A DNA stretch of 64,000 nt from contig NZ_JAERQG010000001.1 of the NCBI RefSeq assembly GCF_016734805.1, forward strand, positions 310,001 to 374,000, read 5' to 3'. Source of the DNA: Marivirga atlantica (GTDB lineage Bacteria; Bacteroidota; Bacteroidia; Cytophagales; Cyclobacteriaceae). The position numbers and the translations under genes are program-made. This document shows, one piece after another, positions 1 to 64,000 of the stretch; the first letter of the stretch is position 1; the number at the start of each line of letters is the position of its first letter. Below the pieces are notes generated by a model, which did no database searches, was not told where the DNA came from, and worked only from the letters and a program-made list of their open reading frames with translations.

Positions 1-1092
1 ATCCTTGAGCTTACTATTTAATTTATCCTCGGAAAATGACAGGTTCCAAACCCCAGCATATGTTTTTGCACAGTTTAAAATTTCTTTTAGATATATTGTA
101 ATATCAACCCTGGAATCATTCGACAGCTCTTTGGATTTGATATTGTCATCTAAGTCAACATCTTCATCATCATCATCCGTAATTTCTTCATTCGAATAGT
201 AATCAGCATAATAGGCGTATTCTCCAATAAGCTCAACTTTATCTACTTTTGACAGATAATCTTTTTTAAAATATTCTATTAGTCTAGACTGAGTTATTCT
301 AGTTGTATATACTCCGCATATATACTGCCTAAAGAAATCATCAGTCGGAATACCGTCTAGTGTCGTTATAATGTTGCTCCAAATTTCTTTTACATCATTA
401 AGTTTGTGATCACTAATTTTCGCCGCGTGGCCTAAAATAAAGTTTTTAAGAATATCAGTAGCAGATAGTTTGAGCCCCCGATTATTAATTGTTTCAAATA
501 ACTTGTAGGCATCTCGTGCTTGCTGAACATCAAGCCTAATAATTTTTGCCGTGTGTACTAATTTATTATAAAAATCTTCTAGCCAACTTTCACCTTCCTC
601 TTCAAGTCTTTCATTTATAAAAACATCAAAATTATTATATGCATTTAGAAGATTATGATTTTTTACTTCATCTAGTTCATCCCTTAGTAAATTTTTGAAG
701 TCCTTATTATCTAATTCACCAAGAATAAGTTTTGGTATTGAGGAATCATTACCACAATAAATCAAGTTTTGAATTTGATTGGATATATGTGGTTTGTTAA
801 TATGTGAAAATTGTTTTCTAAGGGCATTAAGCAATAAAGTTATTGTCGTGATTCTTTGTTGTCCGTCTACAACATCAATGGTATTGATTCCACCATGATG
901 TAGTCCAGTATGTAGAATAAGCATTCCAAATAAATGACTATCATTGTTCTGGAGCATATCAATATCTTCGAATAGAGCCCATGTTTGATTGTAACCCCAA
1001 GCATACCTTCTTTGGTATGAAGGGATTATAAGTTGTTCGGTTGGATTGTGAAGTAATCCATGGATTGATAGACTTTGGGGAAGAATATTCAT
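1..1092 (-). CDS. DUF262 domain protein (GmrS-like), 3' end outside window
   Basis: An open minus-strand frame runs from an ATG at 1092 to the window edge without a stop (364 codons visible). The N terminus has the DUF262 signatures: YQRRYAW at residues 26-32 and DGQQR at 76-80, which in this ParB/Srx-like fold contribute to nucleotide binding and hydrolysis. DUF262 proteins include the GmrS half of GmrSD, a type IV restriction system that degrades modified phage DNA, and DUF262-DUF1524 fusions with an HNH nuclease. The C-terminal part that would show DUF1524 is not in the window. It is divergently oriented to the HEPN-like gene at 1219. Family confidence is high; a specific defence role is inferred from the island context. 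Confidence 0.88.
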   Translation of the reverse strand, partial: MNILPQSLSIHGLLHNPTEQLIIPSYQRRYAWGYNQTWALFEDIDMLQNNDSHLFGMLILHTGLHHGGINTIDVVDGQQRITTITLLLNALRKQFSHINKPHISNQIQNLIYCGNDSSIPKLILGELDNKDFKNLLRDELDEVKNHNLLNAYNNFDVFINERLEEEGESWLEDFYNKLVHTAKIIRLDVQQARDAYKLFETINNRGLKLSATDILKNFILGHAAKISDHKLNDVKEIWSNIITTLDGIPTDDFFRQYICGVYTTRITQSRLIEYFKKDYLSKVDKVELIGEYAYYADYYSNEEITDDDDEDVDLDDNIKSKELSNDSRVDITIYLKEILNCAKTYAGVWNLSFSEDKLNSKLKD

Positions 1093-1122
1093 TTTTTTGT
1101 TTATTTTGGTTGAAATTATTAA

Positions 1123-1135
1123 TCGGTTTAACCGA
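1123..1135. promoter_or_regulatory. inverted repeat, possible operator between divergent genes
   Basis: A perfect inverted repeat TCGGTT-T-AACCGA sits in the 126-bp gap between the divergently oriented DUF262 and HEPN-like genes. Its position is suitable for a regulator controlling both, but no regulator gene is adjacent, and a 6-bp arm can occur by chance. Confidence 0.3.
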
Positions 1136-1218
1136 CTATTTAAGTTATATAAATTAAAGTAATTATTCTTAAAAGATTCTAAATAATACTATTCAACCAT
1201 TGACTCTATTAATATTCT

Positions 1219-1698
1219 ATGAAGATTCTCGAAAAATTCTACAATTCTGTATTGTCATATGATACCTACCTCCATTTAACAACTATGTATATTGTTTGCT
1301 ACTCTAGGTTTGAATATGCCCTTAAGATGTCAGGGTTTAGGAAAAAAGGGAACTATAAGATCGCAATGGCAGATATTGATGGGTTTTTTCATTCATTACA
1401 ATCAATTGATTTAGATGGAGAGGAGATAAAAAAGTCGGTAAAATATATTTTAGAAAACCCTCCAATGGAGTTGCAAATAATAAGAGGCGAACTAGAATTT
1501 AGACCTATAACTCTTTACCCAGATAACCCTCTAGAGTCCATTAAAGATAGTATGAGAACGATACGAAATAATTTCTTTCACGGCAATAAACAAATTGCAG
1601 GAAATAGTTTTAAAAGAAATGCTGAGCTTATAACTCATTCACTAAAGATTTTAGATAGGTTCGTCGAGGAGAATTCTAGCGTAAGGCAACATTATTGA
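1219..1698 (+). CDS. HEPN-like small protein (candidate RNase)
   Basis: This 159-residue, largely helical protein contains RTIRNNFFHGNK around residues 113-124. R116, N117 and H121 form an R-N-x3-H motif, the Rx4-6H signature of HEPN domains, which are metal-independent RNases common in toxin-antitoxin and anti-phage systems. The basic context and the terminal helix after the motif fit the fold. No antitoxin (for example an MNT nucleotidyltransferase) is adjacent; the neighbours are a DUF262 gene (divergent) and the PIWI-like gene (convergent, 33 bp away). It could also be a non-catalytic HEPN accessory protein. The assignment rests on one motif and fold impression only. Confidence 0.5.
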   Translation: MKILEKFYNSVLSYDTYLHLTTMYIVCYSRFEYALKMSGFRKKGNYKIAMADIDGFFHSLQSIDLDGEEIKKSVKYILENPPMELQIIRGELEFRPITLYPDNPLESIKDSMRTIRNNFFHGNKQIAGNSFKRNAELITHSLKILDRFVEENSSVRQHY

Positions 1699-1731
1699 CA
1701 GGAGCTTTGACCCTAGAATGAATTGATTTTA

Positions 1732-3543
1732 TTATATCTCTCTTTCACTTAAGAATATGTTTATTAATCCGAAAGGATATGGCAGTATTGGACTACCACT
1801 TGATCTAATGAAATCTACATTCATCAATGAAAAGAATTTCTCCTCGTCGAATACGCCTGAAAGTACATCTATTCTTCTTAGCTTATGAGATTTAGACTGT
1901 TTGATATTCATGGCATGCTTAAGACCACTAAAGTATTCCATGTTCTCTTTGTCAAACCAAATACCTTGATGAAGTCCAAGGCCCTTTTTCTTTCCTGGAA
2001 TATTATAAATCTTTTGAAGGGATGTACTCTTTTTGATATTGAGTATTTCATAAATCTGAGTCTTATGTTTTAAAAGATCTTCGAAGGAGAAACTTTCCCC
2101 TAGATTATTATCTAAATACTGGTTAAATTCTTCTTTTCCTTCAATCTTCCACTCATTGATATTACGATCTTCCTCTCTAATCAAAAAATCATTCGTTTTG
2201 TCTGGATATAAAAATTTCTTTTTAAGAGGACTAATCATAATTAGTGTATTAGTATTCGTATTTATTAGGAAAGCTCTGTCTTTAGGAATTGACTTGACAT
2301 TAAAACCAACAAAATCGACATAGGCGCCGAGGAGAATATCTAACTCATCACTTTCCAATAAAGGTTGGATTTCAATTTCATCATTTTTAAACTCTAAAAT
2401 GACGTTTTTATATATATATTTGAAAGACCTGGCTTTTTCAAGTAACGGCAAATATGATGTACTTCTACTTCCAAATAATATTTCTTTTAAAAAGAGCTGG
2501 GTTTTAATTATCTCTATTTTTGGGACAAGATCATCAGCTGTAATATTATAGTTAAAATAGTCTGAAGAGTCAGAATTATTTGAATTTACATTGAGTACAT
2601 GACTGATCTTAAAGTCTTTTTTATACTCTGGATATTTGTCTTTTTTTCCTATGTTCTCTATGCCATCTTTGGTGTAATCCAATAGAATTAATTTGGAATT
2701 AGCTTTGGAGGTATTGGTAATTAATTTAGCTGGAAAATCTTCAGCTTTATTCATTCTTTTATCTAAAATTTCAAACTCAAGAGTTGATAAGTCGACATTA
2801 TAATTTTGAGTGTTTTTTTTATTAAAAATACCGTTGTATTGATATGCTTCGATTCCTATTGAATTAAAATAGTCAAGCATATTCCGAATAAAACTCCATA
2901 AAGGTTTGCTTCTTGTTGACTCATAGTTTTGAAATGATCTAGGATCAATGAAATCAATATGACTTCTATTTTTGTTGTTGGAATATTTTTGAAAAACTAA
3001 AGCATTTTCGTGAATCAACTTTTTGGATCTCAATTGCTCTAGTTGGAAAAAATTTTTTCTGTCTCGAGGAATATATATCTCCTCTCTGTAATAAGCATCT
3101 TTTGCTCTTACTCTTCTAAAGGTAACGGCATGATCCTCTATTAAAATTACGTTCCCCTTTTTGTAATCATGGGTTATATCTAATTCTAATGCTTGTATAA
3201 AATCCTGAGATGAAGATTTAACCAAGATATATGGTCGATAACTACTTTTGAAAAAGTTATTATCAATCGAATCATAAGAATATTTATTAAATAATAACTT
3301 AATGCAATCTGGAAAATTTTCTTCTAGCGACTTCTCTTCTCCTTCTTTACCTGTATGATATACTAAGTTTTGATAGCTATTAAAGTAATAAGGCCCTTCT
3401 ATATTCTTCTTAATCCAATTATGAGCATCTAAGTATTTATTAGGACCATTGAACTTTGGTACTTTTACAGCTTTGATAATTGAATTAAAGTTAGACTTAT
3501 TTAAATCGAATTTAATGGATGTTTGAAATACAATCTCACTCAT
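1732..3543 (-). CDS. uncharacterised protein, possible PIWI/Argonaute-like partner of helicase-nuclease
   Basis: This 603-residue protein is not confidently recognised. It is AT-rich, has no membrane segment, and starts at an ATG overlapping the helicase stop as ATGA (3540-3543), so the two are translationally coupled. Features that recall MID-PIWI proteins are a central LILLDYTKDG (about 286-294) followed by KYPEYKK...FKISHVLNVN (303-320), similar to a MID-type Y-K...K...Q/N phosphate-binding run, and a C terminus SPILPYPFGLINIF (584-597) close to the terminal LPYP/LPVP segment of PIWI domains. No DEDX catalytic set is obvious, so it would be inactive as a slicer. Known pPIWI-RE systems pair a PIWI protein with a DinG-type helicase and an REase, which is the same company seen here. 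That identity is an inference. Confidence 0.35.
   Translation of the reverse strand: MSEIVFQTSIKFDLNKSNFNSIIKAVKVPKFNGPNKYLDAHNWIKKNIEGPYYFNSYQNLVYHTGKEGEEKSLEENFPDCIKLLFNKYSYDSIDNNFFKSSYRPYILVKSSSQDFIQALELDITHDYKKGNVILIEDHAVTFRRVRAKDAYYREEIYIPRDRKNFFQLEQLRSKKLIHENALVFQKYSNNKNRSHIDFIDPRSFQNYESTRSKPLWSFIRNMLDYFNSIGIEAYQYNGIFNKKNTQNYNVDLSTLEFEILDKRMNKAEDFPAKLITNTSKANSKLILLDYTKDGIENIGKKDKYPEYKKDFKISHVLNVNSNNSDSSDYFNYNITADDLVPKIEIIKTQLFLKEILFGSRSTSYLPLLEKARSFKYIYKNVILEFKNDEIEIQPLLESDELDILLGAYVDFVGFNVKSIPKDRAFLINTNTNTLIMISPLKKKFLYPDKTNDFLIREEDRNINEWKIEGKEEFNQYLDNNLGESFSFEDLLKHKTQIYEILNIKKSTSLQKIYNIPGKKKGLGLHQGIWFDKENMEYFSGLKHAMNIKQSKSHKLRRIDVLSGVFDEEKFFSLMNVDFIRSSGSPILPYPFGLINIFLSEREI
2323..2337 (+). 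repeat. GGCGCCGAGGAGAAT motif, copy 1
   Basis: This GC-rich 15-mer is identical to the copy at 6812-6826 and shares 13-14 bases with the inverted copies at 4273 and 5112. It lies antisense inside the PIWI-like gene. Its function is unknown. Confidence 0.6.
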
Positions 3544-6500
3544 TTGTAAAAGCTGGTTTTAAGTTCATCAAGTTTCTTTGAAATTATGTCGCCTGTAATA
3601 GGATTAGTGATTCCTGGACAAATAAATATCTCGGCAACATTTAAATTGACCTTCTTACCGTTTAGACTGAATCCAGTTGTTTCATAGGAAAATATATTTT
3701 CGTCATAGGTATAATTAACGATATAATAACGAGCGCTTGGACATACTTTTCTGATTGTTTTAAGCTTCTCAATAGCACTGGTAAGCAGGTCTTTACCTGA
3801 AAAAAACAGTTCATTTAATGAACCTTCCCCATAAAGCTTAGCATCAATAAAATTATCTTCAATTCTAAAATCTGCTAATTCTACAAGCTGTCTATCTTTG
3901 ATATGTTCAACCTCAAAGCCTTCCGAGTACATTATTGCTTTAACGGCTTCCTCACCTATAGCTCCACAAACAATTGCTTGAAAGAACAAAGGGTTCCAAA
4001 TCTTCTGCTCTTCGTATTGACTTGTCCTAAGTTCAACCTCATAGCCGTGATTATAAAAATAGTTTTTAACTACCTTGTTTTTGACAATTAACTCAAAGGG
4101 ATATTTATAATTTATTCTTAAACAATCTTCAGTTTGTTCTGGTAGAATCTCTTTACCCTTCTTAAAGATCAATCCGTCCTTTAGCAGCCTTGTTTTAATA
4201 ATAGCATTATCTAGCTTTACTGGCTTTTGTATCAAGGCATCTTCTCTCAATTGAATCCATTCATGCCAAGGGTTCTCCTCGGCGCCTTTGTCATCCTCGG
4301 AACTATTTCTATATATGGCAAGTCTTTTTAATAGTAGACCGATTTCACGTTTTAAGGCTTCCGTACTATTACCAATATCTTCCGAGCTTAGTGCTTTTTT
4401 TATTTTTGAAACTGTAGAGTTTTTAGCTATAATATTATCAAGTTTCTCAAAGTAGTCTGACTTAAATGAAGCTCTTTCTCGTAGAGAAGTGTGGTTTTGA
4501 TACTTTTCGTCTGTTAGGAATGTTGAATAAACATCTCTTACATCATCCCATAGAATTACTTCACAATGAGGGGTGTACTTCCATTGTCTATCCTGCCGTC
4601 CTAGTACTTGAATAATAAGAGAAGCCATGTATAGCGTATACTCATCTGATTTCAGATACATAGAGTTAAGTCTATTCAAGCCTTGATTGAGGTTAGAGAA
4701 GTAGGTTTTGTAATCAATTTCTTTATTGAAAAGCATTTTTACCAACAAGTAAAAATTCTCCTTTTTAATTGAGCGTTCTTTAAATCTATCCTTACTATTA
4801 CGTTCAATAGCACTAAATCCAAAATAGTCTTTCTCTAAAATCGCAATAGCCTCAAAATCAGTTTTCTTATTTCCATTCCAGCAGACAGGGTTGATTCCAT
4901 TTGAAGCGCTTGCAAATTGCGTCAAAACTATTGTAGCGTGGTTTCCATTATTAAATATTGCCTGATAGTCTTTATTTTTAGCAGACATGAGGTGAGAGGT
5001 ACTTTTATCGAAAAAGAATAGATTTAGCGTTTTATCCTCAACATCAATTTCTTGATGAATTTTAAAATGCTTTACATTCCACCTACTATGAATTTCAGTA
5101 TACCTGGCTGCATTCTCCTCGGCGAATAGGTTTTTTATTTGTGAAAAGGTTGAAGCATAAACTAAATGCGTCTTTGAAATTGAATCTTTAACTACATATT
5201 GAAAATATTTTAAGAATCTAAGTGTCCTATCAAATCTATTTTCAATTGCATTAATGCTATCATATCCACCTTCTGAATTTAAAAAACCATCATGTTTGAT
5301 AATTTTCATCTCATTTTGGAGGGTATCTGTTTTGTTATTTAGAAGAGATTTAAATGTTATTTGTGTTTGACGCTCTTCAGCCTTTTCTAATATTTTTGAT
5401 TTAATAACTGATTTGTAATCAGGACTCCAATCGATGAAATAATTCTGTTTCATCAGGGCAGCGACATCATAGTGATTCACATTCCTTGGTATCTGTATAG
5501 TAGCACTTACACCAAAAACAAGGTTTTTCCTTGATAACTGATCAATTATGTTTTCAGGAGTGGATATTAATTGAGAATGGTTGATTGACACTTTATTTGA
5601 TACAAGGAGATCTGTGCTGTTCTGCTCTATAAAATTTAGAGTTCCAGTATAAAATCGATTTAGATCTGTATCTTTTCTGCTTTTTTGTACCCTAAAAAGG
5701 TAAGGTGTAGTTGATGAAAGAAAATGATAAATCCTGCCTGGCGTATCGTCATTATGAGAGCTCCAGATATCGTTAATAAGAAAATTATAATAATTCTCCC
5801 CTTCTCTATCCAGTATGACCCTAAAAGCACTTTGTATATTCGTTAATACTCTTATAAATATTCTAAAAAAGACATTAGAGTAAATACCATCTTTGTTTTC
5901 ACTGAGCAAAAAATAATCCGTATCCTTCGGTTGTTCAATAAAGAAACCCTTTTTTAAGAATTCCTTATTTGAATGAAACGCTGCCTGCAAATTATTTTTA
6001 GTTTTTGCTTTTATGAAATAATGGCGTTTAGGAAATTCGATTTTGTTGAAATCAAGATCCTTTTTGAAGGTGTCATATACTTTCTTTAGCCTTTCTATTC
6101 CATGATCTGTCTTTTTGTGCCAATTCATAAAATCTTCTAAAAAAACTAAAAGATTGTTCAGCTCTCTTTCATTGGTTATATGCTTTAATACTGTTCTGAA
6201 TGTATAATCAAATTCGTCAATTACAATTATATGGTCTTTAAGAGTCATTAATGAATGCAGACTCTTACCATCATAAGTACTTTTCAAAAGCTTTTGTATC
6301 GAGGCTACCAGAACCTTATCCTCTCCCTCAGTAAATCGGCTAAGAGGAAATAGGTAGTTTCGACCTTCGGTGTCCAGTTTCACATAATCTCTTATATATC
6401 TAAATATCCAATTAGCATCTTCCGATAAGATTGATGAGTCTTCTAGGATGTTAAGTTGCTTGATTCTGAGTACCTTATTTACTTTAGCGTTTAAACGTGG

Positions 6501-6791
6501 ATGACCTTGAAAGTATCTTTCTTTACATTGTTCTAATATATTTGAGTTAATTAAATCAAATAAATGATCAGCTTCACTTTTTAAGTGAACAGCTTTTTCA
6601 CTTACTTCCTCAAAAAACTGATTAGCTAACTTGTTAAAGTATGTCGTATAGATTAGCTTTTTGCTACCTAGTTTATCTACTATTTCAGTTATCGCTTTAG
6701 TTTTTCCCATTCCAGTTGGGGCTGGGACAAAAAACAATCCCTTATTATTTTTTTTTATAACGTCGCGGTAGATATCAGAAATTCTTTCCAT
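3540..6791 (-). CDS. SF2 helicase fused to C-terminal PD-(D/E)XK-like nuclease
   Basis: This 1083-residue protein has Walker A APTGMGKT (24-31), motif II DEFD (about 192), SATIQIP in the middle (motif III-like), a T-rich VLTQFASASNGIN segment and motif VI QVLGRQDRQ (about 730), which together make an SF2 helicase resembling DinG or Cas3-type enzymes. The C-terminal region has GAIGEEAVKAI (about 945), ELADFRI (about 973) and FIDAKLYG (about 982): an E...D...D-A-K pattern typical of restriction-endonuclease-fold nucleases. It is the first gene of a two-gene unit with the PIWI-like gene (ATGA overlap). Expected role: nucleic-acid unwinding and cleavage in an anti-phage or anti-plasmid system. 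Cas3 is unlikely because there is no HD domain and no cas gene nearby. Confidence 0.75.
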   Translation of the reverse strand: MERISDIYRDVIKKNNKGLFFVPAPTGMGKTKAITEIVDKLGSKKLIYTTYFNKLANQFFEEVSEKAVHLKSEADHLFDLINSNILEQCKERYFQGHPRLNAKVNKVLRIKQLNILEDSSILSEDANWIFRYIRDYVKLDTEGRNYLFPLSRFTEGEDKVLVASIQKLLKSTYDGKSLHSLMTLKDHIIVIDEFDYTFRTVLKHITNERELNNLLVFLEDFMNWHKKTDHGIERLKKVYDTFKKDLDFNKIEFPKRHYFIKAKTKNNLQAAFHSNKEFLKKGFFIEQPKDTDYFLLSENKDGIYSNVFFRIFIRVLTNIQSAFRVILDREGENYYNFLINDIWSSHNDDTPGRIYHFLSSTTPYLFRVQKSRKDTDLNRFYTGTLNFIEQNSTDLLVSNKVSINHSQLISTPENIIDQLSRKNLVFGVSATIQIPRNVNHYDVAALMKQNYFIDWSPDYKSVIKSKILEKAEERQTQITFKSLLNNKTDTLQNEMKIIKHDGFLNSEGGYDSINAIENRFDRTLRFLKYFQYVVKDSISKTHLVYASTFSQIKNLFAEENAARYTEIHSRWNVKHFKIHQEIDVEDKTLNLFFFDKSTSHLMSAKNKDYQAIFNNGNHATIVLTQFASASNGINPVCWNGNKKTDFEAIAILEKDYFGFSAIERNSKDRFKERSIKKENFYLLVKMLFNKEIDYKTYFSNLNQGLNRLNSMYLKSDEYTLYMASLIIQVLGRQDRQWKYTPHCEVILWDDVRDVYSTFLTDEKYQNHTSLRERASFKSDYFEKLDNIIAKNSTVSKIKKALSSEDIGNSTEALKREIGLLLKRLAIYRNSSEDDKGAEENPWHEWIQLREDALIQKPVKLDNAIIKTRLLKDGLIFKKGKEILPEQTEDCLRINYKYPFELIVKNKVVKNYFYNHGYEVELRTSQYEEQKIWNPLFFQAIVCGAIGEEAVKAIMYSEGFEVEHIKDRQLVELADFRIEDNFIDAKLYGEGSLNELFFSGKDLLTSAIEKLKTIRKVCPSARYYIVNYTYDENIFSYETTGFSLNGKKVNLNVAEIFICPGITNPITGDIISKKLDELKTSFYK
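4273..4286 (-). repeat. GGCGCCGAGGAGAA motif, copy 2
   Basis: A 14-base match on the minus strand, inside the helicase gene, where it encodes Gly-Ala-Glu-Glu-Asn using codons (GCC, GAG) that are rare in this AT-rich gene. Confidence 0.6.
5112..5124 (-). repeat. CGCCGAGGAGAAT motif, copy 3
   Basis: A 13-base match on the minus strand, also inside the helicase gene, encoding Ala-Glu-Glu-Asn. Shorter relatives (CGAGGAGAA) occur at 1665-1674 (+) and around 1838-1846 (-). Confidence 0.55.
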
Positions 6792-6811
6792 GAAAACTAT
6801 ATTTAAGAAAG

Positions 6812-6826
6812 GGCGCCGAGGAGAAT
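6812..6826 (+). repeat. GGCGCCGAGGAGAAT motif, copy 4
   Basis: An exact copy of the 15-mer at 2323, non-coding, 21-35 bp upstream of the helicase start codon. It lies in the 185-bp gap between the helicase and the membrane protein gene and could be part of the promoter or leader of the helicase unit. Confidence 0.6.
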
Positions 6827-6976
6827 CCTTAAGTTATATTTGTCAGTCAACATCAATCTATTTTGACTAATAAATTAAACTATTAGTGGGTTCTGGAGAT
6901 AAGCCTTTTGGTTGAAAATTTTATAAGACTGTTAAAATAAATGATCAATAATCAAAATACAAAAGTATGATTCAAT

Positions 6977-7684
6977 TTATCTTTTAAGATTGATTTTCGA
7001 TGGAAAGATCAAATCATTTGAGTCGTATGGTATAACCTTTCCGGCGCATTCATCATAAATCAGTGTTTTGGTACTTGTCTTAGCTATGTAAAATTTATCT
7101 GTATCATTTTCCTCCATAAGTAAGACTTCTTTATCCTTAAACATAATTTCAAAAGTTTCTCTATTGGAAACAGCTCCTTCAAAATCTGCTAATGCTAAGA
7201 AGAATGCGTAAATCATCAATAAAACTATATTTAAATAGATTAAATTCTTGTTGTAAAAAATAACCAGGATTGATAGTGTAAATGAAACGCTAAAAAGTAT
7301 TACCGTAAAAAAATAGGGGTGTAGGAACATAATATTTTTTAATAGGAAGGAACCTATTAGCGCAATCCATAACGACTTCAAAAAAAGCAAATTCAGTAAA
7401 TCTCTTTTTGTTTCTGGCTTTGAAAGCTTTATTCTAAAAACCATTAACAGGGGTATCGACATAATAAAAACAGCGATGATTAATGGAATTATTTCCAACC
7501 CCTTGATAAACATTAAGAATGGAGGATCCTGAATGACGAAGATACGTTCAGCTGACAAATTTGTATAATTAAAAAAGGACAGGTAGTAACTTAATCCGAT
7601 CAGTGATATCGTTACCCCATAGTAAATGTAATTATGTTTATAGCCGCCTTTGTAATTAAAATCAGATTCTAACCATTTTGCCAA
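6977..7684 (-). CDS. five-helix membrane protein with soluble C-terminal tail
   Basis: This 235-residue protein is not assigned to a family. Hydrophobic segments lie at about 18-38, 63-83, 104-121, 124-144 and 148-168, followed by a charged tail of about 65 residues containing YDECAGKVIPYDSNDL. The topology suggests an inner-membrane protein with a cytoplasmic or periplasmic tail. It is transcribed leftward toward the helicase but separated from it by 185 bp that hold the helicase promoter region, so it is probably a separate unit. A short inverted repeat GACTG-TT-CAGTC lies immediately upstream of the start codon (about 7686-7697). In defence islands, membrane proteins of this size often act as effectors, but nothing in the sequence shows that here. 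Confidence 0.6.
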   Translation of the reverse strand: MAKWLESDFNYKGGYKHNYIYYGVTISLIGLSYYLSFFNYTNLSAERIFVIQDPPFLMFIKGLEIIPLIIAVFIMSIPLLMVFRIKLSKPETKRDLLNLLFLKSLWIALIGSFLLKNIMFLHPYFFTVILFSVSFTLSILVIFYNKNLIYLNIVLLMIYAFFLALADFEGAVSNRETFEIMFKDKEVLLMEENDTDKFYIAKTSTKTLIYDECAGKVIPYDSNDLIFPSKINLKR

Positions 7685-7790
7685 CTGACTGTTCAGTCTG
7701 CTTATTTTTAATAAAGAGGGCTTTATGCGGTTTAAATAAAGAATTACAGATGGGTTTTGCCGTTGACTCTGATTGTTGAAATATAGAAAT

Positions 7791-7815
7791 AAAAAAAGCC
7801 TTCTACAAGAAGGCT
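7791..7815 (-). terminator. rho-independent terminator of the permuted tRNA-like transcript
   Basis: The hairpin AGCCTTCT-ACA-AGAAGGCT (7797-7815) has a run of seven A on its left on the plus strand, which becomes a U tract after the hairpin for a leftward transcript. It ends the RNA that carries the 40-codon ORF and the tRNA-like structure. A second AT-rich hairpin lies at about 7830-7852. Confidence 0.85.
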
Positions 7816-7865
7816 ATCTATATTAGTAGGCCATATTATTAAAAATAATGGCTCTTTGAATTCAA

Positions 7866-7949
7866 CTCGGTGCCTTGCCACTTGGCTACTTGCACTTCTA
7901 TATTTAATCCATTGAGTGCAAGGAGAGAATCGAACTCTCGATCTCCGAG
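7866..7949 (-). ncRNA. circularly permuted tRNA-like RNA (3' half precedes 5' half)
   Basis: Read on the minus strand. The 3' half comes first: anticodon-stem 3' strand CTCGG (7949-7945), variable loop AGATC, T arm GAGAG-TTCGATT-CTCTC (7939-7923) and acceptor 3' strand CTTGCAC (7922-7916). After a 20-nt spacer the 5' half follows: acceptor GTGCAAG (7895-7889), TA, D arm GCC-AAGTGGCAA-GGC (7886-7872), A26 and anticodon-stem 5' strand CCGAG (7870-7866). Acceptor (7 bp) and anticodon stem (5 bp) pair between halves, and conserved T8, A14, G15-C48, G18G19 and TTCGA are all present. No anticodon loop remains: the stem continues as GAATTTAA / TTGAATTC with a 7-nt bulge. CCA is not encoded. After 5' and 3' tRNA processing the product would be two pieces held by pairing, as in two-piece tmRNA. 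Confidence 0.85.
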
Positions 7950-7973
7950 GTTTATCTTAAATTCTCTAATACC

Positions 7974-8096
7974 CTATTTGCGTTTAGGTGGTTTTAGAGA
8001 TGGAGTATTTCCAGGGGTATTTTTATTATCTCTTTGACGCCTATCAGGCTTTCCTGTGGAAATCGCAATTCTTTTTGGTCCAGTTTTTAATCCCAT
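7974..8096 (-). CDS. small basic 40-residue ORF upstream of the tRNA-like RNA
   Basis: An ATG at 8096 opens a 40-codon frame ending TAG at 7974. The peptide is strongly basic and rich in Lys, Arg, Pro, Thr and Asn (start MGLKTGPKRIA, end SLKPPKRK), with no hydrophobic segment. It ends only 10 bases before the helix that extends the anticodon stem of the tRNA-like RNA, with no terminator between, so both should share one transcript. The peptide is not recognised. It could be a nucleic-acid-binding peptide, a reading frame linked to the tRNA-like element, or a chance ORF; coding is unproven at this length. Confidence 0.45.
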   Translation of the reverse strand: MGLKTGPKRIAISTGKPDRRQRDNKNTPGNTPSLKPPKRK

Positions 8097-8175
8097 GTTC
8101 AGTAATTTAGGTTCATTCAATTAAACGTGCATTGAAATATTAAAGTTCATATATTAAACTATAATTTCAGCCAAT

Positions 8176-8403
8176 ATGAAAAAGCTATTAATCCTCCTAA
8201 GCATTGTTTTTATTTCTCAATCTTTAATTGCTCAGAAAAAGAGATTAAAGAATCCTCAATCAACCACTCTATTTCATTTAAATGATTCTTTATTTTCTCC
8301 AAGGTTTGGGGTTGTTGTTAAACAAGATTTAGCATCAACTTCTGATATTTACACCTGTTATTGGTCACCGTCCTTTCGCACACGTGATCTTTATCAATGC
8401 TGA
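8176..8403 (+). CDS. short exported protein with Bacteroidota signal peptide, possibly truncated
   Basis: The 75-residue product begins MKKLLILLSIVFISQSLIAQ, a typical Sec signal peptide for this phylum with cleavage near IAQ. The remaining 55 residues contain HLNDSLFSPRFG and end in RTRDLYQC, with two Cys in the last 17 residues. No family is recognised. It stops 11 bp from the end of tnsE (convergent), so it may be the remnant of a longer exported protein cut when cargo was gained or lost, or a small genuine secreted product. The divergent partner is the 40-residue ORF, and the 79 bp between them should hold both promoters. Confidence 0.5.
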   Translation: MKKLLILLSIVFISQSLIAQKKRLKNPQSTTLFHLNDSLFSPRFGVVVKQDLASTSDIYTCYWSPSFRTRDLYQC

Positions 8404-8414
8404 AATAGCATAAT

Positions 8415-10007
8415 TTAACTCAAAACTCCCACTAACCTATCCGCGAATCTCTCAATATATTTTTGAGCTGAATTTCCATCGAATTCAATGGTTTGTGTTA
8501 AGGACTTAGTTCTTCTAGGGTGTCTAATAAGTCTATAATCAGCATACAACTCCAAAGTATCTTGTGGCCAGGTTCCATGGTCTTGAGCGAGTTCTGAGAA
8601 GATAAGATCAAATAGCTCTTGCGTCTTCTTACTACGTAGATTAGTCATCAACAAAGTAGATATAAAACGATTATCTGAGCTATCCACTTCAATAATATAG
8701 ATTGGATTTTTTAATTGAAGTTGCACCATAACCCCTTTTCGCTTATGGCTTCCTATAAATTGAAAGGCGTTTTCATCTTTAAATTCATGCACCTTATATT
8801 GAAAGTTAAGTGAAAGACGACTAGTTAAGAACTCAACAACTTTTGTGAAAAACACCAGGCCTGGTGCTATATCAGCCTGATCAAACTTATTAGATTCATA
8901 ATCCCTGTTTAATGCTAAGAAGGAATCCCCTTGTTTATCATTATCTTGATTTAAGCTAAGTTCACCGTTTTCAAATCGCCTAATGGCAAAAGGATTAGAT
9001 TTATCATCATTTGATTGTTCTTCATTTTTAGACCTGTTTTTTTGAATCTTTACTTCTTTGTCGAATTCATATTCTAAAAATAGTGCTTGCACTTCTTCAT
9101 ATTTGTCATTTGATTCCCTGTCGCTTTCTTTGTTATCTTTTGATATGGGCACCTTAAAGGATTGTTTTCCTTTTTCATCTTCTCCTTCTTCCTCTTTAGT
9201 ATTAGTTCTCTTTTTTCTACTTCTTAAATCTGGATGATTAATAGTTACGTATTCAGCAGGAAAAGGAATCTTGTTTTGAATTGCGCCTATATAATGCACC
9301 AATTTAATGTTGCTCTCATTCAAATTTTTGCATGTAAATTTTAGATTGAGAGTATTAAAAAAGGGATTGCCATTCTCAAAATTTGAAGTACCACTTATTA
9401 ATTGACTTTGAATGCTTTTCCAAAAACCTCTAATAGTCGGTTCATAAAGTACTAAAATAATCTTTTCAATCATTTTAAAAGGAAGAAGGCTTTTAGGGAA
9501 AGATCTATTTAGATCTAAGGTAAGCTCAGTACCTTTTCTAGTCTTCCTTACACCCCCATAGTCATTATCGATAAAGCTCTCTATGGCATCATATTGGAAC
9601 AATAATTTCAATGATCTATTATCCAAGCCAAGAAAAGATCTAAAGAGCTCATAGCATGGAAATGCATAAGTAGAGCCCGCCTCAGTTAACAAATAATACT
9701 TTGCATTTTGTAGCGCCTCAGCAGTCGGACTGAAAAATTGACTAATGGAAGGTAAGTCTTCTAAGGAACAAAATGTACCATCATTAAAATTTTCAAAGAT
9801 CTGAACCTCAGTACTCGCCTTGTCAGTGATCACCTTTATTGTATTATCTTCCTGGTATTCAGGACCAATGGCGAGTTTAGGTATTTGTGTTATCGGAAAT
9901 ATCTTTTCTCCAACCTCTTTTGTATTTGTGTCTACAATATGACACCTTACAAAGAAGTTGCCGTATTGATTAAAACATTCTGATACTGCATAAATTTGAA
10001 AAGCCAT
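8415..10007 (-). CDS. tnsE: TnsE-like transposition targeting protein
   Basis: This 530-residue protein is the last gene of the tns operon, 1 nt after tnsD. Its length matches Tn7 TnsE (about 540 residues), its position is exactly that of tnsE, and the C-terminal half (about 380-530), with VEVDSSD-like strands and a GTWPQDTL...YRLIRHPRR stretch, looks like the conserved TnsE C-terminal domain. The middle (about 265-350) is a charged low-complexity linker. In Tn7, TnsE directs insertion into replicating DNA, including conjugal plasmids, through DNA 3' ends and the sliding clamp. Identification depends partly on gene order, and sequence similarity to Tn7 TnsE was not computed. Confidence 0.72.
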   Translation of the reverse strand: MAFQIYAVSECFNQYGNFFVRCHIVDTNTKEVGEKIFPITQIPKLAIGPEYQEDNTIKVITDKASTEVQIFENFNDGTFCSLEDLPSISQFFSPTAEALQNAKYYLLTEAGSTYAFPCYELFRSFLGLDNRSLKLLFQYDAIESFIDNDYGGVRKTRKGTELTLDLNRSFPKSLLPFKMIEKIILVLYEPTIRGFWKSIQSQLISGTSNFENGNPFFNTLNLKFTCKNLNESNIKLVHYIGAIQNKIPFPAEYVTINHPDLRSRKKRTNTKEEEGEDEKGKQSFKVPISKDNKESDRESNDKYEEVQALFLEYEFDKEVKIQKNRSKNEEQSNDDKSNPFAIRRFENGELSLNQDNDKQGDSFLALNRDYESNKFDQADIAPGLVFFTKVVEFLTSRLSLNFQYKVHEFKDENAFQFIGSHKRKGVMVQLQLKNPIYIIEVDSSDNRFISTLLMTNLRSKKTQELFDLIFSELAQDHGTWPQDTLELYADYRLIRHPRRTKSLTQTIEFDGNSAQKYIERFADRLVGVLS

Positions 10008-10008
10008 T

Positions 10009-11817
10009 CTAACCAGATATTGCCACTTTTTGATAAGTTAATCTTTGAAGAATCTCCTCTGCTAGTATCTCTATATCTTTTGAAATGTACTCCTTCCTGA
10101 TTCCAGCTTCCCTGTATAAACGCCACTTTGGTGGCACATAATAACCTCTAGAGTATGAATCCGAAACCTGCAAAAGTCTTCTTTTTCTATATTCTAGGGG
10201 AGACTCAGCTTTCTTCTTGATAAAAGACATACAAGCAGGTAAGCGTGCTTTATTTTTTAAAAAGGTGGATTCATGGCCTGATAGTCGTATCAGCACGTTA
10301 TCGCTAATTCTATTTTTAAACCCCTTTTTATTAAGCTTTCTCAATCCTTTTATGATGTTGAATAACCATTCTTGATCCCGTTTCTTCCAATCTATTGGCT
10401 TTCTATTATTTCTTTTGGATATAGGATATTTTTGGTTTATAATCCACTCTTTATTTACCTTATATAAATAAATGAATAGGGCAGGATTCAAAGACCTTAA
10501 TTGTGAAATTGACATAGTCGGGTTGTCACCTTTAAGCTTACTCCATTTTTCCTTTTTTAGCCTCAGTGTATCATTTTGCTCAAGTGTATTATTATGAATG
10601 TTTTTTGCCTGACATAATATGGTCTTGGAATCGCAATTTAGTTTTCTTGCTATAGCTCTAATAGGCAATTTCTTATTCATTAGAATAATCAATTCATCTA
10701 TCCATAATTGACCAAACTCTTTAACCCTTCTATTTATTTTGGCCTTTTCCTTATTATAGCTTTCTGTATAAATAAATCCACATTCACACTTTATGTAAGC
10801 AATCTCTCTTGCTGTCTTAGCGTCAATACCGTAATTAATTTTGGTCGTATTGCTTGTTCCATGATCAGGACATACCGGGTTTCTGCATGGCTTTCTTAAT
10901 TCTGAAGCATAATGTGACTGTATAGTCCTCTTATGATGTATAAATTCAAGCAACAAAACATGTCTTATCGGGTGAATTGACTTTCTTACTTTCCGAACCA
11001 CCTGTTTAAGCCAACAGGAATTACTATGTCTGCTCACTTCACTTTGAAGTGCCTTTAAAGTATTTGCTCCATAAAAGGTTGTAAAGTCAACATACAATTT
11101 TTCTAAATCAACACACTTTTTCCCTTTGATGTAGCCTACTTCTTTAATTGCTTTATTATAAAAATAAGGGTCATTGGTGAAGCTTCTTAATAGTTTGCTT
11201 TCGCCTTCACATAGGCTGACAACTTTTCTTGAAATGGCTAACAACCGTTTATTACTGTTACTAACTATCGTACCATTAATAGATAAAGAGTCAGGCTCTA
11301 TAAACTTATGCTTATTGTATCTATAATCAAATTTATCATTTGAGGTTAAATAGATATTATGCTTTATGCATATATCAATTGCTGTAATTTGATGAAACCT
11401 TCGGAGAAAGGGTTCTCTCTTCAGATCATAATCTTCTCTGAGACATTTAACGCAATATCTTGGTCCTGTGATAGCCTTTATTTTTCCTGCATTTAAACCA
11501 AGCCTTGTATGTATATCTCCGGAGCTAGTTTTCATGGAGTCCAGAACCAGATTTTTCTTTCTCACAGATAAAAAAGGATGGTATAATGGATATAGGGTAT
11601 GATTATTAATAATTCCCGGAAGATTCTCATTGTAGATAATCCTTGAATTAATTAGTTTATTCAGTCCACTTGGAAAATCAAGTGTTGAAGAAATTTTGTC
11701 CGTGTCGAAAATATTTAACAACAACTGTTTTGGTCCAGTTGTGCCATACCTTGAGATAAATCTAGCAATTATACTATAAAGAACTTCGTCCTTATATGGC
11801 CTAATAACGTTATACAC
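10009..11817 (-). CDS. tnsD: TnsD/TniQ family target-site selector
   Basis: The 602-residue TniQ-family protein begins with the typical RPYKDEVLYSIIARF opening and has a zinc-binding knuckle CVKC...CIKH (about 120-155) and a second one CRNPVCPDH...CEC (about 310-345), then helix-turn-helix-like segments (RAIARKLNCDSKTI). The length is that of full TnsD rather than the short CRISPR-associated TniQ. TnsD recognises the end of glmS and recruits TnsC, and this element indeed sits just beyond glmS. The start is a GTG that overlaps the tnsC stop by one base; no better ATG precedes the conserved opening. Confidence 0.9.
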   Translation of the reverse strand: MYNVIRPYKDEVLYSIIARFISRYGTTGPKQLLLNIFDTDKISSTLDFPSGLNKLINSRIIYNENLPGIINNHTLYPLYHPFLSVRKKNLVLDSMKTSSGDIHTRLGLNAGKIKAITGPRYCVKCLREDYDLKREPFLRRFHQITAIDICIKHNIYLTSNDKFDYRYNKHKFIEPDSLSINGTIVSNSNKRLLAISRKVVSLCEGESKLLRSFTNDPYFYNKAIKEVGYIKGKKCVDLEKLYVDFTTFYGANTLKALQSEVSRHSNSCWLKQVVRKVRKSIHPIRHVLLLEFIHHKRTIQSHYASELRKPCRNPVCPDHGTSNTTKINYGIDAKTAREIAYIKCECGFIYTESYNKEKAKINRRVKEFGQLWIDELIILMNKKLPIRAIARKLNCDSKTILCQAKNIHNNTLEQNDTLRLKKEKWSKLKGDNPTMSISQLRSLNPALFIYLYKVNKEWIINQKYPISKRNNRKPIDWKKRDQEWLFNIIKGLRKLNKKGFKNRISDNVLIRLSGHESTFLKNKARLPACMSFIKKKAESPLEYRKRRLLQVSDSYSRGYYVPPKWRLYREAGIRKEYISKDIEILAEEILQRLTYQKVAISG

Positions 11818-13382
11818 TACTTCATTAATAGGTTTGAGTTTTTAAGATCAAATAGAACACCAATTTGATCTAAATTATGTTTTAGTTTAAGCTCATCAGA
11901 GTCATAACATAATCTTAGATCACCTTCCGTAAAGACAGGCTTTCCTTTAGCATCTAATTTTGAATTTTCAAGTATATCACGGCTATCAGGTTTTGACTCT
12001 GTTTCATTAAAAGATTTTAGGATTAAAACAGTGATTTCACTATCTGATTTTTCTGGATTGATTTCTAAAAAGGATTTAATTGTATCTCCTAGATGCGTAA
12101 GATCGGGATTTATTTTAAGCAACTCGTTTTGTATGTTTATACATCTGTCATCCAATGAAATATTTGAAACACCTCCATATTGAGTATCTATTAGATCAGT
12201 AAATTTATTCGCACCATACTTTCTTGGATTCCTAATTTCCTCAATTGCAGTATCTTCTAACCAGAACTTCGAACGTTTTACTTTATTAAGAATGGAGTAA
12301 GAAATACATGATTTATTAGTCTCGAATGCTTCTCGTTGCGCGCCTACAAACAGCCTAATTGCTATATCAATTAAGCCTTGACTAACAGCGTAAAAATAAT
12401 TGCTAGCAGACTCATCATAGGGCATCAGCTCGTCTGTATACTGATATTTGAAAAGTGAATAAATAAATAACTCCCAATCTTCTCCTTTTGCTAACCGATT
12501 CCATTTTGTTGCTCCCTCTCCAGACCATCTTCGCATCAATGTGTAGTTCGACTCTATAAGTGTTGTAATTTCAGGAGTACCTGTAATAATTATAGGTATG
12601 TTTAGGGTATTGTTGAGCTTAGTAAAAAAAGTTAAAAGATCATCCTTATTAGCCCTGGGTGAATTAATTAAGTTTTGAATTTCATCCACAAAGATTATCC
12701 CTATTTGGTGTGAGATAGTTAACTTAGCCATTGCGTTGACCAGTTCATATATACCCGTTCTATTTCCTTTAAAATAAGTTTTTAAATAGTTCGTGTGAAG
12801 GTATTTGTCTAGATACTCTAAAAAATCTACGCAAAGTTCTTTAATAGAGGAGCCTTTGGGACATTCTAACTTAACAAAAGGAATCTGTACGAAGGGTTCA
12901 AGTCCTTTAAGATCATGTTTTATTCCAAAAGGGTATAAACCAATAATTTTATTAATAATCGTTGATTTTCCAATTCCAGAAGGACCAATGAACAGACTTC
13001 CCAATGAATTAGTCGTTAAGCTTAACTCTTCTTCAAAATTCAATAAATCCTTGTAACTTTTTTTGATACGCTGTGTCGGATTATTTGAAAAAGGATTTCT
13101 TTTCACATAGCCTGCAAGAAAACTATTTACTATACTTCTATAGAGGGCGTAATGGTTTTCATTAGGAACAAAAAACCTTTGTCTTAATCCTATTAATAAG
13201 GTCTCTCTTTCTTGTGCTGAAAGCTTCAAAGCATTTTTCCGAGATAGAGGTCTATTTTTTACTAGCGCCTGGTTAAAAATTTCAAAACTATATCCAACTC
13301 CAATAGCTTCAATTAAAGGGTTGCCTTTAAAATCAGGGTTTAACAATTCTTCATACTCAGCTTCTACAATATGTCTATTCAT
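11817..13382 (-). CDS. tnsC: TnsC AAA+ ATPase, transposition regulator
   Basis: This 521-residue AAA+ ATPase has Walker A GPSGIGKST (about 132-140), Walker B IIFVDEIQN (about 230) and a sensor-like IIITGTPE. TnsC assembles on target DNA, bridges the target selector (TnsD or TnsE) to the TnsAB transposase, and its ATP state controls target immunity. The gene overlaps tnsB by 8 bp and tnsD by 1 bp, indicating translational coupling through the operon. The C-terminal 150 residues are less conserved and would contact TnsA/TnsD. Confidence 0.92.
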   Translation of the reverse strand: MNRHIVEAEYEELLNPDFKGNPLIEAIGVGYSFEIFNQALVKNRPLSRKNALKLSAQERETLLIGLRQRFFVPNENHYALYRSIVNSFLAGYVKRNPFSNNPTQRIKKSYKDLLNFEEELSLTTNSLGSLFIGPSGIGKSTIINKIIGLYPFGIKHDLKGLEPFVQIPFVKLECPKGSSIKELCVDFLEYLDKYLHTNYLKTYFKGNRTGIYELVNAMAKLTISHQIGIIFVDEIQNLINSPRANKDDLLTFFTKLNNTLNIPIIITGTPEITTLIESNYTLMRRWSGEGATKWNRLAKGEDWELFIYSLFKYQYTDELMPYDESASNYFYAVSQGLIDIAIRLFVGAQREAFETNKSCISYSILNKVKRSKFWLEDTAIEEIRNPRKYGANKFTDLIDTQYGGVSNISLDDRCINIQNELLKINPDLTHLGDTIKSFLEINPEKSDSEITVLILKSFNETESKPDSRDILENSKLDAKGKPVFTEGDLRLCYDSDELKLKHNLDQIGVLFDLKNSNLLMK

Positions 13383-15513
13383 CTTCCATTAATCTTCTAA
13401 AAAAATCCGACTTACTATTATTTGGCTTTGGATCGATTTTTTCTTCGTGTCTTGAATTGATGGAAATTACCTTTGTTTCCTTTTTAGGCTTTGACTCATT
13501 CGTATATGAAGGATTTTCAATTTGTGATCTTTTCTCTGTTTTTAAAATCTCTTTTTCTTTAGCCTTGTTTTTTCTTATGCTTTTTGATTTTAGATTCTTA
13601 GACCTTTTCTTTTTAGGCTGTTGATTTTTGGCATTTTCAATTATATTTTTCGTGAATATGGCTGTATTGATGTTAGCTGTTCTATTTGTTTCCCTTTGCT
13701 CATAAGATCTATATTTTTCATCTTCAATATGTGCTTCTCTTTCCCATAAACTTAAAGAAACTAAAGAAGGGTTTTTTGAGACGCTTAATCTAGCTGTAAT
13801 AATCTCGTTCTCTAATTTAATGTAAACCTCATCTAGTATATGAGGATTGTAATAAGCTTCAAAATAAATTCTTTTGTCTTGGGTACGAATCATTTCGTTC
13901 TCTAAAGAACAACCTCTTGGCAGGTTATACCAACCATTCTTAAATCTAAACCCATCCTTTGTTAAAGCCCCTTTCTCGATCGGAAGAAATCTAACCTTTA
14001 GCTGATCTAGATTAATCATTCTCATTATTCCTGATCTATTTTCAATACCCCAATTATATAAAGTTTTAGGTACTGCCTGTATCTTGGCTTTTATCATGTC
14101 TGCATCTTTGGGGTATTTATCTTGAAGTTTTGTATTGTTATAATCTATTATCGATCTAATTATTATAGCATAGTATTCCTTCAATGTTAAACATGCGTCA
14201 AGTCTAGCATCCCTGACACCTCTTTGCCTATGGTTAGTTGACTTTATACCGAAATGAGATTCAGCACCTCTTAACTTTGCATGTAGTTCATTAAAATGAT
14301 TTTCAACTATACCTTTTAGATCCGCTCTATAGGACGGTGTATTTTCTATACTTATTCCTAAATCCCTAATTATGTTGTTAGACTTATTCTTTAGTAACTC
14401 TGCTCTATCTGCTACCACAGCATTTGGTAAACCGTACATATTCCATTCTTCCGGATAAAAGAAAAAGTTAGTTACATCTTCCAAACCCGCCTCCTTTATA
14501 ACTAATTCCTTTTGAACAATTGAATTGTATAATGCCTGAGCTGCAGTGTAGAAGGAAGGCTCATCTAAAGTAACTAAAACACCTACAATCGCATGGCTAA
14601 ATACATCTGAAACAAAATACAAAGTAGGTGATCCAATTGGAATACTTCTATCTATTTGACTTACTAATTCAATATCTGCTGTAGTAGAATCAATTTGCCA
14701 TAATGAGCCTGGACCAATAGTATTTATTTTTGACGATTCGGAGGTTGTTCTCATATCCTTGTCAAAAATCTTATCACCTTTTTTCGCTCGAAGCCGGTTT
14801 TCTATCTTGAACTTTAGCTCTCCAGTACGTCTAAACTGCATAAGGCTTGGAACATTTTCAAAATTGCCCTTTAAAGATTCAGGATATATAACAGCTAAGA
14901 AGTTTTCGTAGGCTGTATTCAATGATGCCTGTTCAACATCTAAATAAAATTTTTTGTATCCATTCTCAATTACTCTTCGATTTCCTTCATTGATTGTGAA
15001 ATTATTTTGTACTGAGTATTTATTTCTTCTACCTAATTTGTTTTTAGGATTATCAACTCTTTTACCTCTTGCTCCTGAGTTAATTAATTCTGGTAGCAAC
15101 CCGAGTCTGTTTTTCCCCTTTTTGAAGTATTTTAATATTATTCGTCTTACCGATTGTCTTGAGAATTTCGTAGAATTAGAAATTTCAGAGCATTTTTGAT
15201 TGAAGATCTTATTTACGAAAATTAATGGCTCACATCCTTCGATTAAATCTATAACTTCACAATATTTCTTCCATTTCTCTAAGCTTGCCGGTTTATAGTC
15301 TGATGGATCAGCGTAAATTAGATTATCCTCAATAATAGTGATTTGAGAATTACTAATTTCATCTAGAAGAGACTCATAACTGATGGCTTCAGGGAGTTTA
15401 TTTTCATCATTAATATTAATCCAGAACACTTGATCAATATCTTTTGAAATATATAGAATTCTATAATGCGAATTACTATGCTGCCAAATCTGATTCACTA
15501 ATAGAGGTTGCAT
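13375..15513 (-). CDS. tnsB: TnsB transposase (DDE integrase)
   Basis: The 712-residue transposase of the retroviral-integrase superfamily has catalytic residues visible as WQIDST (Asp about 275), VVADRAEL (Asp about 366) and VENHFNEL (Glu about 402). N-terminal helix-turn-helix segments (about 60-130) would bind the terminal repeats, the 16-bp boxes at 25048-25103. The C-terminal tail (about 610-712) is Lys/Asn-rich and ends RRLMEDE, comparable to the TnsC-contacting tail of Tn7 TnsB. TnsB performs 3' end cleavage and strand transfer. The start overlaps tnsA by 38 bp. Confidence 0.95.
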   Translation of the reverse strand: MQPLLVNQIWQHSNSHYRILYISKDIDQVFWININDENKLPEAISYESLLDEISNSQITIIEDNLIYADPSDYKPASLEKWKKYCEVIDLIEGCEPLIFVNKIFNQKCSEISNSTKFSRQSVRRIILKYFKKGKNRLGLLPELINSGARGKRVDNPKNKLGRRNKYSVQNNFTINEGNRRVIENGYKKFYLDVEQASLNTAYENFLAVIYPESLKGNFENVPSLMQFRRTGELKFKIENRLRAKKGDKIFDKDMRTTSESSKINTIGPGSLWQIDSTTADIELVSQIDRSIPIGSPTLYFVSDVFSHAIVGVLVTLDEPSFYTAAQALYNSIVQKELVIKEAGLEDVTNFFFYPEEWNMYGLPNAVVADRAELLKNKSNNIIRDLGISIENTPSYRADLKGIVENHFNELHAKLRGAESHFGIKSTNHRQRGVRDARLDACLTLKEYYAIIIRSIIDYNNTKLQDKYPKDADMIKAKIQAVPKTLYNWGIENRSGIMRMINLDQLKVRFLPIEKGALTKDGFRFKNGWYNLPRGCSLENEMIRTQDKRIYFEAYYNPHILDEVYIKLENEIITARLSVSKNPSLVSLSLWEREAHIEDEKYRSYEQRETNRTANINTAIFTKNIIENAKNQQPKKKRSKNLKSKSIRKNKAKEKEILKTEKRSQIENPSYTNESKPKKETKVISINSRHEEKIDPKPNNSKSDFFRRLMEDE

Positions 15514-16297
15514 AATCTACATTAAACTTAAGGTTTGTCAATAATTTATTTTCATCCGTAATGAGTATATTCAAATCAGTTGTAATAAGTCTTCTAGCTA
15601 TTAAAATTTTGATTAACCTGAGCGAGGTCCCAGGAGAATACGCAAAGAATTTATCTGATTCTCTCAATAGATAATTCAAACATTCCATATTCTGATGCTC
15701 AGCTTTCTGATTGAGAAAAGCATATACATTCTGAAAATAGGTTAGTTCATAGTTATTATTTTGGCAGGAGGCATGCAAATCCTTGTATGCTAATCTTTCC
15801 TTCCGACTTGGTAGATTTTTATCAGTAATTATTTTAAATTCTATCCCTTTTCGCTTCCAATACCTTCTTTCTAACTCAAATAACTCTAGTTTTCTTGGTT
15901 TATCACTAAGTTCCTTCAGGTATTTAAAGGTGTAGGCTATTTGCGTTCCTGACTTATATATTACAAAAAAGTCAGTCGTTAAAATATGAGGATCACTATT
16001 TTTTGTTGATGGGTAACTAATACCCATCTCTTCTGCAATATTTCTTGCTAATTCATAGTCTAATAATGGAAATTGTTCTCGAATCTCTTCTACCTCAGGG
16101 CTTAAGTCAAATATATAAAATATCTCGGCCTCTTTATTACTATGAAAATGATGCTCCCTTTTATGCTTCAACCCTAAAGATCTAACACTATTCCCTCTCC
16201 CGGAAAACTCTCCAACTTTGATCCAAGGGATATATTCAACCCCCTGGCCATAGCCTCTTTTTTGTTTTATTTTTGATTTATATGAAGGACCTTTCAT
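15476..16297 (-). CDS. tnsA: TnsA endonuclease subunit
   Basis: The 273-residue protein matches Tn7 TnsA motif by motif: YIPWIKV, GRGNSVRSLG, then the endonuclease triad E56 (SNKEAEIF), D109 (LTTDFF) and K125, with IREQFPLLD between and the LELERRYWKRKGI segment after it. TnsA cuts the 5' strands at the transposon ends so that the heteromeric TnsAB transposase moves the element by cut-and-paste. With tnsA intact, excision rather than co-integrate formation is expected. It is the first gene of the tns operon, with 135 bp separating it from the divergently transcribed restriction operon. Confidence 0.95.
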   Translation of the reverse strand: MKGPSYKSKIKQKRGYGQGVEYIPWIKVGEFSGRGNSVRSLGLKHKREHHFHSNKEAEIFYIFDLSPEVEEIREQFPLLDYELARNIAEEMGISYPSTKNSDPHILTTDFFVIYKSGTQIAYTFKYLKELSDKPRKLELFELERRYWKRKGIEFKIITDKNLPSRKERLAYKDLHASCQNNNYELTYFQNVYAFLNQKAEHQNMECLNYLLRESDKFFAYSPGTSLRLIKILIARRLITTDLNILITDENKLLTNLKFNVDYATSISESDLAA

Positions 16298-16432
16298 TTA
16301 TTATAGCCTGAATCGGCAATATAAAGACGTTCATATAAATCTTCAATTCAGCTCTGTACAAATTCATTAAACTTTGTAATATTTTTGGTAGATTAGACCA
16401 TTAAACTATATAATAATTCAACCAAGTTAAAT

Positions 16433-19400
16433 TTGGAGCAGATCTTAAAACCTAGAAAAGCACTCAATAAGGCATTCTTAAAAGTTAAGCCCTATCGAGA
16501 ATCTATAGAAATATTTAAGACCAACCTTATTCAGCTCATTGATAGAACCAATGACACTGAATCAGAGGAGTTTCATAAAAACCTGGTCATAGACTTCCTG
16601 AAGAAGACCTACTATGATCCTGACCATTTTATCAATACAAAAGGGAGAAATGACCTGGTGATCCATACTGGTAATCAAGCCAAAACAAATGTGGGGGTTA
16701 TTATAGAGGCTAAAAAGCCTACTAATAAGGCAGAAATGCTCTCTACTAAGCAACTTAATACCAAGGCTCTACAAGAGCTCGTGCTTTATTACCTCCGTGA
16801 GCGTGTTAAACAAGAGAATAAAGAACTCAAACACCTGATTGCTACCAATATCAATGAATGGTTTATTTTCGATGCACAGCTGTTTGAAAAGCTATTCTAT
16901 AACAATAAATCATTGCTCAAAGAATTCAATGATTTTGAAGCAGGCCGCCTAAGTGGCAAAACGACTGATTTCTTTTACAAAGAAATTGCACAACCGGTCA
17001 TAGAAAAGAATTTAGATCAATTTAGCTATACCTATTTTGACCTCAGCCAATATGAAAAGCCATTAAGAAATGAAAATAAAAAGGATGATAATAAGCTTAT
17101 TGTCCTTTTCAAACTTCTTTCACCGGAGCATTTACTAAAACTACCTTTCGCTAATGATAGTAATTCACTGGATAAGAAATTCTACGCAGAGCTTTTACAT
17201 ATAATAGGTCTATCTGAAGCTAAACAAGGTGGTAAAAAAGTAATAGAACGTAAAAAAGATGGTGAACGAGATGAAGGGTCTTTGCTTGAAAATGCCATTA
17301 CACAATTAGAGGCTCACGACAAAATTTATCGATTAGAGAAGCCTAGTCGGTATGGAGCCACCAATGAAGAAAGACTTTTTAATGTTGGACTGGAGCTTGT
17401 CATTAGTTGGGTGAATAGAATTCTATTTCTCAAGCTTATGGAAGCACAACTGATTAACTATCATAAAGGAGATCAGGATTATGCCTTTCTTAACTTCAAG
17501 AAGATTAATAACTATGATGACCTCGATAGTTTATTCTTTCAGGTTCTAGCTAAGAAATTCGAAGACCGAAAAGCGTCTACTCAGGAGAAATTCAGTAAAG
17601 TCCCCTATTTGAACAGTTCACTATTTGAGGCAAGTGATTTGGAACACAATGCCCTATTCGTTAGTAACCTAAGAGATGAACTTACTTTACCCGTCCTTTC
17701 AAGTACCGTTTTAAAGGACCAACAAGGAAAGAAACTTAAAGGAGAACTCAATACATTACAATACTTATTCGCATTCCTTGAAGCCTATGATTTTAGCAGT
17801 GAAGGTGCTGAAGAAATTCAGGAGGAAAATAAAACCTTGATAAACGCTTCTGTACTCGGTTTGATCTTTGAAAAGATAAATGGCTATAAGGATGGATCGT
17901 TCTTTACACCTGGCTTCATTACTATGTACATGTGTCGCGAAACTATTAGGCGAGCCGTAGTACAAAAGTTTAATGAAGTAAAAGGCTGGGAATGCCAGGA
18001 ATTTGACGAGCTCTATGACAAGATAGAAGACCGAAGCGAAGCAAATGAGATCATCAATAGTTTGAAGATTTGTGACCCTGCTGTAGGATCCGGACACTTC
18101 TTGGTTTCGGCATTAAATGAGATGATCGCCATTAAAAATGACTTGAAAATTCTTCAAGACAGAAATGGTAAAAGGCTTAAGGAATATCAATTTGAGATAG
18201 AGAATGACGAATTAGTCATCACCGATGATGATGGAGATTTGTTCGAATACAGTATCAATAACAAAGAAAGTCAGAGAGTTCAAGAGACATTATTTCATGA
18301 AAAGCAAAATATTATTGAGAACTGTCTATTTGGAGTAGATATCAACCCCAACTCAGTAAAGATCTGTCGACTGCGTCTTTGGATTGAGCTCCTAAAAAAC
18401 GCCTATTACAAAAATGAAACTGAGCTTGAAACGCTACCCAATATTGATATCAATATCAAATGCGGGAATTCTTTGATCAGTAGATTTGATTTAGATGCTG
18501 ATATTAAGAAGGCTTTAAAAAGTAGCAAATGGAGTATTGATAGTTATAAACTTGCCGTTGACAGTTATAGAAACGCTCAAAGCAAAGAAGAGAAGCGTGA
18601 AATGGAAAGGCTTATTTCGGATATCAAAAGTGACTTCAGGTCCGAAATAAGTAAAAATGACCCTAAGATTAAACGAAAAGCTAAGCTTGGTGGAGAGCTA
18701 TATAATTTAACCCAGCAACAAGGACTTTTCGAAGTTTCAAAAGCTGAAGAAAAGAAGCGCAAAAAAGAAATAGCTAAAATTGAACAACAGCTAGATAAAC
18801 TTGAAACTGAAATAGCAGAGATCAAGGACAACAAAATTTATGAAAATGCATTTGAGTGGCGTTTTGAGTTTCCTGAAGTGCTTGACAACAATGGCAATTT
18901 TAAAGGTTTTGATATAATTATTGGTAACCCTCCTTATATAAGGCAAGAAGAATTATCAGACATCAAGCAATATTTAGGCTCAAACTTCCTCACCTTCGCA
19001 GGAACAGCCGATCTGTATGTGTATTTTGTAGAATTGGGTTTAAATCTTTTAAAGGATGGGGGCGATTTTACTTACATCATTCCTAATAAATGGATGCGTG
19101 CAGGATATGGACAAAAGCTGAGATCATTTGTGAAATCATTTCAAATTGAAGAGTTACTTGACTTTGGAGATTTGCCTGTTTTCGAAGAAGCCACAACTTA
19201 TCCGCTTATTATTTCATTAAAGAAATCCAAACCAAATTCAGAGTTTCAAGCTGTCAATTTCACCTCCTTAGATTTTGATGTGTCTATGAAATCCTATATC
19301 AATCAAAATAAAATAAACGTGTTAATCAAAGAGCTAGCAGATCAGGGATGGACTTTAACTGATAGTAAAGTCCAAAAGCTACTCATAAAACTCCGTACTA

Positions 19401-20197
19401 AGGGAAAACCATTAGGAAAGTATGTTGAGGGAAAGATATTCCGGGGAGTTTTAACAGGTCTTAATGAAGCCTTTGTCATCAATAAAGAAATAAAGGATCG
19501 ACTTATTTCTGAAGACCCTTCCAGCAAGGATGTGATAAAGCCTTTTTTGTCGGGAAGGGACATAAAGCGGTATCGAAAGCCAGAAATTAAAAATTATATA
19601 ATTCTATTTAAAAATGGCGATACCAAAAAGTGGTTTGGAGATCTTTCTGAAGCAGATGCAATTAAAAAAATGAATAGTAAATATCCCGCTATTATGAGTT
19701 GGCTTGATCAATTTAAAGAAAGAGCCATAGCCAGATATGATAAAGGTCAATATTGGTGGGAATTAAGAGCATGTGATTATTATGAAGAGTTCGAAAAGGA
19801 AAAGATCGCTTGGCCTGAAACTTCAATGGATAATCAATTTACCATTGTTGAACAGGGTAATTATTTAAACAAAACAGCATTTATTATACCACTAAGTGAC
19901 AAATCGCTTTTGGGACAACTCAATTCCAGTGTAGCCAAATTCTTTTTTGATTCAATAGTGTCAAAAATGAGGGGTGGCTATTTCTCTATGTCAAAAGCAT
20001 ATGTTGAGACATTTCCAGTAATAGAAAAAGCCATTGAAGAGATAGATCAAAGAGTTGTTGAAATTCTCACTATAAAAAGAAATGATCCCAAAATCAACAC
20101 TATTGATTTAGTGAGGGAAATAGACCAGCTAGTTTATAAGATGTATGAGTTGACAGAGGATGAAATAAAAATTGTGGAAGGCACTTTAATAAACTAA
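16433..20197 (+). CDS. type IIG restriction endonuclease-methyltransferase
   Basis: The 1254-residue single-chain restriction-modification enzyme has an N-terminal nuclease region with NDLVIHTG...VIIEAKKP (about 68-95), a PD-(D/E)XK pattern; a methyltransferase core with SFFTPGFITMYM (about 490), SAM motif I DPAVGSGHF (about 547) and catalytic NPPYIR (about 832), which indicates N6-adenine methylation; a Lys/Glu coiled coil (about 720-800); and a C-terminal TaqI-like recognition region (FRGVLTGLNEAF, WWELRACDYY). The start is TTG at 16433. A TATTTTTG -7-like box lies at 16380-16387. It heads a four-gene operon with gaps of 1-7 bp. The enzyme should both mark host DNA and cut unmarked DNA. Confidence 0.88.
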   Translation: MEQILKPRKALNKAFLKVKPYRESIEIFKTNLIQLIDRTNDTESEEFHKNLVIDFLKKTYYDPDHFINTKGRNDLVIHTGNQAKTNVGVIIEAKKPTNKAEMLSTKQLNTKALQELVLYYLRERVKQENKELKHLIATNINEWFIFDAQLFEKLFYNNKSLLKEFNDFEAGRLSGKTTDFFYKEIAQPVIEKNLDQFSYTYFDLSQYEKPLRNENKKDDNKLIVLFKLLSPEHLLKLPFANDSNSLDKKFYAELLHIIGLSEAKQGGKKVIERKKDGERDEGSLLENAITQLEAHDKIYRLEKPSRYGATNEERLFNVGLELVISWVNRILFLKLMEAQLINYHKGDQDYAFLNFKKINNYDDLDSLFFQVLAKKFEDRKASTQEKFSKVPYLNSSLFEASDLEHNALFVSNLRDELTLPVLSSTVLKDQQGKKLKGELNTLQYLFAFLEAYDFSSEGAEEIQEENKTLINASVLGLIFEKINGYKDGSFFTPGFITMYMCRETIRRAVVQKFNEVKGWECQEFDELYDKIEDRSEANEIINSLKICDPAVGSGHFLVSALNEMIAIKNDLKILQDRNGKRLKEYQFEIENDELVITDDDGDLFEYSINNKESQRVQETLFHEKQNIIENCLFGVDINPNSVKICRLRLWIELLKNAYYKNETELETLPNIDINIKCGNSLISRFDLDADIKKALKSSKWSIDSYKLAVDSYRNAQSKEEKREMERLISDIKSDFRSEISKNDPKIKRKAKLGGELYNLTQQQGLFEVSKAEEKKRKKEIAKIEQQLDKLETEIAEIKDNKIYENAFEWRFEFPEVLDNNGNFKGFDIIIGNPPYIRQEELSDIKQYLGSNFLTFAGTADLYVYFVELGLNLLKDGGDFTYIIPNKWMRAGYGQKLRSFVKSFQIEELLDFGDLPVFEEATTYPLIISLKKSKPNSEFQAVNFTSLDFDVSMKSYINQNKINVLIKELADQGWTLTDSKVQKLLIKLRTKGKPLGKYVEGKIFRGVLTGLNEAFVINKEIKDRLISEDPSSKDVIKPFLSGRDIKRYRKPEIKNYIILFKNGDTKKWFGDLSEADAIKKMNSKYPAIMSWLDQFKERAIARYDKGQYWWELRACDYYEEFEKEKIAWPETSMDNQFTIVEQGNYLNKTAFIIPLSDKSLLGQLNSSVAKFFFDSIVSKMRGGYFSMSKAYVETFPVIEKAIEEIDQRVVEILTIKRNDPKINTIDLVREIDQLVYKMYELTEDEIKIVEGTLIN

Positions 20198-20199
20198 TT

Positions 20200-21348
20200 A
20201 TGGATGGTGGATATTATGCTATTAAAGGATTTGAATTTCAATTTGATAAAACATTAATTGAAGCGTTAGATTCTACTGACGAGAATGCAGTTTTATCACT
20301 TGAACAAATACAGGATATAAATAATAGCGATTTTGTAATGCAAATAAAATACAAAGAAGCTACGAAGTTTACTCCTTCAGTAATACGAAACCCAATCATT
20401 CAATTAATAGAAGAATATCAAAAGGATAAGTCAAAAAGATACATTTTATACTGCCATTTTTCCGATAAGAATAAGTATTCTGAAAAAATAGATTTAAAAC
20501 ATCTAAATACTATTCTAGGGAAAGAACAAGGAAGATTTACTAATAATGATAAGAATGACTTTTTGAGTGCTTTTGAGCTAAGATTTTCTGAAACATTTCA
20601 GGCTCAATTTGAGACGTCATTGAATAAACTTCAATTATTAAGCTTTGTAAATTCTAAAGATGATGCTATTTATTTTTATTCGATATTAATTGATTATCTA
20701 AGGAAAAAAGTTGTTAAAAATGCTCCCCAAAATCTAATAGGAAGGCAAGTAACAAAAAAAGAGCTGATAGATTACCTAAATAAGGGTCGAAAAATCATCT
20801 TCCTTAATTCCTACAAAGAGTATAGAGGAGAACAGGAATATTTTAGATTTTTGAAATCAAGGTTTAAAAAGCCAGTTAAAAATCAAAATACAATAGTTTA
20901 TTTAGGCAAAATAGAAGAAACGGATATTTGCAATCTTCCCTCGTTTATATTTCAATTAATCGAAAAACATTATCATAAGGCAAATCACGATATTAAGCCT
21001 CTCACATTTGTAATACCTTTTTCAAAAGTAGAGAATGTTAAAAAATATTTGATACAACAAAATTGTCCATATAATGATGGTTATGAAACTATTTTATTTA
21101 ATCAAAAACACTTTGAATCTTCAGCTATCATTAATAAAAAAATTTTAGGTAAGAAAACAACAAATAGTCTATCGAAAACATCATTTAAAGCACGAATTAT
21201 ATCAAATGAAACTTTTGATAATCTCAGTAAATTAGGTATACCAGTTTCATGGATTTTTATTGAAAGTAAAGTACATCACTTATTATGTGATTCTAATTAT
21301 CAAGTAATCAGTAGATTAAATACAGAACAGATTTTAAAACTTTTTTAG
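20200..21348 (+). CDS. Cap4/DUF4297-like nuclease partner of HerA
   Basis: The 382-residue protein opens with GYYAIKGFEFQF (about 4-15) and then E35, D39 and QIK (48-50) in LEQIQDINNS...VMQIKYKE, the pattern of the dsDNA-endonuclease (DUF4297/Cap4-type, PD-(D/E)XK) domain in which a predicted Glu-Asp-QxK set coordinates metal. The rest (about 150-382) is unassigned. It lies 2 bp after the restriction enzyme gene and 1 bp before herA. Nuclease-HerA pairs such as DUF4297-HerA are known anti-phage systems in which the ATPase ring and nuclease form one complex. Family membership is by motif and context, not by a search. Confidence 0.62.
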   Translation: MDGGYYAIKGFEFQFDKTLIEALDSTDENAVLSLEQIQDINNSDFVMQIKYKEATKFTPSVIRNPIIQLIEEYQKDKSKRYILYCHFSDKNKYSEKIDLKHLNTILGKEQGRFTNNDKNDFLSAFELRFSETFQAQFETSLNKLQLLSFVNSKDDAIYFYSILIDYLRKKVVKNAPQNLIGRQVTKKELIDYLNKGRKIIFLNSYKEYRGEQEYFRFLKSRFKKPVKNQNTIVYLGKIEETDICNLPSFIFQLIEKHYHKANHDIKPLTFVIPFSKVENVKKYLIQQNCPYNDGYETILFNQKHFESSAIINKKILGKKTTNSLSKTSFKARIISNETFDNLSKLGIPVSWIFIESKVHHLLCDSNYQVISRLNTEQILKLF

Positions 21349-21349
21349 A

Positions 21350-23137
21350 ATGGATTCAGACAACTTCAAAATAATAAATGTTTCGTCTACTTCAATTAGC
21401 ATTGAGATAGTTGATCCAAGTCTTTTTGACGGACAATTTAATTTAGGCAGTTACATTAAAATTCCTTACAAAAATAATGATACAAAGTTTGTTATTGGAA
21501 TAATCGAAAATTATCGCATCAAGGATACGGATAACGGTGACGAAGAAACAGAATCTAACCAGCCATCATTTGTTTTAGAAGTAAAGCTTACTGGAACATT
21601 AGAAATTGATGGATCGGTAGGCACATTTGAACGCGGAGGACATGGAATTCCACTACCACCTAATAACGGAATTGCTCTTCTCTCAGATGAGGAATTGGAT
21701 AGTATTTTCGCGACAAGAATTGAAGCCAACGAACAATTTTGTTTTTCCAAACTAACCACTAATGATCTGAAAGTACCTGTAAATGGAAATAAATTTTTCA
21801 ATAAGCACTTTGCTATTGTAGGCTCTACTGGTTCAGGTAAATCGCATACAGTTGCAAAGGTTTTACAAGAAGCAATTCAATCGAAGAGTAGTGGTTATAA
21901 AGGGTTAAATAATTCACATATTATAATTTTTGATATTCATGGTGAATATGAACAAGCCTTTCCACAAGCAAATATTTTAAATGCTACAAACTTAACTTTA
22001 CCCTATTGGATGTTAAATGGTGATGAATTGGAACAGTTATTTTTAGATACAGGAGATCGAAATAATTATAACCAATCCTCTGTTTTACGTAAAGTAATTA
22101 CCGAAAATAAAAAGAAACATAATTCTGGTATTGATAAAATACACTTTGATTCACCTTTAAATTTTGATATCCAAGAAGTTTACAACTGTCTATTCAACAT
22201 TCAAACCGAAACAGTTAACTCAAAAGCATCAAATCGTTATATGATTGTTGGCGAGTGCGGTACCTATAAAAATGGTGACTCAACTAAACCAGAAGATGGC
22301 ATTGAACTTATGCCTCAACAAAGAATTGAGAAATACTTTTTACAGAAGTTGCAATTCTATTCTTCAAAATCTCAAAGCGTTACTAGTGGAACTTATGCAG
22401 ATGGAACTTTAGATAAATTTATCGAAAGGATAGAAAATAAACTTCAGAATTCTCGATTGGAGTTTCTATTTGGTGAAAAATCCAGGGATATTTCATTTGA
22501 AGAAACAGTCAAGCAGTTTATAGGATACGAAAACTCAAAAGAGTCAAACATAACCATTATAAATCTTGGTGGAATACCCTTTGAAGTACTCAGTATTACC
22601 GTATCGCTTATCTCAAGAATTTTATTCGATTTTGGTTTCTTTTACAGCAAGCTTCTTTCAAAAGGTCAAAAAACTGAAACTCCTATTTTGTTGCTGTATG
22701 AAGAGGCACATATTTATGTTCCAAAAAGCGACCTTTTAAAATATAGATCATCAAAATTAGCAATTGAAAGAATAGCCAAAGAAGGTCGGAAATATGGTGT
22801 AACACTTGGTATTGTAAGTCAAAGACCATCTGAAATATCTGAAACAATTTTTTCTCAGTGCAACAATTTCATATCTATGAGGCTAACTAACCCAGAAGAT
22901 CAGAATTATGTAAAGCGATTGCTACCTGATACTCTTGGTAATTTAACAGAAACTCTCCCAACCCTCCAATCAGGTGAAGCCTTACTTATTGGAGAATCAA
23001 TTACACTGCCTTCTTTAGTTAAGATTGACAGATGCGATCCAGAGCCAAAGTCTTCTGATATAGAATATTTTGAAATCTGGAAAGAGCAGTGGAAAAACGT
23101 TGATTTCAATAAAATCATTTCCTTATGGAAAAAATAA
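21350..23137 (+). CDS. herA: HerA-family ATPase
   Basis: The 595-residue FtsK/HerA ATPase has an N-terminal HAS-barrel-like domain (FNLGSYIKIPY), Walker A GSTGSGKSHT (about 160-169), FDIHGEYE (about 195), Walker B LLLYEEAHIYVP (about 447) and the HerA-typical IAKEGRKYGVTLGIVSQRPSEI, followed by LQSGEALLIGE near the end. HerA proteins form hexameric DNA-translocating rings that work with a nuclease (NurA, SIR2, DUF4297). The partner here is the preceding gene. It belongs to the 16433-24380 operon. Catalytic residues look intact. Confidence 0.9.
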   Translation: MDSDNFKIINVSSTSISIEIVDPSLFDGQFNLGSYIKIPYKNNDTKFVIGIIENYRIKDTDNGDEETESNQPSFVLEVKLTGTLEIDGSVGTFERGGHGIPLPPNNGIALLSDEELDSIFATRIEANEQFCFSKLTTNDLKVPVNGNKFFNKHFAIVGSTGSGKSHTVAKVLQEAIQSKSSGYKGLNNSHIIIFDIHGEYEQAFPQANILNATNLTLPYWMLNGDELEQLFLDTGDRNNYNQSSVLRKVITENKKKHNSGIDKIHFDSPLNFDIQEVYNCLFNIQTETVNSKASNRYMIVGECGTYKNGDSTKPEDGIELMPQQRIEKYFLQKLQFYSSKSQSVTSGTYADGTLDKFIERIENKLQNSRLEFLFGEKSRDISFEETVKQFIGYENSKESNITIINLGGIPFEVLSITVSLISRILFDFGFFYSKLLSKGQKTETPILLLYEEAHIYVPKSDLLKYRSSKLAIERIAKEGRKYGVTLGIVSQRPSEISETIFSQCNNFISMRLTNPEDQNYVKRLLPDTLGNLTETLPTLQSGEALLIGESITLPSLVKIDRCDPEPKSSDIEYFEIWKEQWKNVDFNKIISLWKK

Positions 23138-23144
23138 AAAGATT

Positions 23145-24380
23145 ATGAGTGACCCAACTGAAAAAATTAAGTGCCCTAATTGTGGGACTTCAATAGATGT
23201 TCAAGATATTCTGGCACATCAAGTGGAAGAAAAGTTCAAGCAAGAATTCCAACTAAAAGAGGCTGAGCTATCCAAACAACGACAGGAATTTGAAGAGAAG
23301 AAAAGTAAAGAGAATGAATTATTTCAGGAAAGGCTTGAAAAACAGCTAAAAGAGCGCACAAAAGAGGCTGAAGAGAGGTTAAAACTTAAAATATTAGATG
23401 AGAATCAAGAACAGTTTAAGTCTTTACAAGAAGAGTTGAATGCAAAATCTGAACAAATAAAGGAACTCAACCGCACAAAAGCTGAAATAGAAAAACTTAA
23501 AAGGGAGAAAGAAGAACTCAAAGAGGCAGCAGAGGCTGAAGCTCAGAAACGGCTCAATGAGCAGTTAAATAGTGAGAAAGATAAAATAAGGAAGGCAGAA
23601 GAAGAAAGAAATGAATTACGCTTCAAAGAACTTCAAAAACAGCTTGAAGATCAGAAGAAGCTCACTGAAGAAATGAAGCGAAAGCAAGAGCAAGGCTCTA
23701 TGCAGCTACAAGGAGAGGTTCAAGAATTGGCAATAGAAGAATGGCTTATCACTCAGTTTCCCTTAGATAGTATCGAAGAAATTAAGAAGGGGGCCCGTGG
23801 TGGAGATTGCATTCAAATAGTTAATACCAGAACCAGACAAAACTGTGGTTCTATTTATTATGAAAGTAAACGAACCAAAGACTTTCAACCTGGATGGATA
23901 GAAAAGTTTAAAGCTGACATGAGAGACAAAGGAGCTGATGTTGGTATTTTAGTAACAGAGGCAATGCCTGCTGATATGGCTAGAATGGGAATTCGAGATG
24001 GGGTTTGGATTTGTAACTATGAGGAGTTTAAAGGCCTTTGTTCTGTAATAAGAGAATCAGTAATACAACTGAGTTCTGCCTTAGCTAGTCAAGAGGGTAA
24101 AGGTGATAAAATGCATATGTTATATGATTTCCTCACAAGTAATACATTCCGAATGCAAATTGAAGCAATAGTGGAAGGTTTTTCTCAGATGAAAAATGAT
24201 TTAGAAAGTGAGAAAAGATCAATGCAGAGAATATGGAAACAAAGAGAAAAGCAAATTGATAAAGTCGTTACAAATACGATTGATATGTATGGATCTATTA
24301 AAGGTATTGCCGGTAGTGCTGTTCAATCTGTTAAGGCTTTAGAACTTGGAAACGATGAAAATGAAAATATAGCGGAATAA
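23145..24380 (+). CDS. DUF2130 protein, coiled coil plus nuclease-like domain
   Basis: The product is about 411 residues from the ATG at 23145, 7 bp after herA; the frame is open further upstream but would overlap herA. An N-terminal CPNCGTSID zinc knuckle is followed by a long Glu/Lys coiled coil (about 30-190) and the DUF2130 domain (about 195-330), with GARGGDCIQIV, YESKRTKDFQPGWIEKFK and VGILVTEAMP. The GD...ESK pattern resembles a restriction-endonuclease fold. DUF2130 proteins are scattered in bacterial genomes, often near defence genes, with no established function. A further helical tail ends the protein. Its place as fourth gene of the operon suggests an accessory role with HerA or the restriction enzyme. 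Confidence 0.8.
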   Translation: MSDPTEKIKCPNCGTSIDVQDILAHQVEEKFKQEFQLKEAELSKQRQEFEEKKSKENELFQERLEKQLKERTKEAEERLKLKILDENQEQFKSLQEELNAKSEQIKELNRTKAEIEKLKREKEELKEAAEAEAQKRLNEQLNSEKDKIRKAEEERNELRFKELQKQLEDQKKLTEEMKRKQEQGSMQLQGEVQELAIEEWLITQFPLDSIEEIKKGARGGDCIQIVNTRTRQNCGSIYYESKRTKDFQPGWIEKFKADMRDKGADVGILVTEAMPADMARMGIRDGVWICNYEEFKGLCSVIRESVIQLSSALASQEGKGDKMHMLYDFLTSNTFRMQIEAIVEGFSQMKNDLESEKRSMQRIWKQREKQIDKVVTNTIDMYGSIKGIAGSAVQSVKALELGNDENENIAE

Positions 24381-24469
24381 GATTTTTATATAAATCGTCT
24401 TATTTATATCTCTTTACTTTACCAATTATTGAGTTAAAGTAAATATGAATTACATAGTAAAGCCTCTTA

Positions 24470-24679
24470 TTAAGGTAATTTTTCCGAGCTGTTTTTATTG
24501 GGCTTATCAATAAACTTTACACTTCTTAAATCATATAGTTCTAAGTCTCCTGAGTCCATTTCGATTAATGCCTTTGTGACTGTTTCATAATTGTTCTGCA
24601 TGTAGACAAACCTATGAAAGTAACCCAAATTGTCTTTACGACTAGTGTATTTGACAATAACTCTTCTTAAATGCCCCAT
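24470..24679 (-). CDS. small hypothetical protein
   Basis: The 69-residue product begins MGHLRRVIVKYTS and has a C-terminal Lys/Asn-rich tail. No family is recognised. It is divergent to the small HTH gene at 24741, with 61 bp between them, and convergent with the DUF2130 gene. The arrangement of a small protein divergent to an Xre regulator is common for regulated cargo, but coding is not certain. Confidence 0.45.
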   Translation of the reverse strand: MGHLRRVIVKYTSRKDNLGYFHRFVYMQNNYETVTKALIEMDSGDLELYDLRSVKFIDKPNKNSSEKLP

Positions 24680-24740
24680 TAGTTAATACGATTTGCAAAT
24701 TAAATATAATAATAATTCAATAATTCCGCACAAATAGTCT

Positions 24741-24992
24741 GTGTTATGGACTTTTCTGAGAATCTACTTTTACCATGTGGATTTAAGTAAAAAGATAGGT
24801 CAAAGAATAATAGAATTGAGGAAATCCAAAGGCCTCAGTCAAGAACAATTAGCTGCTCTGGCAGAGGTCCATGAAGATTATATAGGAAAGATAGAAAGAG
24901 GAGAGCGCACCCCCTCAATTAAAAAAATATTTACTTTAACAGTAGCTCTTGAGATCACTCTCGAAGAGTTTTTTAAACCATTTAATCAATAA
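24741..24992 (+). CDS. Xre-type HTH regulator (possible R-M controller)
   Basis: The 83-codon frame has a clear Cro/C1-type helix-turn-helix: QRIIELRKSKGLSQEQLAALAEV...YIGKIERGERTPSI, then the short tail EFFKPFNQ. Size and layout match small controller (C) proteins of restriction-modification systems and other Xre regulators. The first in-frame start is GTG at 24741, but the conserved domain begins just after a GTG at 24777, which would give a more usual 71-residue protein; the true start is unresolved. It is the last cargo gene before the transposon right end and may regulate the restriction operon or the divergent small gene. Confidence 0.8.
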   Translation: MLWTFLRIYFYHVDLSKKIGQRIIELRKSKGLSQEQLAALAEVHEDYIGKIERGERTPSIKKIFTLTVALEITLEEFFKPFNQ

Positions 24993-25007
24993 CACCTTAT
25001 AAATAAA

Positions 25008-25029
25008 AAAGGATGATCTCTCATCCTTT
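25008..25029. terminator. hairpin terminator inside the transposon right end
   Basis: The hairpin AAAGGATGA-TCTC-TCATCCTTT is preceded by an A run. It ends the HTH gene and, read leftward, would also stop transcription entering the element from glmS. Confidence 0.75.
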
Positions 25030-25047
25030 ATGTTATTAGTTTACATT

Positions 25048-25106
25048 TGTCCAAACTTTATTAACATTGTCCAAACTTTATTATTTTTGTCCAGACTTTA
25101 TTAACA
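25048..25106 (-). repeat. Tn7-like right end with three TnsB-type repeats
   Basis: The 16-mer TGTCCAAACTTTATTA occurs at 25048-25063 and 25068-25083, and with one change (A to G) at 25088-25103, giving an exact 20-bp pitch. On the minus strand the end reads TGTTAATAAAGTCTGGACA inward from 25106. Tandem closely spaced TnsB sites and a 5'-TGT terminus are hallmarks of Tn7-family right ends. TnsB binding is inferred. Confidence 0.85.
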
Positions 25107-25136
25107 AGCCCCATGACTATTACCGACAGCTAATTT
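25107..25136. other. attTn7-like insertion junction downstream of glmS
   Basis: These 30 bp separate the transposon terminus from the glmS stop codon, as expected for TnsD-directed insertion. The first five bases outside the element (25107-25111, AGCCC) are the predicted target duplication; the second copy should flank the unseen left end. Confidence 0.75.
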
Positions 25137-26975
25137 TTATTCTACTGTAACTGATTTAGCAAGATTCCTCGGCTGATCAACATTGGTTCCCCTCATAACA
25201 GCAATATGATATGATAATAATTGAAGCGGAATTGTTGCTACCATTGGCATAAGCGCCTCATGAGTTCCTGGTACCTCAATAGTATGGTCAACCATTCCCG
25301 GAATTAATGAATCCCCCTCAGAAACAATTGCAATTACTTTACCTTTTCTTGCTTTAACTTCCTGAATATTAGAAACGATTTTATCGTATGAACTATCTCT
25401 AGTTGCTATAAATACCACTGGCATTTCCTCATCGATTAAGGCTATTGGCCCATGCTTCATCTCTGCAGCCGGGTAACCCTCCGCATGGATATAAGAAATT
25501 TCTTTGAGTTTTAATGCACCCTCAAGTGCAACCGGGAAGTTATACCCTCTCCCTAGATATAGGAAATTTCGAGCATCCTTGAAAAGTGCAGCTATTTTTT
25601 CAACCTGCTTATCTGTTTCAAGAGCCTTGGCCACCTTGTTTGGAATATTCTCAAGATCAACTAATATTTCTCTATAGCGTTGCTCTGCAAGCGTTCCTTT
25701 GCGATGTGCAACTCTCAAAGCAATCATAGTCAACACAGTTAACTGAGCGGTGAAAGCTTTAGTACTTGCCACTCCTATTTCAGGTCCAGCGTGTGTATAA
25801 ACTCCTTCATGAGATACTCTCGAAATTGATGACCCAACCACATTACAAACACCAAGCACAACTGCTCCTTTGGATTTTGCCAGCTCCATGGCTGCTAATG
25901 TATCAGCCGTTTCACCGGATTGAGATATTGCAAACATGATATCCCCCTCCTTAATTACTGGGTTTCGATATCTAAATTCAGAAGCGTATTCTACTTCAAC
26001 AGGTATTCGGCAGAATTCTTCAAAAATATACTCAGCTACTAACCCTGCATGCCACGAGGTACCACAAGCAACAATGACAATACGTTCAGCATTTATCAAA
26101 GCATTAGAATATTCTCTAATACCTCCAAGCACTAATTTACCATCATTGGCTTTTAAACGTCCTCTGAAGCAATCTTTAATGGACTTAGGCTGCTCGTAAA
26201 TTTCCTTCAACATAAAATGCTCAAATCCACCCTTTTCAATAGCCTCTAATTCAAGATCAACTTTTTGAATATAAGGAGTCATTTTAACATCCTTTGTGTC
26301 TCGTACCGACACTTTCCCGTCTTTAATTAAAGCTATTTCGTAATCATTAACATAGATTACTTCATTGGTATATTCTACTATAGGAGTAGCATCTGAAGCT
26401 AAAAAGAATTCATCTTTACCAACCCCGATTACTAAAGGACTGCCCTTTCTGGCAGCTATTAATTGTTCAGGGTTATCCTTTGACATGATAACTATGGCAT
26501 AAGCTCCTACAACTTTTGTTAAAGCCAACCTTACAGCTTCTTCTAAGCTTACGTCTTTGCTGTTTTTATAGATATCCTCAATGAAATTGATAAAAACCTC
26601 TGAATCAGTCTCACTTTTAAAAGTATAGCCCTTATTAGTGAGCTCTTCCTTTAAAGAAGAATAATTCTCGATAATGCCATTGTGAATTATAGCAAGGTTA
26701 CCGCTTTCTGAGAAATGAGGATGCGCATTAACATCATTAGGCTCGCCATGTGTTGCCCACCTTGTATGACCAATTCCTATAGTACTTGAAAGATTCTCAC
26801 CTTCGAGGTGCTTTTCAAGCTCTGAAACCTTGCCCTGCTTCTTATAAATATTAAGATCACCATTCATAAGTGCTATTCCTGCACTGTCGTAACCTCTATA
26901 TTCAAGTCTTTTTAGTCCTTTTATAATAACATCTGAGGCTTGTCTATGCCCGATGTATGCTACTATTCCACACAT
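25137..26975 (-). CDS. glmS: glutamine--fructose-6-phosphate aminotransferase
   Basis: This 612-residue enzyme makes glucosamine-6-phosphate from fructose-6-phosphate and glutamine, the entry to cell-wall amino sugars. The N terminus MCGIVAYIG exposes Cys after Met removal, the Ntn-type glutaminase nucleophile. Two SIS isomerase domains follow (SQSGETADT, GRGYNFPVALEGALKLKE), and the C terminus LAKSVTVE is the classic GlmS end. That C-terminal coding DNA is the TnsD binding site in Tn7 systems. It lies 3 bp after the DUF4270 gene, so glgA-like, DUF4270 and glmS form one leftward operon. The natural glmS terminator has been separated from the gene by the transposon. Confidence 0.98.
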   Translation of the reverse strand: MCGIVAYIGHRQASDVIIKGLKRLEYRGYDSAGIALMNGDLNIYKKQGKVSELEKHLEGENLSSTIGIGHTRWATHGEPNDVNAHPHFSESGNLAIIHNGIIENYSSLKEELTNKGYTFKSETDSEVFINFIEDIYKNSKDVSLEEAVRLALTKVVGAYAIVIMSKDNPEQLIAARKGSPLVIGVGKDEFFLASDATPIVEYTNEVIYVNDYEIALIKDGKVSVRDTKDVKMTPYIQKVDLELEAIEKGGFEHFMLKEIYEQPKSIKDCFRGRLKANDGKLVLGGIREYSNALINAERIVIVACGTSWHAGLVAEYIFEEFCRIPVEVEYASEFRYRNPVIKEGDIMFAISQSGETADTLAAMELAKSKGAVVLGVCNVVGSSISRVSHEGVYTHAGPEIGVASTKAFTAQLTVLTMIALRVAHRKGTLAEQRYREILVDLENIPNKVAKALETDKQVEKIAALFKDARNFLYLGRGYNFPVALEGALKLKEISYIHAEGYPAAEMKHGPIALIDEEMPVVFIATRDSSYDKIVSNIQEVKARKGKVIAIVSEGDSLIPGMVDHTIEVPGTHEALMPMVATIPLQLLSYHIAVMRGTNVDQPRNLAKSVTVE

Positions 26976-26978
26976 AAT

Positions 26979-28508
26979 TTAATTTTCAAAAGTGGTGTAA
27001 TATATTCTCAACTTAATATCGTCAGAATTGATTAAAAAGTTGTTATAATTTCCAATTGTAAAAGTTGCTCTCGGGTCAAAAGGTTCTGAGTTCCTATTTA
27101 TAAATTGCCCATTTAAAAGAATCGACCTTTCTTCATCCCAAAAATCTCTGTTATCAAATACTTCTTGAAGAAAAAGACTCACATCTCCTGATATTATAGA
27201 TTCATCTTCTCTGTAGTTTAGGGCTAATAAATTTGAAGCAGCCGACTGATTTGACACTCCCCCAGTTGATGAAAAATTTCTTTGTATACCCCAAAAGTCT
27301 TCTCCAACTTTTTCTATTCTATCTGAATTCAGAAAGTACGGAAAAATAATTGCAGGAGGATTGGTCTGTTCAGATAGATTATCTACAGCAGACAAGTCCT
27401 TACCCAAAACTATTTCAGCTTTATCGATAATCATATAATCTAGACTATCTATAAAACTTAAATAGCTATCAATTTTAATTTTAGGATATATACCCAAAAG
27501 ACTGTTGAAATAAACCTGAGAATCGTCATTCAAAGCAAAAGACCTATTTGCCGAATAATTAGAAGGCATAATACCTTTTGGAGTAAAATCAGCATTAGTA
27601 AAACTTGAAGAAATAATGTTTAACCTTAAAGTATCACTAAGGGCTTCATCCGGGTCTTTAAAAGCTACTTCAATATAACTTTGTGCAGTTGAAATATCAA
27701 ATCCCTCTATTGCATTCACACTATTCTCCAATTGAATTTTTATTCCATTCAGAGCATTTCTAAGCTCATCGCTGTCAAAAGATTCATCTGAAATATATTT
27801 AATCAACTCCAAGCCATAGGATCTTTTTAGAGGTATGGCTAAACTGTCCGGATCTTCATTTGCCAAAAAGTATTCAGGATCAATCACTTTACTATTAGGT
27901 AAGCTTACCAATTCAGAAGAGGCTATTGTGTCACTTAATTTATAATGAAGAGCACCAGCTAAGATATTATCACTAAGCTTGAACACATTGAATTCTTGAA
28001 GTTCAGTAAATTCTGTTCCATAGAGATAAGATGTGCGTAAAATTAACTTTATGTCTAATAATTCCGCATCAGGGGTTATGCTGTCCCGTGAAAACCCGGC
28101 CTGCAAACTTAGTCCCGCATACGCCTCTAAAGACGCATCCCCTATTTGATCATCAAAATTGTGACCAACATATATAATTCCATCAGCACCGTTTATATTA
28201 TTGGAACTGACAATTGAAGTATCAAATGCCGCCTGACTAGCTTCTAAAGGAAGCTCAATATACTTTAGATTAGTATTATTATCATTCGGAACCAGCTTGC
28301 TTGATGGTGCTTCAAGGGGCTCCTCACATGATGCGAAAAATAGGGCCAGCAGAATAGCCAGCCCAGAAAATTTAAATGGCTTATCCAGCCAACTCGTTAT
28401 ATAAGTTGAAATAAGATTCAGTAAATCCGTCTCCCTTTTCAATAGTATCGATTTTTTTGTCTTTCTCAATTGTTGAGAATAGTTCATCCAAATTGTCTTT
28501 AAATTCAT
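26979..28508 (-). CDS. DUF4270 family lipoprotein
   Basis: The 509-codon frame contains a lipoprotein signal (LAILLALFFASC, Cys at codon 61) followed by the DUF4270 beta-rich region seen in most Bacteroidota between glgA-like and glmS genes. The first ATG (28508) lies 128 bp inside the upstream glgA-like gene and would put 40 extra hydrophilic residues before the signal peptide, so initiation is probably later: possible non-ATG codons are TTG at codon 23 or CTG at codon 41 (28388). Expected location is the cell envelope, lipid-anchored. Function is unknown; the conserved neighbourhood points to envelope polysaccharide or amino-sugar metabolism. Confidence 0.85.
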   Translation of the reverse strand: MNLKTIWMNYSQQLRKTKKSILLKRETDLLNLISTYITSWLDKPFKFSGLAILLALFFASCEEPLEAPSSKLVPNDNNTNLKYIELPLEASQAAFDTSIVSSNNINGADGIIYVGHNFDDQIGDASLEAYAGLSLQAGFSRDSITPDAELLDIKLILRTSYLYGTEFTELQEFNVFKLSDNILAGALHYKLSDTIASSELVSLPNSKVIDPEYFLANEDPDSLAIPLKRSYGLELIKYISDESFDSDELRNALNGIKIQLENSVNAIEGFDISTAQSYIEVAFKDPDEALSDTLRLNIISSSFTNADFTPKGIMPSNYSANRSFALNDDSQVYFNSLLGIYPKIKIDSYLSFIDSLDYMIIDKAEIVLGKDLSAVDNLSEQTNPPAIIFPYFLNSDRIEKVGEDFWGIQRNFSSTGGVSNQSAASNLLALNYREDESIISGDVSLFLQEVFDNRDFWDEERSILLNGQFINRNSEPFDPRATFTIGNYNNFLINSDDIKLRIYYTTFEN

Positions 28509-29193
28509 CCTCTGCTTTAATTACTGCATCTGCATATTCGGCTCCAATCTTTATGAAACCATTATAATCTGCCGATTCTAAGTTAGACAACATGCTATCT
28601 TCAATGTCCAGCATTTTTACCTTGTCTAGCAAATCGGTCCCAAATTTATGAGAGAATTCTGTATTATACACAGTAAATACAGATTTTGCATCTTTAAATA
28701 TTGGATCGTTCTTATAAGTGGTTTTAAGGTACATTGGAATTAAGCTCGTCATCCAGTCGTTACAATGCACAACGTCAGGAGCCCAACCTAATTTTTTCAC
28801 CGTTTCTAACGCACCTTTACAGAAGAAAATTGCTCTTTCATCATTGTCAGGGTAAAAATTATTTTCCTTATCATGGAAAACTGATTTACGCTGAAAATAA
28901 TCTTCATTGTCGATAAAATAAACTTGAAGTTTAGCATTTGGTATAGAAGCCACTTTAATAATCAATGGTTTCTCTTCTTCACCAACTGCTATATTAATAC
29001 CTGATAACCTAACTACTTCATGTAAGCGGTTTTTTCTTTCATTTATCAGGCCGAAACGTGGCACCAAGATTCTGATTTCCATTCCCTTTTCCTGCATAGC
29101 TTGAGGCAATTTTCTAACAAAGTCAGCTACTGCCGAAGTCTTTAAAAAAGGGTTAATTTCATTGGCTACGTAAAGAATTCGAAGGTTAGACAT
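28381..29193 (-). CDS. glycogen/starch synthase N-terminal-domain protein
   Basis: The 270-residue protein matches only the N-terminal GT5 half of glycogen synthase: ILYVANEINPFLKTSAVADFV (compare KTGGLADV of GlgA), the PDVVHCNDW motif, and FTVYNTEFSH. Canonical GlgA is about 480 residues, so the C-terminal Rossmann domain that completes the nucleotide-sugar site is absent; the gene ends cleanly with an acidic tail. This short form is widespread in Bacteroidota beside DUF4270 and glmS. It may be a regulatory or sugar-nucleotide-binding protein rather than a complete glycosyltransferase. A TATTTTTG-like -7 box lies upstream (29230-29237, minus). Confidence 0.85.
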   Translation of the reverse strand: MSNLRILYVANEINPFLKTSAVADFVRKLPQAMQEKGMEIRILVPRFGLINERKNRLHEVVRLSGINIAVGEEEKPLIIKVASIPNAKLQVYFIDNEDYFQRKSVFHDKENNFYPDNDERAIFFCKGALETVKKLGWAPDVVHCNDWMTSLIPMYLKTTYKNDPIFKDAKSVFTVYNTEFSHKFGTDLLDKVKMLDIEDSMLSNLESADYNGFIKIGAEYADAVIKAEDEFKDNLDELFSTIEKDKKIDTIEKGDGFTESYFNLYNELAG

Positions 29194-29318
29194 ATAGTAT
29201 TAAGATTTGATTAATTCACAAACGAAGCACAAAAATACAAAAAAAAATCCTATTTACATTAAAAAAGCTAGTAAAAAGCTAGTTTTGTTCTGATAATTTA
29301 TAAATTAGCACATTTTTC

Positions 29319-30170
29319 ATGTTGGTAAGCGATAATATTTCAAATATTCAAAAGGTTCTTTCTAAACACAAAAGAGCCAACAAAACAGTAGGTTTTGTAC
29401 CTACAATGGGTGCATTACATCAGGGTCATTTAAGTTTAATAAAAGCAGCTAAAGAAAAATGTGACATTGTAGTAGTAAGCATTTATGTTAATCCAACCCA
29501 GTTTAACAATGCTGATGATTTGAGCGCCTACCCAAGAACGTTAAAAGAAGATATTGAAAAAATAACGCCTTTTGATGTAGATGTACTCTTTACTCCATCG
29601 GATGAAATCATGTATGCTTCTAAAAGTAGCATCAATATTAATTTTGGAGATTTAGAAAATGTAATGGAAGGCTCATTCAGGCCAGGGCATTTCAGCGGTG
29701 TTGGAATTATCGTCACCAAACTCTTTAATATAGTTAATCCTGATTTCGCCTTTTTTGGCCAGAAGGATTTTCAGCAGTTAACCATTATTCGAAAAATGGT
29801 TAATGAGTTTCTATTTCCTATAGAAATAATTGCCGTTCCAATAGAAAGGGAACCTCATGGTCTTGCGATGTCATCAAGAAATGAAAGGCTGAGCAAAGAA
29901 GATAGGCAAGAAGCGAGCATATTTTATAACACCCTCAACAGGGTTAAGGAATTGATTCTAAATAATGATAACGTCAGCAGCTCAACCATTTTAAAAGAAA
30001 CAGAATCAATTTTTGAAAAATCTACGGCAAAATTAGAATATTTAGAAATTGTTTCTGATACAGATTTAAAGCCCAAATCATCGAACTACAAAGCAAAAGA
30101 TACAGTTCTATGTATTGCAGGCTACATAGGAAATGTGAGATTAATAGATAACATGTATTTAATTTCATAA
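29319..30170 (+). CDS. panC: pantoate--beta-alanine ligase
   Basis: The 283-residue enzyme condenses pantoate and beta-alanine with ATP to form pantothenate, the last vitamin B5 step. Typical motifs are GFVPTMGALHQGHLSLI (ATP-binding HIGH-like), YVNPTQFN, FGQKDFQQL, and GLAMSSRNERLS (KMSKS-like). It is divergent from the glgA-like gene and 27 bp upstream of panD, which supplies beta-alanine, so the two form a pathway unit. Confidence 0.97.
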   Translation: MLVSDNISNIQKVLSKHKRANKTVGFVPTMGALHQGHLSLIKAAKEKCDIVVVSIYVNPTQFNNADDLSAYPRTLKEDIEKITPFDVDVLFTPSDEIMYASKSSININFGDLENVMEGSFRPGHFSGVGIIVTKLFNIVNPDFAFFGQKDFQQLTIIRKMVNEFLFPIEIIAVPIEREPHGLAMSSRNERLSKEDRQEASIFYNTLNRVKELILNNDNVSSSTILKETESIFEKSTAKLEYLEIVSDTDLKPKSSNYKAKDTVLCIAGYIGNVRLIDNMYLIS

Positions 30171-30175
30171 CTTTG
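30168..30175 (+). promoter_or_regulatory. Bacteroidota-type -7 box upstream of panD
   Basis: TAACTTTG matches the TAnnTTTG -7 consensus of this phylum and overlaps the panC stop codon. No clear TTTG -33 element is seen, so it may be a weak internal promoter allowing panD expression separate from panC. Confidence 0.4.
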
Positions 30176-30197
30176 CAGCCGAATTGATGAGCACGTT

Positions 30198-30545
30198 ATG
30201 TTAATTGAGGTTTGTAAGTCTAAAATACACAGAGTAAAGATCACACAGGCAGAGCTTCATTATGTGGGAAGTATCACCATAGATGAAGATTTAATGGATG
30301 CCGCCAACCTAATTGAAAATGAAAAAGTACAGGTTGTAAATGTGAATAATGGAGAGCGCCTGGAAACTTATGTTATTAAGGGTGAGCGAGGAAGCGGTAT
30401 GATTTGTATGAACGGACCTGCCGCTAGAAGAGCCCAGGTGGGTGATGTTATTATAATTATTAGTTACGCTCAAATGGATTTTGAAGAGGCGAAGCAATTC
30501 AAACCATCTTTGATATTTCCTGATCAGCACAATAAACTTAACTAA
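30198..30545 (+). CDS. panD: aspartate 1-decarboxylase precursor
   Basis: The 115-residue pyruvoyl enzyme makes beta-alanine from aspartate. The self-cleavage site is visible as YVGSI (Gly-Ser near residue 24), where the Ser becomes the pyruvoyl group. The rest matches the family: [17 protein letters not shown], then [13 protein letters not shown]. It sits between panC and the integral membrane gene at 30548, 2 bp away. Confidence 0.96.
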
Positions 30546-30547
30546 GC

Positions 30548-31570
30548 TTGAGAAAGAGCATTCAATCCTTTCTGAAGTACACCATCTCATTAGCTGTGGC
30601 TGTACTTCTCTTTTGGTACCTATATAAAGATCTCGATTTTGCTGAGATGGTTGCGCGATTTAAGCAAGTTGATCTAACATGGGTTTATCTATCAATTGGT
30701 TTATCGTTCTTGAGTCATTTTGTTCGTGCTTACAGATGGAATTTGTTGCTTGAACCACTTGGATATGACTTAAAATCCGGCAGAACATTTTTAGCTGTTA
30801 TGGTTGGTTACCTGGCCAATTTTATTGTACCAAGAATGGGCGAAATCAGTCGGTGTGGTATCTTACAAAAAACAGATAATGTGCCTATTAGCACTGGTAT
30901 AGGAAGCGTTGTTACAGAACGAATAATTGATGTGTTATGCTTATTAGTAGTCATACTCATAACATTAAGCCTTGAGTTTGACATGCTAAGTGAGTTTTTC
31001 TTGAGTTTAATAAGCCAAAAAACAGAAGGCTTGAGCCCTAACAACACAATTTGGTTTGTACTCTTATTTATAATGATTGTTATTGGCGCTACCTATTTCC
31101 TTATTAAAAGGAATAGCGCAAAGCTCAAACAAAATGCCTTATTTAATAAAGTAGCTAATTTCTTAAGACAGTTGGTTGAAGGTGTTCTTTCAATCAGAAA
31201 ATTGAAGAAAGGTCCACAGTTTATAGCGAGTACAATATTTATGTGGATACTCTATTATTTGATGACCTATGTAGTAATCTTTAGCCTTGAAGAAACTGCC
31301 AGACTAAGTATTACTGCCGGGTTTACAATGCTAGTTTTAGGCGGAATAGGTATGGCAACTCCAGTGCAAGGAGGTATTGGCGCATTCCATTATTTAATGA
31401 GTGCAGGCCTGCTACTCTATGGAATCCCTGAAAATGATGGGATATTTTTCGCACTGCTTCTTCATACTACCAATTCTGTGGCAATTATGGTTCTAGGGTT
31501 AATTTCCTTTTTTATTAGTATGGTTATTCCAAAGAGAAAATCAGGAGAGATATATGCCAACGCACACTAA
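30548..31570 (+). CDS. lysylphosphatidylglycerol synthase TM-region family (UPF0104) membrane protein
   Basis: This 340-residue protein with about eight transmembrane segments belongs to the flippase-like LPG_synthase_TM family: FLSHFVRAYRWNLLLEPLGY, the conserved GYLANFIVPRMGEISRCGIL and PVQGGIGAFHYL. Only the membrane domain is present, not the lysyl-transferase domain. Starts at TTG. It overlaps the next gene by 17 bp, indicating coupling to the heptose adenylyltransferase. Lipid or polyprenyl-sugar transport is a plausible role but not shown. Confidence 0.87.
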   Translation: MRKSIQSFLKYTISLAVAVLLFWYLYKDLDFAEMVARFKQVDLTWVYLSIGLSFLSHFVRAYRWNLLLEPLGYDLKSGRTFLAVMVGYLANFIVPRMGEISRCGILQKTDNVPISTGIGSVVTERIIDVLCLLVVILITLSLEFDMLSEFFLSLISQKTEGLSPNNTIWFVLLFIMIVIGATYFLIKRNSAKLKQNALFNKVANFLRQLVEGVLSIRKLKKGPQFIASTIFMWILYYLMTYVVIFSLEETARLSITAGFTMLVLGGIGMATPVQGGIGAFHYLMSAGLLLYGIPENDGIFFALLLHTTNSVAIMVLGLISFFISMVIPKRKSGEIYANAH

Positions 31571-32030
31571 AATTGTAAATCAGGAACAACTACTGAATGT
31601 CATTAAAGAGTGGAAAAATGCTGGCCATAAAGTGGTATTTACCAATGGCTGTTTCGACATACTTCATTTGGGCCATGTAGACTATCTCGAAAAGGCAGCT
31701 GAAAAAGGAGATAAGCTTATTATTGCAGTTAACACCGATCTATCAGTTAAAAAGCTAAAGGGCGAAAATAGGCCAGTAAACAATGAGATAGCTCGAGCCA
31801 GATTATTGGCCGCTCTGGAATTCGTTGATGCAGTTACATTTTTTTCTGATGATACACCCTATAATTTAATAAAAGCCTTACAACCAGATATTTTAGTAAA
31901 AGGCAGCGACTATAATATAAGCAACATTGTTGGTGCAGACATCGTAATGCAAAATGGCGGAAAAGTTGAAACTATTGACTTAGTGGAAGGCTATTCAACC
32001 ACTCAAATTATTAATCAAATAAAAAAATAG
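31554..32030 (+). CDS. rfaE2: D-glycero-beta-D-manno-heptose 1-phosphate adenylyltransferase
   Basis: This 158-residue cytidylyltransferase-fold protein has VVFTNGCFDILHLGHVDYLE (HxGH nucleotide-binding motif) and VEGYSTTQIINQI near the end, the RfaE domain II signature. It activates heptose for LPS inner core as ADP-heptose. In E. coli this is fused to the kinase (HldE); here it is a stand-alone domain as is usual in Bacteroidota. Overlaps the preceding membrane-protein gene by 17 bp. Confidence 0.93.
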   Translation: MPTHTKIVNQEQLLNVIKEWKNAGHKVVFTNGCFDILHLGHVDYLEKAAEKGDKLIIAVNTDLSVKKLKGENRPVNNEIARARLLAALEFVDAVTFFSDDTPYNLIKALQPDILVKGSDYNISNIVGADIVMQNGGKVETIDLVEGYSTTQIINQIKK

Positions 32031-32034
32031 ATAA

Positions 32035-32727
32035 ATGTTAATCATCATTTTTATTGGATTCGCTATTGCCAGTTTTGCAGTACAGTCCAGATTGAAAAGC
32101 AAGTTTAAGAAGTACTCTAAAGTTGCCCTTAACTCACAAATTTCAGGAAAAGAGGCCGCAGAAAAAATGTTGAAAGATAACGGTATTTATGATGTAGAAG
32201 TAATGTCTGTTCAGGGTCAATTAACTGATCATTACAATCCGTCAAACAAAACTGTTAATTTAAGCAGAGATGTATATGAAGGTAGATCAGCAGCCGCTGT
32301 TGCCGTTGCTGCACATGAGGTTGGCCACGCTGTACAACATGCTAAAGCTTATAGCTGGCTCGAAATGAGATCTGCCTTAGTTCCCTTGCAAAATGTTAGT
32401 GCAAGAATTATCAATATTGTTTTCATTGCTATGTTTGCAGGAGCCTTCTTGCTTCCACAATTAATTAATTTCCAATTGGCGTTGATGGTAATAATAGGCT
32501 GCTATACCATTTTCACTTTATTTGCTCTAATCACATTGCCGGTTGAATTTGACGCTAGCAAAAGAGGTCTTGCATGGATGACAACATCAGGCATTGCTAC
32601 TAACCAAGAACACGACATGGCCAAAGATGCTTTAAAGTGGGCTGCCATGACATATGTTGTTGCTGCTTTGGCTTCATTAGTAACATTACTTTACTACGTT
32701 ATGCTCTTTATGGGCGGTGATGATTAA
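32035..32727 (+). CDS. membrane zinc metallopeptidase (YugP-like)
   Basis: The 230-residue protein has an N-terminal membrane anchor, the zinc-binding AAHEVGHAVQH (HExxH, about residues 97-107) and two or three further transmembrane segments, matching the putative neutral zinc metallopeptidase family of YugP. Active site predicted on the membrane face; substrates unknown. It is 4 bp after rfaE2 and so is the likely last gene of that operon; a hairpin follows at 32765-32791. Confidence 0.9.
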   Translation: MLIIIFIGFAIASFAVQSRLKSKFKKYSKVALNSQISGKEAAEKMLKDNGIYDVEVMSVQGQLTDHYNPSNKTVNLSRDVYEGRSAAAVAVAAHEVGHAVQHAKAYSWLEMRSALVPLQNVSARIINIVFIAMFAGAFLLPQLINFQLALMVIIGCYTIFTLFALITLPVEFDASKRGLAWMTTSGIATNQEHDMAKDALKWAAMTYVVAALASLVTLLYYVMLFMGGDD

Positions 32728-32738
32728 TGGATTTTTGC

Positions 32739-32746
32739 TATATTTG
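32739..32746 (+). promoter_or_regulatory. -7 box candidate upstream of acyl-CoA dehydrogenase
   Basis: TATATTTG fits the TAnnTTTG consensus. The -33 part is not clear. It is followed by a leader with a hairpin at 32765-32791. Confidence 0.4.
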
Positions 32747-32764
32747 GCAAACATTTTATAAACC

Positions 32765-32791
32765 AAAAGAGGAACATCCTGTTGCTCTTTT
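32765..32791 (+). terminator. leader hairpin / weak terminator
   Basis: AAAAGAG-G-AACA-TCC-TGTT-G-CTCTTTT folds into an 11-bp stem with one G-G mismatch, between the metallopeptidase and acyl-CoA dehydrogenase genes. It may end the upstream operon or act as a leader structure of the downstream gene, since the -7 box lies before it. Confidence 0.55.
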
Positions 32792-32815
32792 AAAAATAAA
32801 AAACCTTTAAAAAGA

Positions 32816-33955
32816 ATGAATTTTCAACTCACAGAAGAACAATTAGCTGTTCAGGCTGCCGCAAGAGATTTTGCTCAAAACGACTTGTTGCCTGGCGTTA
32901 TAGAAAGAGACACTAAAGAAATATTCCCTGCCGAGCAAGTGAAAAAAATGGGCGAGTTAGGCTTTATGGGAATGATGGTTAATCCTAAATACAATGGCGG
33001 AGGCATGGATACTGTTTCTTATGTTTTAGCCATGGAAGAGATTTCTAAAATTGATGCCTCTGCTTCTGTTTGTATGTCGGTAAACAACTCTTTGGTATGC
33101 TGGGGACTTGATAAATATGGTTCCGAAGAGCAAAAAGAAAAATATCTTAAGCCTTTAGCAACAGGAGAAAAAATAGGAGCCTTCTGCCTTTCAGAGCCTG
33201 AGGCTGGTTCGGATGCTACTTCGCAAAGAACTACTGCTGAAGATAAAGGTGATCACTATCTTATTAATGGTACCAAAAATTGGATCACAAACGGAAATAG
33301 TGCTTCAGTTTACTTAGTAATTGCTCATACTGATAAAGACAAAGGCCATAAAGGTATTAATGCCTTCATTGTTGAAAAAGGTATGGAAGGTTTTGAAGTT
33401 GGTAAGAAAGAGGAGAAAATGGGAATCAGAGGTTCTGATACGCACTCTTTAATGTTTACTGATGTTAAAGTACCTAAAGAAAACAGAATTGGAGAAGATG
33501 GTTTCGGTTTTAATTTTGCTATGGCTACTTTAAACGGAGGTAGAATAGGGATCGCAGCGCAAGCTTTGGGTATTGCATCTGGAGCATATGAGCTTGCATT
33601 AAAATATTCAAAAGAGAGAAAAGCCTTTGGTAAAGAAATTAACAAACATCAAGCTATTGCATTCAAATTAGCTGATATGGCTACCAATATTGAAGCGGCA
33701 AGAATGCTTTGTTTAAAAGCTGCATGGTTGAAAGATCAAGGTCAAGATTTCTCTCAAGCCAGCGCAATGGCTAAGCTATATGCTTCCCAAGTTGCAATGG
33801 ATGTTACGGTTGAAGCTGTTCAGGTTCATGGCGGTTATGGTTACGTTAAAGAGTACCATGTTGAAAGACTCATGCGCGATGCCAAAATAACACAAATATA
33901 TGAAGGTACTTCTGAGATACAGAAAGTGGTAATCTCCCGAGGTATTCTAAAATAA
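32816..33955 (+). CDS. acyl-CoA dehydrogenase (short-chain type)
   Basis: The 379-residue flavoenzyme introduces the alpha-beta double bond of acyl-CoA in beta-oxidation. Signatures are the PROSITE-type GAFCLSEPEAGSDA (FAD/substrate contact), the QVHGGYGYVKEYHVERLMRDAKI segment and YEGTSEIQ, whose Glu is the catalytic base of the butyryl-CoA dehydrogenase group. Length and motif order are standard. Single gene, followed by a strong terminator. Confidence 0.95.
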   Translation: MNFQLTEEQLAVQAAARDFAQNDLLPGVIERDTKEIFPAEQVKKMGELGFMGMMVNPKYNGGGMDTVSYVLAMEEISKIDASASVCMSVNNSLVCWGLDKYGSEEQKEKYLKPLATGEKIGAFCLSEPEAGSDATSQRTTAEDKGDHYLINGTKNWITNGNSASVYLVIAHTDKDKGHKGINAFIVEKGMEGFEVGKKEEKMGIRGSDTHSLMFTDVKVPKENRIGEDGFGFNFAMATLNGGRIGIAAQALGIASGAYELALKYSKERKAFGKEINKHQAIAFKLADMATNIEAARMLCLKAAWLKDQGQDFSQASAMAKLYASQVAMDVTVEAVQVHGGYGYVKEYHVERLMRDAKITQIYEGTSEIQKVVISRGILK

Positions 33956-33975
33956 TCACTTTAAAAAGTTCGTTG

Positions 33976-34017
33976 AAACGCATAACCTTACATCAAACGT
34001 AGGGTTGTGCGTTTTTT
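33976..34017 (+). terminator. rho-independent terminator of acyl-CoA dehydrogenase
   Basis: A 16-base stem AAACGCATAACCTTAC / GTAGGGTTGTGCGTTT (two G-T wobbles) with loop ATCAAAC is followed directly by a T run. Confidence 0.9.
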
Positions 34018-34114
34018 ATTTTGTTTGAAATTAAGCTATAACTTATTAGATTTGTACAATTCAAATTAAAATAATTTTTACTTTTTAAAGTTAATCCATT
34101 CATAAACTTAGAAA

Positions 34115-35038
34115 ATGGAAGATTATAATAAAATCATTGAGTCTCTGGGCGTTAAGTTTGTTAAAGCCAAGAGCATAAAAATATTGAAGCCAGTAACAGT
34201 CACTAACCTTTATGAGGTAGAGAATAAGCTATTGCTGGTCAACAAGGGAGAAATACTAGTAGGGGAGGAAAAACTCTTAGTTAAAGAGGGTGAATTTGCT
34301 TTTATTCCTGGTGGAAAATCACATCAGATTACTTACGGAAGAGGTAGTCAAATTGAAAAGGTTACTAACGACAATTTCATCACCAACAAATCGGAATATT
34401 TCAACTCTATCAACTACGATGAGCTTTTGAGTGAAGGTGGTGATAGTTTTAGTTATATTTCTTTTGAAGCAAAGGTTTTCGATTCTGTTAACTTCTTTTC
34501 GTCATTAGACATCCCTCCATTCAACTTTACTAACAGTACTATTAAGTCTATACATGATGGTATTTTTAGAGAAACCAGAATGGACGAGCCAGGTGCCGAT
34601 AGGATGATTAAGGTCTCTACTGAATTATTATTAATTGAGCTGTTCAGACACATAGTAAGAAACAAACTTTTTGTTGAACAGCTTGCTACTAATAGTACCT
34701 ATTTTAAAGATCCTCGATTAATAGATATCTTCAATTATATAAATGAGCACCTTGGTGGCGATTTGTCTAATAAGAAGCTTGCTGAGGTTGCTAACGTTTC
34801 TGAAGATTATGTTGGTCAATATTTTAAGATGCTTACAGGCATTAATCCTCAGGATTATATTGAGTATCAGCGTATGGAAGAAGCTGTTACATTATTGAGA
34901 ACCAGCAAGAAAAGCATTAGGGACATTGGTCAGGAAGTGGGTTATAAAGACACAGCTTATTTCTGTAGAAGATTCAAGATGATGTTCGGAATACCTGCCG
35001 GTAAAATGAGAAGAAGAGAGTCTTTAATGAATGTTTAA
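34115..35038 (+). CDS. AraC-family transcriptional regulator
   Basis: The 307-residue regulator has an N-terminal cupin-like sensing domain (about 30-80, GEILVGEEKLLVKEGEFAFI, then PGGKSHQI) and a C-terminal double HTH (about 200-300) with NKKLAEVANVSEDYVGQYFK and the AraC signature KSIRDIGQEVGYKDTAYFCR. It resembles the regulators of Bacteroidota that respond to small metabolites, but the ligand is unknown. The 3' end overlaps the convergent GGGP-synthase-family gene by 15 bp. Confidence 0.9.
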   Translation: MEDYNKIIESLGVKFVKAKSIKILKPVTVTNLYEVENKLLLVNKGEILVGEEKLLVKEGEFAFIPGGKSHQITYGRGSQIEKVTNDNFITNKSEYFNSINYDELLSEGGDSFSYISFEAKVFDSVNFFSSLDIPPFNFTNSTIKSIHDGIFRETRMDEPGADRMIKVSTELLLIELFRHIVRNKLFVEQLATNSTYFKDPRLIDIFNYINEHLGGDLSNKKLAEVANVSEDYVGQYFKMLTGINPQDYIEYQRMEEAVTLLRTSKKSIRDIGQEVGYKDTAYFCRRFKMMFGIPAGKMRRRESLMNV

Positions 35039-35794
35039 TTGACTATTCAACTGACTTTTTGCTTCCGTTAATGCAATAAGCAAATCAGGAGATTTTTCAA
35101 TTGCATTGCCAACAACAACTACATCAGCGCCTGCTTTCCAGGCGCTTTTTGCTTTTTGTACATTATCAATTCCTCCACCAACTATTAAGGGTATATCAAT
35201 AGCTCGCTTTACAGAAGCAATCATTTTCTCTGAAATAGCTTGTTTTGCCCCACTTCCGGCATCCATGTAAATAAGCTTTTGCCCCAGCAACTCACTTGCA
35301 ATGGCTGTACTCATGGCTATATCTACCTTATCATGCGGTATAGGAGTTGTATTGCTCATATAAGATACCGAAGTACTTCTGCCTCCATCAATTAGCATGT
35401 AACCCGTTGATAGCACTTCAATATTGCTCCTTTTGAGTATAGGAGCCGACAATACATGTTGGCCTATAAGTAAATCCGGGTTACGGCCTGAAACGAGGGA
35501 AAGATAGAGAATAGCATCGGCCTGCAAGTCTATGTATTGATTATTGCCAGGAAATAGAATAACAGGTATATCTGTTTGCGACTTTATAAAAGAAATACAA
35601 GCGCCAAGGGCATTACCAACAATAAGGCTACCCCCTACTAAAAAGAAATCGACTTTGTTTTCAATAGCAACATGTATAAGCTTCTTAAGATCCGGGATTT
35701 CGTCAACCTTATCAGGGTCAATCAATAAAGCAAAATATTTAGTCTGCTCGCTAAGTCCTTCCTTAAGCTGCTCCTGTATCTGACTCTTCTTCAT
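35024..35794 (-). CDS. geranylgeranylglyceryl/heptaprenylglyceryl phosphate synthase family protein
   Basis: This 256-residue TIM-barrel prenyltransferase has FALLIDPDKV near the start, FFLVGGSLIVGN, YMDAGSGAKQAIS and LIVGGGIDNVQKA with VVVGNAIE at the phosphate site. GGGPS-family enzymes join polyprenyl diphosphate to glycerol-1-phosphate; homologues are common in Bacteroidota, where their ether-lipid product has been characterised for some members. Overlaps the next upstream gene (35763) by 32 bp, so expression is coupled. Confidence 0.92.
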   Translation of the reverse strand: MKKSQIQEQLKEGLSEQTKYFALLIDPDKVDEIPDLKKLIHVAIENKVDFFLVGGSLIVGNALGACISFIKSQTDIPVILFPGNNQYIDLQADAILYLSLVSGRNPDLLIGQHVLSAPILKRSNIEVLSTGYMLIDGGRSTSVSYMSNTTPIPHDKVDIAMSTAIASELLGQKLIYMDAGSGAKQAISEKMIASVKRAIDIPLIVGGGIDNVQKAKSAWKAGADVVVVGNAIEKSPDLLIALTEAKSQLNSQLNIH

Positions 35795-36161
35795 GCTGAT
35801 TGTTTTGGCTTAAGTTTCTAAGTAATTCATAAATTTTGGCTTTCGCAAGATCAATAAGAATGGTGCTCACCTCAGCTTTCAACTCATCTAACAAACTATT
35901 AGAATGCTTACTTTCCCTTATAATTATTTTATCAGAAAGATCGGATTTATGGTCATCGGACACATTTTCGTAGGCCTTCTTTTTCTTTCGTTTACCACCA
36001 GCCACTAGCTTTACCAATTGATAAGCTACAAAAACTCCTCCTGCCACTATCAGAGCTTGCTTACCAACATCAATTGCCTTTTCTGACAACTCAGCAAACT
36101 GCTCTGTAAGCTCATCCTCATAAACTTTGCTTCTCTCTCTAAGGCTACTATTATTATCCAT
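35763..36161 (-). CDS. small membrane-anchored hypothetical protein
   Basis: The 132-residue protein has one hydrophobic segment (about 37-53, ALIVAGGVFVAYQLVKLVAG) followed by a poly-basic patch GGKRKKKKAY and an amphipathic C-terminal helix. It lies 23 bp after the holin-like gene at 36185 and overlaps the GGGPS-family gene, so the three form an operon. The basic patch after the membrane segment suggests the C-terminal part is cytoplasmic. No family assigned; a structural or stress-linked membrane role is possible. Confidence 0.7.
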   Translation of the reverse strand: MDNNSSLRERSKVYEDELTEQFAELSEKAIDVGKQALIVAGGVFVAYQLVKLVAGGKRKKKKAYENVSDDHKSDLSDKIIIRESKHSNSLLDELKAEVSTILIDLAKAKIYELLRNLSQNNQHEEESDTGAA

Positions 36162-36184
36162 AAATATAATTTTCTTCGATTGTT

Positions 36185-36535
36185 CTATTTCCTCTTTTTT
36201 ACCTGATCGTAAAAATTCTTGTTATAAGCTTTATTATCCTTTATAAGAAAAAGGAAAATGGCCAGTAAAAAGTATACTCCGGTTAAAATACCGAAACCAG
36301 CTATATAACTATCCATTAGTTGCGATAAATAAATCCCTAATGTGATACTTCCAAAAAGCACGAAAAGAAAGACTGCAAAGAAAGCCAGTAACAACGGTAT
36401 AGCCTTAGCCATAGTCAAGGCCACTTTTTCTTCAATTTCTTCTTTAATCAAAGCAACCCTGGTTTCAATTAAGCCTTGAACACTATTAATTATCTTTTCT
36501 ATACCCAATATTTCTAGAAGTTTATTTTTCATCAC
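36185..36535 (-). CDS. phage-holin-superfamily-like membrane protein (YqjE-type)
   Basis: The 116-residue protein has an N-terminal amphipathic helix (ALIKEEIEEKVALTMAKAIP) and two transmembrane segments (about 48-70 and 78-100). It fits the putative Actinobacterial Holin-X / YqjE family (phage_holin_3_6), chromosomal proteins that do not indicate a prophage. First gene of the leftward three-gene unit that ends with the GGGPS-family gene. Confidence 0.75.
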   Translation of the reverse strand: MMKNKLLEILGIEKIINSVQGLIETRVALIKEEIEEKVALTMAKAIPLLLAFFAVFLFVLFGSITLGIYLSQLMDSYIAGFGILTGVYFLLAIFLFLIKDNKAYNKNFYDQVKKRK

Positions 36536-36611
36536 GAAGGATAATATTTATCAAGTTCTAATTTATTGAAAAATTACCGTATGTTAAATTAACGCTTTAA
36601 TATTTACAACT

Positions 36612-37463
36612 ATGCAGATTATTGCCGACAGTGGCGGAACCAAAACAGACTGGCGTTTTATTTACCATAATGGTAAAATTGAACAGCAAACAACTTCAGG
36701 ACTAAATCCTAATTACATATCAAACTCAGAAATGGGCCATATGTTAACAAAAGAACTTCAAATAGGAAATGATGAAACAATAGACAGGGTGCATTTTTAT
36801 GGAGCTGGCTGCAGTAATCCAAAAAATGCCGAAAGAATTAAAAATGCCCTATCGGATAGACTAAACCTCAACACATCTTTGGTTGATGTCAATCATGATT
36901 TGTTAGCAGCTGCAAGAGCAAGCGCGGCAGATCAAGCCGGTATTATATGTATTTTGGGTACAGGATCTAATGCGTGCCGTTACGATGGTAATGGTATTGT
37001 AGAAGAAATGGTAAACCTCGGATATATTCTAGGAGATGAAGTAAGCGGAGCATATTTGGGCAAACAAATATTGAAGGCCTATTTAGAGCACGAACTACCC
37101 CATGACCTTCAAAACAGTTTTAAAGAAAAATTTCCAGAAATTAATCGGCATACGGTTGTAGAAATACTCTATACTAAAGCTAAACCTAATACTTTTTTGG
37201 CTTCATTCTTTAGTTTCATTTTCGAGCATCAGAGTCATCCATTTTGTTTAAACCTTTTGATTGATTCCTTCCAGCTGTTTTTGGAGAAATCGGTTTTCAA
37301 ATTTGAAAAGCATAAAGAATTGCCGATCCACTTTATTGGTGGCGTGGCCTATAGTGTGAATAATATCTTAAGAAAGGTATTAGAAAAAAATAAGCTTAAT
37401 ACAGGATTAATTATGCAAAGCCCCATTGCCGGCTTAACTTTATACCATCAGAAGCATTTTTAA
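36612..37463 (+). CDS. BadF/BadG-type N-acetylglucosamine kinase-like ATPase
   Basis: The 283-residue ASKHA-fold kinase starts MQIIADSGGTKTDWRFI (phosphate-1 loop), with GIICILGTGSNACRYDG (phosphate-2 region) and HFIGGVAY (adenosine-binding). Bacteroidota members act on N-acetylglucosamine or related amino sugars. It is immediately followed (1 bp) by murQ, which supports a role in recycling peptidoglycan amino sugars. Confidence 0.88.
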   Translation: MQIIADSGGTKTDWRFIYHNGKIEQQTTSGLNPNYISNSEMGHMLTKELQIGNDETIDRVHFYGAGCSNPKNAERIKNALSDRLNLNTSLVDVNHDLLAAARASAADQAGIICILGTGSNACRYDGNGIVEEMVNLGYILGDEVSGAYLGKQILKAYLEHELPHDLQNSFKEKFPEINRHTVVEILYTKAKPNTFLASFFSFIFEHQSHPFCLNLLIDSFQLFLEKSVFKFEKHKELPIHFIGGVAYSVNNILRKVLEKNKLNTGLIMQSPIAGLTLYHQKHF

Positions 37464-37464
37464 C

Positions 37465-38271
37465 ATGAGCATTACTGAGTCAGAATCATATCACAAAGAT
37501 CTGGAAAAGCAAACCGTTGGAGATTTGCTTAAGGGCATTAACCAAGAAGATAAATCTGTTGCTGATGCTGTTGAAGCATCACTTCCCCAAATAGAACAGC
37601 TCACTATAGCAACAGTGAATAGAATGAAATTAGGCGGAAGGCTTTTTTATATTGGTGCCGGAACAAGTGGAAGGTTAGGCATTTTAGATGCTTCTGAGTG
37701 CCCTCCAACCTTCGGAGTTGATCATAACACTGTAATTGGTATCATTGCTGGTGGTGATAGCGCCATACGCAAAGCTGTGGAATTTGCTGAAGACAATGAG
37801 CAGCAAGCCTGGGAAGATTTGAAGGCTTTTGACATAACCTCCAAGGATGTACTTATTGGCATTGCCGCTTCCGGAACCACCCCATATGTAATTGGGGGCA
37901 TCAAGAAAGCTAAAGAAGAAGGTATTTTAACAGGCTGTATCTGTTGTAATCCGGGTTCGCCATTAGCAAGTGCATGTGAGTGCCCTGTCGAAGTTGTAGT
38001 GGGGCCAGAGTTTGTTACAGGCAGTACAAGAATGAAAGCCGGTACGGCTCAAAAAATGGTGCTTAATATGATTAGCACCACTGTAATGATCCAGCTAGGG
38101 AAGGTAGAAGGAAATAGAATGGTTGACATGCAGCTTAGCAACGACAAATTAGTAGCTCGAGGTACAAAAATGATTCAAGATGCCTTAAATATTGAAACTT
38201 CTGAAGCTCATGAGCTGTTGCTGCAACATGGCTCCGTAAGACAAGCTATTACCAATTACAAAAAGAAATAA
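37465..38271 (+). CDS. murQ: N-acetylmuramic acid 6-phosphate etherase
   Basis: The 268-residue SIS-domain lyase cleaves the lactyl ether of MurNAc-6-phosphate to GlcNAc-6-phosphate and lactate. Motifs are GAGTSGRLGILDASECPPTFG-type (about 70-90, catalytic Glu in the ASE segment), AASGTTPYVIGG and GSTRMKAGTAQK. It pairs with the upstream sugar kinase in one operon for cell-wall recycling and abuts the next gene without a gap. Confidence 0.96.
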   Translation: MSITESESYHKDLEKQTVGDLLKGINQEDKSVADAVEASLPQIEQLTIATVNRMKLGGRLFYIGAGTSGRLGILDASECPPTFGVDHNTVIGIIAGGDSAIRKAVEFAEDNEQQAWEDLKAFDITSKDVLIGIAASGTTPYVIGGIKKAKEEGILTGCICCNPGSPLASACECPVEVVVGPEFVTGSTRMKAGTAQKMVLNMISTTVMIQLGKVEGNRMVDMQLSNDKLVARGTKMIQDALNIETSEAHELLLQHGSVRQAITNYKKK

Positions 38272-38841
38272 ATGCATCACATTGAGCCTTATTACAGCTG
38301 GCTAAAATATTATGATTCATCGGACGATGAGCTTTCACCCTTTCACGGCAAGGACTACAATTACGAGTTATATACTGATACCATTTATGGTTACTATATC
38401 GATCCTGCCTGGGATGCAATAGGTTCCGAAACACTTTACATTAAAATCCTATACGCTCATTATGATGAAGGCTTTGCTATAATAGAGCTAATAGGCGAAT
38501 GGAATGACGCCCTCCACAATGACATCATGCATCTCAAGAGAAATATTCTTGAACATATGATGCTACAAGGCATTGATAAATTTATATTACTGGGTGAAAA
38601 TATTCTGAACTTTCATGGGTCAGACGACAGCTATTATGAAGAGTGGTTTGATGACGTTGAAGATGGATGGATTGTGGGGCTAAACTTCAGAGATTTTGTA
38701 ACTGAAGAGATGCAACAATTCAATATTGATTCATACATAAACTTTGGCGGCCAGTTCGATACTATGGACTGGAGAACCTTTAAGCCAAAAACGCTATATG
38801 CCAAAGTTGCTACACAAATGCAAAGAAGGTTAGGCTTTTAA
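38272..38841 (+). CDS. conserved hypothetical acidic protein
   Basis: The 189-residue soluble protein is rich in Tyr, Asp and Glu (start MHHIEPYYSWLKYYDSSDDE) with no signal peptide or membrane segment. The start directly follows the murQ stop, so it is likely cotranscribed. It resembles uncharacterised Bacteroidota proteins by general character only; no catalytic motif is seen. The 3' end touches the convergent SprT-like gene with no gap. Confidence 0.75.
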   Translation: MHHIEPYYSWLKYYDSSDDELSPFHGKDYNYELYTDTIYGYYIDPAWDAIGSETLYIKILYAHYDEGFAIIELIGEWNDALHNDIMHLKRNILEHMMLQGIDKFILLGENILNFHGSDDSYYEEWFDDVEDGWIVGLNFRDFVTEEMQQFNIDSYINFGGQFDTMDWRTFKPKTLYAKVATQMQRRLGF

Positions 38842-39465
38842 TTAATACTCTAAAGGCTGAACTATGGCAAGTTTATGCACTAAATAGTGCTTTCCTGATT
38901 TAAGCTCTTTACATCTGACCCTTGTTCTTCTACTCTCAATACTTTGGAATTCCTTCTTTTCCAGACTGAAGCGAGCTCCTATAGTTAACTGATTTAATGG
39001 GACTCCTTTTTGATCAGACTTATCATATTTAGAAAGTGTCTGAGCCAGCGCAATATCACTTTGGGAAGAGGCTTTTGGGTTTCTCATATGCTTGGTTAAT
39101 TGACCTCTTAATGGCTCAGGGAAAATACCAGCTTCTAAAAATGGTTTCATTAAGTGCTGAAACTCTTTTTTCCATTCAGGACCATGTGGCAACACTCTAT
39201 TCTTGAATTTATCATAAACCCTATGATGTGCTACTTCATGAATAAAGGTGAGCAGAAACGAATAAGGATTAAGGTTGTTATTGACAGTAATTACAGGCAG
39301 TTCGTCATTTCCCTTAGCTCTAAAGTCACCCAATTTAGTTTGTCTTGAATTACTGATTATGAACCTAAAAGGCGCCTCTTCCCATAGCTCGTAACACATT
39401 GGCACTGCTTGTTCAGGTACAAAGCGAGCTATCCTTTCATAAATTTTGGTTTGATAATAATCCAC
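38842..39465 (-). CDS. SprT-like zinc metallopeptidase domain protein
   Basis: The 207-residue protein carries the SprT pattern: LTFIHEVAHHRVYDKF (HExxH, about 75-82), then LPHGPEWKKEFQHLM, where the His of HGPEW is the third zinc ligand. SprT-family proteins relate to the Spartan DNA-protein crosslink protease; bacterial members are poorly studied. The C-terminal half has a basic segment with VRCKELKSGKHY, perhaps nucleic-acid binding. Convergent with 38272. Confidence 0.88.
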   Translation of the reverse strand: MDYYQTKIYERIARFVPEQAVPMCYELWEEAPFRFIISNSRQTKLGDFRAKGNDELPVITVNNNLNPYSFLLTFIHEVAHHRVYDKFKNRVLPHGPEWKKEFQHLMKPFLEAGIFPEPLRGQLTKHMRNPKASSQSDIALAQTLSKYDKSDQKGVPLNQLTIGARFSLEKKEFQSIESRRTRVRCKELKSGKHYLVHKLAIVQPLEY

Positions 39466-39690
39466 TGGCTAAAAAAACTCCTTGTGAACGCAAATTGCGT
39501 ATTAATCTTTAAAAAACTGGTCTTAATCGATACTTACAAAGACTAAAGCACTTGTAAAATTACAATTAAAGCCTTACATTCAATACCTTTTCGGGAAAAG
39601 GAAGTAGTATGTTTCCTGAAAATATAACAATAAAATAACAGCCTTTTTGCTGTTGTAAGATTTCACTATTTTAATATCAATCTTAAAAAC

Positions 39691-39695
39691 AGGAG
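39691..39695 (+). promoter_or_regulatory. Shine-Dalgarno site for the HisA-like gene
   Basis: AGGAG lies 8 bases before the ATG at 39704. Such sites are rare in this window, so this supports the start and suggests stronger or different translation for this gene. Confidence 0.5.
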
Positions 39696-39703
39696 AAACC
39701 CAT

Positions 39704-40432
39704 ATGATACAGATCATTCCATCAATAGCCATTAAAGACGGAAAAATCATTCGTGTTGAAGGAGCAAAGATATCAGAAGCAAAGATTTATGATGAAAGCC
39801 CGATTGATGTAGCCACTAAACTGGAAGATCACGGAATTAAAGTGGTGCACCTTGTTGATTTAGATGGTGCTCATAAAGGCTCTCCCGTGAACTACCACAT
39901 TCTGGAAGCCCTCAATGGTTATACTAATTTGGAGCTTGATTTTACAGGCGGAATTAATACTGATGGAGATATTAGCAAAGCTTTTGAATACGGTGCTGAC
40001 TACATAACTGCGGCTTCAGTAGCTGTTGAAAATAAAGAGCTTTTTGCCTCCTGGATTATCTCTTACGGTAGAGAGAAAATGACTTTAGGAGCCGATGCAT
40101 TAAATGGAAAAATTGCCTACAAAGGCTGGATGCAAAATACCGATATCGACATTTTGGAACATATCGGCTATTTCTATGACAGAGGCTTGAAATATGTAAA
40201 AACTACCGACATCAGTAAGGAAGGCTCATTGGCCGGACCTGCATTTGATCTGTATGAGTCAATATTGAAGAAATTCCCTGAAATAAAGGTATTGGCCAGT
40301 GGTGGCGTAAGAAGTGTTGATGACATTAAACGCCTTAATGATATGGGTGTATTTGCCGTAATCTTTGGTAAGGCTTATTATGAAGGAAATATCAGCTTGA
40401 AGGATCTGGAGCAGTTTATCGTGAAGCAATAA
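39704..40432 (+). CDS. HisA-like TIM-barrel protein lacking the first catalytic Asp
   Basis: The 242-residue protein aligns end to end with HisA (ProFAR isomerase): VVHLVDLDGAHKGSPV, TDISKEGSLAGPAFDLYE, LASGGVRSVDDIKRL, AVIFGKAYYEG. The first catalytic residue is missing: HisA has an IIPALDL-type strand with general-acid Asp near residue 8, whereas here it reads IIPSIAIKDG (Ala). The second catalytic Asp is kept (TLGADA). The GGG phosphate loop is also changed (FTGGINT). No other his genes are nearby. It may be a repurposed paralogue with a different substrate; a canonical hisA elsewhere in the genome should be looked for. Monocistronic, with strong terminator downstream. Confidence 0.85.
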   Translation: MIQIIPSIAIKDGKIIRVEGAKISEAKIYDESPIDVATKLEDHGIKVVHLVDLDGAHKGSPVNYHILEALNGYTNLELDFTGGINTDGDISKAFEYGADYITAASVAVENKELFASWIISYGREKMTLGADALNGKIAYKGWMQNTDIDILEHIGYFYDRGLKYVKTTDISKEGSLAGPAFDLYESILKKFPEIKVLASGGVRSVDDIKRLNDMGVFAVIFGKAYYEGNISLKDLEQFIVKQ

Positions 40433-40455
40433 ATCAACTTTTAGCATATCATAAT

Positions 40456-40488
40456 AAAAAACCCCGACTGAAACAGTCGGGGTTTTTT
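40456..40488. terminator. bidirectional terminator between hisA-like and secDF
   Basis: The stem AAAAAACCCCGACTG / CAGTCGGGGTTTTTT with loop AAA has A and T tracts on both sides, serving both convergent genes. Confidence 0.93.
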
Positions 40489-40509
40489 ATTATTTATAAG
40501 CTACTTTTA

Positions 40510-43500
40510 TTAGGCTTCAACAGCGGGCTTCTTCTTTCCTTTAGCTAAATCCAACACAATTGGAGTAGCTATAAAGATTGATGAGTAAGTACCAACTACA
40601 ATACCCACTAATAAAGCAAAAGAGAAGCCTCTTAATACCTCACCACCAAATATGAACAATACCAATATTACCAATAAAGTAGTTAATGAAGTCATTAAGG
40701 TTCTGCTAATGGTATTATTAATAGCGGTGTTAAATGTTTGCTCGTTAGTTTCTTTAGAGCTAATACCTAAAGTTTCCCTAACTCTATCAAACACAACCAC
40801 GGTATCGTTAATTGAGTAACCAATTACCGTTAAAATAGCCGCAATAAATACCTGATCTATTTCAAATGCTATTCCGAAAGCTTTGGCAATCGCAAAAGCT
40901 GATAATACAATTAAAGTATCGTGGAATAAGGCAACAACTGCTCCCAGTCCAAACTGCCATCTTCTAAACCTGATTAAGATGTAGATAAAGATTGCAATCA
41001 ATGAGAAGATTACTGACTCCTGAGATGAGTTCTTAATATCATCTGCAATAGTAGCTCCAACTTTCGATGATCCACTTATGGTAAATGAATTTTCTCCCAT
41101 TCTTGATTCATCCTGAACGAAGCTCATTCCTGTTGCTCCATTAATGCCGGAAATCAATGACTCCTGAACTTTTGTATCAGCTTCTGCTGATTCATCCTCT
41201 ACTAAGTAAGATGTAGTAATTTTTAGGATATTATCAGCACCATAGGTTTTCACCTCAACACCTTTTCCTTCGAATGAGTCACCTAATGCCACATCAAGTT
41301 TTGAAGGTGTAACAGGCTGATCAAATCTTACTACATATGATCTACCACCTGTAAAATCAACACCCATGTTCAAGCCATTCATAGTCATTAACACAACACC
41401 AATAACAATGATGATACCTGAGCCTATATAAGCCATCTTACGCTTCGTCATAAAGTTAGCGCTAATGTTGTTCAATAAGTTTCTTGAGAATGGAGTAGCA
41501 AAAGAAATCTTGCTGTCTTCACCTTTTTTGCTCATCCATGAAACAATTACTCTGGTTATAAATACCGCTGAGAAGAATGAACATGCAATACCGATCATTA
41601 AGGTAATGGCGAAACCTTTAACAGGACCCTGACCTAACCAATATAAAATGGCACCTGTTAAGAAGGTTGTAATGTTAGCATCTACAATTGAGCTATAAGC
41701 TTTTTCGTAACCTGCTGAAATTGCTCTTAGTAATGGAACACCGCCACGCATTTCCTCACGAATACGTTCAAATATTAGTACGTTGGCATCAATGGACATA
41801 CCAATTGTTAACACAATACCTGCAATACCAGGAAGTGTTAATGCCGCATTCAGCTGAGCCAAGATTCCTAAAATAAAGAAGATATTGAATACCAAAGCAA
41901 TGTTGGCCACTAAACCACCTTTGGCATAATATGCTACCATAAAGATTAGCACAATCGCTAAACCAGCTACAATTGAGATAATACCTTGAGCCTGCGCTTC
42001 TTTACCTAAAGTTGGGCCAATAATAGCTTCTTCAACAATTCTTGTTGGTGCTGGTAAAGAACCTGCCTTTAGTATGTTTGCTAAATCCTTAGCTTCTTCA
42101 ATGGTGAAGTTACCCTGAATGATAGACTTACCATTAGGAATTTCACTATTTACCACTGGGGCAGAATAAACGTAGTTATCAAGTACAATGGCTATTCTGT
42201 TTCCAATATTCTCTCTTGTAATTTTAGCCCACTTTCTAGCGCCATTAGGATCCATGCTCATATCTACAGCCGGCTGCCCAACATCATCGTATGTTTGACG
42301 AGCGTCATTGATCACTTCACCAGTTAACATAGCCTTATCGCCTCTTTGAGTTTTTACAACGTAAAGTTCAAGGAACTCCTGACCACCTTCTTCATCTTGC
42401 TGTGGCTTAACATCCCATACCAATCTGGTATTTCTTGGGAATAAAGCACGGATATCTTCTCTTTTAATGATCTTGTTAATAGTAGCCGTATCTTCAAGCT
42501 CATATACAAGACCATATTGGCTTCTTAATAAGCTGAACAATGGAGAAACTTCATTATTAGCTAATGAATCCAGATTTGAATCTGTAGAATCACCTTCATT
42601 TAAAGTAGAATCTGCCTCGGCAGAATCATCTCCTAATAGGTCGGCAAGGTTGCCACTTTCTTCCTGTGTGTTCTCGCTAGCAGAAGTACCTTCTGCATCA
42701 ACCTCATTAGCCGCAGCTTCTTTTTGCTCTTCAACTAAAATGTCATTCGCTTGAGAAAGTGCTCCGCTTACTTCGTTAATTGGCATTACCTGCATAAACT
42801 CTAGTTTGGCAACACCCTGTAATAGTTTTCTTACTCTTTCAGGATTGTCAACACCAGGAAGCTCGATTTGAATTCTACCTGTATTTTCTAAACGCTGAAT
42901 GTTTGGTTGTGAAGTACCAAATCTATCGATACGTGTTCTTAAGATTTGGAAAGATCTATCCATCGCATCATCTACTTCGCTACGGATAACTCTTAATACT
43001 TCGGTATCATCAGTTTGGAAGCTGATTTTACCCCTGTTAGCTGAATTAGCAAAAACAGAGCTCAACTTAGTATCAGGATTTATCTCTTGGAAAGCCTCAT
43101 AGAATAGTTCAACATATGGCTTCTGACTTGTCTTCTGCCTTTCCTGAGCAACCTTTAAAGCCTCTTGAAAGCCTGCATCTTCATTATTTCCACTTAGACC
43201 TTTAATAATATCTACCGGAGATACCTCTAAGGTAACGTGCATACCACCTTGTAAATCAAGACCAAGATTTAATTCTAAATCCTGAACTTCTTTGTAGGTA
43301 AATTCCGCTCCAAGCAGGTTATAAACCGGCTCATTATAAACAGAATCTAAATACTGCTGTCTCTCAGAATAGTTAACATTTCCGTTAGCATCTGTTGCGT
43401 ATTCAGTTGCATCTTCTTTGATGCCGTTTGATACAAAAGTGAATGACAAGTAATAAACGCAAAGTAGCGTCACAATAACTGTCATAAACACTATAAAACC

Positions 43501-43512
43501 CTTGTTTTTCAT
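40510..43512 (-). CDS. secDF: SecDF fusion, protein translocase accessory subunit
   Basis: This 1000-residue fusion of SecD and SecF uses the proton gradient to pull exported proteins out of SecYEG. The SecD half has an N-terminal membrane anchor, the P1 region with LNLGLDLQGGMHVTLEV, and GMSIDANVLIFERIREE in TM4; the SecF half has MGVDFTGGRSYVV and YSINDTVVVFDRVRE. An insert of about 70 residues (around 250-320) rich in Glu, Asp, Ser and Asn lies inside the periplasmic P1 domain and is absent from E. coli SecD. The fused architecture is normal for Bacteroidota. Confidence 0.96.
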   Translation of the reverse strand: MKNKGFIVFMTVIVTLLCVYYLSFTFVSNGIKEDATEYATDANGNVNYSERQQYLDSVYNEPVYNLLGAEFTYKEVQDLELNLGLDLQGGMHVTLEVSPVDIIKGLSGNNEDAGFQEALKVAQERQKTSQKPYVELFYEAFQEINPDTKLSSVFANSANRGKISFQTDDTEVLRVIRSEVDDAMDRSFQILRTRIDRFGTSQPNIQRLENTGRIQIELPGVDNPERVRKLLQGVAKLEFMQVMPINEVSGALSQANDILVEEQKEAAANEVDAEGTSASENTQEESGNLADLLGDDSAEADSTLNEGDSTDSNLDSLANNEVSPLFSLLRSQYGLVYELEDTATINKIIKREDIRALFPRNTRLVWDVKPQQDEEGGQEFLELYVVKTQRGDKAMLTGEVINDARQTYDDVGQPAVDMSMDPNGARKWAKITRENIGNRIAIVLDNYVYSAPVVNSEIPNGKSIIQGNFTIEEAKDLANILKAGSLPAPTRIVEEAIIGPTLGKEAQAQGIISIVAGLAIVLIFMVAYYAKGGLVANIALVFNIFFILGILAQLNAALTLPGIAGIVLTIGMSIDANVLIFERIREEMRGGVPLLRAISAGYEKAYSSIVDANITTFLTGAILYWLGQGPVKGFAITLMIGIACSFFSAVFITRVIVSWMSKKGEDSKISFATPFSRNLLNNISANFMTKRKMAYIGSGIIIVIGVVLMTMNGLNMGVDFTGGRSYVVRFDQPVTPSKLDVALGDSFEGKGVEVKTYGADNILKITTSYLVEDESAEADTKVQESLISGINGATGMSFVQDESRMGENSFTISGSSKVGATIADDIKNSSQESVIFSLIAIFIYILIRFRRWQFGLGAVVALFHDTLIVLSAFAIAKAFGIAFEIDQVFIAAILTVIGYSINDTVVVFDRVRETLGISSKETNEQTFNTAINNTISRTLMTSLTTLLVILVLFIFGGEVLRGFSFALLVGIVVGTYSSIFIATPIVLDLAKGKKKPAVEA

Positions 43513-43752
43513 GTCTGTATAATTGCTTTTTAGTTGTCACATGGAATCTTTGATTAAAAATTTATCCCCGGTTTATATAAAATTCGAGTCTAAATTTTTA
43601 ATGCCGATTTCATGTGTTTGTAATTTGAATTTGTTATTTGCTCGGGATAAGCGATTGAAAAAGCTTTAGATATCCTCTGCGGTTGTCTTAATAAATTGTG
43701 TGTGGTTAAAAGTCAGCCGAAGGCTGCTAGAGAATCTAATTATTTTTTATAA

Positions 43753-44118
43753 TTAGGGTGCATTAGGGGTTGTAATCCTACTAAAGAGTGTTTCCAGAAA
43801 GGTGTCGAAAACCCAGGTTGTGCTTTCAACAGTTTCTGAAGCTGTATCTTCTAAAAGTGGTAATTCGAGTAATAAGTCAAATGAATGAAAAAGATTAAAT
43901 TGCATTACAGGAACCAGTACCTCATATGCCATAATTTGATATGAAGAAGTATCTTCAGGCTGTTTCTCTGATTGAGCAGTAGTTGTAGAATCAGCCTTTT
44001 CTGTTTCCTGTAAATAGTCAACAATAGGTTGCTGGATAAACAGCAATACTGCTGCTATCAGGCCTAAAACCACAAGCGCAATTTTCTTGATTTTCCCTAT
44101 TTTGTTTGACTTTTTCAT
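43753..44118 (-). CDS. small single-pass membrane hypothetical protein
   Basis: The 121-residue protein has a basic N terminus (MKKSNKIGKIKKI), one membrane anchor (about 12-30) and an acidic Thr/Ser-rich periplasmic part with a Phe/Leu-rich end (FNLFHSFDLLLELP). Transcribed leftward after the histidine kinase gene with a 93-bp gap; possibly part of the same unit. Function unknown. Confidence 0.6.
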   Translation of the reverse strand: MKKSNKIGKIKKIALVVLGLIAAVLLFIQQPIVDYLQETEKADSTTTAQSEKQPEDTSSYQIMAYEVLVPVMQFNLFHSFDLLLELPLLEDTASETVESTTWVFDTFLETLFSRITTPNAP

Positions 44119-44211
44119 TCTTTGGACTGCAAATGTAGCATAATTAGTATATAGTACAAAGAATGATTTATGCAGTAGCTGTTTACTTATTCAAGCTTAG
44201 CTGCCAAATTC

Positions 44212-45438
44212 CTATTTTTTAAGGATGATTCGGAAAGTAGTACCTTTATCAATGGCCGACTCTTTCACAAAGATCTTCCCATTATGATAGTGTTCAATAA
44301 TTCGTTTTGCCAGGGTAAGTCCAAGCCCCCAACCTCTTTTTTTGGTAGTAAAGCCCGGCCTAAAAACTTCCTTTAGTTTTCCAGAGGCTATGCCCTTGCC
44401 TGTATCTGTTACATCAATTAAAGCATCACCATATTTGCCTTCTTTTAGCATAATGGTCAACTTTCCTTCACCGCTCATAGCATCAATTGCATTTTTTGAG
44501 AGGTTTTCAATTACCCAGTCGAATAGTGGCTTGTTGATGTCTGCCGTAAGCAAATCATCCTTACAGTTGAAGTGAATTTCTATTTTTTTAGATACTCTTT
44601 TCTCCAGATATGAGAGCGTTTCTCTAATCAGTTTTGAGATGTTTTGGTCTGTAAGAACTGGAACTGAGCCAATGCTGGAAAAACGAGAGGTAATCATTTC
44701 AAGCTTGTCAACATCTTTTTCAAGCTCATGTACCACTTCTTTATCCTTTATATCATCATCACTTTTCATGATCTCAAGCCAGGCCATTAAAGAAGAAAGA
44801 GGAGTCCCTAATTGATGAGCAGTTTCCTTTGCGAGACCTGCCCAAACCTGGTTCTGCTCTGCTCTTCTGGAATAGCTAAAGGCAACATATCCGAAAAATA
44901 CGAAAGCAGCAATAACAGAAAGCTGTACATAAGGATAGTATCTGAGTCTATAGATGAGGTCTGAATTTCTATAGTAGATGTAATAAATGTCTTCTACCTT
45001 ATCAGAGATTTCAGAAGAGATTACAATAGGCTCATACTCCTGCTCCATAATTTTCAACTCTTTATTGAGCACCTGTTGTATTTCCTGTTGATCAAGCTTA
45101 CTACTATCTAGCTTAACGTTCCTGTACATAGTAGGAACCCCTTCATAGTTGACTACTATCATAGGAATTGAATTATTAGGCGTTACAATTTCCTGATAGA
45201 TAAAAGCCAGATTGTCACTCTCAGAATTTACCGTATACTCCAGAGTCTTTGCATATAAGGAAATGTAAAACTCCTCCCTTTCCTTCAGCTCTTCAACTAC
45301 ACTATTTGTGTATAAAACTGATGAGAAACCAATAATAATGGAAGAAGCCAGCGCTACCCATTTAAGTGCTGCTCTATTTTTATACATGCCAGAAGTGGCA
45401 TTACCCATAAAGGGAGAGTCACTCACAGAACTTACCAT
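44212..45438 (-). CDS. orphan sensor histidine kinase
   Basis: The 408-residue protein has two transmembrane segments (about 29-48 and 170-190) flanking a small periplasmic sensor, then the H-box AKETAHQLGTPLSSLMAWLE (phospho-His about 208), N-box LSKNAIDAM, G1 DVTDTGKGI, and GWGLGLTLAKRIIEHYH. All kinase motifs look intact. No response regulator is adjacent. The HQLGTPLSSL H-box is characteristic of a Bacteroidota kinase group often encoded without a partner. Confidence 0.93.
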   Translation of the reverse strand: MVSSVSDSPFMGNATSGMYKNRAALKWVALASSIIIGFSSVLYTNSVVEELKEREEFYISLYAKTLEYTVNSESDNLAFIYQEIVTPNNSIPMIVVNYEGVPTMYRNVKLDSSKLDQQEIQQVLNKELKIMEQEYEPIVISSEISDKVEDIYYIYYRNSDLIYRLRYYPYVQLSVIAAFVFFGYVAFSYSRRAEQNQVWAGLAKETAHQLGTPLSSLMAWLEIMKSDDDIKDKEVVHELEKDVDKLEMITSRFSSIGSVPVLTDQNISKLIRETLSYLEKRVSKKIEIHFNCKDDLLTADINKPLFDWVIENLSKNAIDAMSGEGKLTIMLKEGKYGDALIDVTDTGKGIASGKLKEVFRPGFTTKKRGWGLGLTLAKRIIEHYHNGKIFVKESAIDKGTTFRIILKK

Positions 45439-45635
45439 ACAACCCTATTCCTGATGATTTTAATCAACTGCATAACGCTAAGATATACAATTATTTTACT
45501 GCTTAATTGATGAATAATGTCAAGTTTTTTGAAACTACAAAGCCTTGAACAAAATCAAATCATTAAACCCGTCATTTAGATCAGCCCCTACCGTACTCAT
45601 TTTTAAAGAGTTACCTATTCAATTCATCTTACCAG

Positions 45636-45669
45636 TTTGATGGATATTCGCATATGTTTTGTATATTTG
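45636..45669 (+). promoter_or_regulatory. promoter of the small exported protein gene
   Basis: A -33-like TTTG (45636-45639) and a -7 TATATTTG (45662-45669) are 22 bp apart, close to the Bacteroidota sigma-A pattern TTTG-N19-23-TAnnTTTG; the ATG follows 22 bp later at 45692. Confidence 0.5.
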
Positions 45670-45691
45670 AAAACATTGAACTCCCCATGAT

Positions 45692-46006
45692 ATGAAAAAG
45701 CTTGTAAACACACCTCTTAAGAAATCATTTGTACTAACGACAGCAATAATGTTCTTAGGTTTAGGTACGGCTTTTGCCAAATCTGAGACAGAAGATAAAA
45801 AACCTAAAAACACCTCTGCTAAGGCGATAGTTGAAAATGCATTGTTGCAGGTTTCAACTGATTCATTAAAAAGCACCCAGAAAGTTGAGTCTGTTGCCGA
45901 TTCCGCTACGGTAAAAAGTAAACATAGCGCACCTGCTTCATACAATATCCTATTTCAGGTAATTTATAGAAATAGCTTTTCTGAAATTTTTGAGGAGAAT
46001 AAGTAA
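45692..46006 (+). CDS. small exported hypothetical protein
   Basis: The 104-residue protein has a Sec signal peptide (about 12-30, SFVLTTAIMFLGLGTAFA with AFA cleavage) and a Lys/Ser/Thr-rich mature part of about 75 residues ending FSEIFEENK. A long antisense frame (45619-45945) on the other strand lacks a plausible start and is less convincing. A well-placed promoter supports this strand. Function unknown. Confidence 0.65.
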   Translation: MKKLVNTPLKKSFVLTTAIMFLGLGTAFAKSETEDKKPKNTSAKAIVENALLQVSTDSLKSTQKVESVADSATVKSKHSAPASYNILFQVIYRNSFSEIFEENK

Positions 46007-46197
46007 CCTTTAATCCATAATTAGCCTATTTCCAGTACCCTCATTTTTTTGTTCCGCTAAACACTGTATTTCTTCACAGGAATCATCCGTTTATGTAATA
46101 GGCGCTCCTCAAGGCGTTTTACTCACATAATTTTATTATTATTGCCTCTGTTGTTCTTTTATTGAATAATTATCTTAAAAATTAAACACAATCTTTT

Positions 46198-48438
46198 ATG
46201 AAGAAACTACTCTTATGCTTGGTGGTATTTGTGCCATTTTTGGCCACTGCCCAAGAGGAAACTATCGAATACAAGGAGCGTTTTGAGCAGCTTGGTACTA
46301 TGTTACCGTCTCCAAATGTTTACAGAACAGCTTCTGGTGCTCCAGGTGAAAAATATTGGCAACAAAAGGCTGATTATCAAATTAAGGTGAAACTTAATGA
46401 GGCTCAAAACCAAATTACCGGTAGTGAGACAATCACTTACTATAACCAATCTCCGCACCCACTAAACTACTTATGGTTGCAACTTGATCAGAACCTGAGA
46501 AAAGACGGTTCTGACATGGAGACTACTTCAACCTATTCATTTTTTAACGACACTATTCCTGCAAAATTTATCGAGCAATATGTTGATAATGGTGGAGACG
46601 CCTACAACTTTGATGGTGGTTTCAAAATTGATTATGTGAAGGATGCTTCAGGTAACCCGATGAATTACCTGATCAATAAAACCATGATGAAAATCAGGTT
46701 GAAAGAAACTTTAAACCCTGGTGATGAGATTTCTTTCTCACTGGCATGGTCTTACAACATCAATGATAGAATGAAAGGTGGCGGAAGATCTGGTTTCGAA
46801 TATTTCGAAGAAGATGGCAACTCGCTTTATACCATCGCTCAGTTTTACCCTCGTATGGCTGTTTATAACGATGTTGAAGGATGGCAGAATAAGCAGTTCT
46901 TAGGTGCGGGAGAGTTCGCCTTAACTTTTGGTGATTTTGATGTAGAAATTTCTGTTCCTGATGATTTTATTGTTGGTGCAACAGGTATGGTGCAAAATGC
47001 CAAAGAGGTATTAACAAAAGATCAGTATAACCGATACGAGAAAGCCTTAAAATCAACTGAGCAAACTTTTATTGTTACTGAGGAAGAGGCTATCGAAAAT
47101 GAAAAGGAGAAATCCACTAAATACGAAACTTGGAAGTTCTCAGCTGAAAACGTGAGAGATTTCGGTTTTGCTGCTTCAAGAAAATTCATTTGGGATGGTA
47201 TGATGGTAGAGCTTGAATCAAGTAAGCCATTTGCTCAATCTTTCTACCCAAAAGAAGGTAATCCACTTTGGGAAGAGGAATCAACTAAAGCTGTAAAAAA
47301 CACTTTAGTTCTTTACTCTGAAAGAACTTTCGATTATCCGTATCCACAAGCTACATCAGTTCATGCGGCTTCAATCGGTATGGAGTATCCTATGATTTGC
47401 TTCAACTTTGGCAGACCAAATCCTGATGGCACTTACTCTACAAGAACTCAGTTAGGAATGACTTACGTAATCGTTCACGAAGTAGGTCATAACTTCTTCC
47501 CAATGATTGTAAACTCTGATGAGCGTCAGTGGGCTTGGATGGATGAAGGCTTGAACTCTTTCTTAGAGTCTAATGTAATGTGGGAATATTACCCTGACTT
47601 ACCTTATACTGATAACTCACCTCAGGCTATTACTGGTTATATGAAGAGTAGCAAGGACAAGCAAAGACCAATCATGACAAATCCTGAGCAGGTATTAAGA
47701 TTAGGCCCTAACGCTTATACAAAACCTGCTGCAGCGCTTAACTTGTTAAGAAATACTATTCTAGGACCTGAATTATTCGATGAGTCATTCAAGGCTTATG
47801 CGCAAAGATGGAAGTTTAAGCATCCTACACCTGCTGATTTCTTCAGAACAATGGAAGATGCGTCTGCCGTTGATTTAGATTGGTTCTGGAGAGGATGGTT
47901 CTATACAACAGATCATGTTGATGTAGCTGTTGATGAAGTGAAATATTTCAGAATTGCTACCAAGGCAGAAGATATGGAGAAGAAAACCAAAGCACCTAAA
48001 GGTGACCTTGGTGGTAAAAAAGAAGGCGAAGAAGAAAAGAAAACTGACTTCAGTGATGGGCCTGAATATTTAACAGTTCAGGAAACACCGTCTTTCTGGT
48101 ATGGCGAGTATAGAAGTAAAATGGATGATAAAGCCATTGAAGAGTATTACAAAGACAAGCATTTCTATGAAGTAACCTTTAAAAACGAAGGCGGTCTGGT
48201 GAGTCCTCTTTTAATGAAATTCAACTATACAGATGGTACCTCAGAAACTAAAATGATTCCTGCTGAGATATGGAGAAAAAATGAGGGTAAGACTCGCAAA
48301 GTATTCATTCTTGACAAGGAAGTTGAATCTCTTGTATTTGATCCGGAAAATGAATTAGCTGATACGGAAACAAGCAACAACGTATTCCCGAAAGCTGAGC
48401 CAGAAACGAAGGTTGATAAATTTAAAGAAGGAAAATAA
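46198..48438 (+). CDS. M1-family exported metallopeptidase
   Basis: The 746-residue secreted aminopeptidase-like protein has a signal peptide (MKKLLLCLVVFVPFLATAQ), the M1 substrate motif variant GMEYPM, and zinc site VIVHEVGHNFFP with the downstream Glu in WMDEGLNSF (HExxH-x18-E). The N-terminal beta domain (about 40-250) and C-terminal helical region fit the M1 family. A Lys/Glu stretch (about 590-620) is a low-complexity linker. Likely periplasmic or outer-membrane peptide digestion. A canonical GAMEN is not present, which fits the GMEYP subgroup of this phylum. Confidence 0.92.
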   Translation: MKKLLLCLVVFVPFLATAQEETIEYKERFEQLGTMLPSPNVYRTASGAPGEKYWQQKADYQIKVKLNEAQNQITGSETITYYNQSPHPLNYLWLQLDQNLRKDGSDMETTSTYSFFNDTIPAKFIEQYVDNGGDAYNFDGGFKIDYVKDASGNPMNYLINKTMMKIRLKETLNPGDEISFSLAWSYNINDRMKGGGRSGFEYFEEDGNSLYTIAQFYPRMAVYNDVEGWQNKQFLGAGEFALTFGDFDVEISVPDDFIVGATGMVQNAKEVLTKDQYNRYEKALKSTEQTFIVTEEEAIENEKEKSTKYETWKFSAENVRDFGFAASRKFIWDGMMVELESSKPFAQSFYPKEGNPLWEEESTKAVKNTLVLYSERTFDYPYPQATSVHAASIGMEYPMICFNFGRPNPDGTYSTRTQLGMTYVIVHEVGHNFFPMIVNSDERQWAWMDEGLNSFLESNVMWEYYPDLPYTDNSPQAITGYMKSSKDKQRPIMTNPEQVLRLGPNAYTKPAAALNLLRNTILGPELFDESFKAYAQRWKFKHPTPADFFRTMEDASAVDLDWFWRGWFYTTDHVDVAVDEVKYFRIATKAEDMEKKTKAPKGDLGGKKEGEEEKKTDFSDGPEYLTVQETPSFWYGEYRSKMDDKAIEEYYKDKHFYEVTFKNEGGLVSPLLMKFNYTDGTSETKMIPAEIWRKNEGKTRKVFILDKEVESLVFDPENELADTETSNNVFPKAEPETKVDKFKEGK

Positions 48439-48458
48439 TCCTTAAGTTTAATAGATTT

Positions 48459-48488
48459 TAAAAGGGACTCAATTGAGTCCCTTTTTTT
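48459..48488 (+). terminator. terminator of the M1 peptidase gene
   Basis: AAAGGGACTC-AATT-GAGTCCCTTT followed by a T run. Confidence 0.92.
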
Positions 48489-48558
48489 GTGCAATTGATA
48501 TTAGGAAAATCATAATAAGTGCTATCTTCCTTCATAAGAAACTAAACCCTGCTGTCTT

Positions 48559-50007
48559 ATGATGAAGTTTTCAAAAAGCATAATTATTCTATTTGCTGTA
48601 TCTATTTTTTCGTGTGATAATAAGTCCTCAAGCAACGAATCAGAAGAAGAAGCCTCTTCAAATGACACTTTGAGTTCAGAAGAAACTACTGCAGCTACAT
48701 CTGATGCTGAACCAATTGATTATGAAAAATTTCTCAAAGACTTTAGTGAATTTGATCAATACACGGCTGATGAACAGCCCAAAGATTTTTCAGGAAAATA
48801 TTTTATTGCTTACTCCGCTGGTAATAGCTTCTCTTTAGATTTGGTTCAAAATGGCGCTCTAGTAACTGGAAGCTATTGCGGACTCAGCCAAAGTAGGGTT
48901 GACTGTGGAATGGAAAACCAAGGTTCTCCAGATTGTCCTGTAAAAGGAAAAGTTGTTGGTGACACGCTTCATTTAAGTTTCATAAGTTGCTATTCGCAGG
49001 CAAAGGGAAAGGCAAAAGCCTATAAAAAAGGATTTGATCTGTATTGGAAAACAACCGATTTTCCAGACAACAGCTATACCGCGGCACCAAGTGGTGATAT
49101 TTTAAAGAATAGGTTAAGTACTGCTTATCTCCTTGTAGCAGGTGGCGGCAAAACAGAAAAAGCAGGTAAAGAAGCCTTACAGAAATGCAAGAATACCTTT
49201 TCCAGTGGAAAAGTAATTGGAAACAAGCCGTTTTTAATCAAGTCAGACACGGTTAATGGACTGAACCCTGGTTTTTATATAGCTGCCATCGGCATCTCTA
49301 CTACCAAAGAGTTAGCCGATTTAACTGTAAATTATGCGAATGAGCAAACAGCAGGAGTTTATGCAAAAGAAGTATTGTTAAGACCTGAAATAGCCTCTGA
49401 CCATATCATTTCTTTAAAAGCCAATACAGCTCCTTTTAGTGGTAAAACTGTTCGGCTAGATAATGGCTCTGCTGTTGTAAAAATCAAATCTCCTGCCTTT
49501 ACTAAATACAAGGGTTCCTTCAAGGTTCATAATTACCTGGCATGGATTGAAAAGACAGGTGAAATCACTTATTTAAGTGACTTGGATTTTACAACAGTAT
49601 TTGCATCAAACAAGGATACAACCAAAAGCTGTACCGTGAAAACAAAAACTTTTGAGAGCACAGATGAGTACATGAAAATGTTTAACGGTAAGAAAGAAAA
49701 ACATATAACTTGTATATTTCCTAATGGAGTCGTTAGCACTGAAGATACTTATGTCACAGGCTATTCAAAGAGTGAAAAGTATCCGAAGAATACGTTTAAT
49801 TATGATGAAGTTCTTTTCTATTATTTAAATAATGGTTATTTCTCGGAATTTTTGGAAAATGACTACTCATTAGGTAGTTATGAAGAAGATGGTATAAGCT
49901 ACGAAATGTCAGAAAATTTTATAGAAATAGCTGAAGAGCCCGGCTATTCTGAATCCCTTTCAATAAAAGGTGATACCATAGTTTATAGCACTTATAGTGG
50001 GCATTAA
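48559..50007 (+). CDS. hypothetical lipoprotein
   Basis: The 482-residue protein has a short lipoprotein signal (IILFAVSIFSC, lipobox Cys about 19) then an acidic Ser/Glu linker. The body has CGLSQSRVDCGME and SPDCPVKGKV segments suggesting a Cys-stabilised beta domain (about 85-150) and a region (about 190-300) with spaced residues resembling an SPOR-like repeat (KPFLIKSDTVNGLNPGFY, YAKEVLLRPEI). No enzyme motif is seen. Expected in the outer or inner membrane facing the periplasm. The 3' end overlaps the convergent sulfotransferase-like gene by 4 bp. Confidence 0.75.
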   Translation: MMKFSKSIIILFAVSIFSCDNKSSSNESEEEASSNDTLSSEETTAATSDAEPIDYEKFLKDFSEFDQYTADEQPKDFSGKYFIAYSAGNSFSLDLVQNGALVTGSYCGLSQSRVDCGMENQGSPDCPVKGKVVGDTLHLSFISCYSQAKGKAKAYKKGFDLYWKTTDFPDNSYTAAPSGDILKNRLSTAYLLVAGGGKTEKAGKEALQKCKNTFSSGKVIGNKPFLIKSDTVNGLNPGFYIAAIGISTTKELADLTVNYANEQTAGVYAKEVLLRPEIASDHIISLKANTAPFSGKTVRLDNGSAVVKIKSPAFTKYKGSFKVHNYLAWIEKTGEITYLSDLDFTTVFASNKDTTKSCTVKTKTFESTDEYMKMFNGKKEKHITCIFPNGVVSTEDTYVTGYSKSEKYPKNTFNYDEVLFYYLNNGYFSEFLENDYSLGSYEEDGISYEMSENFIEIAEEPGYSESLSIKGDTIVYSTYSGH

Positions 50008-50729
50008 GTCAATGCTAAATTTTCAAGCTTTTTATAATAAGGCATACACTCGTTTAATAAAGCCTCAAGGTGAGCAGGAAACTGTTCATCTTTAGCTTCA
50101 TACTTCTTAAAACCAGTTGAGGCGTGTACATTAGCATACCAATATTTGGCCCAAACACCATCTTCAGGTCTGGCGCCAGCTGGCCAACTTAGCATAGCTT
50201 TATCAAAGGCTATTCCTGCTTTTTCGCATAATTTTTTAAGTACCCCCTCAGGATTAAGCAATACATTTTTTGCATCGAGCACAGCATATGGAATCTCATG
50301 CTTGTCAAAATATTCCATCAATTCCAGATGTTCGGCATAACCTATATCTTTCATGCTTAATTCAGGAATTACTTTAGCGAAAGAAGGAATCATCTCTTTC
50401 GGATTACGGGTAAGCAAAATATTGAAGCCTTGCCTTGTAAAGGCCTTATTCAAATTCATGAGGTGATGTGTCATATTCTTAAAAAATACTACCTCCTCCT
50501 CATGTGAGCCTGTCATCATATCCACCACCTGTTGTGCATCCGTTTCCATGCTGTTGAGAATTTCATCTGCCCCAGGATGATATGCCTTCGCTGCTGTTTC
50601 TTTCAGGTAAGCACCATAAAGTGGTTCATCATAAACTTTAGTGTCCGCTCGCTGGGCAAAGCTATACATCATGGTAGTAGATATATTCCTTGGTCCTGAC
50701 CACATAAAAATTCTTTTGATTTTATCCAT
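50004..50729 (-). CDS. sulfotransferase-like protein
   Basis: The 241-residue protein begins KIKRIFMWSGPRNISTTMMY, a P-loop-like 5'-phosphosulfate-binding motif, and has LLTRNPKEMIPSFAKV (3'-phosphate region). It resembles the sulfotransferase-family proteins found next to branched-chain aminotransferases in bacteria. It overlaps the aminotransferase gene by 8 bp, so the two are coupled; the metabolic link is unclear. The protein could bind a different phosphorylated nucleotide, as key residues were not all checked. Confidence 0.78.
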   Translation of the reverse strand: MDKIKRIFMWSGPRNISTTMMYSFAQRADTKVYDEPLYGAYLKETAAKAYHPGADEILNSMETDAQQVVDMMTGSHEEEVVFFKNMTHHLMNLNKAFTRQGFNILLTRNPKEMIPSFAKVIPELSMKDIGYAEHLELMEYFDKHEIPYAVLDAKNVLLNPEGVLKKLCEKAGIAFDKAMLSWPAGARPEDGVWAKYWYANVHASTGFKKYEAKDEQFPAHLEALLNECMPYYKKLENLALT

Positions 50730-51636
50730 GAATGCTTTCTTCTATTAAGTCGTTATATAATTCACTCAACTTTTTGGTCATGGTTCCATATTTTCCATTC
50801 CCAATCTGTTTTCCATCAATCTTTATTACCGGAGTTAAGCCACCGAAAGTGCCCGTTACAAAAGCTTCATCTGCACCATAAGTATCATAAAGAGAGAAAT
50901 CCTTTTGTCTGCATTTGATTCCATGCTTCTCGCACACCTCTATTACTTTAGCGCGGGTAATACCATTCATGCAATATTGCCCGGTTGAAGTCCAAACTTC
51001 ATTGTTCTTTACAGTAAAAAAATTGGTAGCGTTGCAGGTACAAACAAAGCCGTTGATATCGAGCATCAAGGCTTCATCAGCTCCGGCTTCTATAGCTTGT
51101 ATGAGTGCTTGTACTTCATGCAGTTTACTATGGCAATTGAGTTTGGGGTCAAGGTAATCCGGTGAACCTCTACGAATTGTACTAGTAAACAGTTTTACGC
51201 CCTTTTCTTTAGTTTCGTTAGAAGCCTTTTTATGTTCAGCAATAATCACAAGATTAGGACCTGATATAGTCAGCCTGGGATCTTGAGAAGGTGTTTTCTT
51301 AATGCCTCTAGTTATCATGGCTCGTACATGCACCTCATCATGCATGTCATTCTCCTTACAGGTTTTGTAAATCAACTCAATGAGTTCAGTTTTTGTCCAC
51401 GGTAAATTTATCCCTGTTGACTTTGAAGCTTCCCATAAACGCTTCATATGGTCATCAATAAAAGCAAGCTTTCCTTTATGAAGCCTGATACCTTCCCAAA
51501 TGCCATCACCGATCAGGTAACCACTATCAAATACAGATATTTTAGCTTCCGAACGAGGAAGAAATTCTCCGTTAACATAAATCTTTACCGTTTCATTGCG
51601 AGCATCATGCTCGGCATTGTGTGTACCGTGAACCAT
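50722..51636 (-). CDS. class IV aminotransferase (branched-chain / D-amino acid type)
   Basis: The PLP enzyme has about 304 residues from the ATG at 51636; a TTG 42 bp upstream is in frame but precedes the conserved start. Class IV motifs are visible: VFDSGYLIGDGIWEGIRLHKG, a PLP Lys in DPKLNCHSKLHEVQA, EALMLDINGFVCTCNATNFF and GTFGGLTPVIKIDG. Substrates may be branched-chain or D-amino acids, or aminodeoxychorismate. It is coupled to the sulfotransferase-like gene (8-bp overlap). Confidence 0.9.
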   Translation of the reverse strand: MVHGTHNAEHDARNETVKIYVNGEFLPRSEAKISVFDSGYLIGDGIWEGIRLHKGKLAFIDDHMKRLWEASKSTGINLPWTKTELIELIYKTCKENDMHDEVHVRAMITRGIKKTPSQDPRLTISGPNLVIIAEHKKASNETKEKGVKLFTSTIRRGSPDYLDPKLNCHSKLHEVQALIQAIEAGADEALMLDINGFVCTCNATNFFTVKNNEVWTSTGQYCMNGITRAKVIEVCEKHGIKCRQKDFSLYDTYGADEAFVTGTFGGLTPVIKIDGKQIGNGKYGTMTKKLSELYNDLIEESIHG

Positions 51637-51771
51637 AAGCTTTTCTTTATTAGCTTTCAATTTAAAAAGATCAACCAAATCCTCGATGCTAAATGATTTC
51701 TTTTATTGAATACAACTTACCTTTTGCTTTAAGTTACGTTCTTAAGTATCTTGTATAGTCTTACTTATCGT

Positions 51772-52563
51772 ATGGAAATATTTCTCACATATGGAAAAAT
51801 AGTAGCCGTTTCTTTGATCCGCTATTTTATAGTGGCCGGCATTCCTTTTATTATCTTCTACAAGCTATTTTTTGAGAAATACTTAAAGTCAAAAATTCAG
51901 GAGCGAGATGCCAAATACAAAGATTTTCTGAGAGAAATAAAAAACTCCTTCTTTACCACCTTAATCATAGGCATTGTTGCCTTTGTTTTTACCAAAACAC
52001 CGCTTCGCATCTATTCTCAAATCTATCTGGAAAAGACTGATTATCCTTTGTGGTGGATTCCTGCAAGCGTAGTGCTCGCCTTAGTTATTCATGATACTTA
52101 TTTCTACTGGATGCATAGAGCAGTGCATGCACCTAAGCTTTACAAGCATATGCATAAAGTGCATCATCAATCAATAAATCCATCACCTTGGGCTTCTTAT
52201 TCTTTTCATTTCTTTGAAGCAATAGCAGAAGCGCTTATCATTCCGATTGTAATTTTTATAATTCCTCTTCACCCAATAGCATTATTTCTGTTCGCTCTTA
52301 GTTCCTTTATAATCAATGTATATGGTCATTTAGGTTTCGAAATTGCTCCATTGTGGTTCAGAAGAACATGGCTATTTGAAGTCTTCAATACTTCGGTTCA
52401 TCATAACCTGCATCATTCAAAGTTTAAAGGGAATTACGGATTATACTTTAGGGTATGGGACAGGTTGATGGGAACAGAAAATCCAAATTATGTGAAAGCC
52501 TATGACCAGATTCAAGAAAAAAGGCTTACAAAAACATATGCAACCAAAGTAAGTACTACATGA
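51772..52563 (+). CDS. sterol desaturase / fatty acid hydroxylase family protein
   Basis: The 263-residue integral membrane di-iron oxygenase starts at the ATG at 51772 (a TTG at 51751 is also in frame). The eight-histidine set is clear: HDTYFYWMHR, HKVHHQSINPS and HHNLHHSKFKGNYG, with about four transmembrane segments. Such enzymes hydroxylate or desaturate lipids using oxygen. Its stop overlaps the next start as ATGA, linking it to a run of small enzymes to 53968. Confidence 0.92.
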   Translation: MEIFLTYGKIVAVSLIRYFIVAGIPFIIFYKLFFEKYLKSKIQERDAKYKDFLREIKNSFFTTLIIGIVAFVFTKTPLRIYSQIYLEKTDYPLWWIPASVVLALVIHDTYFYWMHRAVHAPKLYKHMHKVHHQSINPSPWASYSFHFFEAIAEALIIPIVIFIIPLHPIALFLFALSSFIINVYGHLGFEIAPLWFRRTWLFEVFNTSVHHNLHHSKFKGNYGLYFRVWDRLMGTENPNYVKAYDQIQEKRLTKTYATKVSTT

Positions 52564-53201
52564 TGGTTGATCATATTTTCATCTTTTCCGACAAGGCAGG
52601 AGAAGAGGCTGATGAATTAAAAGCACTTGGATTTAAAGAAGGTAGCAGCAGAATCCATCCTGATCAAGGTACCAGGAATCGAAAATTTTACTTTCAGAAC
52701 TTTTTCTTAGAGATACTCTGGGTGCACAATGAGGAAGAGTTAAAAAATGGAAAAGCCTCAAAAATTGACCTGTTGGAACGGTCTAAATTTGCTACCAATA
52801 ACTATTCTCGCTTTGGCTTAGGCTTAGTGAATGACCCATCGAATGACACGCTTTTTCTTGACGGTAAAAAATACTTTCCAGCCTATTTCCCTGAAGCTTT
52901 ATCAATAGAATATATAAATGAAAAAGAATTACCATGGCTTTTTAGGTTACCATTTAAAGGCAAAACTTTTGATGCTGGCAATGAGCTAATAAATCATCCA
53001 AATAATATTAGCACATTAAGCAGGGCAGACTTTAGCATTAGAGAAAAGGAAATTAATCATGGCCTTGCACATCATTTAAAAAAGCTAGAATCTATTGAGT
53101 TTAAACCAGCCGATGACCCGTCATTGTTTTTAACTTTTGATGAGCATCAGCAAGAGAAGGAGTTTCACATTAATTCACTAAATTTAGTTATACGTTATTA
53201 A
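52560..53201 (+). CDS. glyoxalase-like (VOC) domain protein
   Basis: The 213-residue protein starts VDHIFIFSDKAGEEADELK, typical of the glyoxalase-like VOC fold (PF13468-type), with FYFQNFFLEILWV as the second strand set. Metal-binding residues are not certain. ATGA overlap with the fatty-acid hydroxylase gene indicates co-translation. Substrate unknown. Confidence 0.8.
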   Translation: MMVDHIFIFSDKAGEEADELKALGFKEGSSRIHPDQGTRNRKFYFQNFFLEILWVHNEEELKNGKASKIDLLERSKFATNNYSRFGLGLVNDPSNDTLFLDGKKYFPAYFPEALSIEYINEKELPWLFRLPFKGKTFDAGNELINHPNNISTLSRADFSIREKEINHGLAHHLKKLESIEFKPADDPSLFLTFDEHQQEKEFHINSLNLVIRY

Positions 53202-53211
53202 TATTTTTCAA

Positions 53212-53628
53212 ATGAAAGATCCTATTGAAGTTTCGACCACTGTTAAAGCTCCACTTAATAAAGTTTGGGAATACTGGACTTCCCCACAACATATTACTAA
53301 ATGGAATTTTGCAAGTGATGATTGGCATTGTCCGAATGCTGAAAATGATCTCCAAATTGGTGCTAAGTTTTCTTACAGAATGGAGTCAACAGATGGTGAA
53401 ATGGGCTTCAACTTTTCAGGTAAATACACAGAAATTAGTCCAAACAACTCCATTACCTATTTGATTGATGATGGGCGCAAAGTAAGCATAACATTTAATG
53501 AGGAGGGTGATAGCACAAAAATTGTCGAGCAGTTTGAAGCTGAGAATGAAAACGCAAGAGATATGCAACAGCAAGGCTGGCAAGCCATCCTAAATAATTT
53601 CAAGCGATATGCAGAACAAGAAGGCTGA
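53212..53628 (+). CDS. SRPBCC / AHSA1-like domain protein
   Basis: The 138-residue START-like protein has VSTTVKAPLNKVWEYWTSPQHITKW at the start and FNFSGKYTEISPNNSITY in the middle, as in AHSA1-type (Hsp90 ATPase activator homologue) ligand-binding proteins. It is 10 bp after the VOC gene and its 3' end overlaps the next gene by 20 bp. Confidence 0.9.
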   Translation: MKDPIEVSTTVKAPLNKVWEYWTSPQHITKWNFASDDWHCPNAENDLQIGAKFSYRMESTDGEMGFNFSGKYTEISPNNSITYLIDDGRKVSITFNEEGDSTKIVEQFEAENENARDMQQQGWQAILNNFKRYAEQEG

Positions 53629-53968
53629 TTCAGTAGAAAGATACATTAAAGAGTTTCCTACTGAAATTCAGGAAATATTAAATCAGCTAAGAGCGCTGGT
53701 TAAATCTGTAGCTCCTCAAGCCATAGAAAGCATAAGCTATGGAATGCCTGCCTATAAGTATAATAAGAAGCCACTTGTGTACTTTGCCGCCTATGAGAAA
53801 CACATTGGACTTTATGCTACTCCCTCAACACATGAGGCTTTTAGTAAAGAACTTAGTTCATATAAACAGGGCAAAGGATCAGTTCAGTTTCCGCTAAACA
53901 AAGACATCCCCTTTCCACTAATCAAGAAAATGATACAGTTTAAACTTCAGGAACTAGACCAAAAGTAA
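53609..53968 (+). CDS. DUF1801 (YdhG-like) protein
   Basis: The 119-residue protein has IESISYGMPAYKYNKKPLVY and HIGLYATPSTHEAF, the DUF1801 core shared with YdhG and frataxin-like fold proteins. It follows the SRPBCC gene with a 20-bp overlap; DUF1801 and SRPBCC genes are frequently adjacent in bacteria. No experimentally defined role. Confidence 0.9.
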   Translation: MQNKKADSVERYIKEFPTEIQEILNQLRALVKSVAPQAIESISYGMPAYKYNKKPLVYFAAYEKHIGLYATPSTHEAFSKELSSYKQGKGSVQFPLNKDIPFPLIKKMIQFKLQELDQK

Positions 53969-53976
53969 TTTGAATT

Positions 53977-54747
53977 TTACTTTAGTTGTGCTTCTAGCTC
54001 AGCCACATCAAATTTGACATCATCCTCTCCTATCTGATCAAAAGGGTTTTCCAGGTGTTCCTGAATGTTATCAAGGCTAATAAGGATAAAGCTGAACATG
54101 ATTGGCATCATATATTCAAGACCATGCGCATAGGTCTCGGCTGTATGCTCAAAATATGGCCCATAAATAACTGGAAAGCTATAAATAAAAACTTTAGAAT
54201 AAGCCCTTAAAGTGAGAGGCGTTCTGTAAGTTCTTATCATTTTGATATTTTCCACATCGACTAAAATTTTGCTTACATATTGGTTCATCCTGGAAATCTC
54301 ACCTGGATTTAATTCTTTATTTCTTACCTGTTGAATACTTTCGGAGAGCTTGCTTATTTGTTGGAAAAGCTTCTCTGCCTGCTCTTGTTTTGATTTTTTA
54401 TCTTTTACACAAAAAGCTTTTAGAGACTTATAAATAGTGATTAAGTCCGATTTAAGTCGCCCCTGAAAAGCCTTATCTTCTTCTTTTAACCATTGGCCGG
54501 AAGCCAAATACAATGCCTGAACGTGCGCTTTAAAATCGCTGAGCAACATTAAAGTTCTTTCTCTTCTCTTATAAGCACTATCAATGGAGAAGACTACCGG
54601 AAATACGATGGCTATTCCAATAATGGTAAGTGGGAAATCTGCTGAAAAACCATATCGCCCACAAACCCAGGTAGAGGCAACAGCGAGCAGTGTAACTACA
54701 AAGGTTTTGTAGTTGATAATGAGAAAAACACTTTTAAGAATCTTCAT
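53977..54747 (-). CDS. bestrophin-like membrane channel family protein
   Basis: The 256-residue protein has two N-terminal and two C-terminal hydrophobic segments around a helical middle, a RTYRTPLTLRAYSKVFIY segment and the terminal ENPFDQIGEDDV signature typical of bestrophin/UPF0187 chloride-channel relatives. Length is a little under that of usual bacterial bestrophins (about 300). Convergent with the DUF1801 gene. Confidence 0.72.
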   Translation of the reverse strand: MKILKSVFLIINYKTFVVTLLAVASTWVCGRYGFSADFPLTIIGIAIVFPVVFSIDSAYKRRERTLMLLSDFKAHVQALYLASGQWLKEEDKAFQGRLKSDLITIYKSLKAFCVKDKKSKQEQAEKLFQQISKLSESIQQVRNKELNPGEISRMNQYVSKILVDVENIKMIRTYRTPLTLRAYSKVFIYSFPVIYGPYFEHTAETYAHGLEYMMPIMFSFILISLDNIQEHLENPFDQIGEDDVKFDVAELEAQLK

Positions 54748-54901
54748 TGCTTAACAATAAACTCATGTTAAGTAAATCATTTTTAGCCATTGTTCAAAGC
54801 AGGGCCTTACAGCAGCGCCAAATGTTAAATTTGTCTATTTATCAAAATAATATGATTTGTAAGAATTGCTTCATTATTTTAGATGAAGTAAATGACTCTT
54901 T

Positions 54902-55849
54902 ATGACAAATCAACTTAAAGTGGCTTTGGCCCAAATTGCTCCTGTATGGCTAGATAAAACAGCAACCATCAATAAAATAAAAGCAAGCATTGAGGAAGCC
55001 GCCTCCAATAATGCTGAACTTATTGTTTTCGGAGAAGCTTTGCTGCCAGGTTATCCTTTTTGGTTGGCACTAACGGGAGGCGCAGAATGGGATGCACCCA
55101 TTCAAAAAGAACTACATGCCCATTATGTAAATAATGCCATACAACCCGAAGAAGGCGAATTGGATGATATTTGTGAGCTGGCTGCAAAACATAAAATAGC
55201 TGTTTATTTGGGCTTTATAGAAAGGGCTAAAAATCGTGGCGGACATAGCCTTTATTGTTCTCTGGCTTACATAAATACTCAGGGTGAGATAAAATCTATC
55301 CATAGAAAGCTGCAGCCTACATATGATGAAAGGCTAACTTGGTCGCCAGGAGATGGTAACGGTTTACAGGTTCATCCGCTTAAAGCGTTTACAATAGGTG
55401 GTTTAAACTGCTGGGAAAACTGGATGCCGCTACCTAGAACTGCCCTTTACGGACAAGGAGAAGATTTGCATATAGCTGTTTGGCCAGGCTCTATTAGGAA
55501 TACTGAGGATATTACTCGATTTATGGCAAAGGAAGGTCGTTCATTTGTGGTTTCAGTTGGATGCATCATGAGAAAAAGTGACTTCCCAAAAAATACGCCT
55601 CACTTAGATAAAATACTGGAAAATGCCCCTGAATGGCTTACCGATGGTGGCTCATGCATTGCTGCTCCTGATAGTAGCTGGGTTGTGGAGCCAATTACTC
55701 ATAAGGAAGGGATATTTTATGGAGAAATTGACTTCAACCAAGTATTAGAAGAAAGGCAGAACTTTGATCCTGTAGGTCACTACTCCAGACCTGATGTTAC
55801 CAAACTAATTGTTAACAGAGACAGGCAATCGACAGTTGAGTTTGAATAA
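54902..55849 (+). CDS. nitrilase / carbon-nitrogen hydrolase
   Basis: The 315-residue enzyme shows the Glu-Lys-Cys triad: FGEALLPGYPFW (Glu about 44), HRKLQPTYDERLTW (Lys about 131) and GGLNCWENWMPL (Cys about 165). The CWENWMPL context is that of true nitrilases that convert nitriles to carboxylates, rather than amidases. Single gene. Substrate not predictable from sequence. Confidence 0.93.
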   Translation: MTNQLKVALAQIAPVWLDKTATINKIKASIEEAASNNAELIVFGEALLPGYPFWLALTGGAEWDAPIQKELHAHYVNNAIQPEEGELDDICELAAKHKIAVYLGFIERAKNRGGHSLYCSLAYINTQGEIKSIHRKLQPTYDERLTWSPGDGNGLQVHPLKAFTIGGLNCWENWMPLPRTALYGQGEDLHIAVWPGSIRNTEDITRFMAKEGRSFVVSVGCIMRKSDFPKNTPHLDKILENAPEWLTDGGSCIAAPDSSWVVEPITHKEGIFYGEIDFNQVLEERQNFDPVGHYSRPDVTKLIVNRDRQSTVEFE

Positions 55850-55875
55850 AAAAGGCAGCGATAAAATCGCTGCCT
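55847..55875 (-). terminator. terminator of the secreted endonuclease gene
   Basis: The stem AGGCAGCGAT / ATCGCTGCCT with loop AAA has its A run on the left, so the U tract belongs to the leftward transcript of the endonuclease gene. Confidence 0.85.
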
Positions 55876-55899
55876 CTAATTCACTTAAGTAATTATAGC

Positions 55900-58482
55900 T
55901 TATTTAATAACTAGTTTAGTTACATGCTTATTCCCCTCTTCTTTAAGAATTAGCATATACATTCCATTATCCAAGCCCTCTAAATTCATTGATATGGCTT
56001 CTCCATTTACGAAAGTAGCCTGTTTTACAAGCATTCCATTTAATGATACAATATTGACGTCAGCTCTTTTTCGAACTTCCATGTCAACAAATAATTTTCC
56101 TGAAGTTGGGTTAGGGTAAACTTTCAAATTATTGACTGGATCTGGCTTTACATTTTCAAGAATTAAAGCTTTTCTAGAAGAAAAACCTTCGCTAATGTTC
56201 ACCGTGTAATCCTCAACCTCTCCATAAGTGAAAAATTCACATGAAGTGGCATTTCTATTGTACTTCATACTTACTCTCATTCTTGTTGATCCATTTTTTG
56301 CTGTTGTAGGTATAGTGATATATCCGCTTACAACAACATCTCTTGTTTTAGAAATGGTTGCCACATATTCACCCGCATCTGCAAAGTCACCATCTTGATT
56401 ATAATCAATCCAGATATCGTAAGCTTCACTAAATGATCTTCCAGACCATTCGGGATGTACAGAAAAGCTGTAAGTCTGGCCAGCTTGCACAGAAGTTGAT
56501 GAACTTGTAAAGTCTGCATAACCTCCATTGCTACCCGAGGTGTTATCAAGCGTGTTGAACACAACTCTTTGTATCCACTCTTCATTAGCATATTGACCAC
56601 CACTCGTGCAATATGAGATTTGAGCTGACTGAGTGGTAAAAGTTTCGGGTGCTGAGTAGCTAGAATTAAGTGATCCACATTCACTACGAACTTCAAATTC
56701 ATAAGCGGTATTGTCACTCAAGCCCGCCAGGCTGTAAGATGTACCTGAAACGCTAATATTGGTCCAGGTTGATGAACCACTTACTCTGTATCTCAAGCCA
56801 TACCCTATAGCCGAACTATTACCACTCCAGCTTACATCTGCTGTGGTTGTTGTAATATTAGCTATAGAAAGGTTAGTCGGCACATCGCAACTAGTAGCTG
56901 TACCACCATCAAAAGAGTGTGCTCCTAAGAAGTTGAAATTATTAGTCGCAAACTGATGCCATTCTTGGGGTTGATAACTTGATGAAGGTCCTGTTACAGT
57001 TGACTTTCTAACAAGGGTTATATCCTGAGCAAAGTTTACTGCATCATTAGGGTTACCTAACAGATCGATAAGTGCTCCATTCTTAAAAAGTCCGATGGCA
57101 TCATTTCCATTAAAAGTAACAATTCCGGATCCAGTACTAATATCAGCTTGAGCTTGCATAGCAGCATCTGCGCTCGAGTGAACAATCACAAAAACTTCTC
57201 CTGAACTTAAGTCACCAGACAATGAATATTCTGATCCCCATGATCCAGAACCATTGGTTGACTTCATCAAACTGTAAGATGAAAGGTTCACATCAGAACC
57301 CGTAAAATTGGCCAACTCAATTCCTTTATTGTAAGATGAGCCTTCGATATATTCTGAAATAAATAAATCTGAAGCATTTCCTCTCACGCTCTGAGCTTCC
57401 ACAGTAATATCAAAAGTCTGTGTGGTATTATCTGTTCCGTCACTAGCCGTTAATGTAATGCTATGAATACCTACCTCGCTGGAGGAAGTAGCACCATTTA
57501 ATAAAGCTGTGCCATCTCCATTATCGATAAAGCTTAACCATGATGGTAATGATGAGGCAGATATATTTATAGGATCGCCATCAGCATCTGTTGCGATTAC
57601 ACTGTAGTTATAAGTATCCCCTTCGGTAACTGATAAAATTGGAGCAGAAGCAAATGCAGGAGCATTATTTGATGGACTGCTCGTACAATATGTTGGGTAA
57701 ATCTCACAAACGTATTCAGGATGGTCAATAAATGGATTTCTGTTATTCTGATAACCGTAAATCACCTCATTACGCTGTATTTCAAAATTATCTACAGGAT
57801 CGTTTAAATGCCACTCAATAAGTGTTGAAAGCTTTGAATGGAGTGGTTCTTTGCTCGTATTACTTAAATAAGTGTCAGTAAGCTCTAAGTCAGGTTCTCC
57901 ATTGGTGCCTTCATATCGTACCACCATGTAAAAAATCATTCTGGCAACATCTCCTTTTACAGCATCTCTCGGTTCCCAGATGTATTCTGAGTCACTAGTT
58001 TTTGATAGTGTTGAGCCGCTGTATTGCCCTGAGCCATCCACATAGTAATAGTCAGCATTATCGAAGTTTCTATTACTTCTTGCTGAATTGGTAGATACAT
58101 CTTCTGCTCGTAAATGGTGGCAATCTGTTCCTGGTCCTTGGGAGGTTCCAAAATCTCCCCTCGACTTGGCCCACACATGTTCACGCGACCAACCATTGCC
58201 ATTATCATATTCGGCTGGCCCATTCATAGAAAAACCCGAATAAATACCGATTACATTGTTCGGATTATTCGGGTCTTTGTCTGCATCTTTTAGAATGTCC
58301 CAGGTATCTGTGCTACTACTGCTATAGGGATATGTGGTGTGTCCGTCAATAATATTGTGAAGTGCTGCTTTTAGCTGACTACCGTTTAAGCCGTTAGCCT
58401 GATTATAATAGCCCGCTGGAATTTGACCGTAACTTAAAAAACAAGCCATGGACAAAACCCATAATAGGTAATGTTTTTTCAT
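55900..58482 (-). CDS. secreted multidomain endonuclease I with T9SS sorting signal
   Basis: The 860-residue protein has a signal peptide (SMACFLSYGQ), an endonuclease I (EndA/NucM) catalytic domain with GWSREHVWAKSRGDFG and DCHHLRAEDVSTNSARSN (about 80-165), a cadherin/Ig-like domain (about 275-365), a lamin-tail domain (about 370-500), a fibronectin type III domain (about 535-615), a GEVED domain (about 640-765, ending GEVEDYTVNI), and a C-terminal type IX sorting domain VYPNPTSGKLFV...GMYMLILKEEG. It should be exported by T9SS and act outside the cell on DNA, for nutrients, biofilm DNA or competition. Confidence 0.93.
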   Translation of the reverse strand: MKKHYLLWVLSMACFLSYGQIPAGYYNQANGLNGSQLKAALHNIIDGHTTYPYSSSSTDTWDILKDADKDPNNPNNVIGIYSGFSMNGPAEYDNGNGWSREHVWAKSRGDFGTSQGPGTDCHHLRAEDVSTNSARSNRNFDNADYYYVDGSGQYSGSTLSKTSDSEYIWEPRDAVKGDVARMIFYMVVRYEGTNGEPDLELTDTYLSNTSKEPLHSKLSTLIEWHLNDPVDNFEIQRNEVIYGYQNNRNPFIDHPEYVCEIYPTYCTSSPSNNAPAFASAPILSVTEGDTYNYSVIATDADGDPINISASSLPSWLSFIDNGDGTALLNGATSSSEVGIHSITLTASDGTDNTTQTFDITVEAQSVRGNASDLFISEYIEGSSYNKGIELANFTGSDVNLSSYSLMKSTNGSGSWGSEYSLSGDLSSGEVFVIVHSSADAAMQAQADISTGSGIVTFNGNDAIGLFKNGALIDLLGNPNDAVNFAQDITLVRKSTVTGPSSSYQPQEWHQFATNNFNFLGAHSFDGGTATSCDVPTNLSIANITTTTADVSWSGNSSAIGYGLRYRVSGSSTWTNISVSGTSYSLAGLSDNTAYEFEVRSECGSLNSSYSAPETFTTQSAQISYCTSGGQYANEEWIQRVVFNTLDNTSGSNGGYADFTSSSTSVQAGQTYSFSVHPEWSGRSFSEAYDIWIDYNQDGDFADAGEYVATISKTRDVVVSGYITIPTTAKNGSTRMRVSMKYNRNATSCEFFTYGEVEDYTVNISEGFSSRKALILENVKPDPVNNLKVYPNPTSGKLFVDMEVRKRADVNIVSLNGMLVKQATFVNGEAISMNLEGLDNGMYMLILKEEGNKHVTKLVIK

Positions 58483-58605
58483 AGTTTAGGTTTTTGGATA
58501 AGTAAAACGGCCGAAAGCTATGAATTTAGCTCAACTGTGACGAAGCTATTTCAATTACTTAACAATTTGATAATGTGCGCTTTGTAGTATTTGTAGATTG
58601 AAAAT

Positions 58606-58630
58606 AAAAAAAGCCTGATTACTCAGGCTT
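58606..58630 (-). terminator. terminator of the SPFH gene
   Basis: AAGCCTGA-TTAC-TCAGGCTT with an A run to the left (U tract for the leftward transcript). Confidence 0.9.
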
Positions 58631-58659
58631 AAGGTTAAATATACATGCAAGTGTATCTT

Positions 58660-60036
58660 TTATTTCTTGCCGTTATTCAAAGATTGTTGTGCCATCATCA
58701 TGGTTAAGATTTGTTGCAGCGCATCGGAGTTTCCTTTACCATTTCCATCTGAGCCACCCATATAAAACTGTGGTAATTTAACACCATTAGGCCCTGCGAA
58801 TTTTTCTGCCACGCCAACAGAGGTTTTATACTCCCATTCTGCTTTTTCCTGAGGCGTAAGACCAGCCTGCACTAGTTTAGCGTTTTCGTACGACTGTGCA
58901 TCCGCGGCTACCTTTTTAGCAGCTGATTTCAATCGTTCGGTTTCTAACTGAATTTGAGCAAGCTTTTTATTAGTTTCTTCCTGCTTTAACCTCGTTTCAA
59001 TTTCAATTAACTTCTTAACTTGTTCTCTTTCCTGAGCAGCACGCTCTGCTGTTTTATCTCTTTCACCCTCTGCCAAAATTCTCTGTTGCTCGGCCTTGGC
59101 AGTTTCTATTTTTTCCATCTCAATACGCTTCTGAGCAGAAATATCACGTTGAGCCTCCAATCTCTTCTTAAAAGCGTCTTCTAAATCAACCTGATCCACA
59201 ATAACCTGCGAAACAATTATGTTATTTTTCGTAATGTCATGGTCAACACGAATTGGCTTGCCGGTAGCGTTTAGTCTTTTGTTGACCTCATAGCGTGTTC
59301 TTATTTCCTTAATTACCCTATCCTTTTGTTGAATACTTGCATAAATAGTATCATAATGCTCTTTTTTCTCAACAGAATACCCTCCGTTTTTTAACTGTTC
59401 ATCAAGCGTTTGTCTAAAATCGGCTGCTGAGCCTGAAATATAATCCTGTGCTGAAAACATATACCCTGTATTAATTACCTGCTCTTTAACAGTAGGCACC
59501 AAGGTATTATTAACCAAATTTTTAGGGTGTCTAAACTCTTCCGCTAATTTGATAAATGATGGTTCATCTTGTGGCATTTGCATCCTAACAGAAATGTTTA
59601 CATCAGCTGTTACCTGATCTATAAACCTGATAGGAATACCATCAGGTATTACCCCCTCAATTCCCTCGGTAGGTTCATCTCCGCTGATCACCTTGATGTC
59701 AAAAAATTTCTGCCATTCTTGTACTTTAGACAATGGGGTAATAAACTTAATACCAGAGGAAAAAATAGCACTTTTTGTTCCTGCAGGAGAAACTATGAAG
59801 TACTGATGACCCGGACTGGCATAAAATAAAAATGAAGTGTTGAATATCAGCAATAAGCCTACACCTGCCACTATCAAACTCTTTTTGGGCGAAAACCACA
59901 GCAAAAATTTTTGTCCAATGCCTTTATAATTGCTGTTTTCATCTTCTTTTAGTTTTCTCCTAATCTGGATACTTGCGATAAGTAAAATTAGTGGTGCAAG
60001 TATCAAAACCACTCCGATAAAAGTAAATATTCCCAT
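58660..60036 (-). CDS. SPFH/band 7 (prohibitin-like) membrane protein
   Basis: The 458-residue protein has an N-terminal membrane segment (about 4-24), a second (about 53-75), the SPFH domain (about 80-290, FDIKVISGDEPTEG, LVNNTLVPTVKEQVINTGY) and a long coiled coil (about 290-400) of Glu/Lys/Ala with KLAQIQLETERLKS. The C-terminal tail is Met/Gln-rich. It would organise membrane microdomains or proteases. Divergent from the radical SAM gene with a very short gap. Confidence 0.88.
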   Translation of the reverse strand: MGIFTFIGVVLILAPLILLIASIQIRRKLKEDENSNYKGIGQKFLLWFSPKKSLIVAGVGLLLIFNTSFLFYASPGHQYFIVSPAGTKSAIFSSGIKFITPLSKVQEWQKFFDIKVISGDEPTEGIEGVIPDGIPIRFIDQVTADVNISVRMQMPQDEPSFIKLAEEFRHPKNLVNNTLVPTVKEQVINTGYMFSAQDYISGSAADFRQTLDEQLKNGGYSVEKKEHYDTIYASIQQKDRVIKEIRTRYEVNKRLNATGKPIRVDHDITKNNIIVSQVIVDQVDLEDAFKKRLEAQRDISAQKRIEMEKIETAKAEQQRILAEGERDKTAERAAQEREQVKKLIEIETRLKQEETNKKLAQIQLETERLKSAAKKVAADAQSYENAKLVQAGLTPQEKAEWEYKTSVGVAEKFAGPNGVKLPQFYMGGSDGNGKGNSDALQQILTMMMAQQSLNNGKK

Positions 60037-60216
60037 GTTCTATTGTATAATTTAAATCGGGCGGCAAATAAATCTAATTTGCCTCTACTTCAAATTTTTT
60101 CATTTAAAAAGTTTATTCCAACGGGATATTTATCGATAAAAGCCTCTTATTTACCTTTTAACTCTAGTTTGCTAGTCTTTTATAAGCATACTCATTTTGA
60201 CTACCTTTGCCCCACC

Positions 60217-62376
60217 TTGAAAAATACTTTACTTATAACGCCCCCATTTACCCAGCTGAATACGCCTTATCCAGCAACGGCCTATTTAAAAGGCTTTCTG
60301 AATACTTTAGAAATTCCATCTTACCAAATGGATTTGGGCATTGAGGTGATCTTAAAGCTTTTCTCAAAAGATGGTTTAAGACAACTATTCGAAGCAAGTG
60401 AGAAAGCAGAAGTACGCTTTTCAGAAAATGCTGAGCGTATCTACGCCATGCAAAAGGAGTATCTGAACAGCATTGATCAGGTAATATCATTTCTTCAGGG
60501 TCGTAATGCTACTTTCGCAAGGCAAATCTGTACCGATAATTATCTCCCTCAGGCAAGCAGGTTCGAGGAATTACAGGAGCTGGATTATGCCTTTGGCCAC
60601 ATGGGTTTGCAAGATAAAGCCAAGCATTTAGCAACGCTTTATCTGGAAGATCTTTCAGACTTCATCATTGAAACAATTGATCCGCATTTTGGCTTCAGTC
60701 GTTATGCTGAAAGGTTAGGAAGAAGCGCTAATCATTTTGATGAATTATATGAGGAGCTAGCCAAGCCATTAAGCCTGATAGACCAGATAACACTGAACAT
60801 TCTATCAGAAAGAATTGACCGAATTGATCCTGAATTAATTTGTTTCTCAGTGCCTTTCCCGGGTAATCTATTTAGTGCTTTTCGCTGTGGTCAATATATT
60901 AAAAAGCATTACCCGGGTATTAAAATCGCTATGGGAGGTGGATTTCCCAATACCGAGTTACGAACCCTAAGCGATAAAAGAGTCTTCGAGTTTGTTGATT
61001 TCATCACTTTAGATGATGGAGAAAAACCTATTGAGCAGGTCATTAAATATGTTAATACAGCCGATAAGGAAGTCCCTTTGAAAAGAACATTTTTGCTGGA
61101 AGGTGAAACGGTTGTTTTTAAAAATGACAAATCACTCAAAGATTATAAACAGAGTGAGGTTGGCACTCCTGATTATTCCGATCTGCTCCTGAATCAGTAC
61201 ATATCAGTTATTGAAGTAACCAACCCCATGCATAGCTTATGGAGTGATGGCCGATGGAACAAGCTGACCATGGCACATGGCTGTTATTGGGGGAAATGTA
61301 CCTTCTGTGATATCTCGTTAGATTATATTCGCCTTTATGAACCAATTGCCGCGAAGCAACTGGTAGACAGAATGGAGCAAATAATAGCACAGACAGGTGA
61401 AACAGGTTTCCACTTTGTAGATGAAGCTGCACCTCCAGCTTTAATGCGTGAACTGGCATTGGAAATTATCAGGCGAGACTTGACAGTAAGTTGGTGGACT
61501 AATATTAGGTTTGAAAAGAGCTTCACTTTCGACTTATGTCAATTACTCAAAGCTTCTGGCTGCATTGCAGTTTCAGGTGGTCTGGAAGTAGCTACCGATA
61601 GATTATTAGATGTTATCAAAAAAGGAGTAACCGTTGCACAGGTGGCCAATGTTACGAGAAACCTAACTGCCTCCGGCATTATGGTGCATGCCTATTTAAT
61701 GTATGGCTACCCAACTCAAACTGAGCAGGAAACTATTGACAGTTTGGAGATGGTAAGACAGCTTTTTGAATTAGGTGTTTTACAATCTGGCTTCTGGCAT
61801 CAGTTCGCCCTCACGGCACACAGTCCGGTAGGTTTAAATCCTGATCATTATGGTATCCATCCTGTTTATCCTGAGCATACTTTCGCTAATAATGATTTAG
61901 CCTTTACAGATACCACAGGTATAAATCATGATAAATTTAGTTTCGGCTTAAAGAAATCCCTTTTCAATTTTATGCAGGGTATTGGCTTCGACTTTCCTCT
62001 ACAGGACTGGTTTGATTTCAAAGTGCCAAAAACTACCATTTCACCCGATTATATTACTAACTGTTTAAATCAATCTGTTGATCCTTTTCCTAAAAGCAGA
62101 GCAAAAATGATATGGGTTGGGAATTTACCCATTCTGGCATTTCCTGATGAAATGACCGCATTACTCACTATTCATCAGAAAGCAGCCATTATAGAAGTAG
62201 CGCTGCCAAAACAAATGGGGATTTGGTTAGCGGAATGGTTGAAAACACTTAGTAACGGCACTCATAGTTTTGACGCCTTTCAGCAAGATTTTGAATCTCA
62301 ATTTGATGACTTCCAGTCGTTCTGGCTATCAGAAGAAATAATGGATTTAAGGGAAAATGGATTGTTGATTTTGTAA
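60217..62376 (+). CDS. B12-binding-type radical SAM protein
   Basis: The 719-residue protein begins at the TTG at 60217, just before NTLLITPPFTQLNTPYP, the start of the B12-binding-like Rossmann region; the frame is open 58 codons further but that stretch looks non-coding. The central region has a radical SAM cluster AHGCYWGKCTFCD (about 352-364) with Cx4Cx2C spacing, and FHFVDEAAPP, GGLEVATDRLLDVI and GVLQSGFWHQFALTAHSP further on. No clear DxHxxG cobalamin motif is seen. Proteins of this type catalyse methylations or rearrangements; the target is unknown. It starts only about 180 bp from the divergent SPFH gene. Confidence 0.83.
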   Translation: MKNTLLITPPFTQLNTPYPATAYLKGFLNTLEIPSYQMDLGIEVILKLFSKDGLRQLFEASEKAEVRFSENAERIYAMQKEYLNSIDQVISFLQGRNATFARQICTDNYLPQASRFEELQELDYAFGHMGLQDKAKHLATLYLEDLSDFIIETIDPHFGFSRYAERLGRSANHFDELYEELAKPLSLIDQITLNILSERIDRIDPELICFSVPFPGNLFSAFRCGQYIKKHYPGIKIAMGGGFPNTELRTLSDKRVFEFVDFITLDDGEKPIEQVIKYVNTADKEVPLKRTFLLEGETVVFKNDKSLKDYKQSEVGTPDYSDLLLNQYISVIEVTNPMHSLWSDGRWNKLTMAHGCYWGKCTFCDISLDYIRLYEPIAAKQLVDRMEQIIAQTGETGFHFVDEAAPPALMRELALEIIRRDLTVSWWTNIRFEKSFTFDLCQLLKASGCIAVSGGLEVATDRLLDVIKKGVTVAQVANVTRNLTASGIMVHAYLMYGYPTQTEQETIDSLEMVRQLFELGVLQSGFWHQFALTAHSPVGLNPDHYGIHPVYPEHTFANNDLAFTDTTGINHDKFSFGLKKSLFNFMQGIGFDFPLQDWFDFKVPKTTISPDYITNCLNQSVDPFPKSRAKMIWVGNLPILAFPDEMTALLTIHQKAAIIEVALPKQMGIWLAEWLKTLSNGTHSFDAFQQDFESQFDDFQSFWLSEEIMDLRENGLLIL

Positions 62377-62384
62377 ATTCCACA

Positions 62385-62975
62385 ATGGAAACTACCTATC
62401 AGGGCAAACCAGCTTTTTATCCTAAGTCTATAGCAGAATGGCGGCAATGGTTAGAAACAAATCATCAAACAACAGAAGCAGTTTGGCTAATTCTTTATAA
62501 AAAAGATAGTGGTGTACCCAGTATCAGTTATAGTGAGTCTGTTGATGAAGCGCTATGTTTCGGTTGGGTGGATAGCAAGCCTAATAGGCGGGATGAACAA
62601 AGTTTCTACAGGTACTTCTCCCAGCGTAATCCGAAAAGCAACTGGAGCAAGATCAACAAGCAGAAAATTGAAAAGCTTATTCAAGCTGGCAAAATGGCTC
62701 CTGCCGGTTTAAAAATGATTGAAGAAGCCAAAGCTAACGGCTCCTGGACTATATTGGATGAAATAGAAGAAGGTATTTTACCTGAAGATTTAAGGGCAGC
62801 TTTTGCTCAAAATAAAACTGCGTTTAAGTATTGGGAAGCATTTCCAAGATCCGTCAAAAGAAATATCATGGAATGGATAGTTTCAGCCAGGCGAGCAGAA
62901 ACACGTCAAAAAAGAATTGAAGAAACCGTTTCGCTAGCTTCAGAAAATAAGAGAGCTAACCAATATAACGGCTAA
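62385..62975 (+). CDS. YdeI/OmpD-associated (bacteriocin-protection) family protein
   Basis: The 196-residue protein has VDEALCFGWVDSKPNRRDEQSF and YFSQRNPKSNWSKINKQKIEKL, the core of the YdeI/OmpD-associated family, with FKYWEAFPRSVKRNIMEWI near the end. The start is 8 bp after the radical SAM gene stop, suggesting one operon. In E. coli a homologue is linked to peptide resistance; biochemical function is not settled. Confidence 0.88.
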   Translation: METTYQGKPAFYPKSIAEWRQWLETNHQTTEAVWLILYKKDSGVPSISYSESVDEALCFGWVDSKPNRRDEQSFYRYFSQRNPKSNWSKINKQKIEKLIQAGKMAPAGLKMIEEAKANGSWTILDEIEEGILPEDLRAAFAQNKTAFKYWEAFPRSVKRNIMEWIVSARRAETRQKRIEETVSLASENKRANQYNG

Positions 62976-62977
62976 AG

Positions 62978-63490
62978 TTAGCGCCCAAAGTCATCTTGAA
63001 GCCTAACAATATCATTTTCATCAGAAGGATTGCTGGCGTCTACATGTTGCCAAATTTCTGCTAAAACTGACCAGCCTGATAAGCCCACTAAGCGATGGCG
63101 CTCTCCCTGTTTTAATTTAATTTGATCTCCTTCGTGTAAGATCTGTACACTTCCTTCTTCATCCGTATTACTTTTCACCACACCAACATCACCATTTAAA
63201 ACGGTCCATATCTCGGCTCTTCTGTGATGATACTGCCATGACAACCTTTTCTCCGGAGCAACTACTAAAAATTTCGGGCTAAGCTTCTCTGATATTTGAA
63301 GGCTCTTAAAATCTACATCAGGAAAAAACATTTTAGCAAAATCCTCTGCCTGAGATTCATCTATCACAAAGAATCCTCCCCATGGCCTATCAAAATCTTT
63401 TGATACTACCTGAAAACGATTGGCTTGTAGGTAACTCTCTACCTCACTAAAAACTTGCTCTCTTTTTTCAGAAACCAATTGAAGTTCCAT
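62978..63490 (-). CDS. cupin protein (phosphomannose isomerase type II C-domain-like)
   Basis: The 170-residue cupin has WGGFFVIDESQAEDF and LVVAPEKRLSWQYHHRRAEIWTVLNGDV...GEGDQIKLKQGERHRLVG-type strands with conserved His (HHRRAE) and Gly, as in the cupin of mannose-6-phosphate isomerase type II. It may bind a sugar phosphate. The 3' end converges on the YdeI-family gene with 2 bp between. Confidence 0.85.
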   Translation of the reverse strand: MELQLVSEKREQVFSEVESYLQANRFQVVSKDFDRPWGGFFVIDESQAEDFAKMFFPDVDFKSLQISEKLSPKFLVVAPEKRLSWQYHHRRAEIWTVLNGDVGVVKSNTDEEGSVQILHEGDQIKLKQGERHRLVGLSGWSVLAEIWQHVDASNPSDENDIVRLQDDFGR

Positions 63491-63507
63491 GGATTTTTAA
63501 GATATGT

Positions 63508-64000
63508 CTATAAATAAAAGAAAAGCAACCATACCAAGAACAGTAATGGTAGCAAAATTGGAATTGAAAACCGGATTATATAGCCAAAGAAAGAAGGCAT
63601 TTTTATACCCACTTGTTCCGCTATTGATTTCACCATAAAGTTAGGGCCATTGCCAATGTACGTCATAGCACCAAAGAATACAGCCGCGACCGAAATAGCT
63701 TTTAAGTCAAGAACTGAGTCATGATAAATACCACCTAATGCAAAATGGCTGACTTCGCTCAATACAGAAATACTAGCGCCTTGTGAGGCCATAGCTGCGG
63801 CAAGAAAGTTAAGGTACGTTGGTGCGTTATCTAAAAATCCAGAAAGAAGGCCCGTTCCCCAGTAAAGTGTATTATGTGTTATTAGCTCAGCTCCAGCCGG
63901 TGATTTCGCAAAATTTCCTACCAAGTCCAATGCAGGCATCATTGTACCAAAAATCCCTATGAAGATAAAGGCTACCTCCCTTATTGGTTCAAAGCTAAAT
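63508..64000 (-). CDS. NhaD-like sodium:proton antiporter, N-terminal part outside window
   Basis: The frame continues in phase to the right window edge (residues FSFEPIREVAFIFIGIFG precede the internal Met-Met), so the visible 163 codons are the C-terminal part of a larger transporter. Hydrophobic segments and GTGLLSGFLDNAPTYLNF, FGAMTYIGNGPNFMVKSIAE match the ion-transporter superfamily NhaD/citrate-transporter type, where the DNAP and GNGPN loops form the ion path. It is followed by the cupin gene with 17 bp between. Confidence 0.88.
   Translation of the reverse strand, partial: FSFEPIREVAFIFIGIFGTMMPALDLVGNFAKSPAGAELITHNTLYWGTGLLSGFLDNAPTYLNFLAAAMASQGASISVLSEVSHFALGGIYHDSVLDLKAISVAAVFFGAMTYIGNGPNFMVKSIAEQVGIKMPSFFGYIIRFSIPILLPLLFLVWLLFFYL

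Follow-up and report, generated by a model that had tools for sequence, protein, structure and literature searches.

The window, by which we mean the whole 64,000-nucleotide stretch of Marivirga atlantica DNA analysed here, holds the tnsABCDE genes of a Tn7-like transposon and, downstream of tnsE and between this gene and the left-hand cargo, a permuted tRNA-like module on the minus strand (Table 1). The right end of the transposon, with three 20-bp repeats spanning 25047–25106, adjoins a glmS-like gene (25137–26975) with SIS and glutamine amidotransferase domains, and three inverted copies of the repeat about 3.1 kb before the window mark the other end; the repeats at both ends thus give an element size of about 28 kb. 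With tnsABCDE, a glmS-like neighbour and inverted TnsB-type repeats at both ends, this is a Tn7-like element at glmS, and the Pfam assignments of the tns genes bear out an earlier sequence-only reading that had placed the module in a mobile element. Relatives of TnsE were found neither in genome_contigs (peptide patterns) nor in plasmids, and beyond its own genome none were found in 291 genomes of the order or 395 of the phylum. Among the cargo genes of the transposon are those for a type IIG restriction enzyme and for a DUF4297-HerA pair. A 159-aa transposon protein without a family match (window 1219–1698, plus strand) contains an RNNFFHG stretch, which we take to be reminiscent of HEPN nucleases, and window positions 1732–6791 on the minus strand encode two adjacent cargo proteins, one of 603 aa (no family match) and one of 1083 aa (weak AAA_22 and DinG-type matches at its N-terminus), which are possibly a candidate defence pair. 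PDB sequence searches with two cargo proteins gave no match.

Table 1. Coordinates of the permuted module, its flanks and the transposon features in the window.
Feature	Position	Strand	Basis or remark
Probable RNA 3' end: intrinsic-terminator-like hairpin and T run	7797..7815	-	terminator-site scan against shuffles
A/T-rich hairpin downstream of module	7830..7852	-	sequence; hairpin there in MFE fold
Predicted basal stem, 3' strand TTGAATTC	7858..7865	-	MFE fold; runs on into anticodon-type stem
Permuted tRNA-like module, whole	7866..7949	-	sequence; R1, 61.9 bits
Anticodon-type stem, 5' strand CCGAG	7866-7870	-	sequence
D arm GCC-AAGTGGCAA-GGC, then A	7872-7886 (arm)	-	sequence
Acceptor 5' strand GTGCAAG, then TA	7889-7895 (GTGCAAG)	-	sequence
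20-nt loop at the end of the acceptor helix (spacer of the sequence-only reading)	7896..7915	-	sequence
Acceptor 3' strand CTTGCAC	7916-7922	-	sequence
T arm GAGAG-TTCGATT-CTCTC	7923-7939	-	sequence
Anticodon-type stem, 3' strand CTCGG, then AGATC	7945-7949 (CTCGG)	-	sequence
Predicted 8-bp basal stem, 5' strand GAATTTAA	7957..7964	-	MFE fold; then 7-nt bulge 7950-7956
Small ORF, 40 aa, basic	7974..8096	-	just upstream of module; widespread on plasmids
tnsE (TnsE_C, PF18623)	8415..10007	-	Pfam
tnsD (TniQ and TnsD)	10009..11817	-	Pfam
tnsC (TniB/AAA)	11817..13382	-	Pfam
tnsB	13375..15513	-	PADLOC TnsB, E 3.7e-12; no Pfam match
tnsA	15476..16297	-	Pfam
Right end of transposon: three 20-bp TnsB-site-like repeats	25047..25113	+	ends read by eye

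Read along the minus strand from 7949 to 7866, the module presents the 3' strand of an anticodon-type stem, a variable region, the T arm, an acceptor hairpin, the D arm and the 5' strand of the anticodon-type stem, with 7 of 7 pairs formed in the acceptor helix and 5 of 5 in the anticodon-type stem. The sequence-only reading had given these coordinates exactly and was right in describing both stems as fully paired. ARAGORN finds no tRNA and no tmRNA in the window, and Rfam at its curated cutoffs gives no match there. The permuted cloverleaf has a fold energy of −22.2 kcal/mol versus −25.8 kcal/mol for the minimum free energy (MFE) fold, which retains the anticodon-type, T and acceptor stems and does not form the D arm.

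Immediately outside the module lies the predicted basal stem, which is weak when set against controls, with comparable stems in 2.6–6.9% of these (0.026–0.069). About 50 nt downstream of the module is the terminator-like site; four such sites occur in 7600–8500 versus 0.3 expected from shuffles. Promoter-like matches are at chance level (4 versus 3.8 in shuffles), one of them lying on the minus strand at 8321–8292 (9/12), and a scripted search found no Bacteroidota-type promoter. At the outer junction of the module, one predicted fold has a single 7-nt bulge with the opposite strand unbroken and no bulge-helix-bulge, and no anticodon loop is evident from the sequence across this junction. These features bear on the reading of the locus as a genuine permuted tRNA gene like those of algae and archaea, in which the ends would be ligated at the anticodon loop and the spacer excised to yield a working tRNA. 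The algal and archaeal genes, as far as the accessible parts of the sources describe them, have their halves in the same order as the window RNA, whose T, D and acceptor arms are complete, and a missing CCA is no objection because 31 of the genome's 33 ordinary tRNAs also lack an encoded CCA. The window RNA is unlike those genes, however, in having neither a bulge-helix-bulge junction nor an evident anticodon loop, and the bacterial counterparts that are known are tRNA mimics; we regard a true permuted tRNA gene as highly improbable. Charging and decoding would in any case be unlikely without cuts and ligation, since a loop closes off the acceptor end and no anticodon loop is evident.

Covariance model R1 was built from the genome's own tRNA genes, 23 distinct ones with a short variable arm being taken from the total of 33, rearranged into the order 3' half, spacer, 5' half with random 19-nt spacers, and aligned, the target itself being excluded. 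R1 gives the target 61.9 bits, with E 1.2e-21 when the window is searched and, as the top match, E 7.9e-20 for the whole genome, so that the claim that tRNA elements stand in permuted order on the minus strand, and far beyond chance, holds with a model to which the target did not contribute. The runners-up in the genome, namely a Glu-Glu tandem (46.4 bits), a Tyr-Gly tandem (39.1 bits) and tRNA-Asp with its flank (35.4 bits), all overlap ordinary tRNAs, whereas the target has no adjoining tRNA. Because of these overlaps R1 alone is unspecific below about 46 bits, and the scores of the Glu-Glu and Tyr-Gly tandems imply that two like tRNAs in tandem can mimic a permuted one under R1. In a contrast set of 21 other loci (100,059 bases, mostly neighbourhoods of the small ORF: 20 ORF-bearing loci and the transposon left flank), R1 gives no match at E<=0.1.

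An alternative is that the module is a remnant or excision product of two identical tRNA genes in tandem, made up of the 3' half of one, the spacer and the 5' half of the next, with the outer halves lost. The high R1 scores of tandem like tRNAs would fit such an origin, as would the D arm, which equals that of tRNA-Cys and tRNA-Gln genes in other bacteria, the statistically weak basal stem, and the lack of a homologue in which the RNA is retained. It needs, however, both outer breaks to fall at the anticodon loop; moreover, the window is free of ARAGORN tRNAs, beyond short chance matches neither half recurs in the genome, the tRNAs of the genome itself do not have these stems, and a terminator-like site follows downstream. 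A tandem remnant is accordingly unlikely in our view. A pattern joining the T arm and the D arm matched 33 loci in genome_contigs and one in viral_contigs, none of which was kept as a homologue, with two ARAGORN tRNAs at the match in 29 of 34 and one in the other five; R1 at E<=1e-9 scored the matched place in a single case (1/34), the Gly-Cys tandem of L181. As the pattern retains the D arm of the window RNA, this search would miss diverged relatives. BLAST of the 131-nt module region against phages and plasmids gave no match at E<=1. Neither these searches nor the DNA comparison across the order described below yielded a homologue of the window RNA. A class-wide R1 search, in which 11 candidates per genome were scored, was dominated by tandem tRNAs and missed the target itself, and its counts are no census; 29 of the 30 loci stored from it overlap ARAGORN tRNAs, the exception being L106.

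At relaxed thresholds, Rfam gives 13 matches in 7600–8420. Among these the tmRNA model touches the T arm, and a two-piece (permuted) tmRNA-like RNA was considered. In permuted tmRNA genes the acceptor strands come in the same order as in the window RNA, and tmRNA is not known to have a D stem. The window RNA does have a D stem, the tmRNA match is confined to the T arm (13.1 and 9.6 bits), and with no tmRNA called by ARAGORN in the window this identity is exceedingly remote, even though permuted tmRNA genes are described for some bacteria in the part of the literature available to us.

The lowest E value in the Rfam search belongs to YrlA (RF02553), a bacterial Y RNA, whose model aligns end to end (1–114 of 114) over 7854–7965 with 27.1 bits (E 0.0017). 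This is below the RF02553 gathering cutoff (27.1 versus 69 bits), a cutoff that is strict, because modules linked to the Ro60 (TROVE) gene at L111 (28.5–32.5 bits) and L115 (39.0 and 41.4 bits) also miss it. A review (PMC8394870, from the portion accessible to us) presents bacterial Y RNAs as Ro60 partners; in YrlA the basal stem holds the Ro protein, while a second domain resembles D, T and acceptor arms, undergoes modification by DusA and TruB, and binds PNPase. The bacterial Y RNA of PDB entry 6CU1 superposes on tRNAs by way of a circular permutation according to the accessible part of the ARTEMIS report (PMC11472068). YrlA (RF02553; 6CU1) and the window RNA thus share a circularly permuted module made up of a T arm, a looped acceptor hairpin and a D arm, on a basal stem that is predicted for the window RNA; in contrast to YrlA, the window RNA scores below cutoff, is without the Ro-linked motif described below, has no TROVE match in its genome and resides on a Tn7-like transposon.

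To compare the module with Ro60-linked RNAs, the 7–9 kb around each TROVE gene was taken from the 13 genomes that possess one among 295 of the class (L148–L160). An R1 module overlapping no ARAGORN tRNA is found at 12 of the 13 loci, with best scores of 42.4–58.1 bits, L154 being the only one without an R1 match. These same 12 loci have the motif YCGTA..ACTTCG, in many cases immediately before a module; by this linkage the motif would be the Ro-binding part. Of the 20 rows listed for TROVE-linked modules, 12 show TTGCC on the downstream side (by eye). Long acceptor loops occur in TROVE-linked modules as well (18 nt in L160, 14 nt in one module of L149). Ordinary ARAGORN tRNAs, 1–18 each, are present in 8 of the 13 TROVE stretches (L150, L151, L152, L154, L156, L157, L158 and L159). 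The Ro60-linked Y RNAs (L148–L153 and L155–L160) and the window RNA are alike in having a module that R1 recognises as permuted, whereas YCGTA..ACTTCG and TTGCC are found with the former and neither accompanies the latter: the one match to YCGTA..ACTTCG in the window, at 20388, is far away. TROVE-free L161 has one match to this motif, on the other strand and about 2.9 kb from its module. With the topology known from 6CU1 and modules at 12 of the 13 sampled Ro60 loci, two proposals of the sequence-only reading are not supported: that the permuted arrangement is new to bacteria, and that a tRNA gene in need of ligation is the likeliest identity.

The same data speak to the possibility that the window encodes a canonical Ro60-bound Y RNA, the Ro protein being too diverged for detection or encoded elsewhere. 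The tRNA-like topology is identical, and 20 of the 245 genomes searched in the family contain TROVE. The module, however, is without the Ro-linked motif that is present at 12 of 13 TROVE loci, a TROVE search of its own genome gives no match at E up to 1, and none of the nine same-genus genomes listed (its own and eight others) has one. With neither a Ro-linked motif nor a TROVE match in the genome, the window RNA is not a canonical Y RNA by these data, and we consider that identity rather improbable. In the section of a jumbo-phage survey available to us, a few phages are said to have TROVE proteins (PMC7824862).

Permuted modules occur in other TROVE-free genomes (G568, G495, G545 and G458). 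When 41 genomes of the family were searched with R1 and 29 loci (L200–L228) were checked, those tRNA-free at the match included L209–L213 and L217; L204, L214 and L216 were also tRNA-free, L204 and L214 being near a contig end. Ten loci (L107, L108, L109, L110, L209–L213 and L217) have a long RNA containing permuted tRNA modules, two modules being seen in eight of the ten (by eye); the last module is frequently followed by an anticodon-type hairpin. Upstream, this RNA has a conserved part, GTTTCTGTATGGC..CCATAGTG..ATATGCTGC in an alignment of seven, the upstream region of L110 being less similar to the GTTTCTGTATGGC type. The long RNA is no family of Rfam 15, which returns tRNA, YrlA and isolated weak matches only at these loci. 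The Ro motif is absent just upstream of its modules, and TROVE was not found in hosts G568, G495, G545, G458 and G1011 and is present in one host, G1006. One exact pattern found no long RNA in viral_contigs, and the phage BLAST matches to it cover tRNA-like parts only, with at most 24% of the query covered among the matches listed. The long RNA resembles the window RNA in its permuted modules and in being free of the Ro motif just upstream, and differs from it in the conserved upstream region of the GTTTCTGTATGGC type and in mostly having two modules.

For covariation, 19 permuted modules (that of the window and 18 others) from 14 sources were aligned by R1, the sources being the window, eight long-RNA loci and five TROVE loci that are free of ordinary tRNAs; the other eight TROVE loci, mainly as a guard against tandem tRNAs, and L211 and L212 were excluded. 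In this alignment 95.0% of cells are paired versus 61.3% in shuffles, two-sided changes occur in 17 of 18 pairs versus 13.1 in shuffles, with both stems covarying, and pairing falls to 40–53% when partner columns are shifted by one to three. As this alignment was fitted to R1 from hand-picked sources, the covariation backs the module class and not the window RNA alone.

The loop-closed acceptor, the lack of an evident anticodon loop and the complete T and D arms favour a mimic that binds tRNA-handling proteins, and the window RNA is probably an orphan tRNA mimic of the Y-RNA (YrlA) type that is without the Ro part. It would be a small non-coding RNA, transcribed from downstream of tnsE in the Tn7-like transposon at glmS, in which a permuted tRNA-like module stands on a short basal stem and is followed by a terminator-like site. 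Such an RNA would stay permuted, its loop-closed acceptor end being neither charged nor used in decoding, and would offer the tRNA elbow (T arm, D arm and acceptor helix) to tRNA-binding proteins. Either it may act as a decoy, that is, as a competitive inhibitor of tRNA-acting enzymes, or it may be a tether that holds a partner such as PNPase. Given a mimic of the Y-RNA type, a decoy rather than a tether is conceivable, and we propose it tentatively; a decoy for tRNA-targeting enzymes had also been among the alternatives of the sequence-only reading. In the part of Hughes 2020 available to us, competitive inhibition of an anticodon nuclease is named as one possibility for the YrlA domain (PMC7790460). 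More speculatively, and rather doubtfully as a whole, permuted mimics may have left the Ro60 system to become free agents on mobile elements and in a wider Ro-free set in the class, the transposon RNA being a stand-alone decoy that protects tRNAs against tRNA-acting enzymes, for instance RNases of the defence cargo, or modulates these enzymes. Because the topology was already known, the window RNA cannot count as the first bacterial RNA with a permuted tRNA-like form; what varies from the known is that a Tn7-like transposon carries the permuted mimic and that no Ro60 is recognisable in the genome. No such transposon-borne, Ro60-free case is named in the titles and abstract openings of the literature covered, which is partial and includes few subscription papers. 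A tRNA mimic on a transposon whose host genome has no recognisable Ro60 raises the question of other roles for such mimics, and the modules lacking a Ro motif elsewhere in the class, including those of the long RNA, make a Ro-independent role testable.

DNA relatives of the region were found at E<=0.01 in 32 of 291 genomes of the order, its own included. In six others the match is strong (E<=5.4e-12) and confined to the small ORF upstream of the module, and the remaining 25, short pieces with E 1.2e-4 or more, were deemed chance matches. The small ORF and the RNA were rejected as one unit, R1 finding no permuted tRNA in the 20 ORF-bearing loci. With the ORF product as query, tblastn at E<=1 matches 1183 of 72,556 plasmid records, 862 of them over at least 80% of its length; most of the 60 matches listed have no annotated gene at the site, and the plasmid hosts include Persicobacter, Campylobacter, Klebsiella, Salmonella and Agrobacterium.
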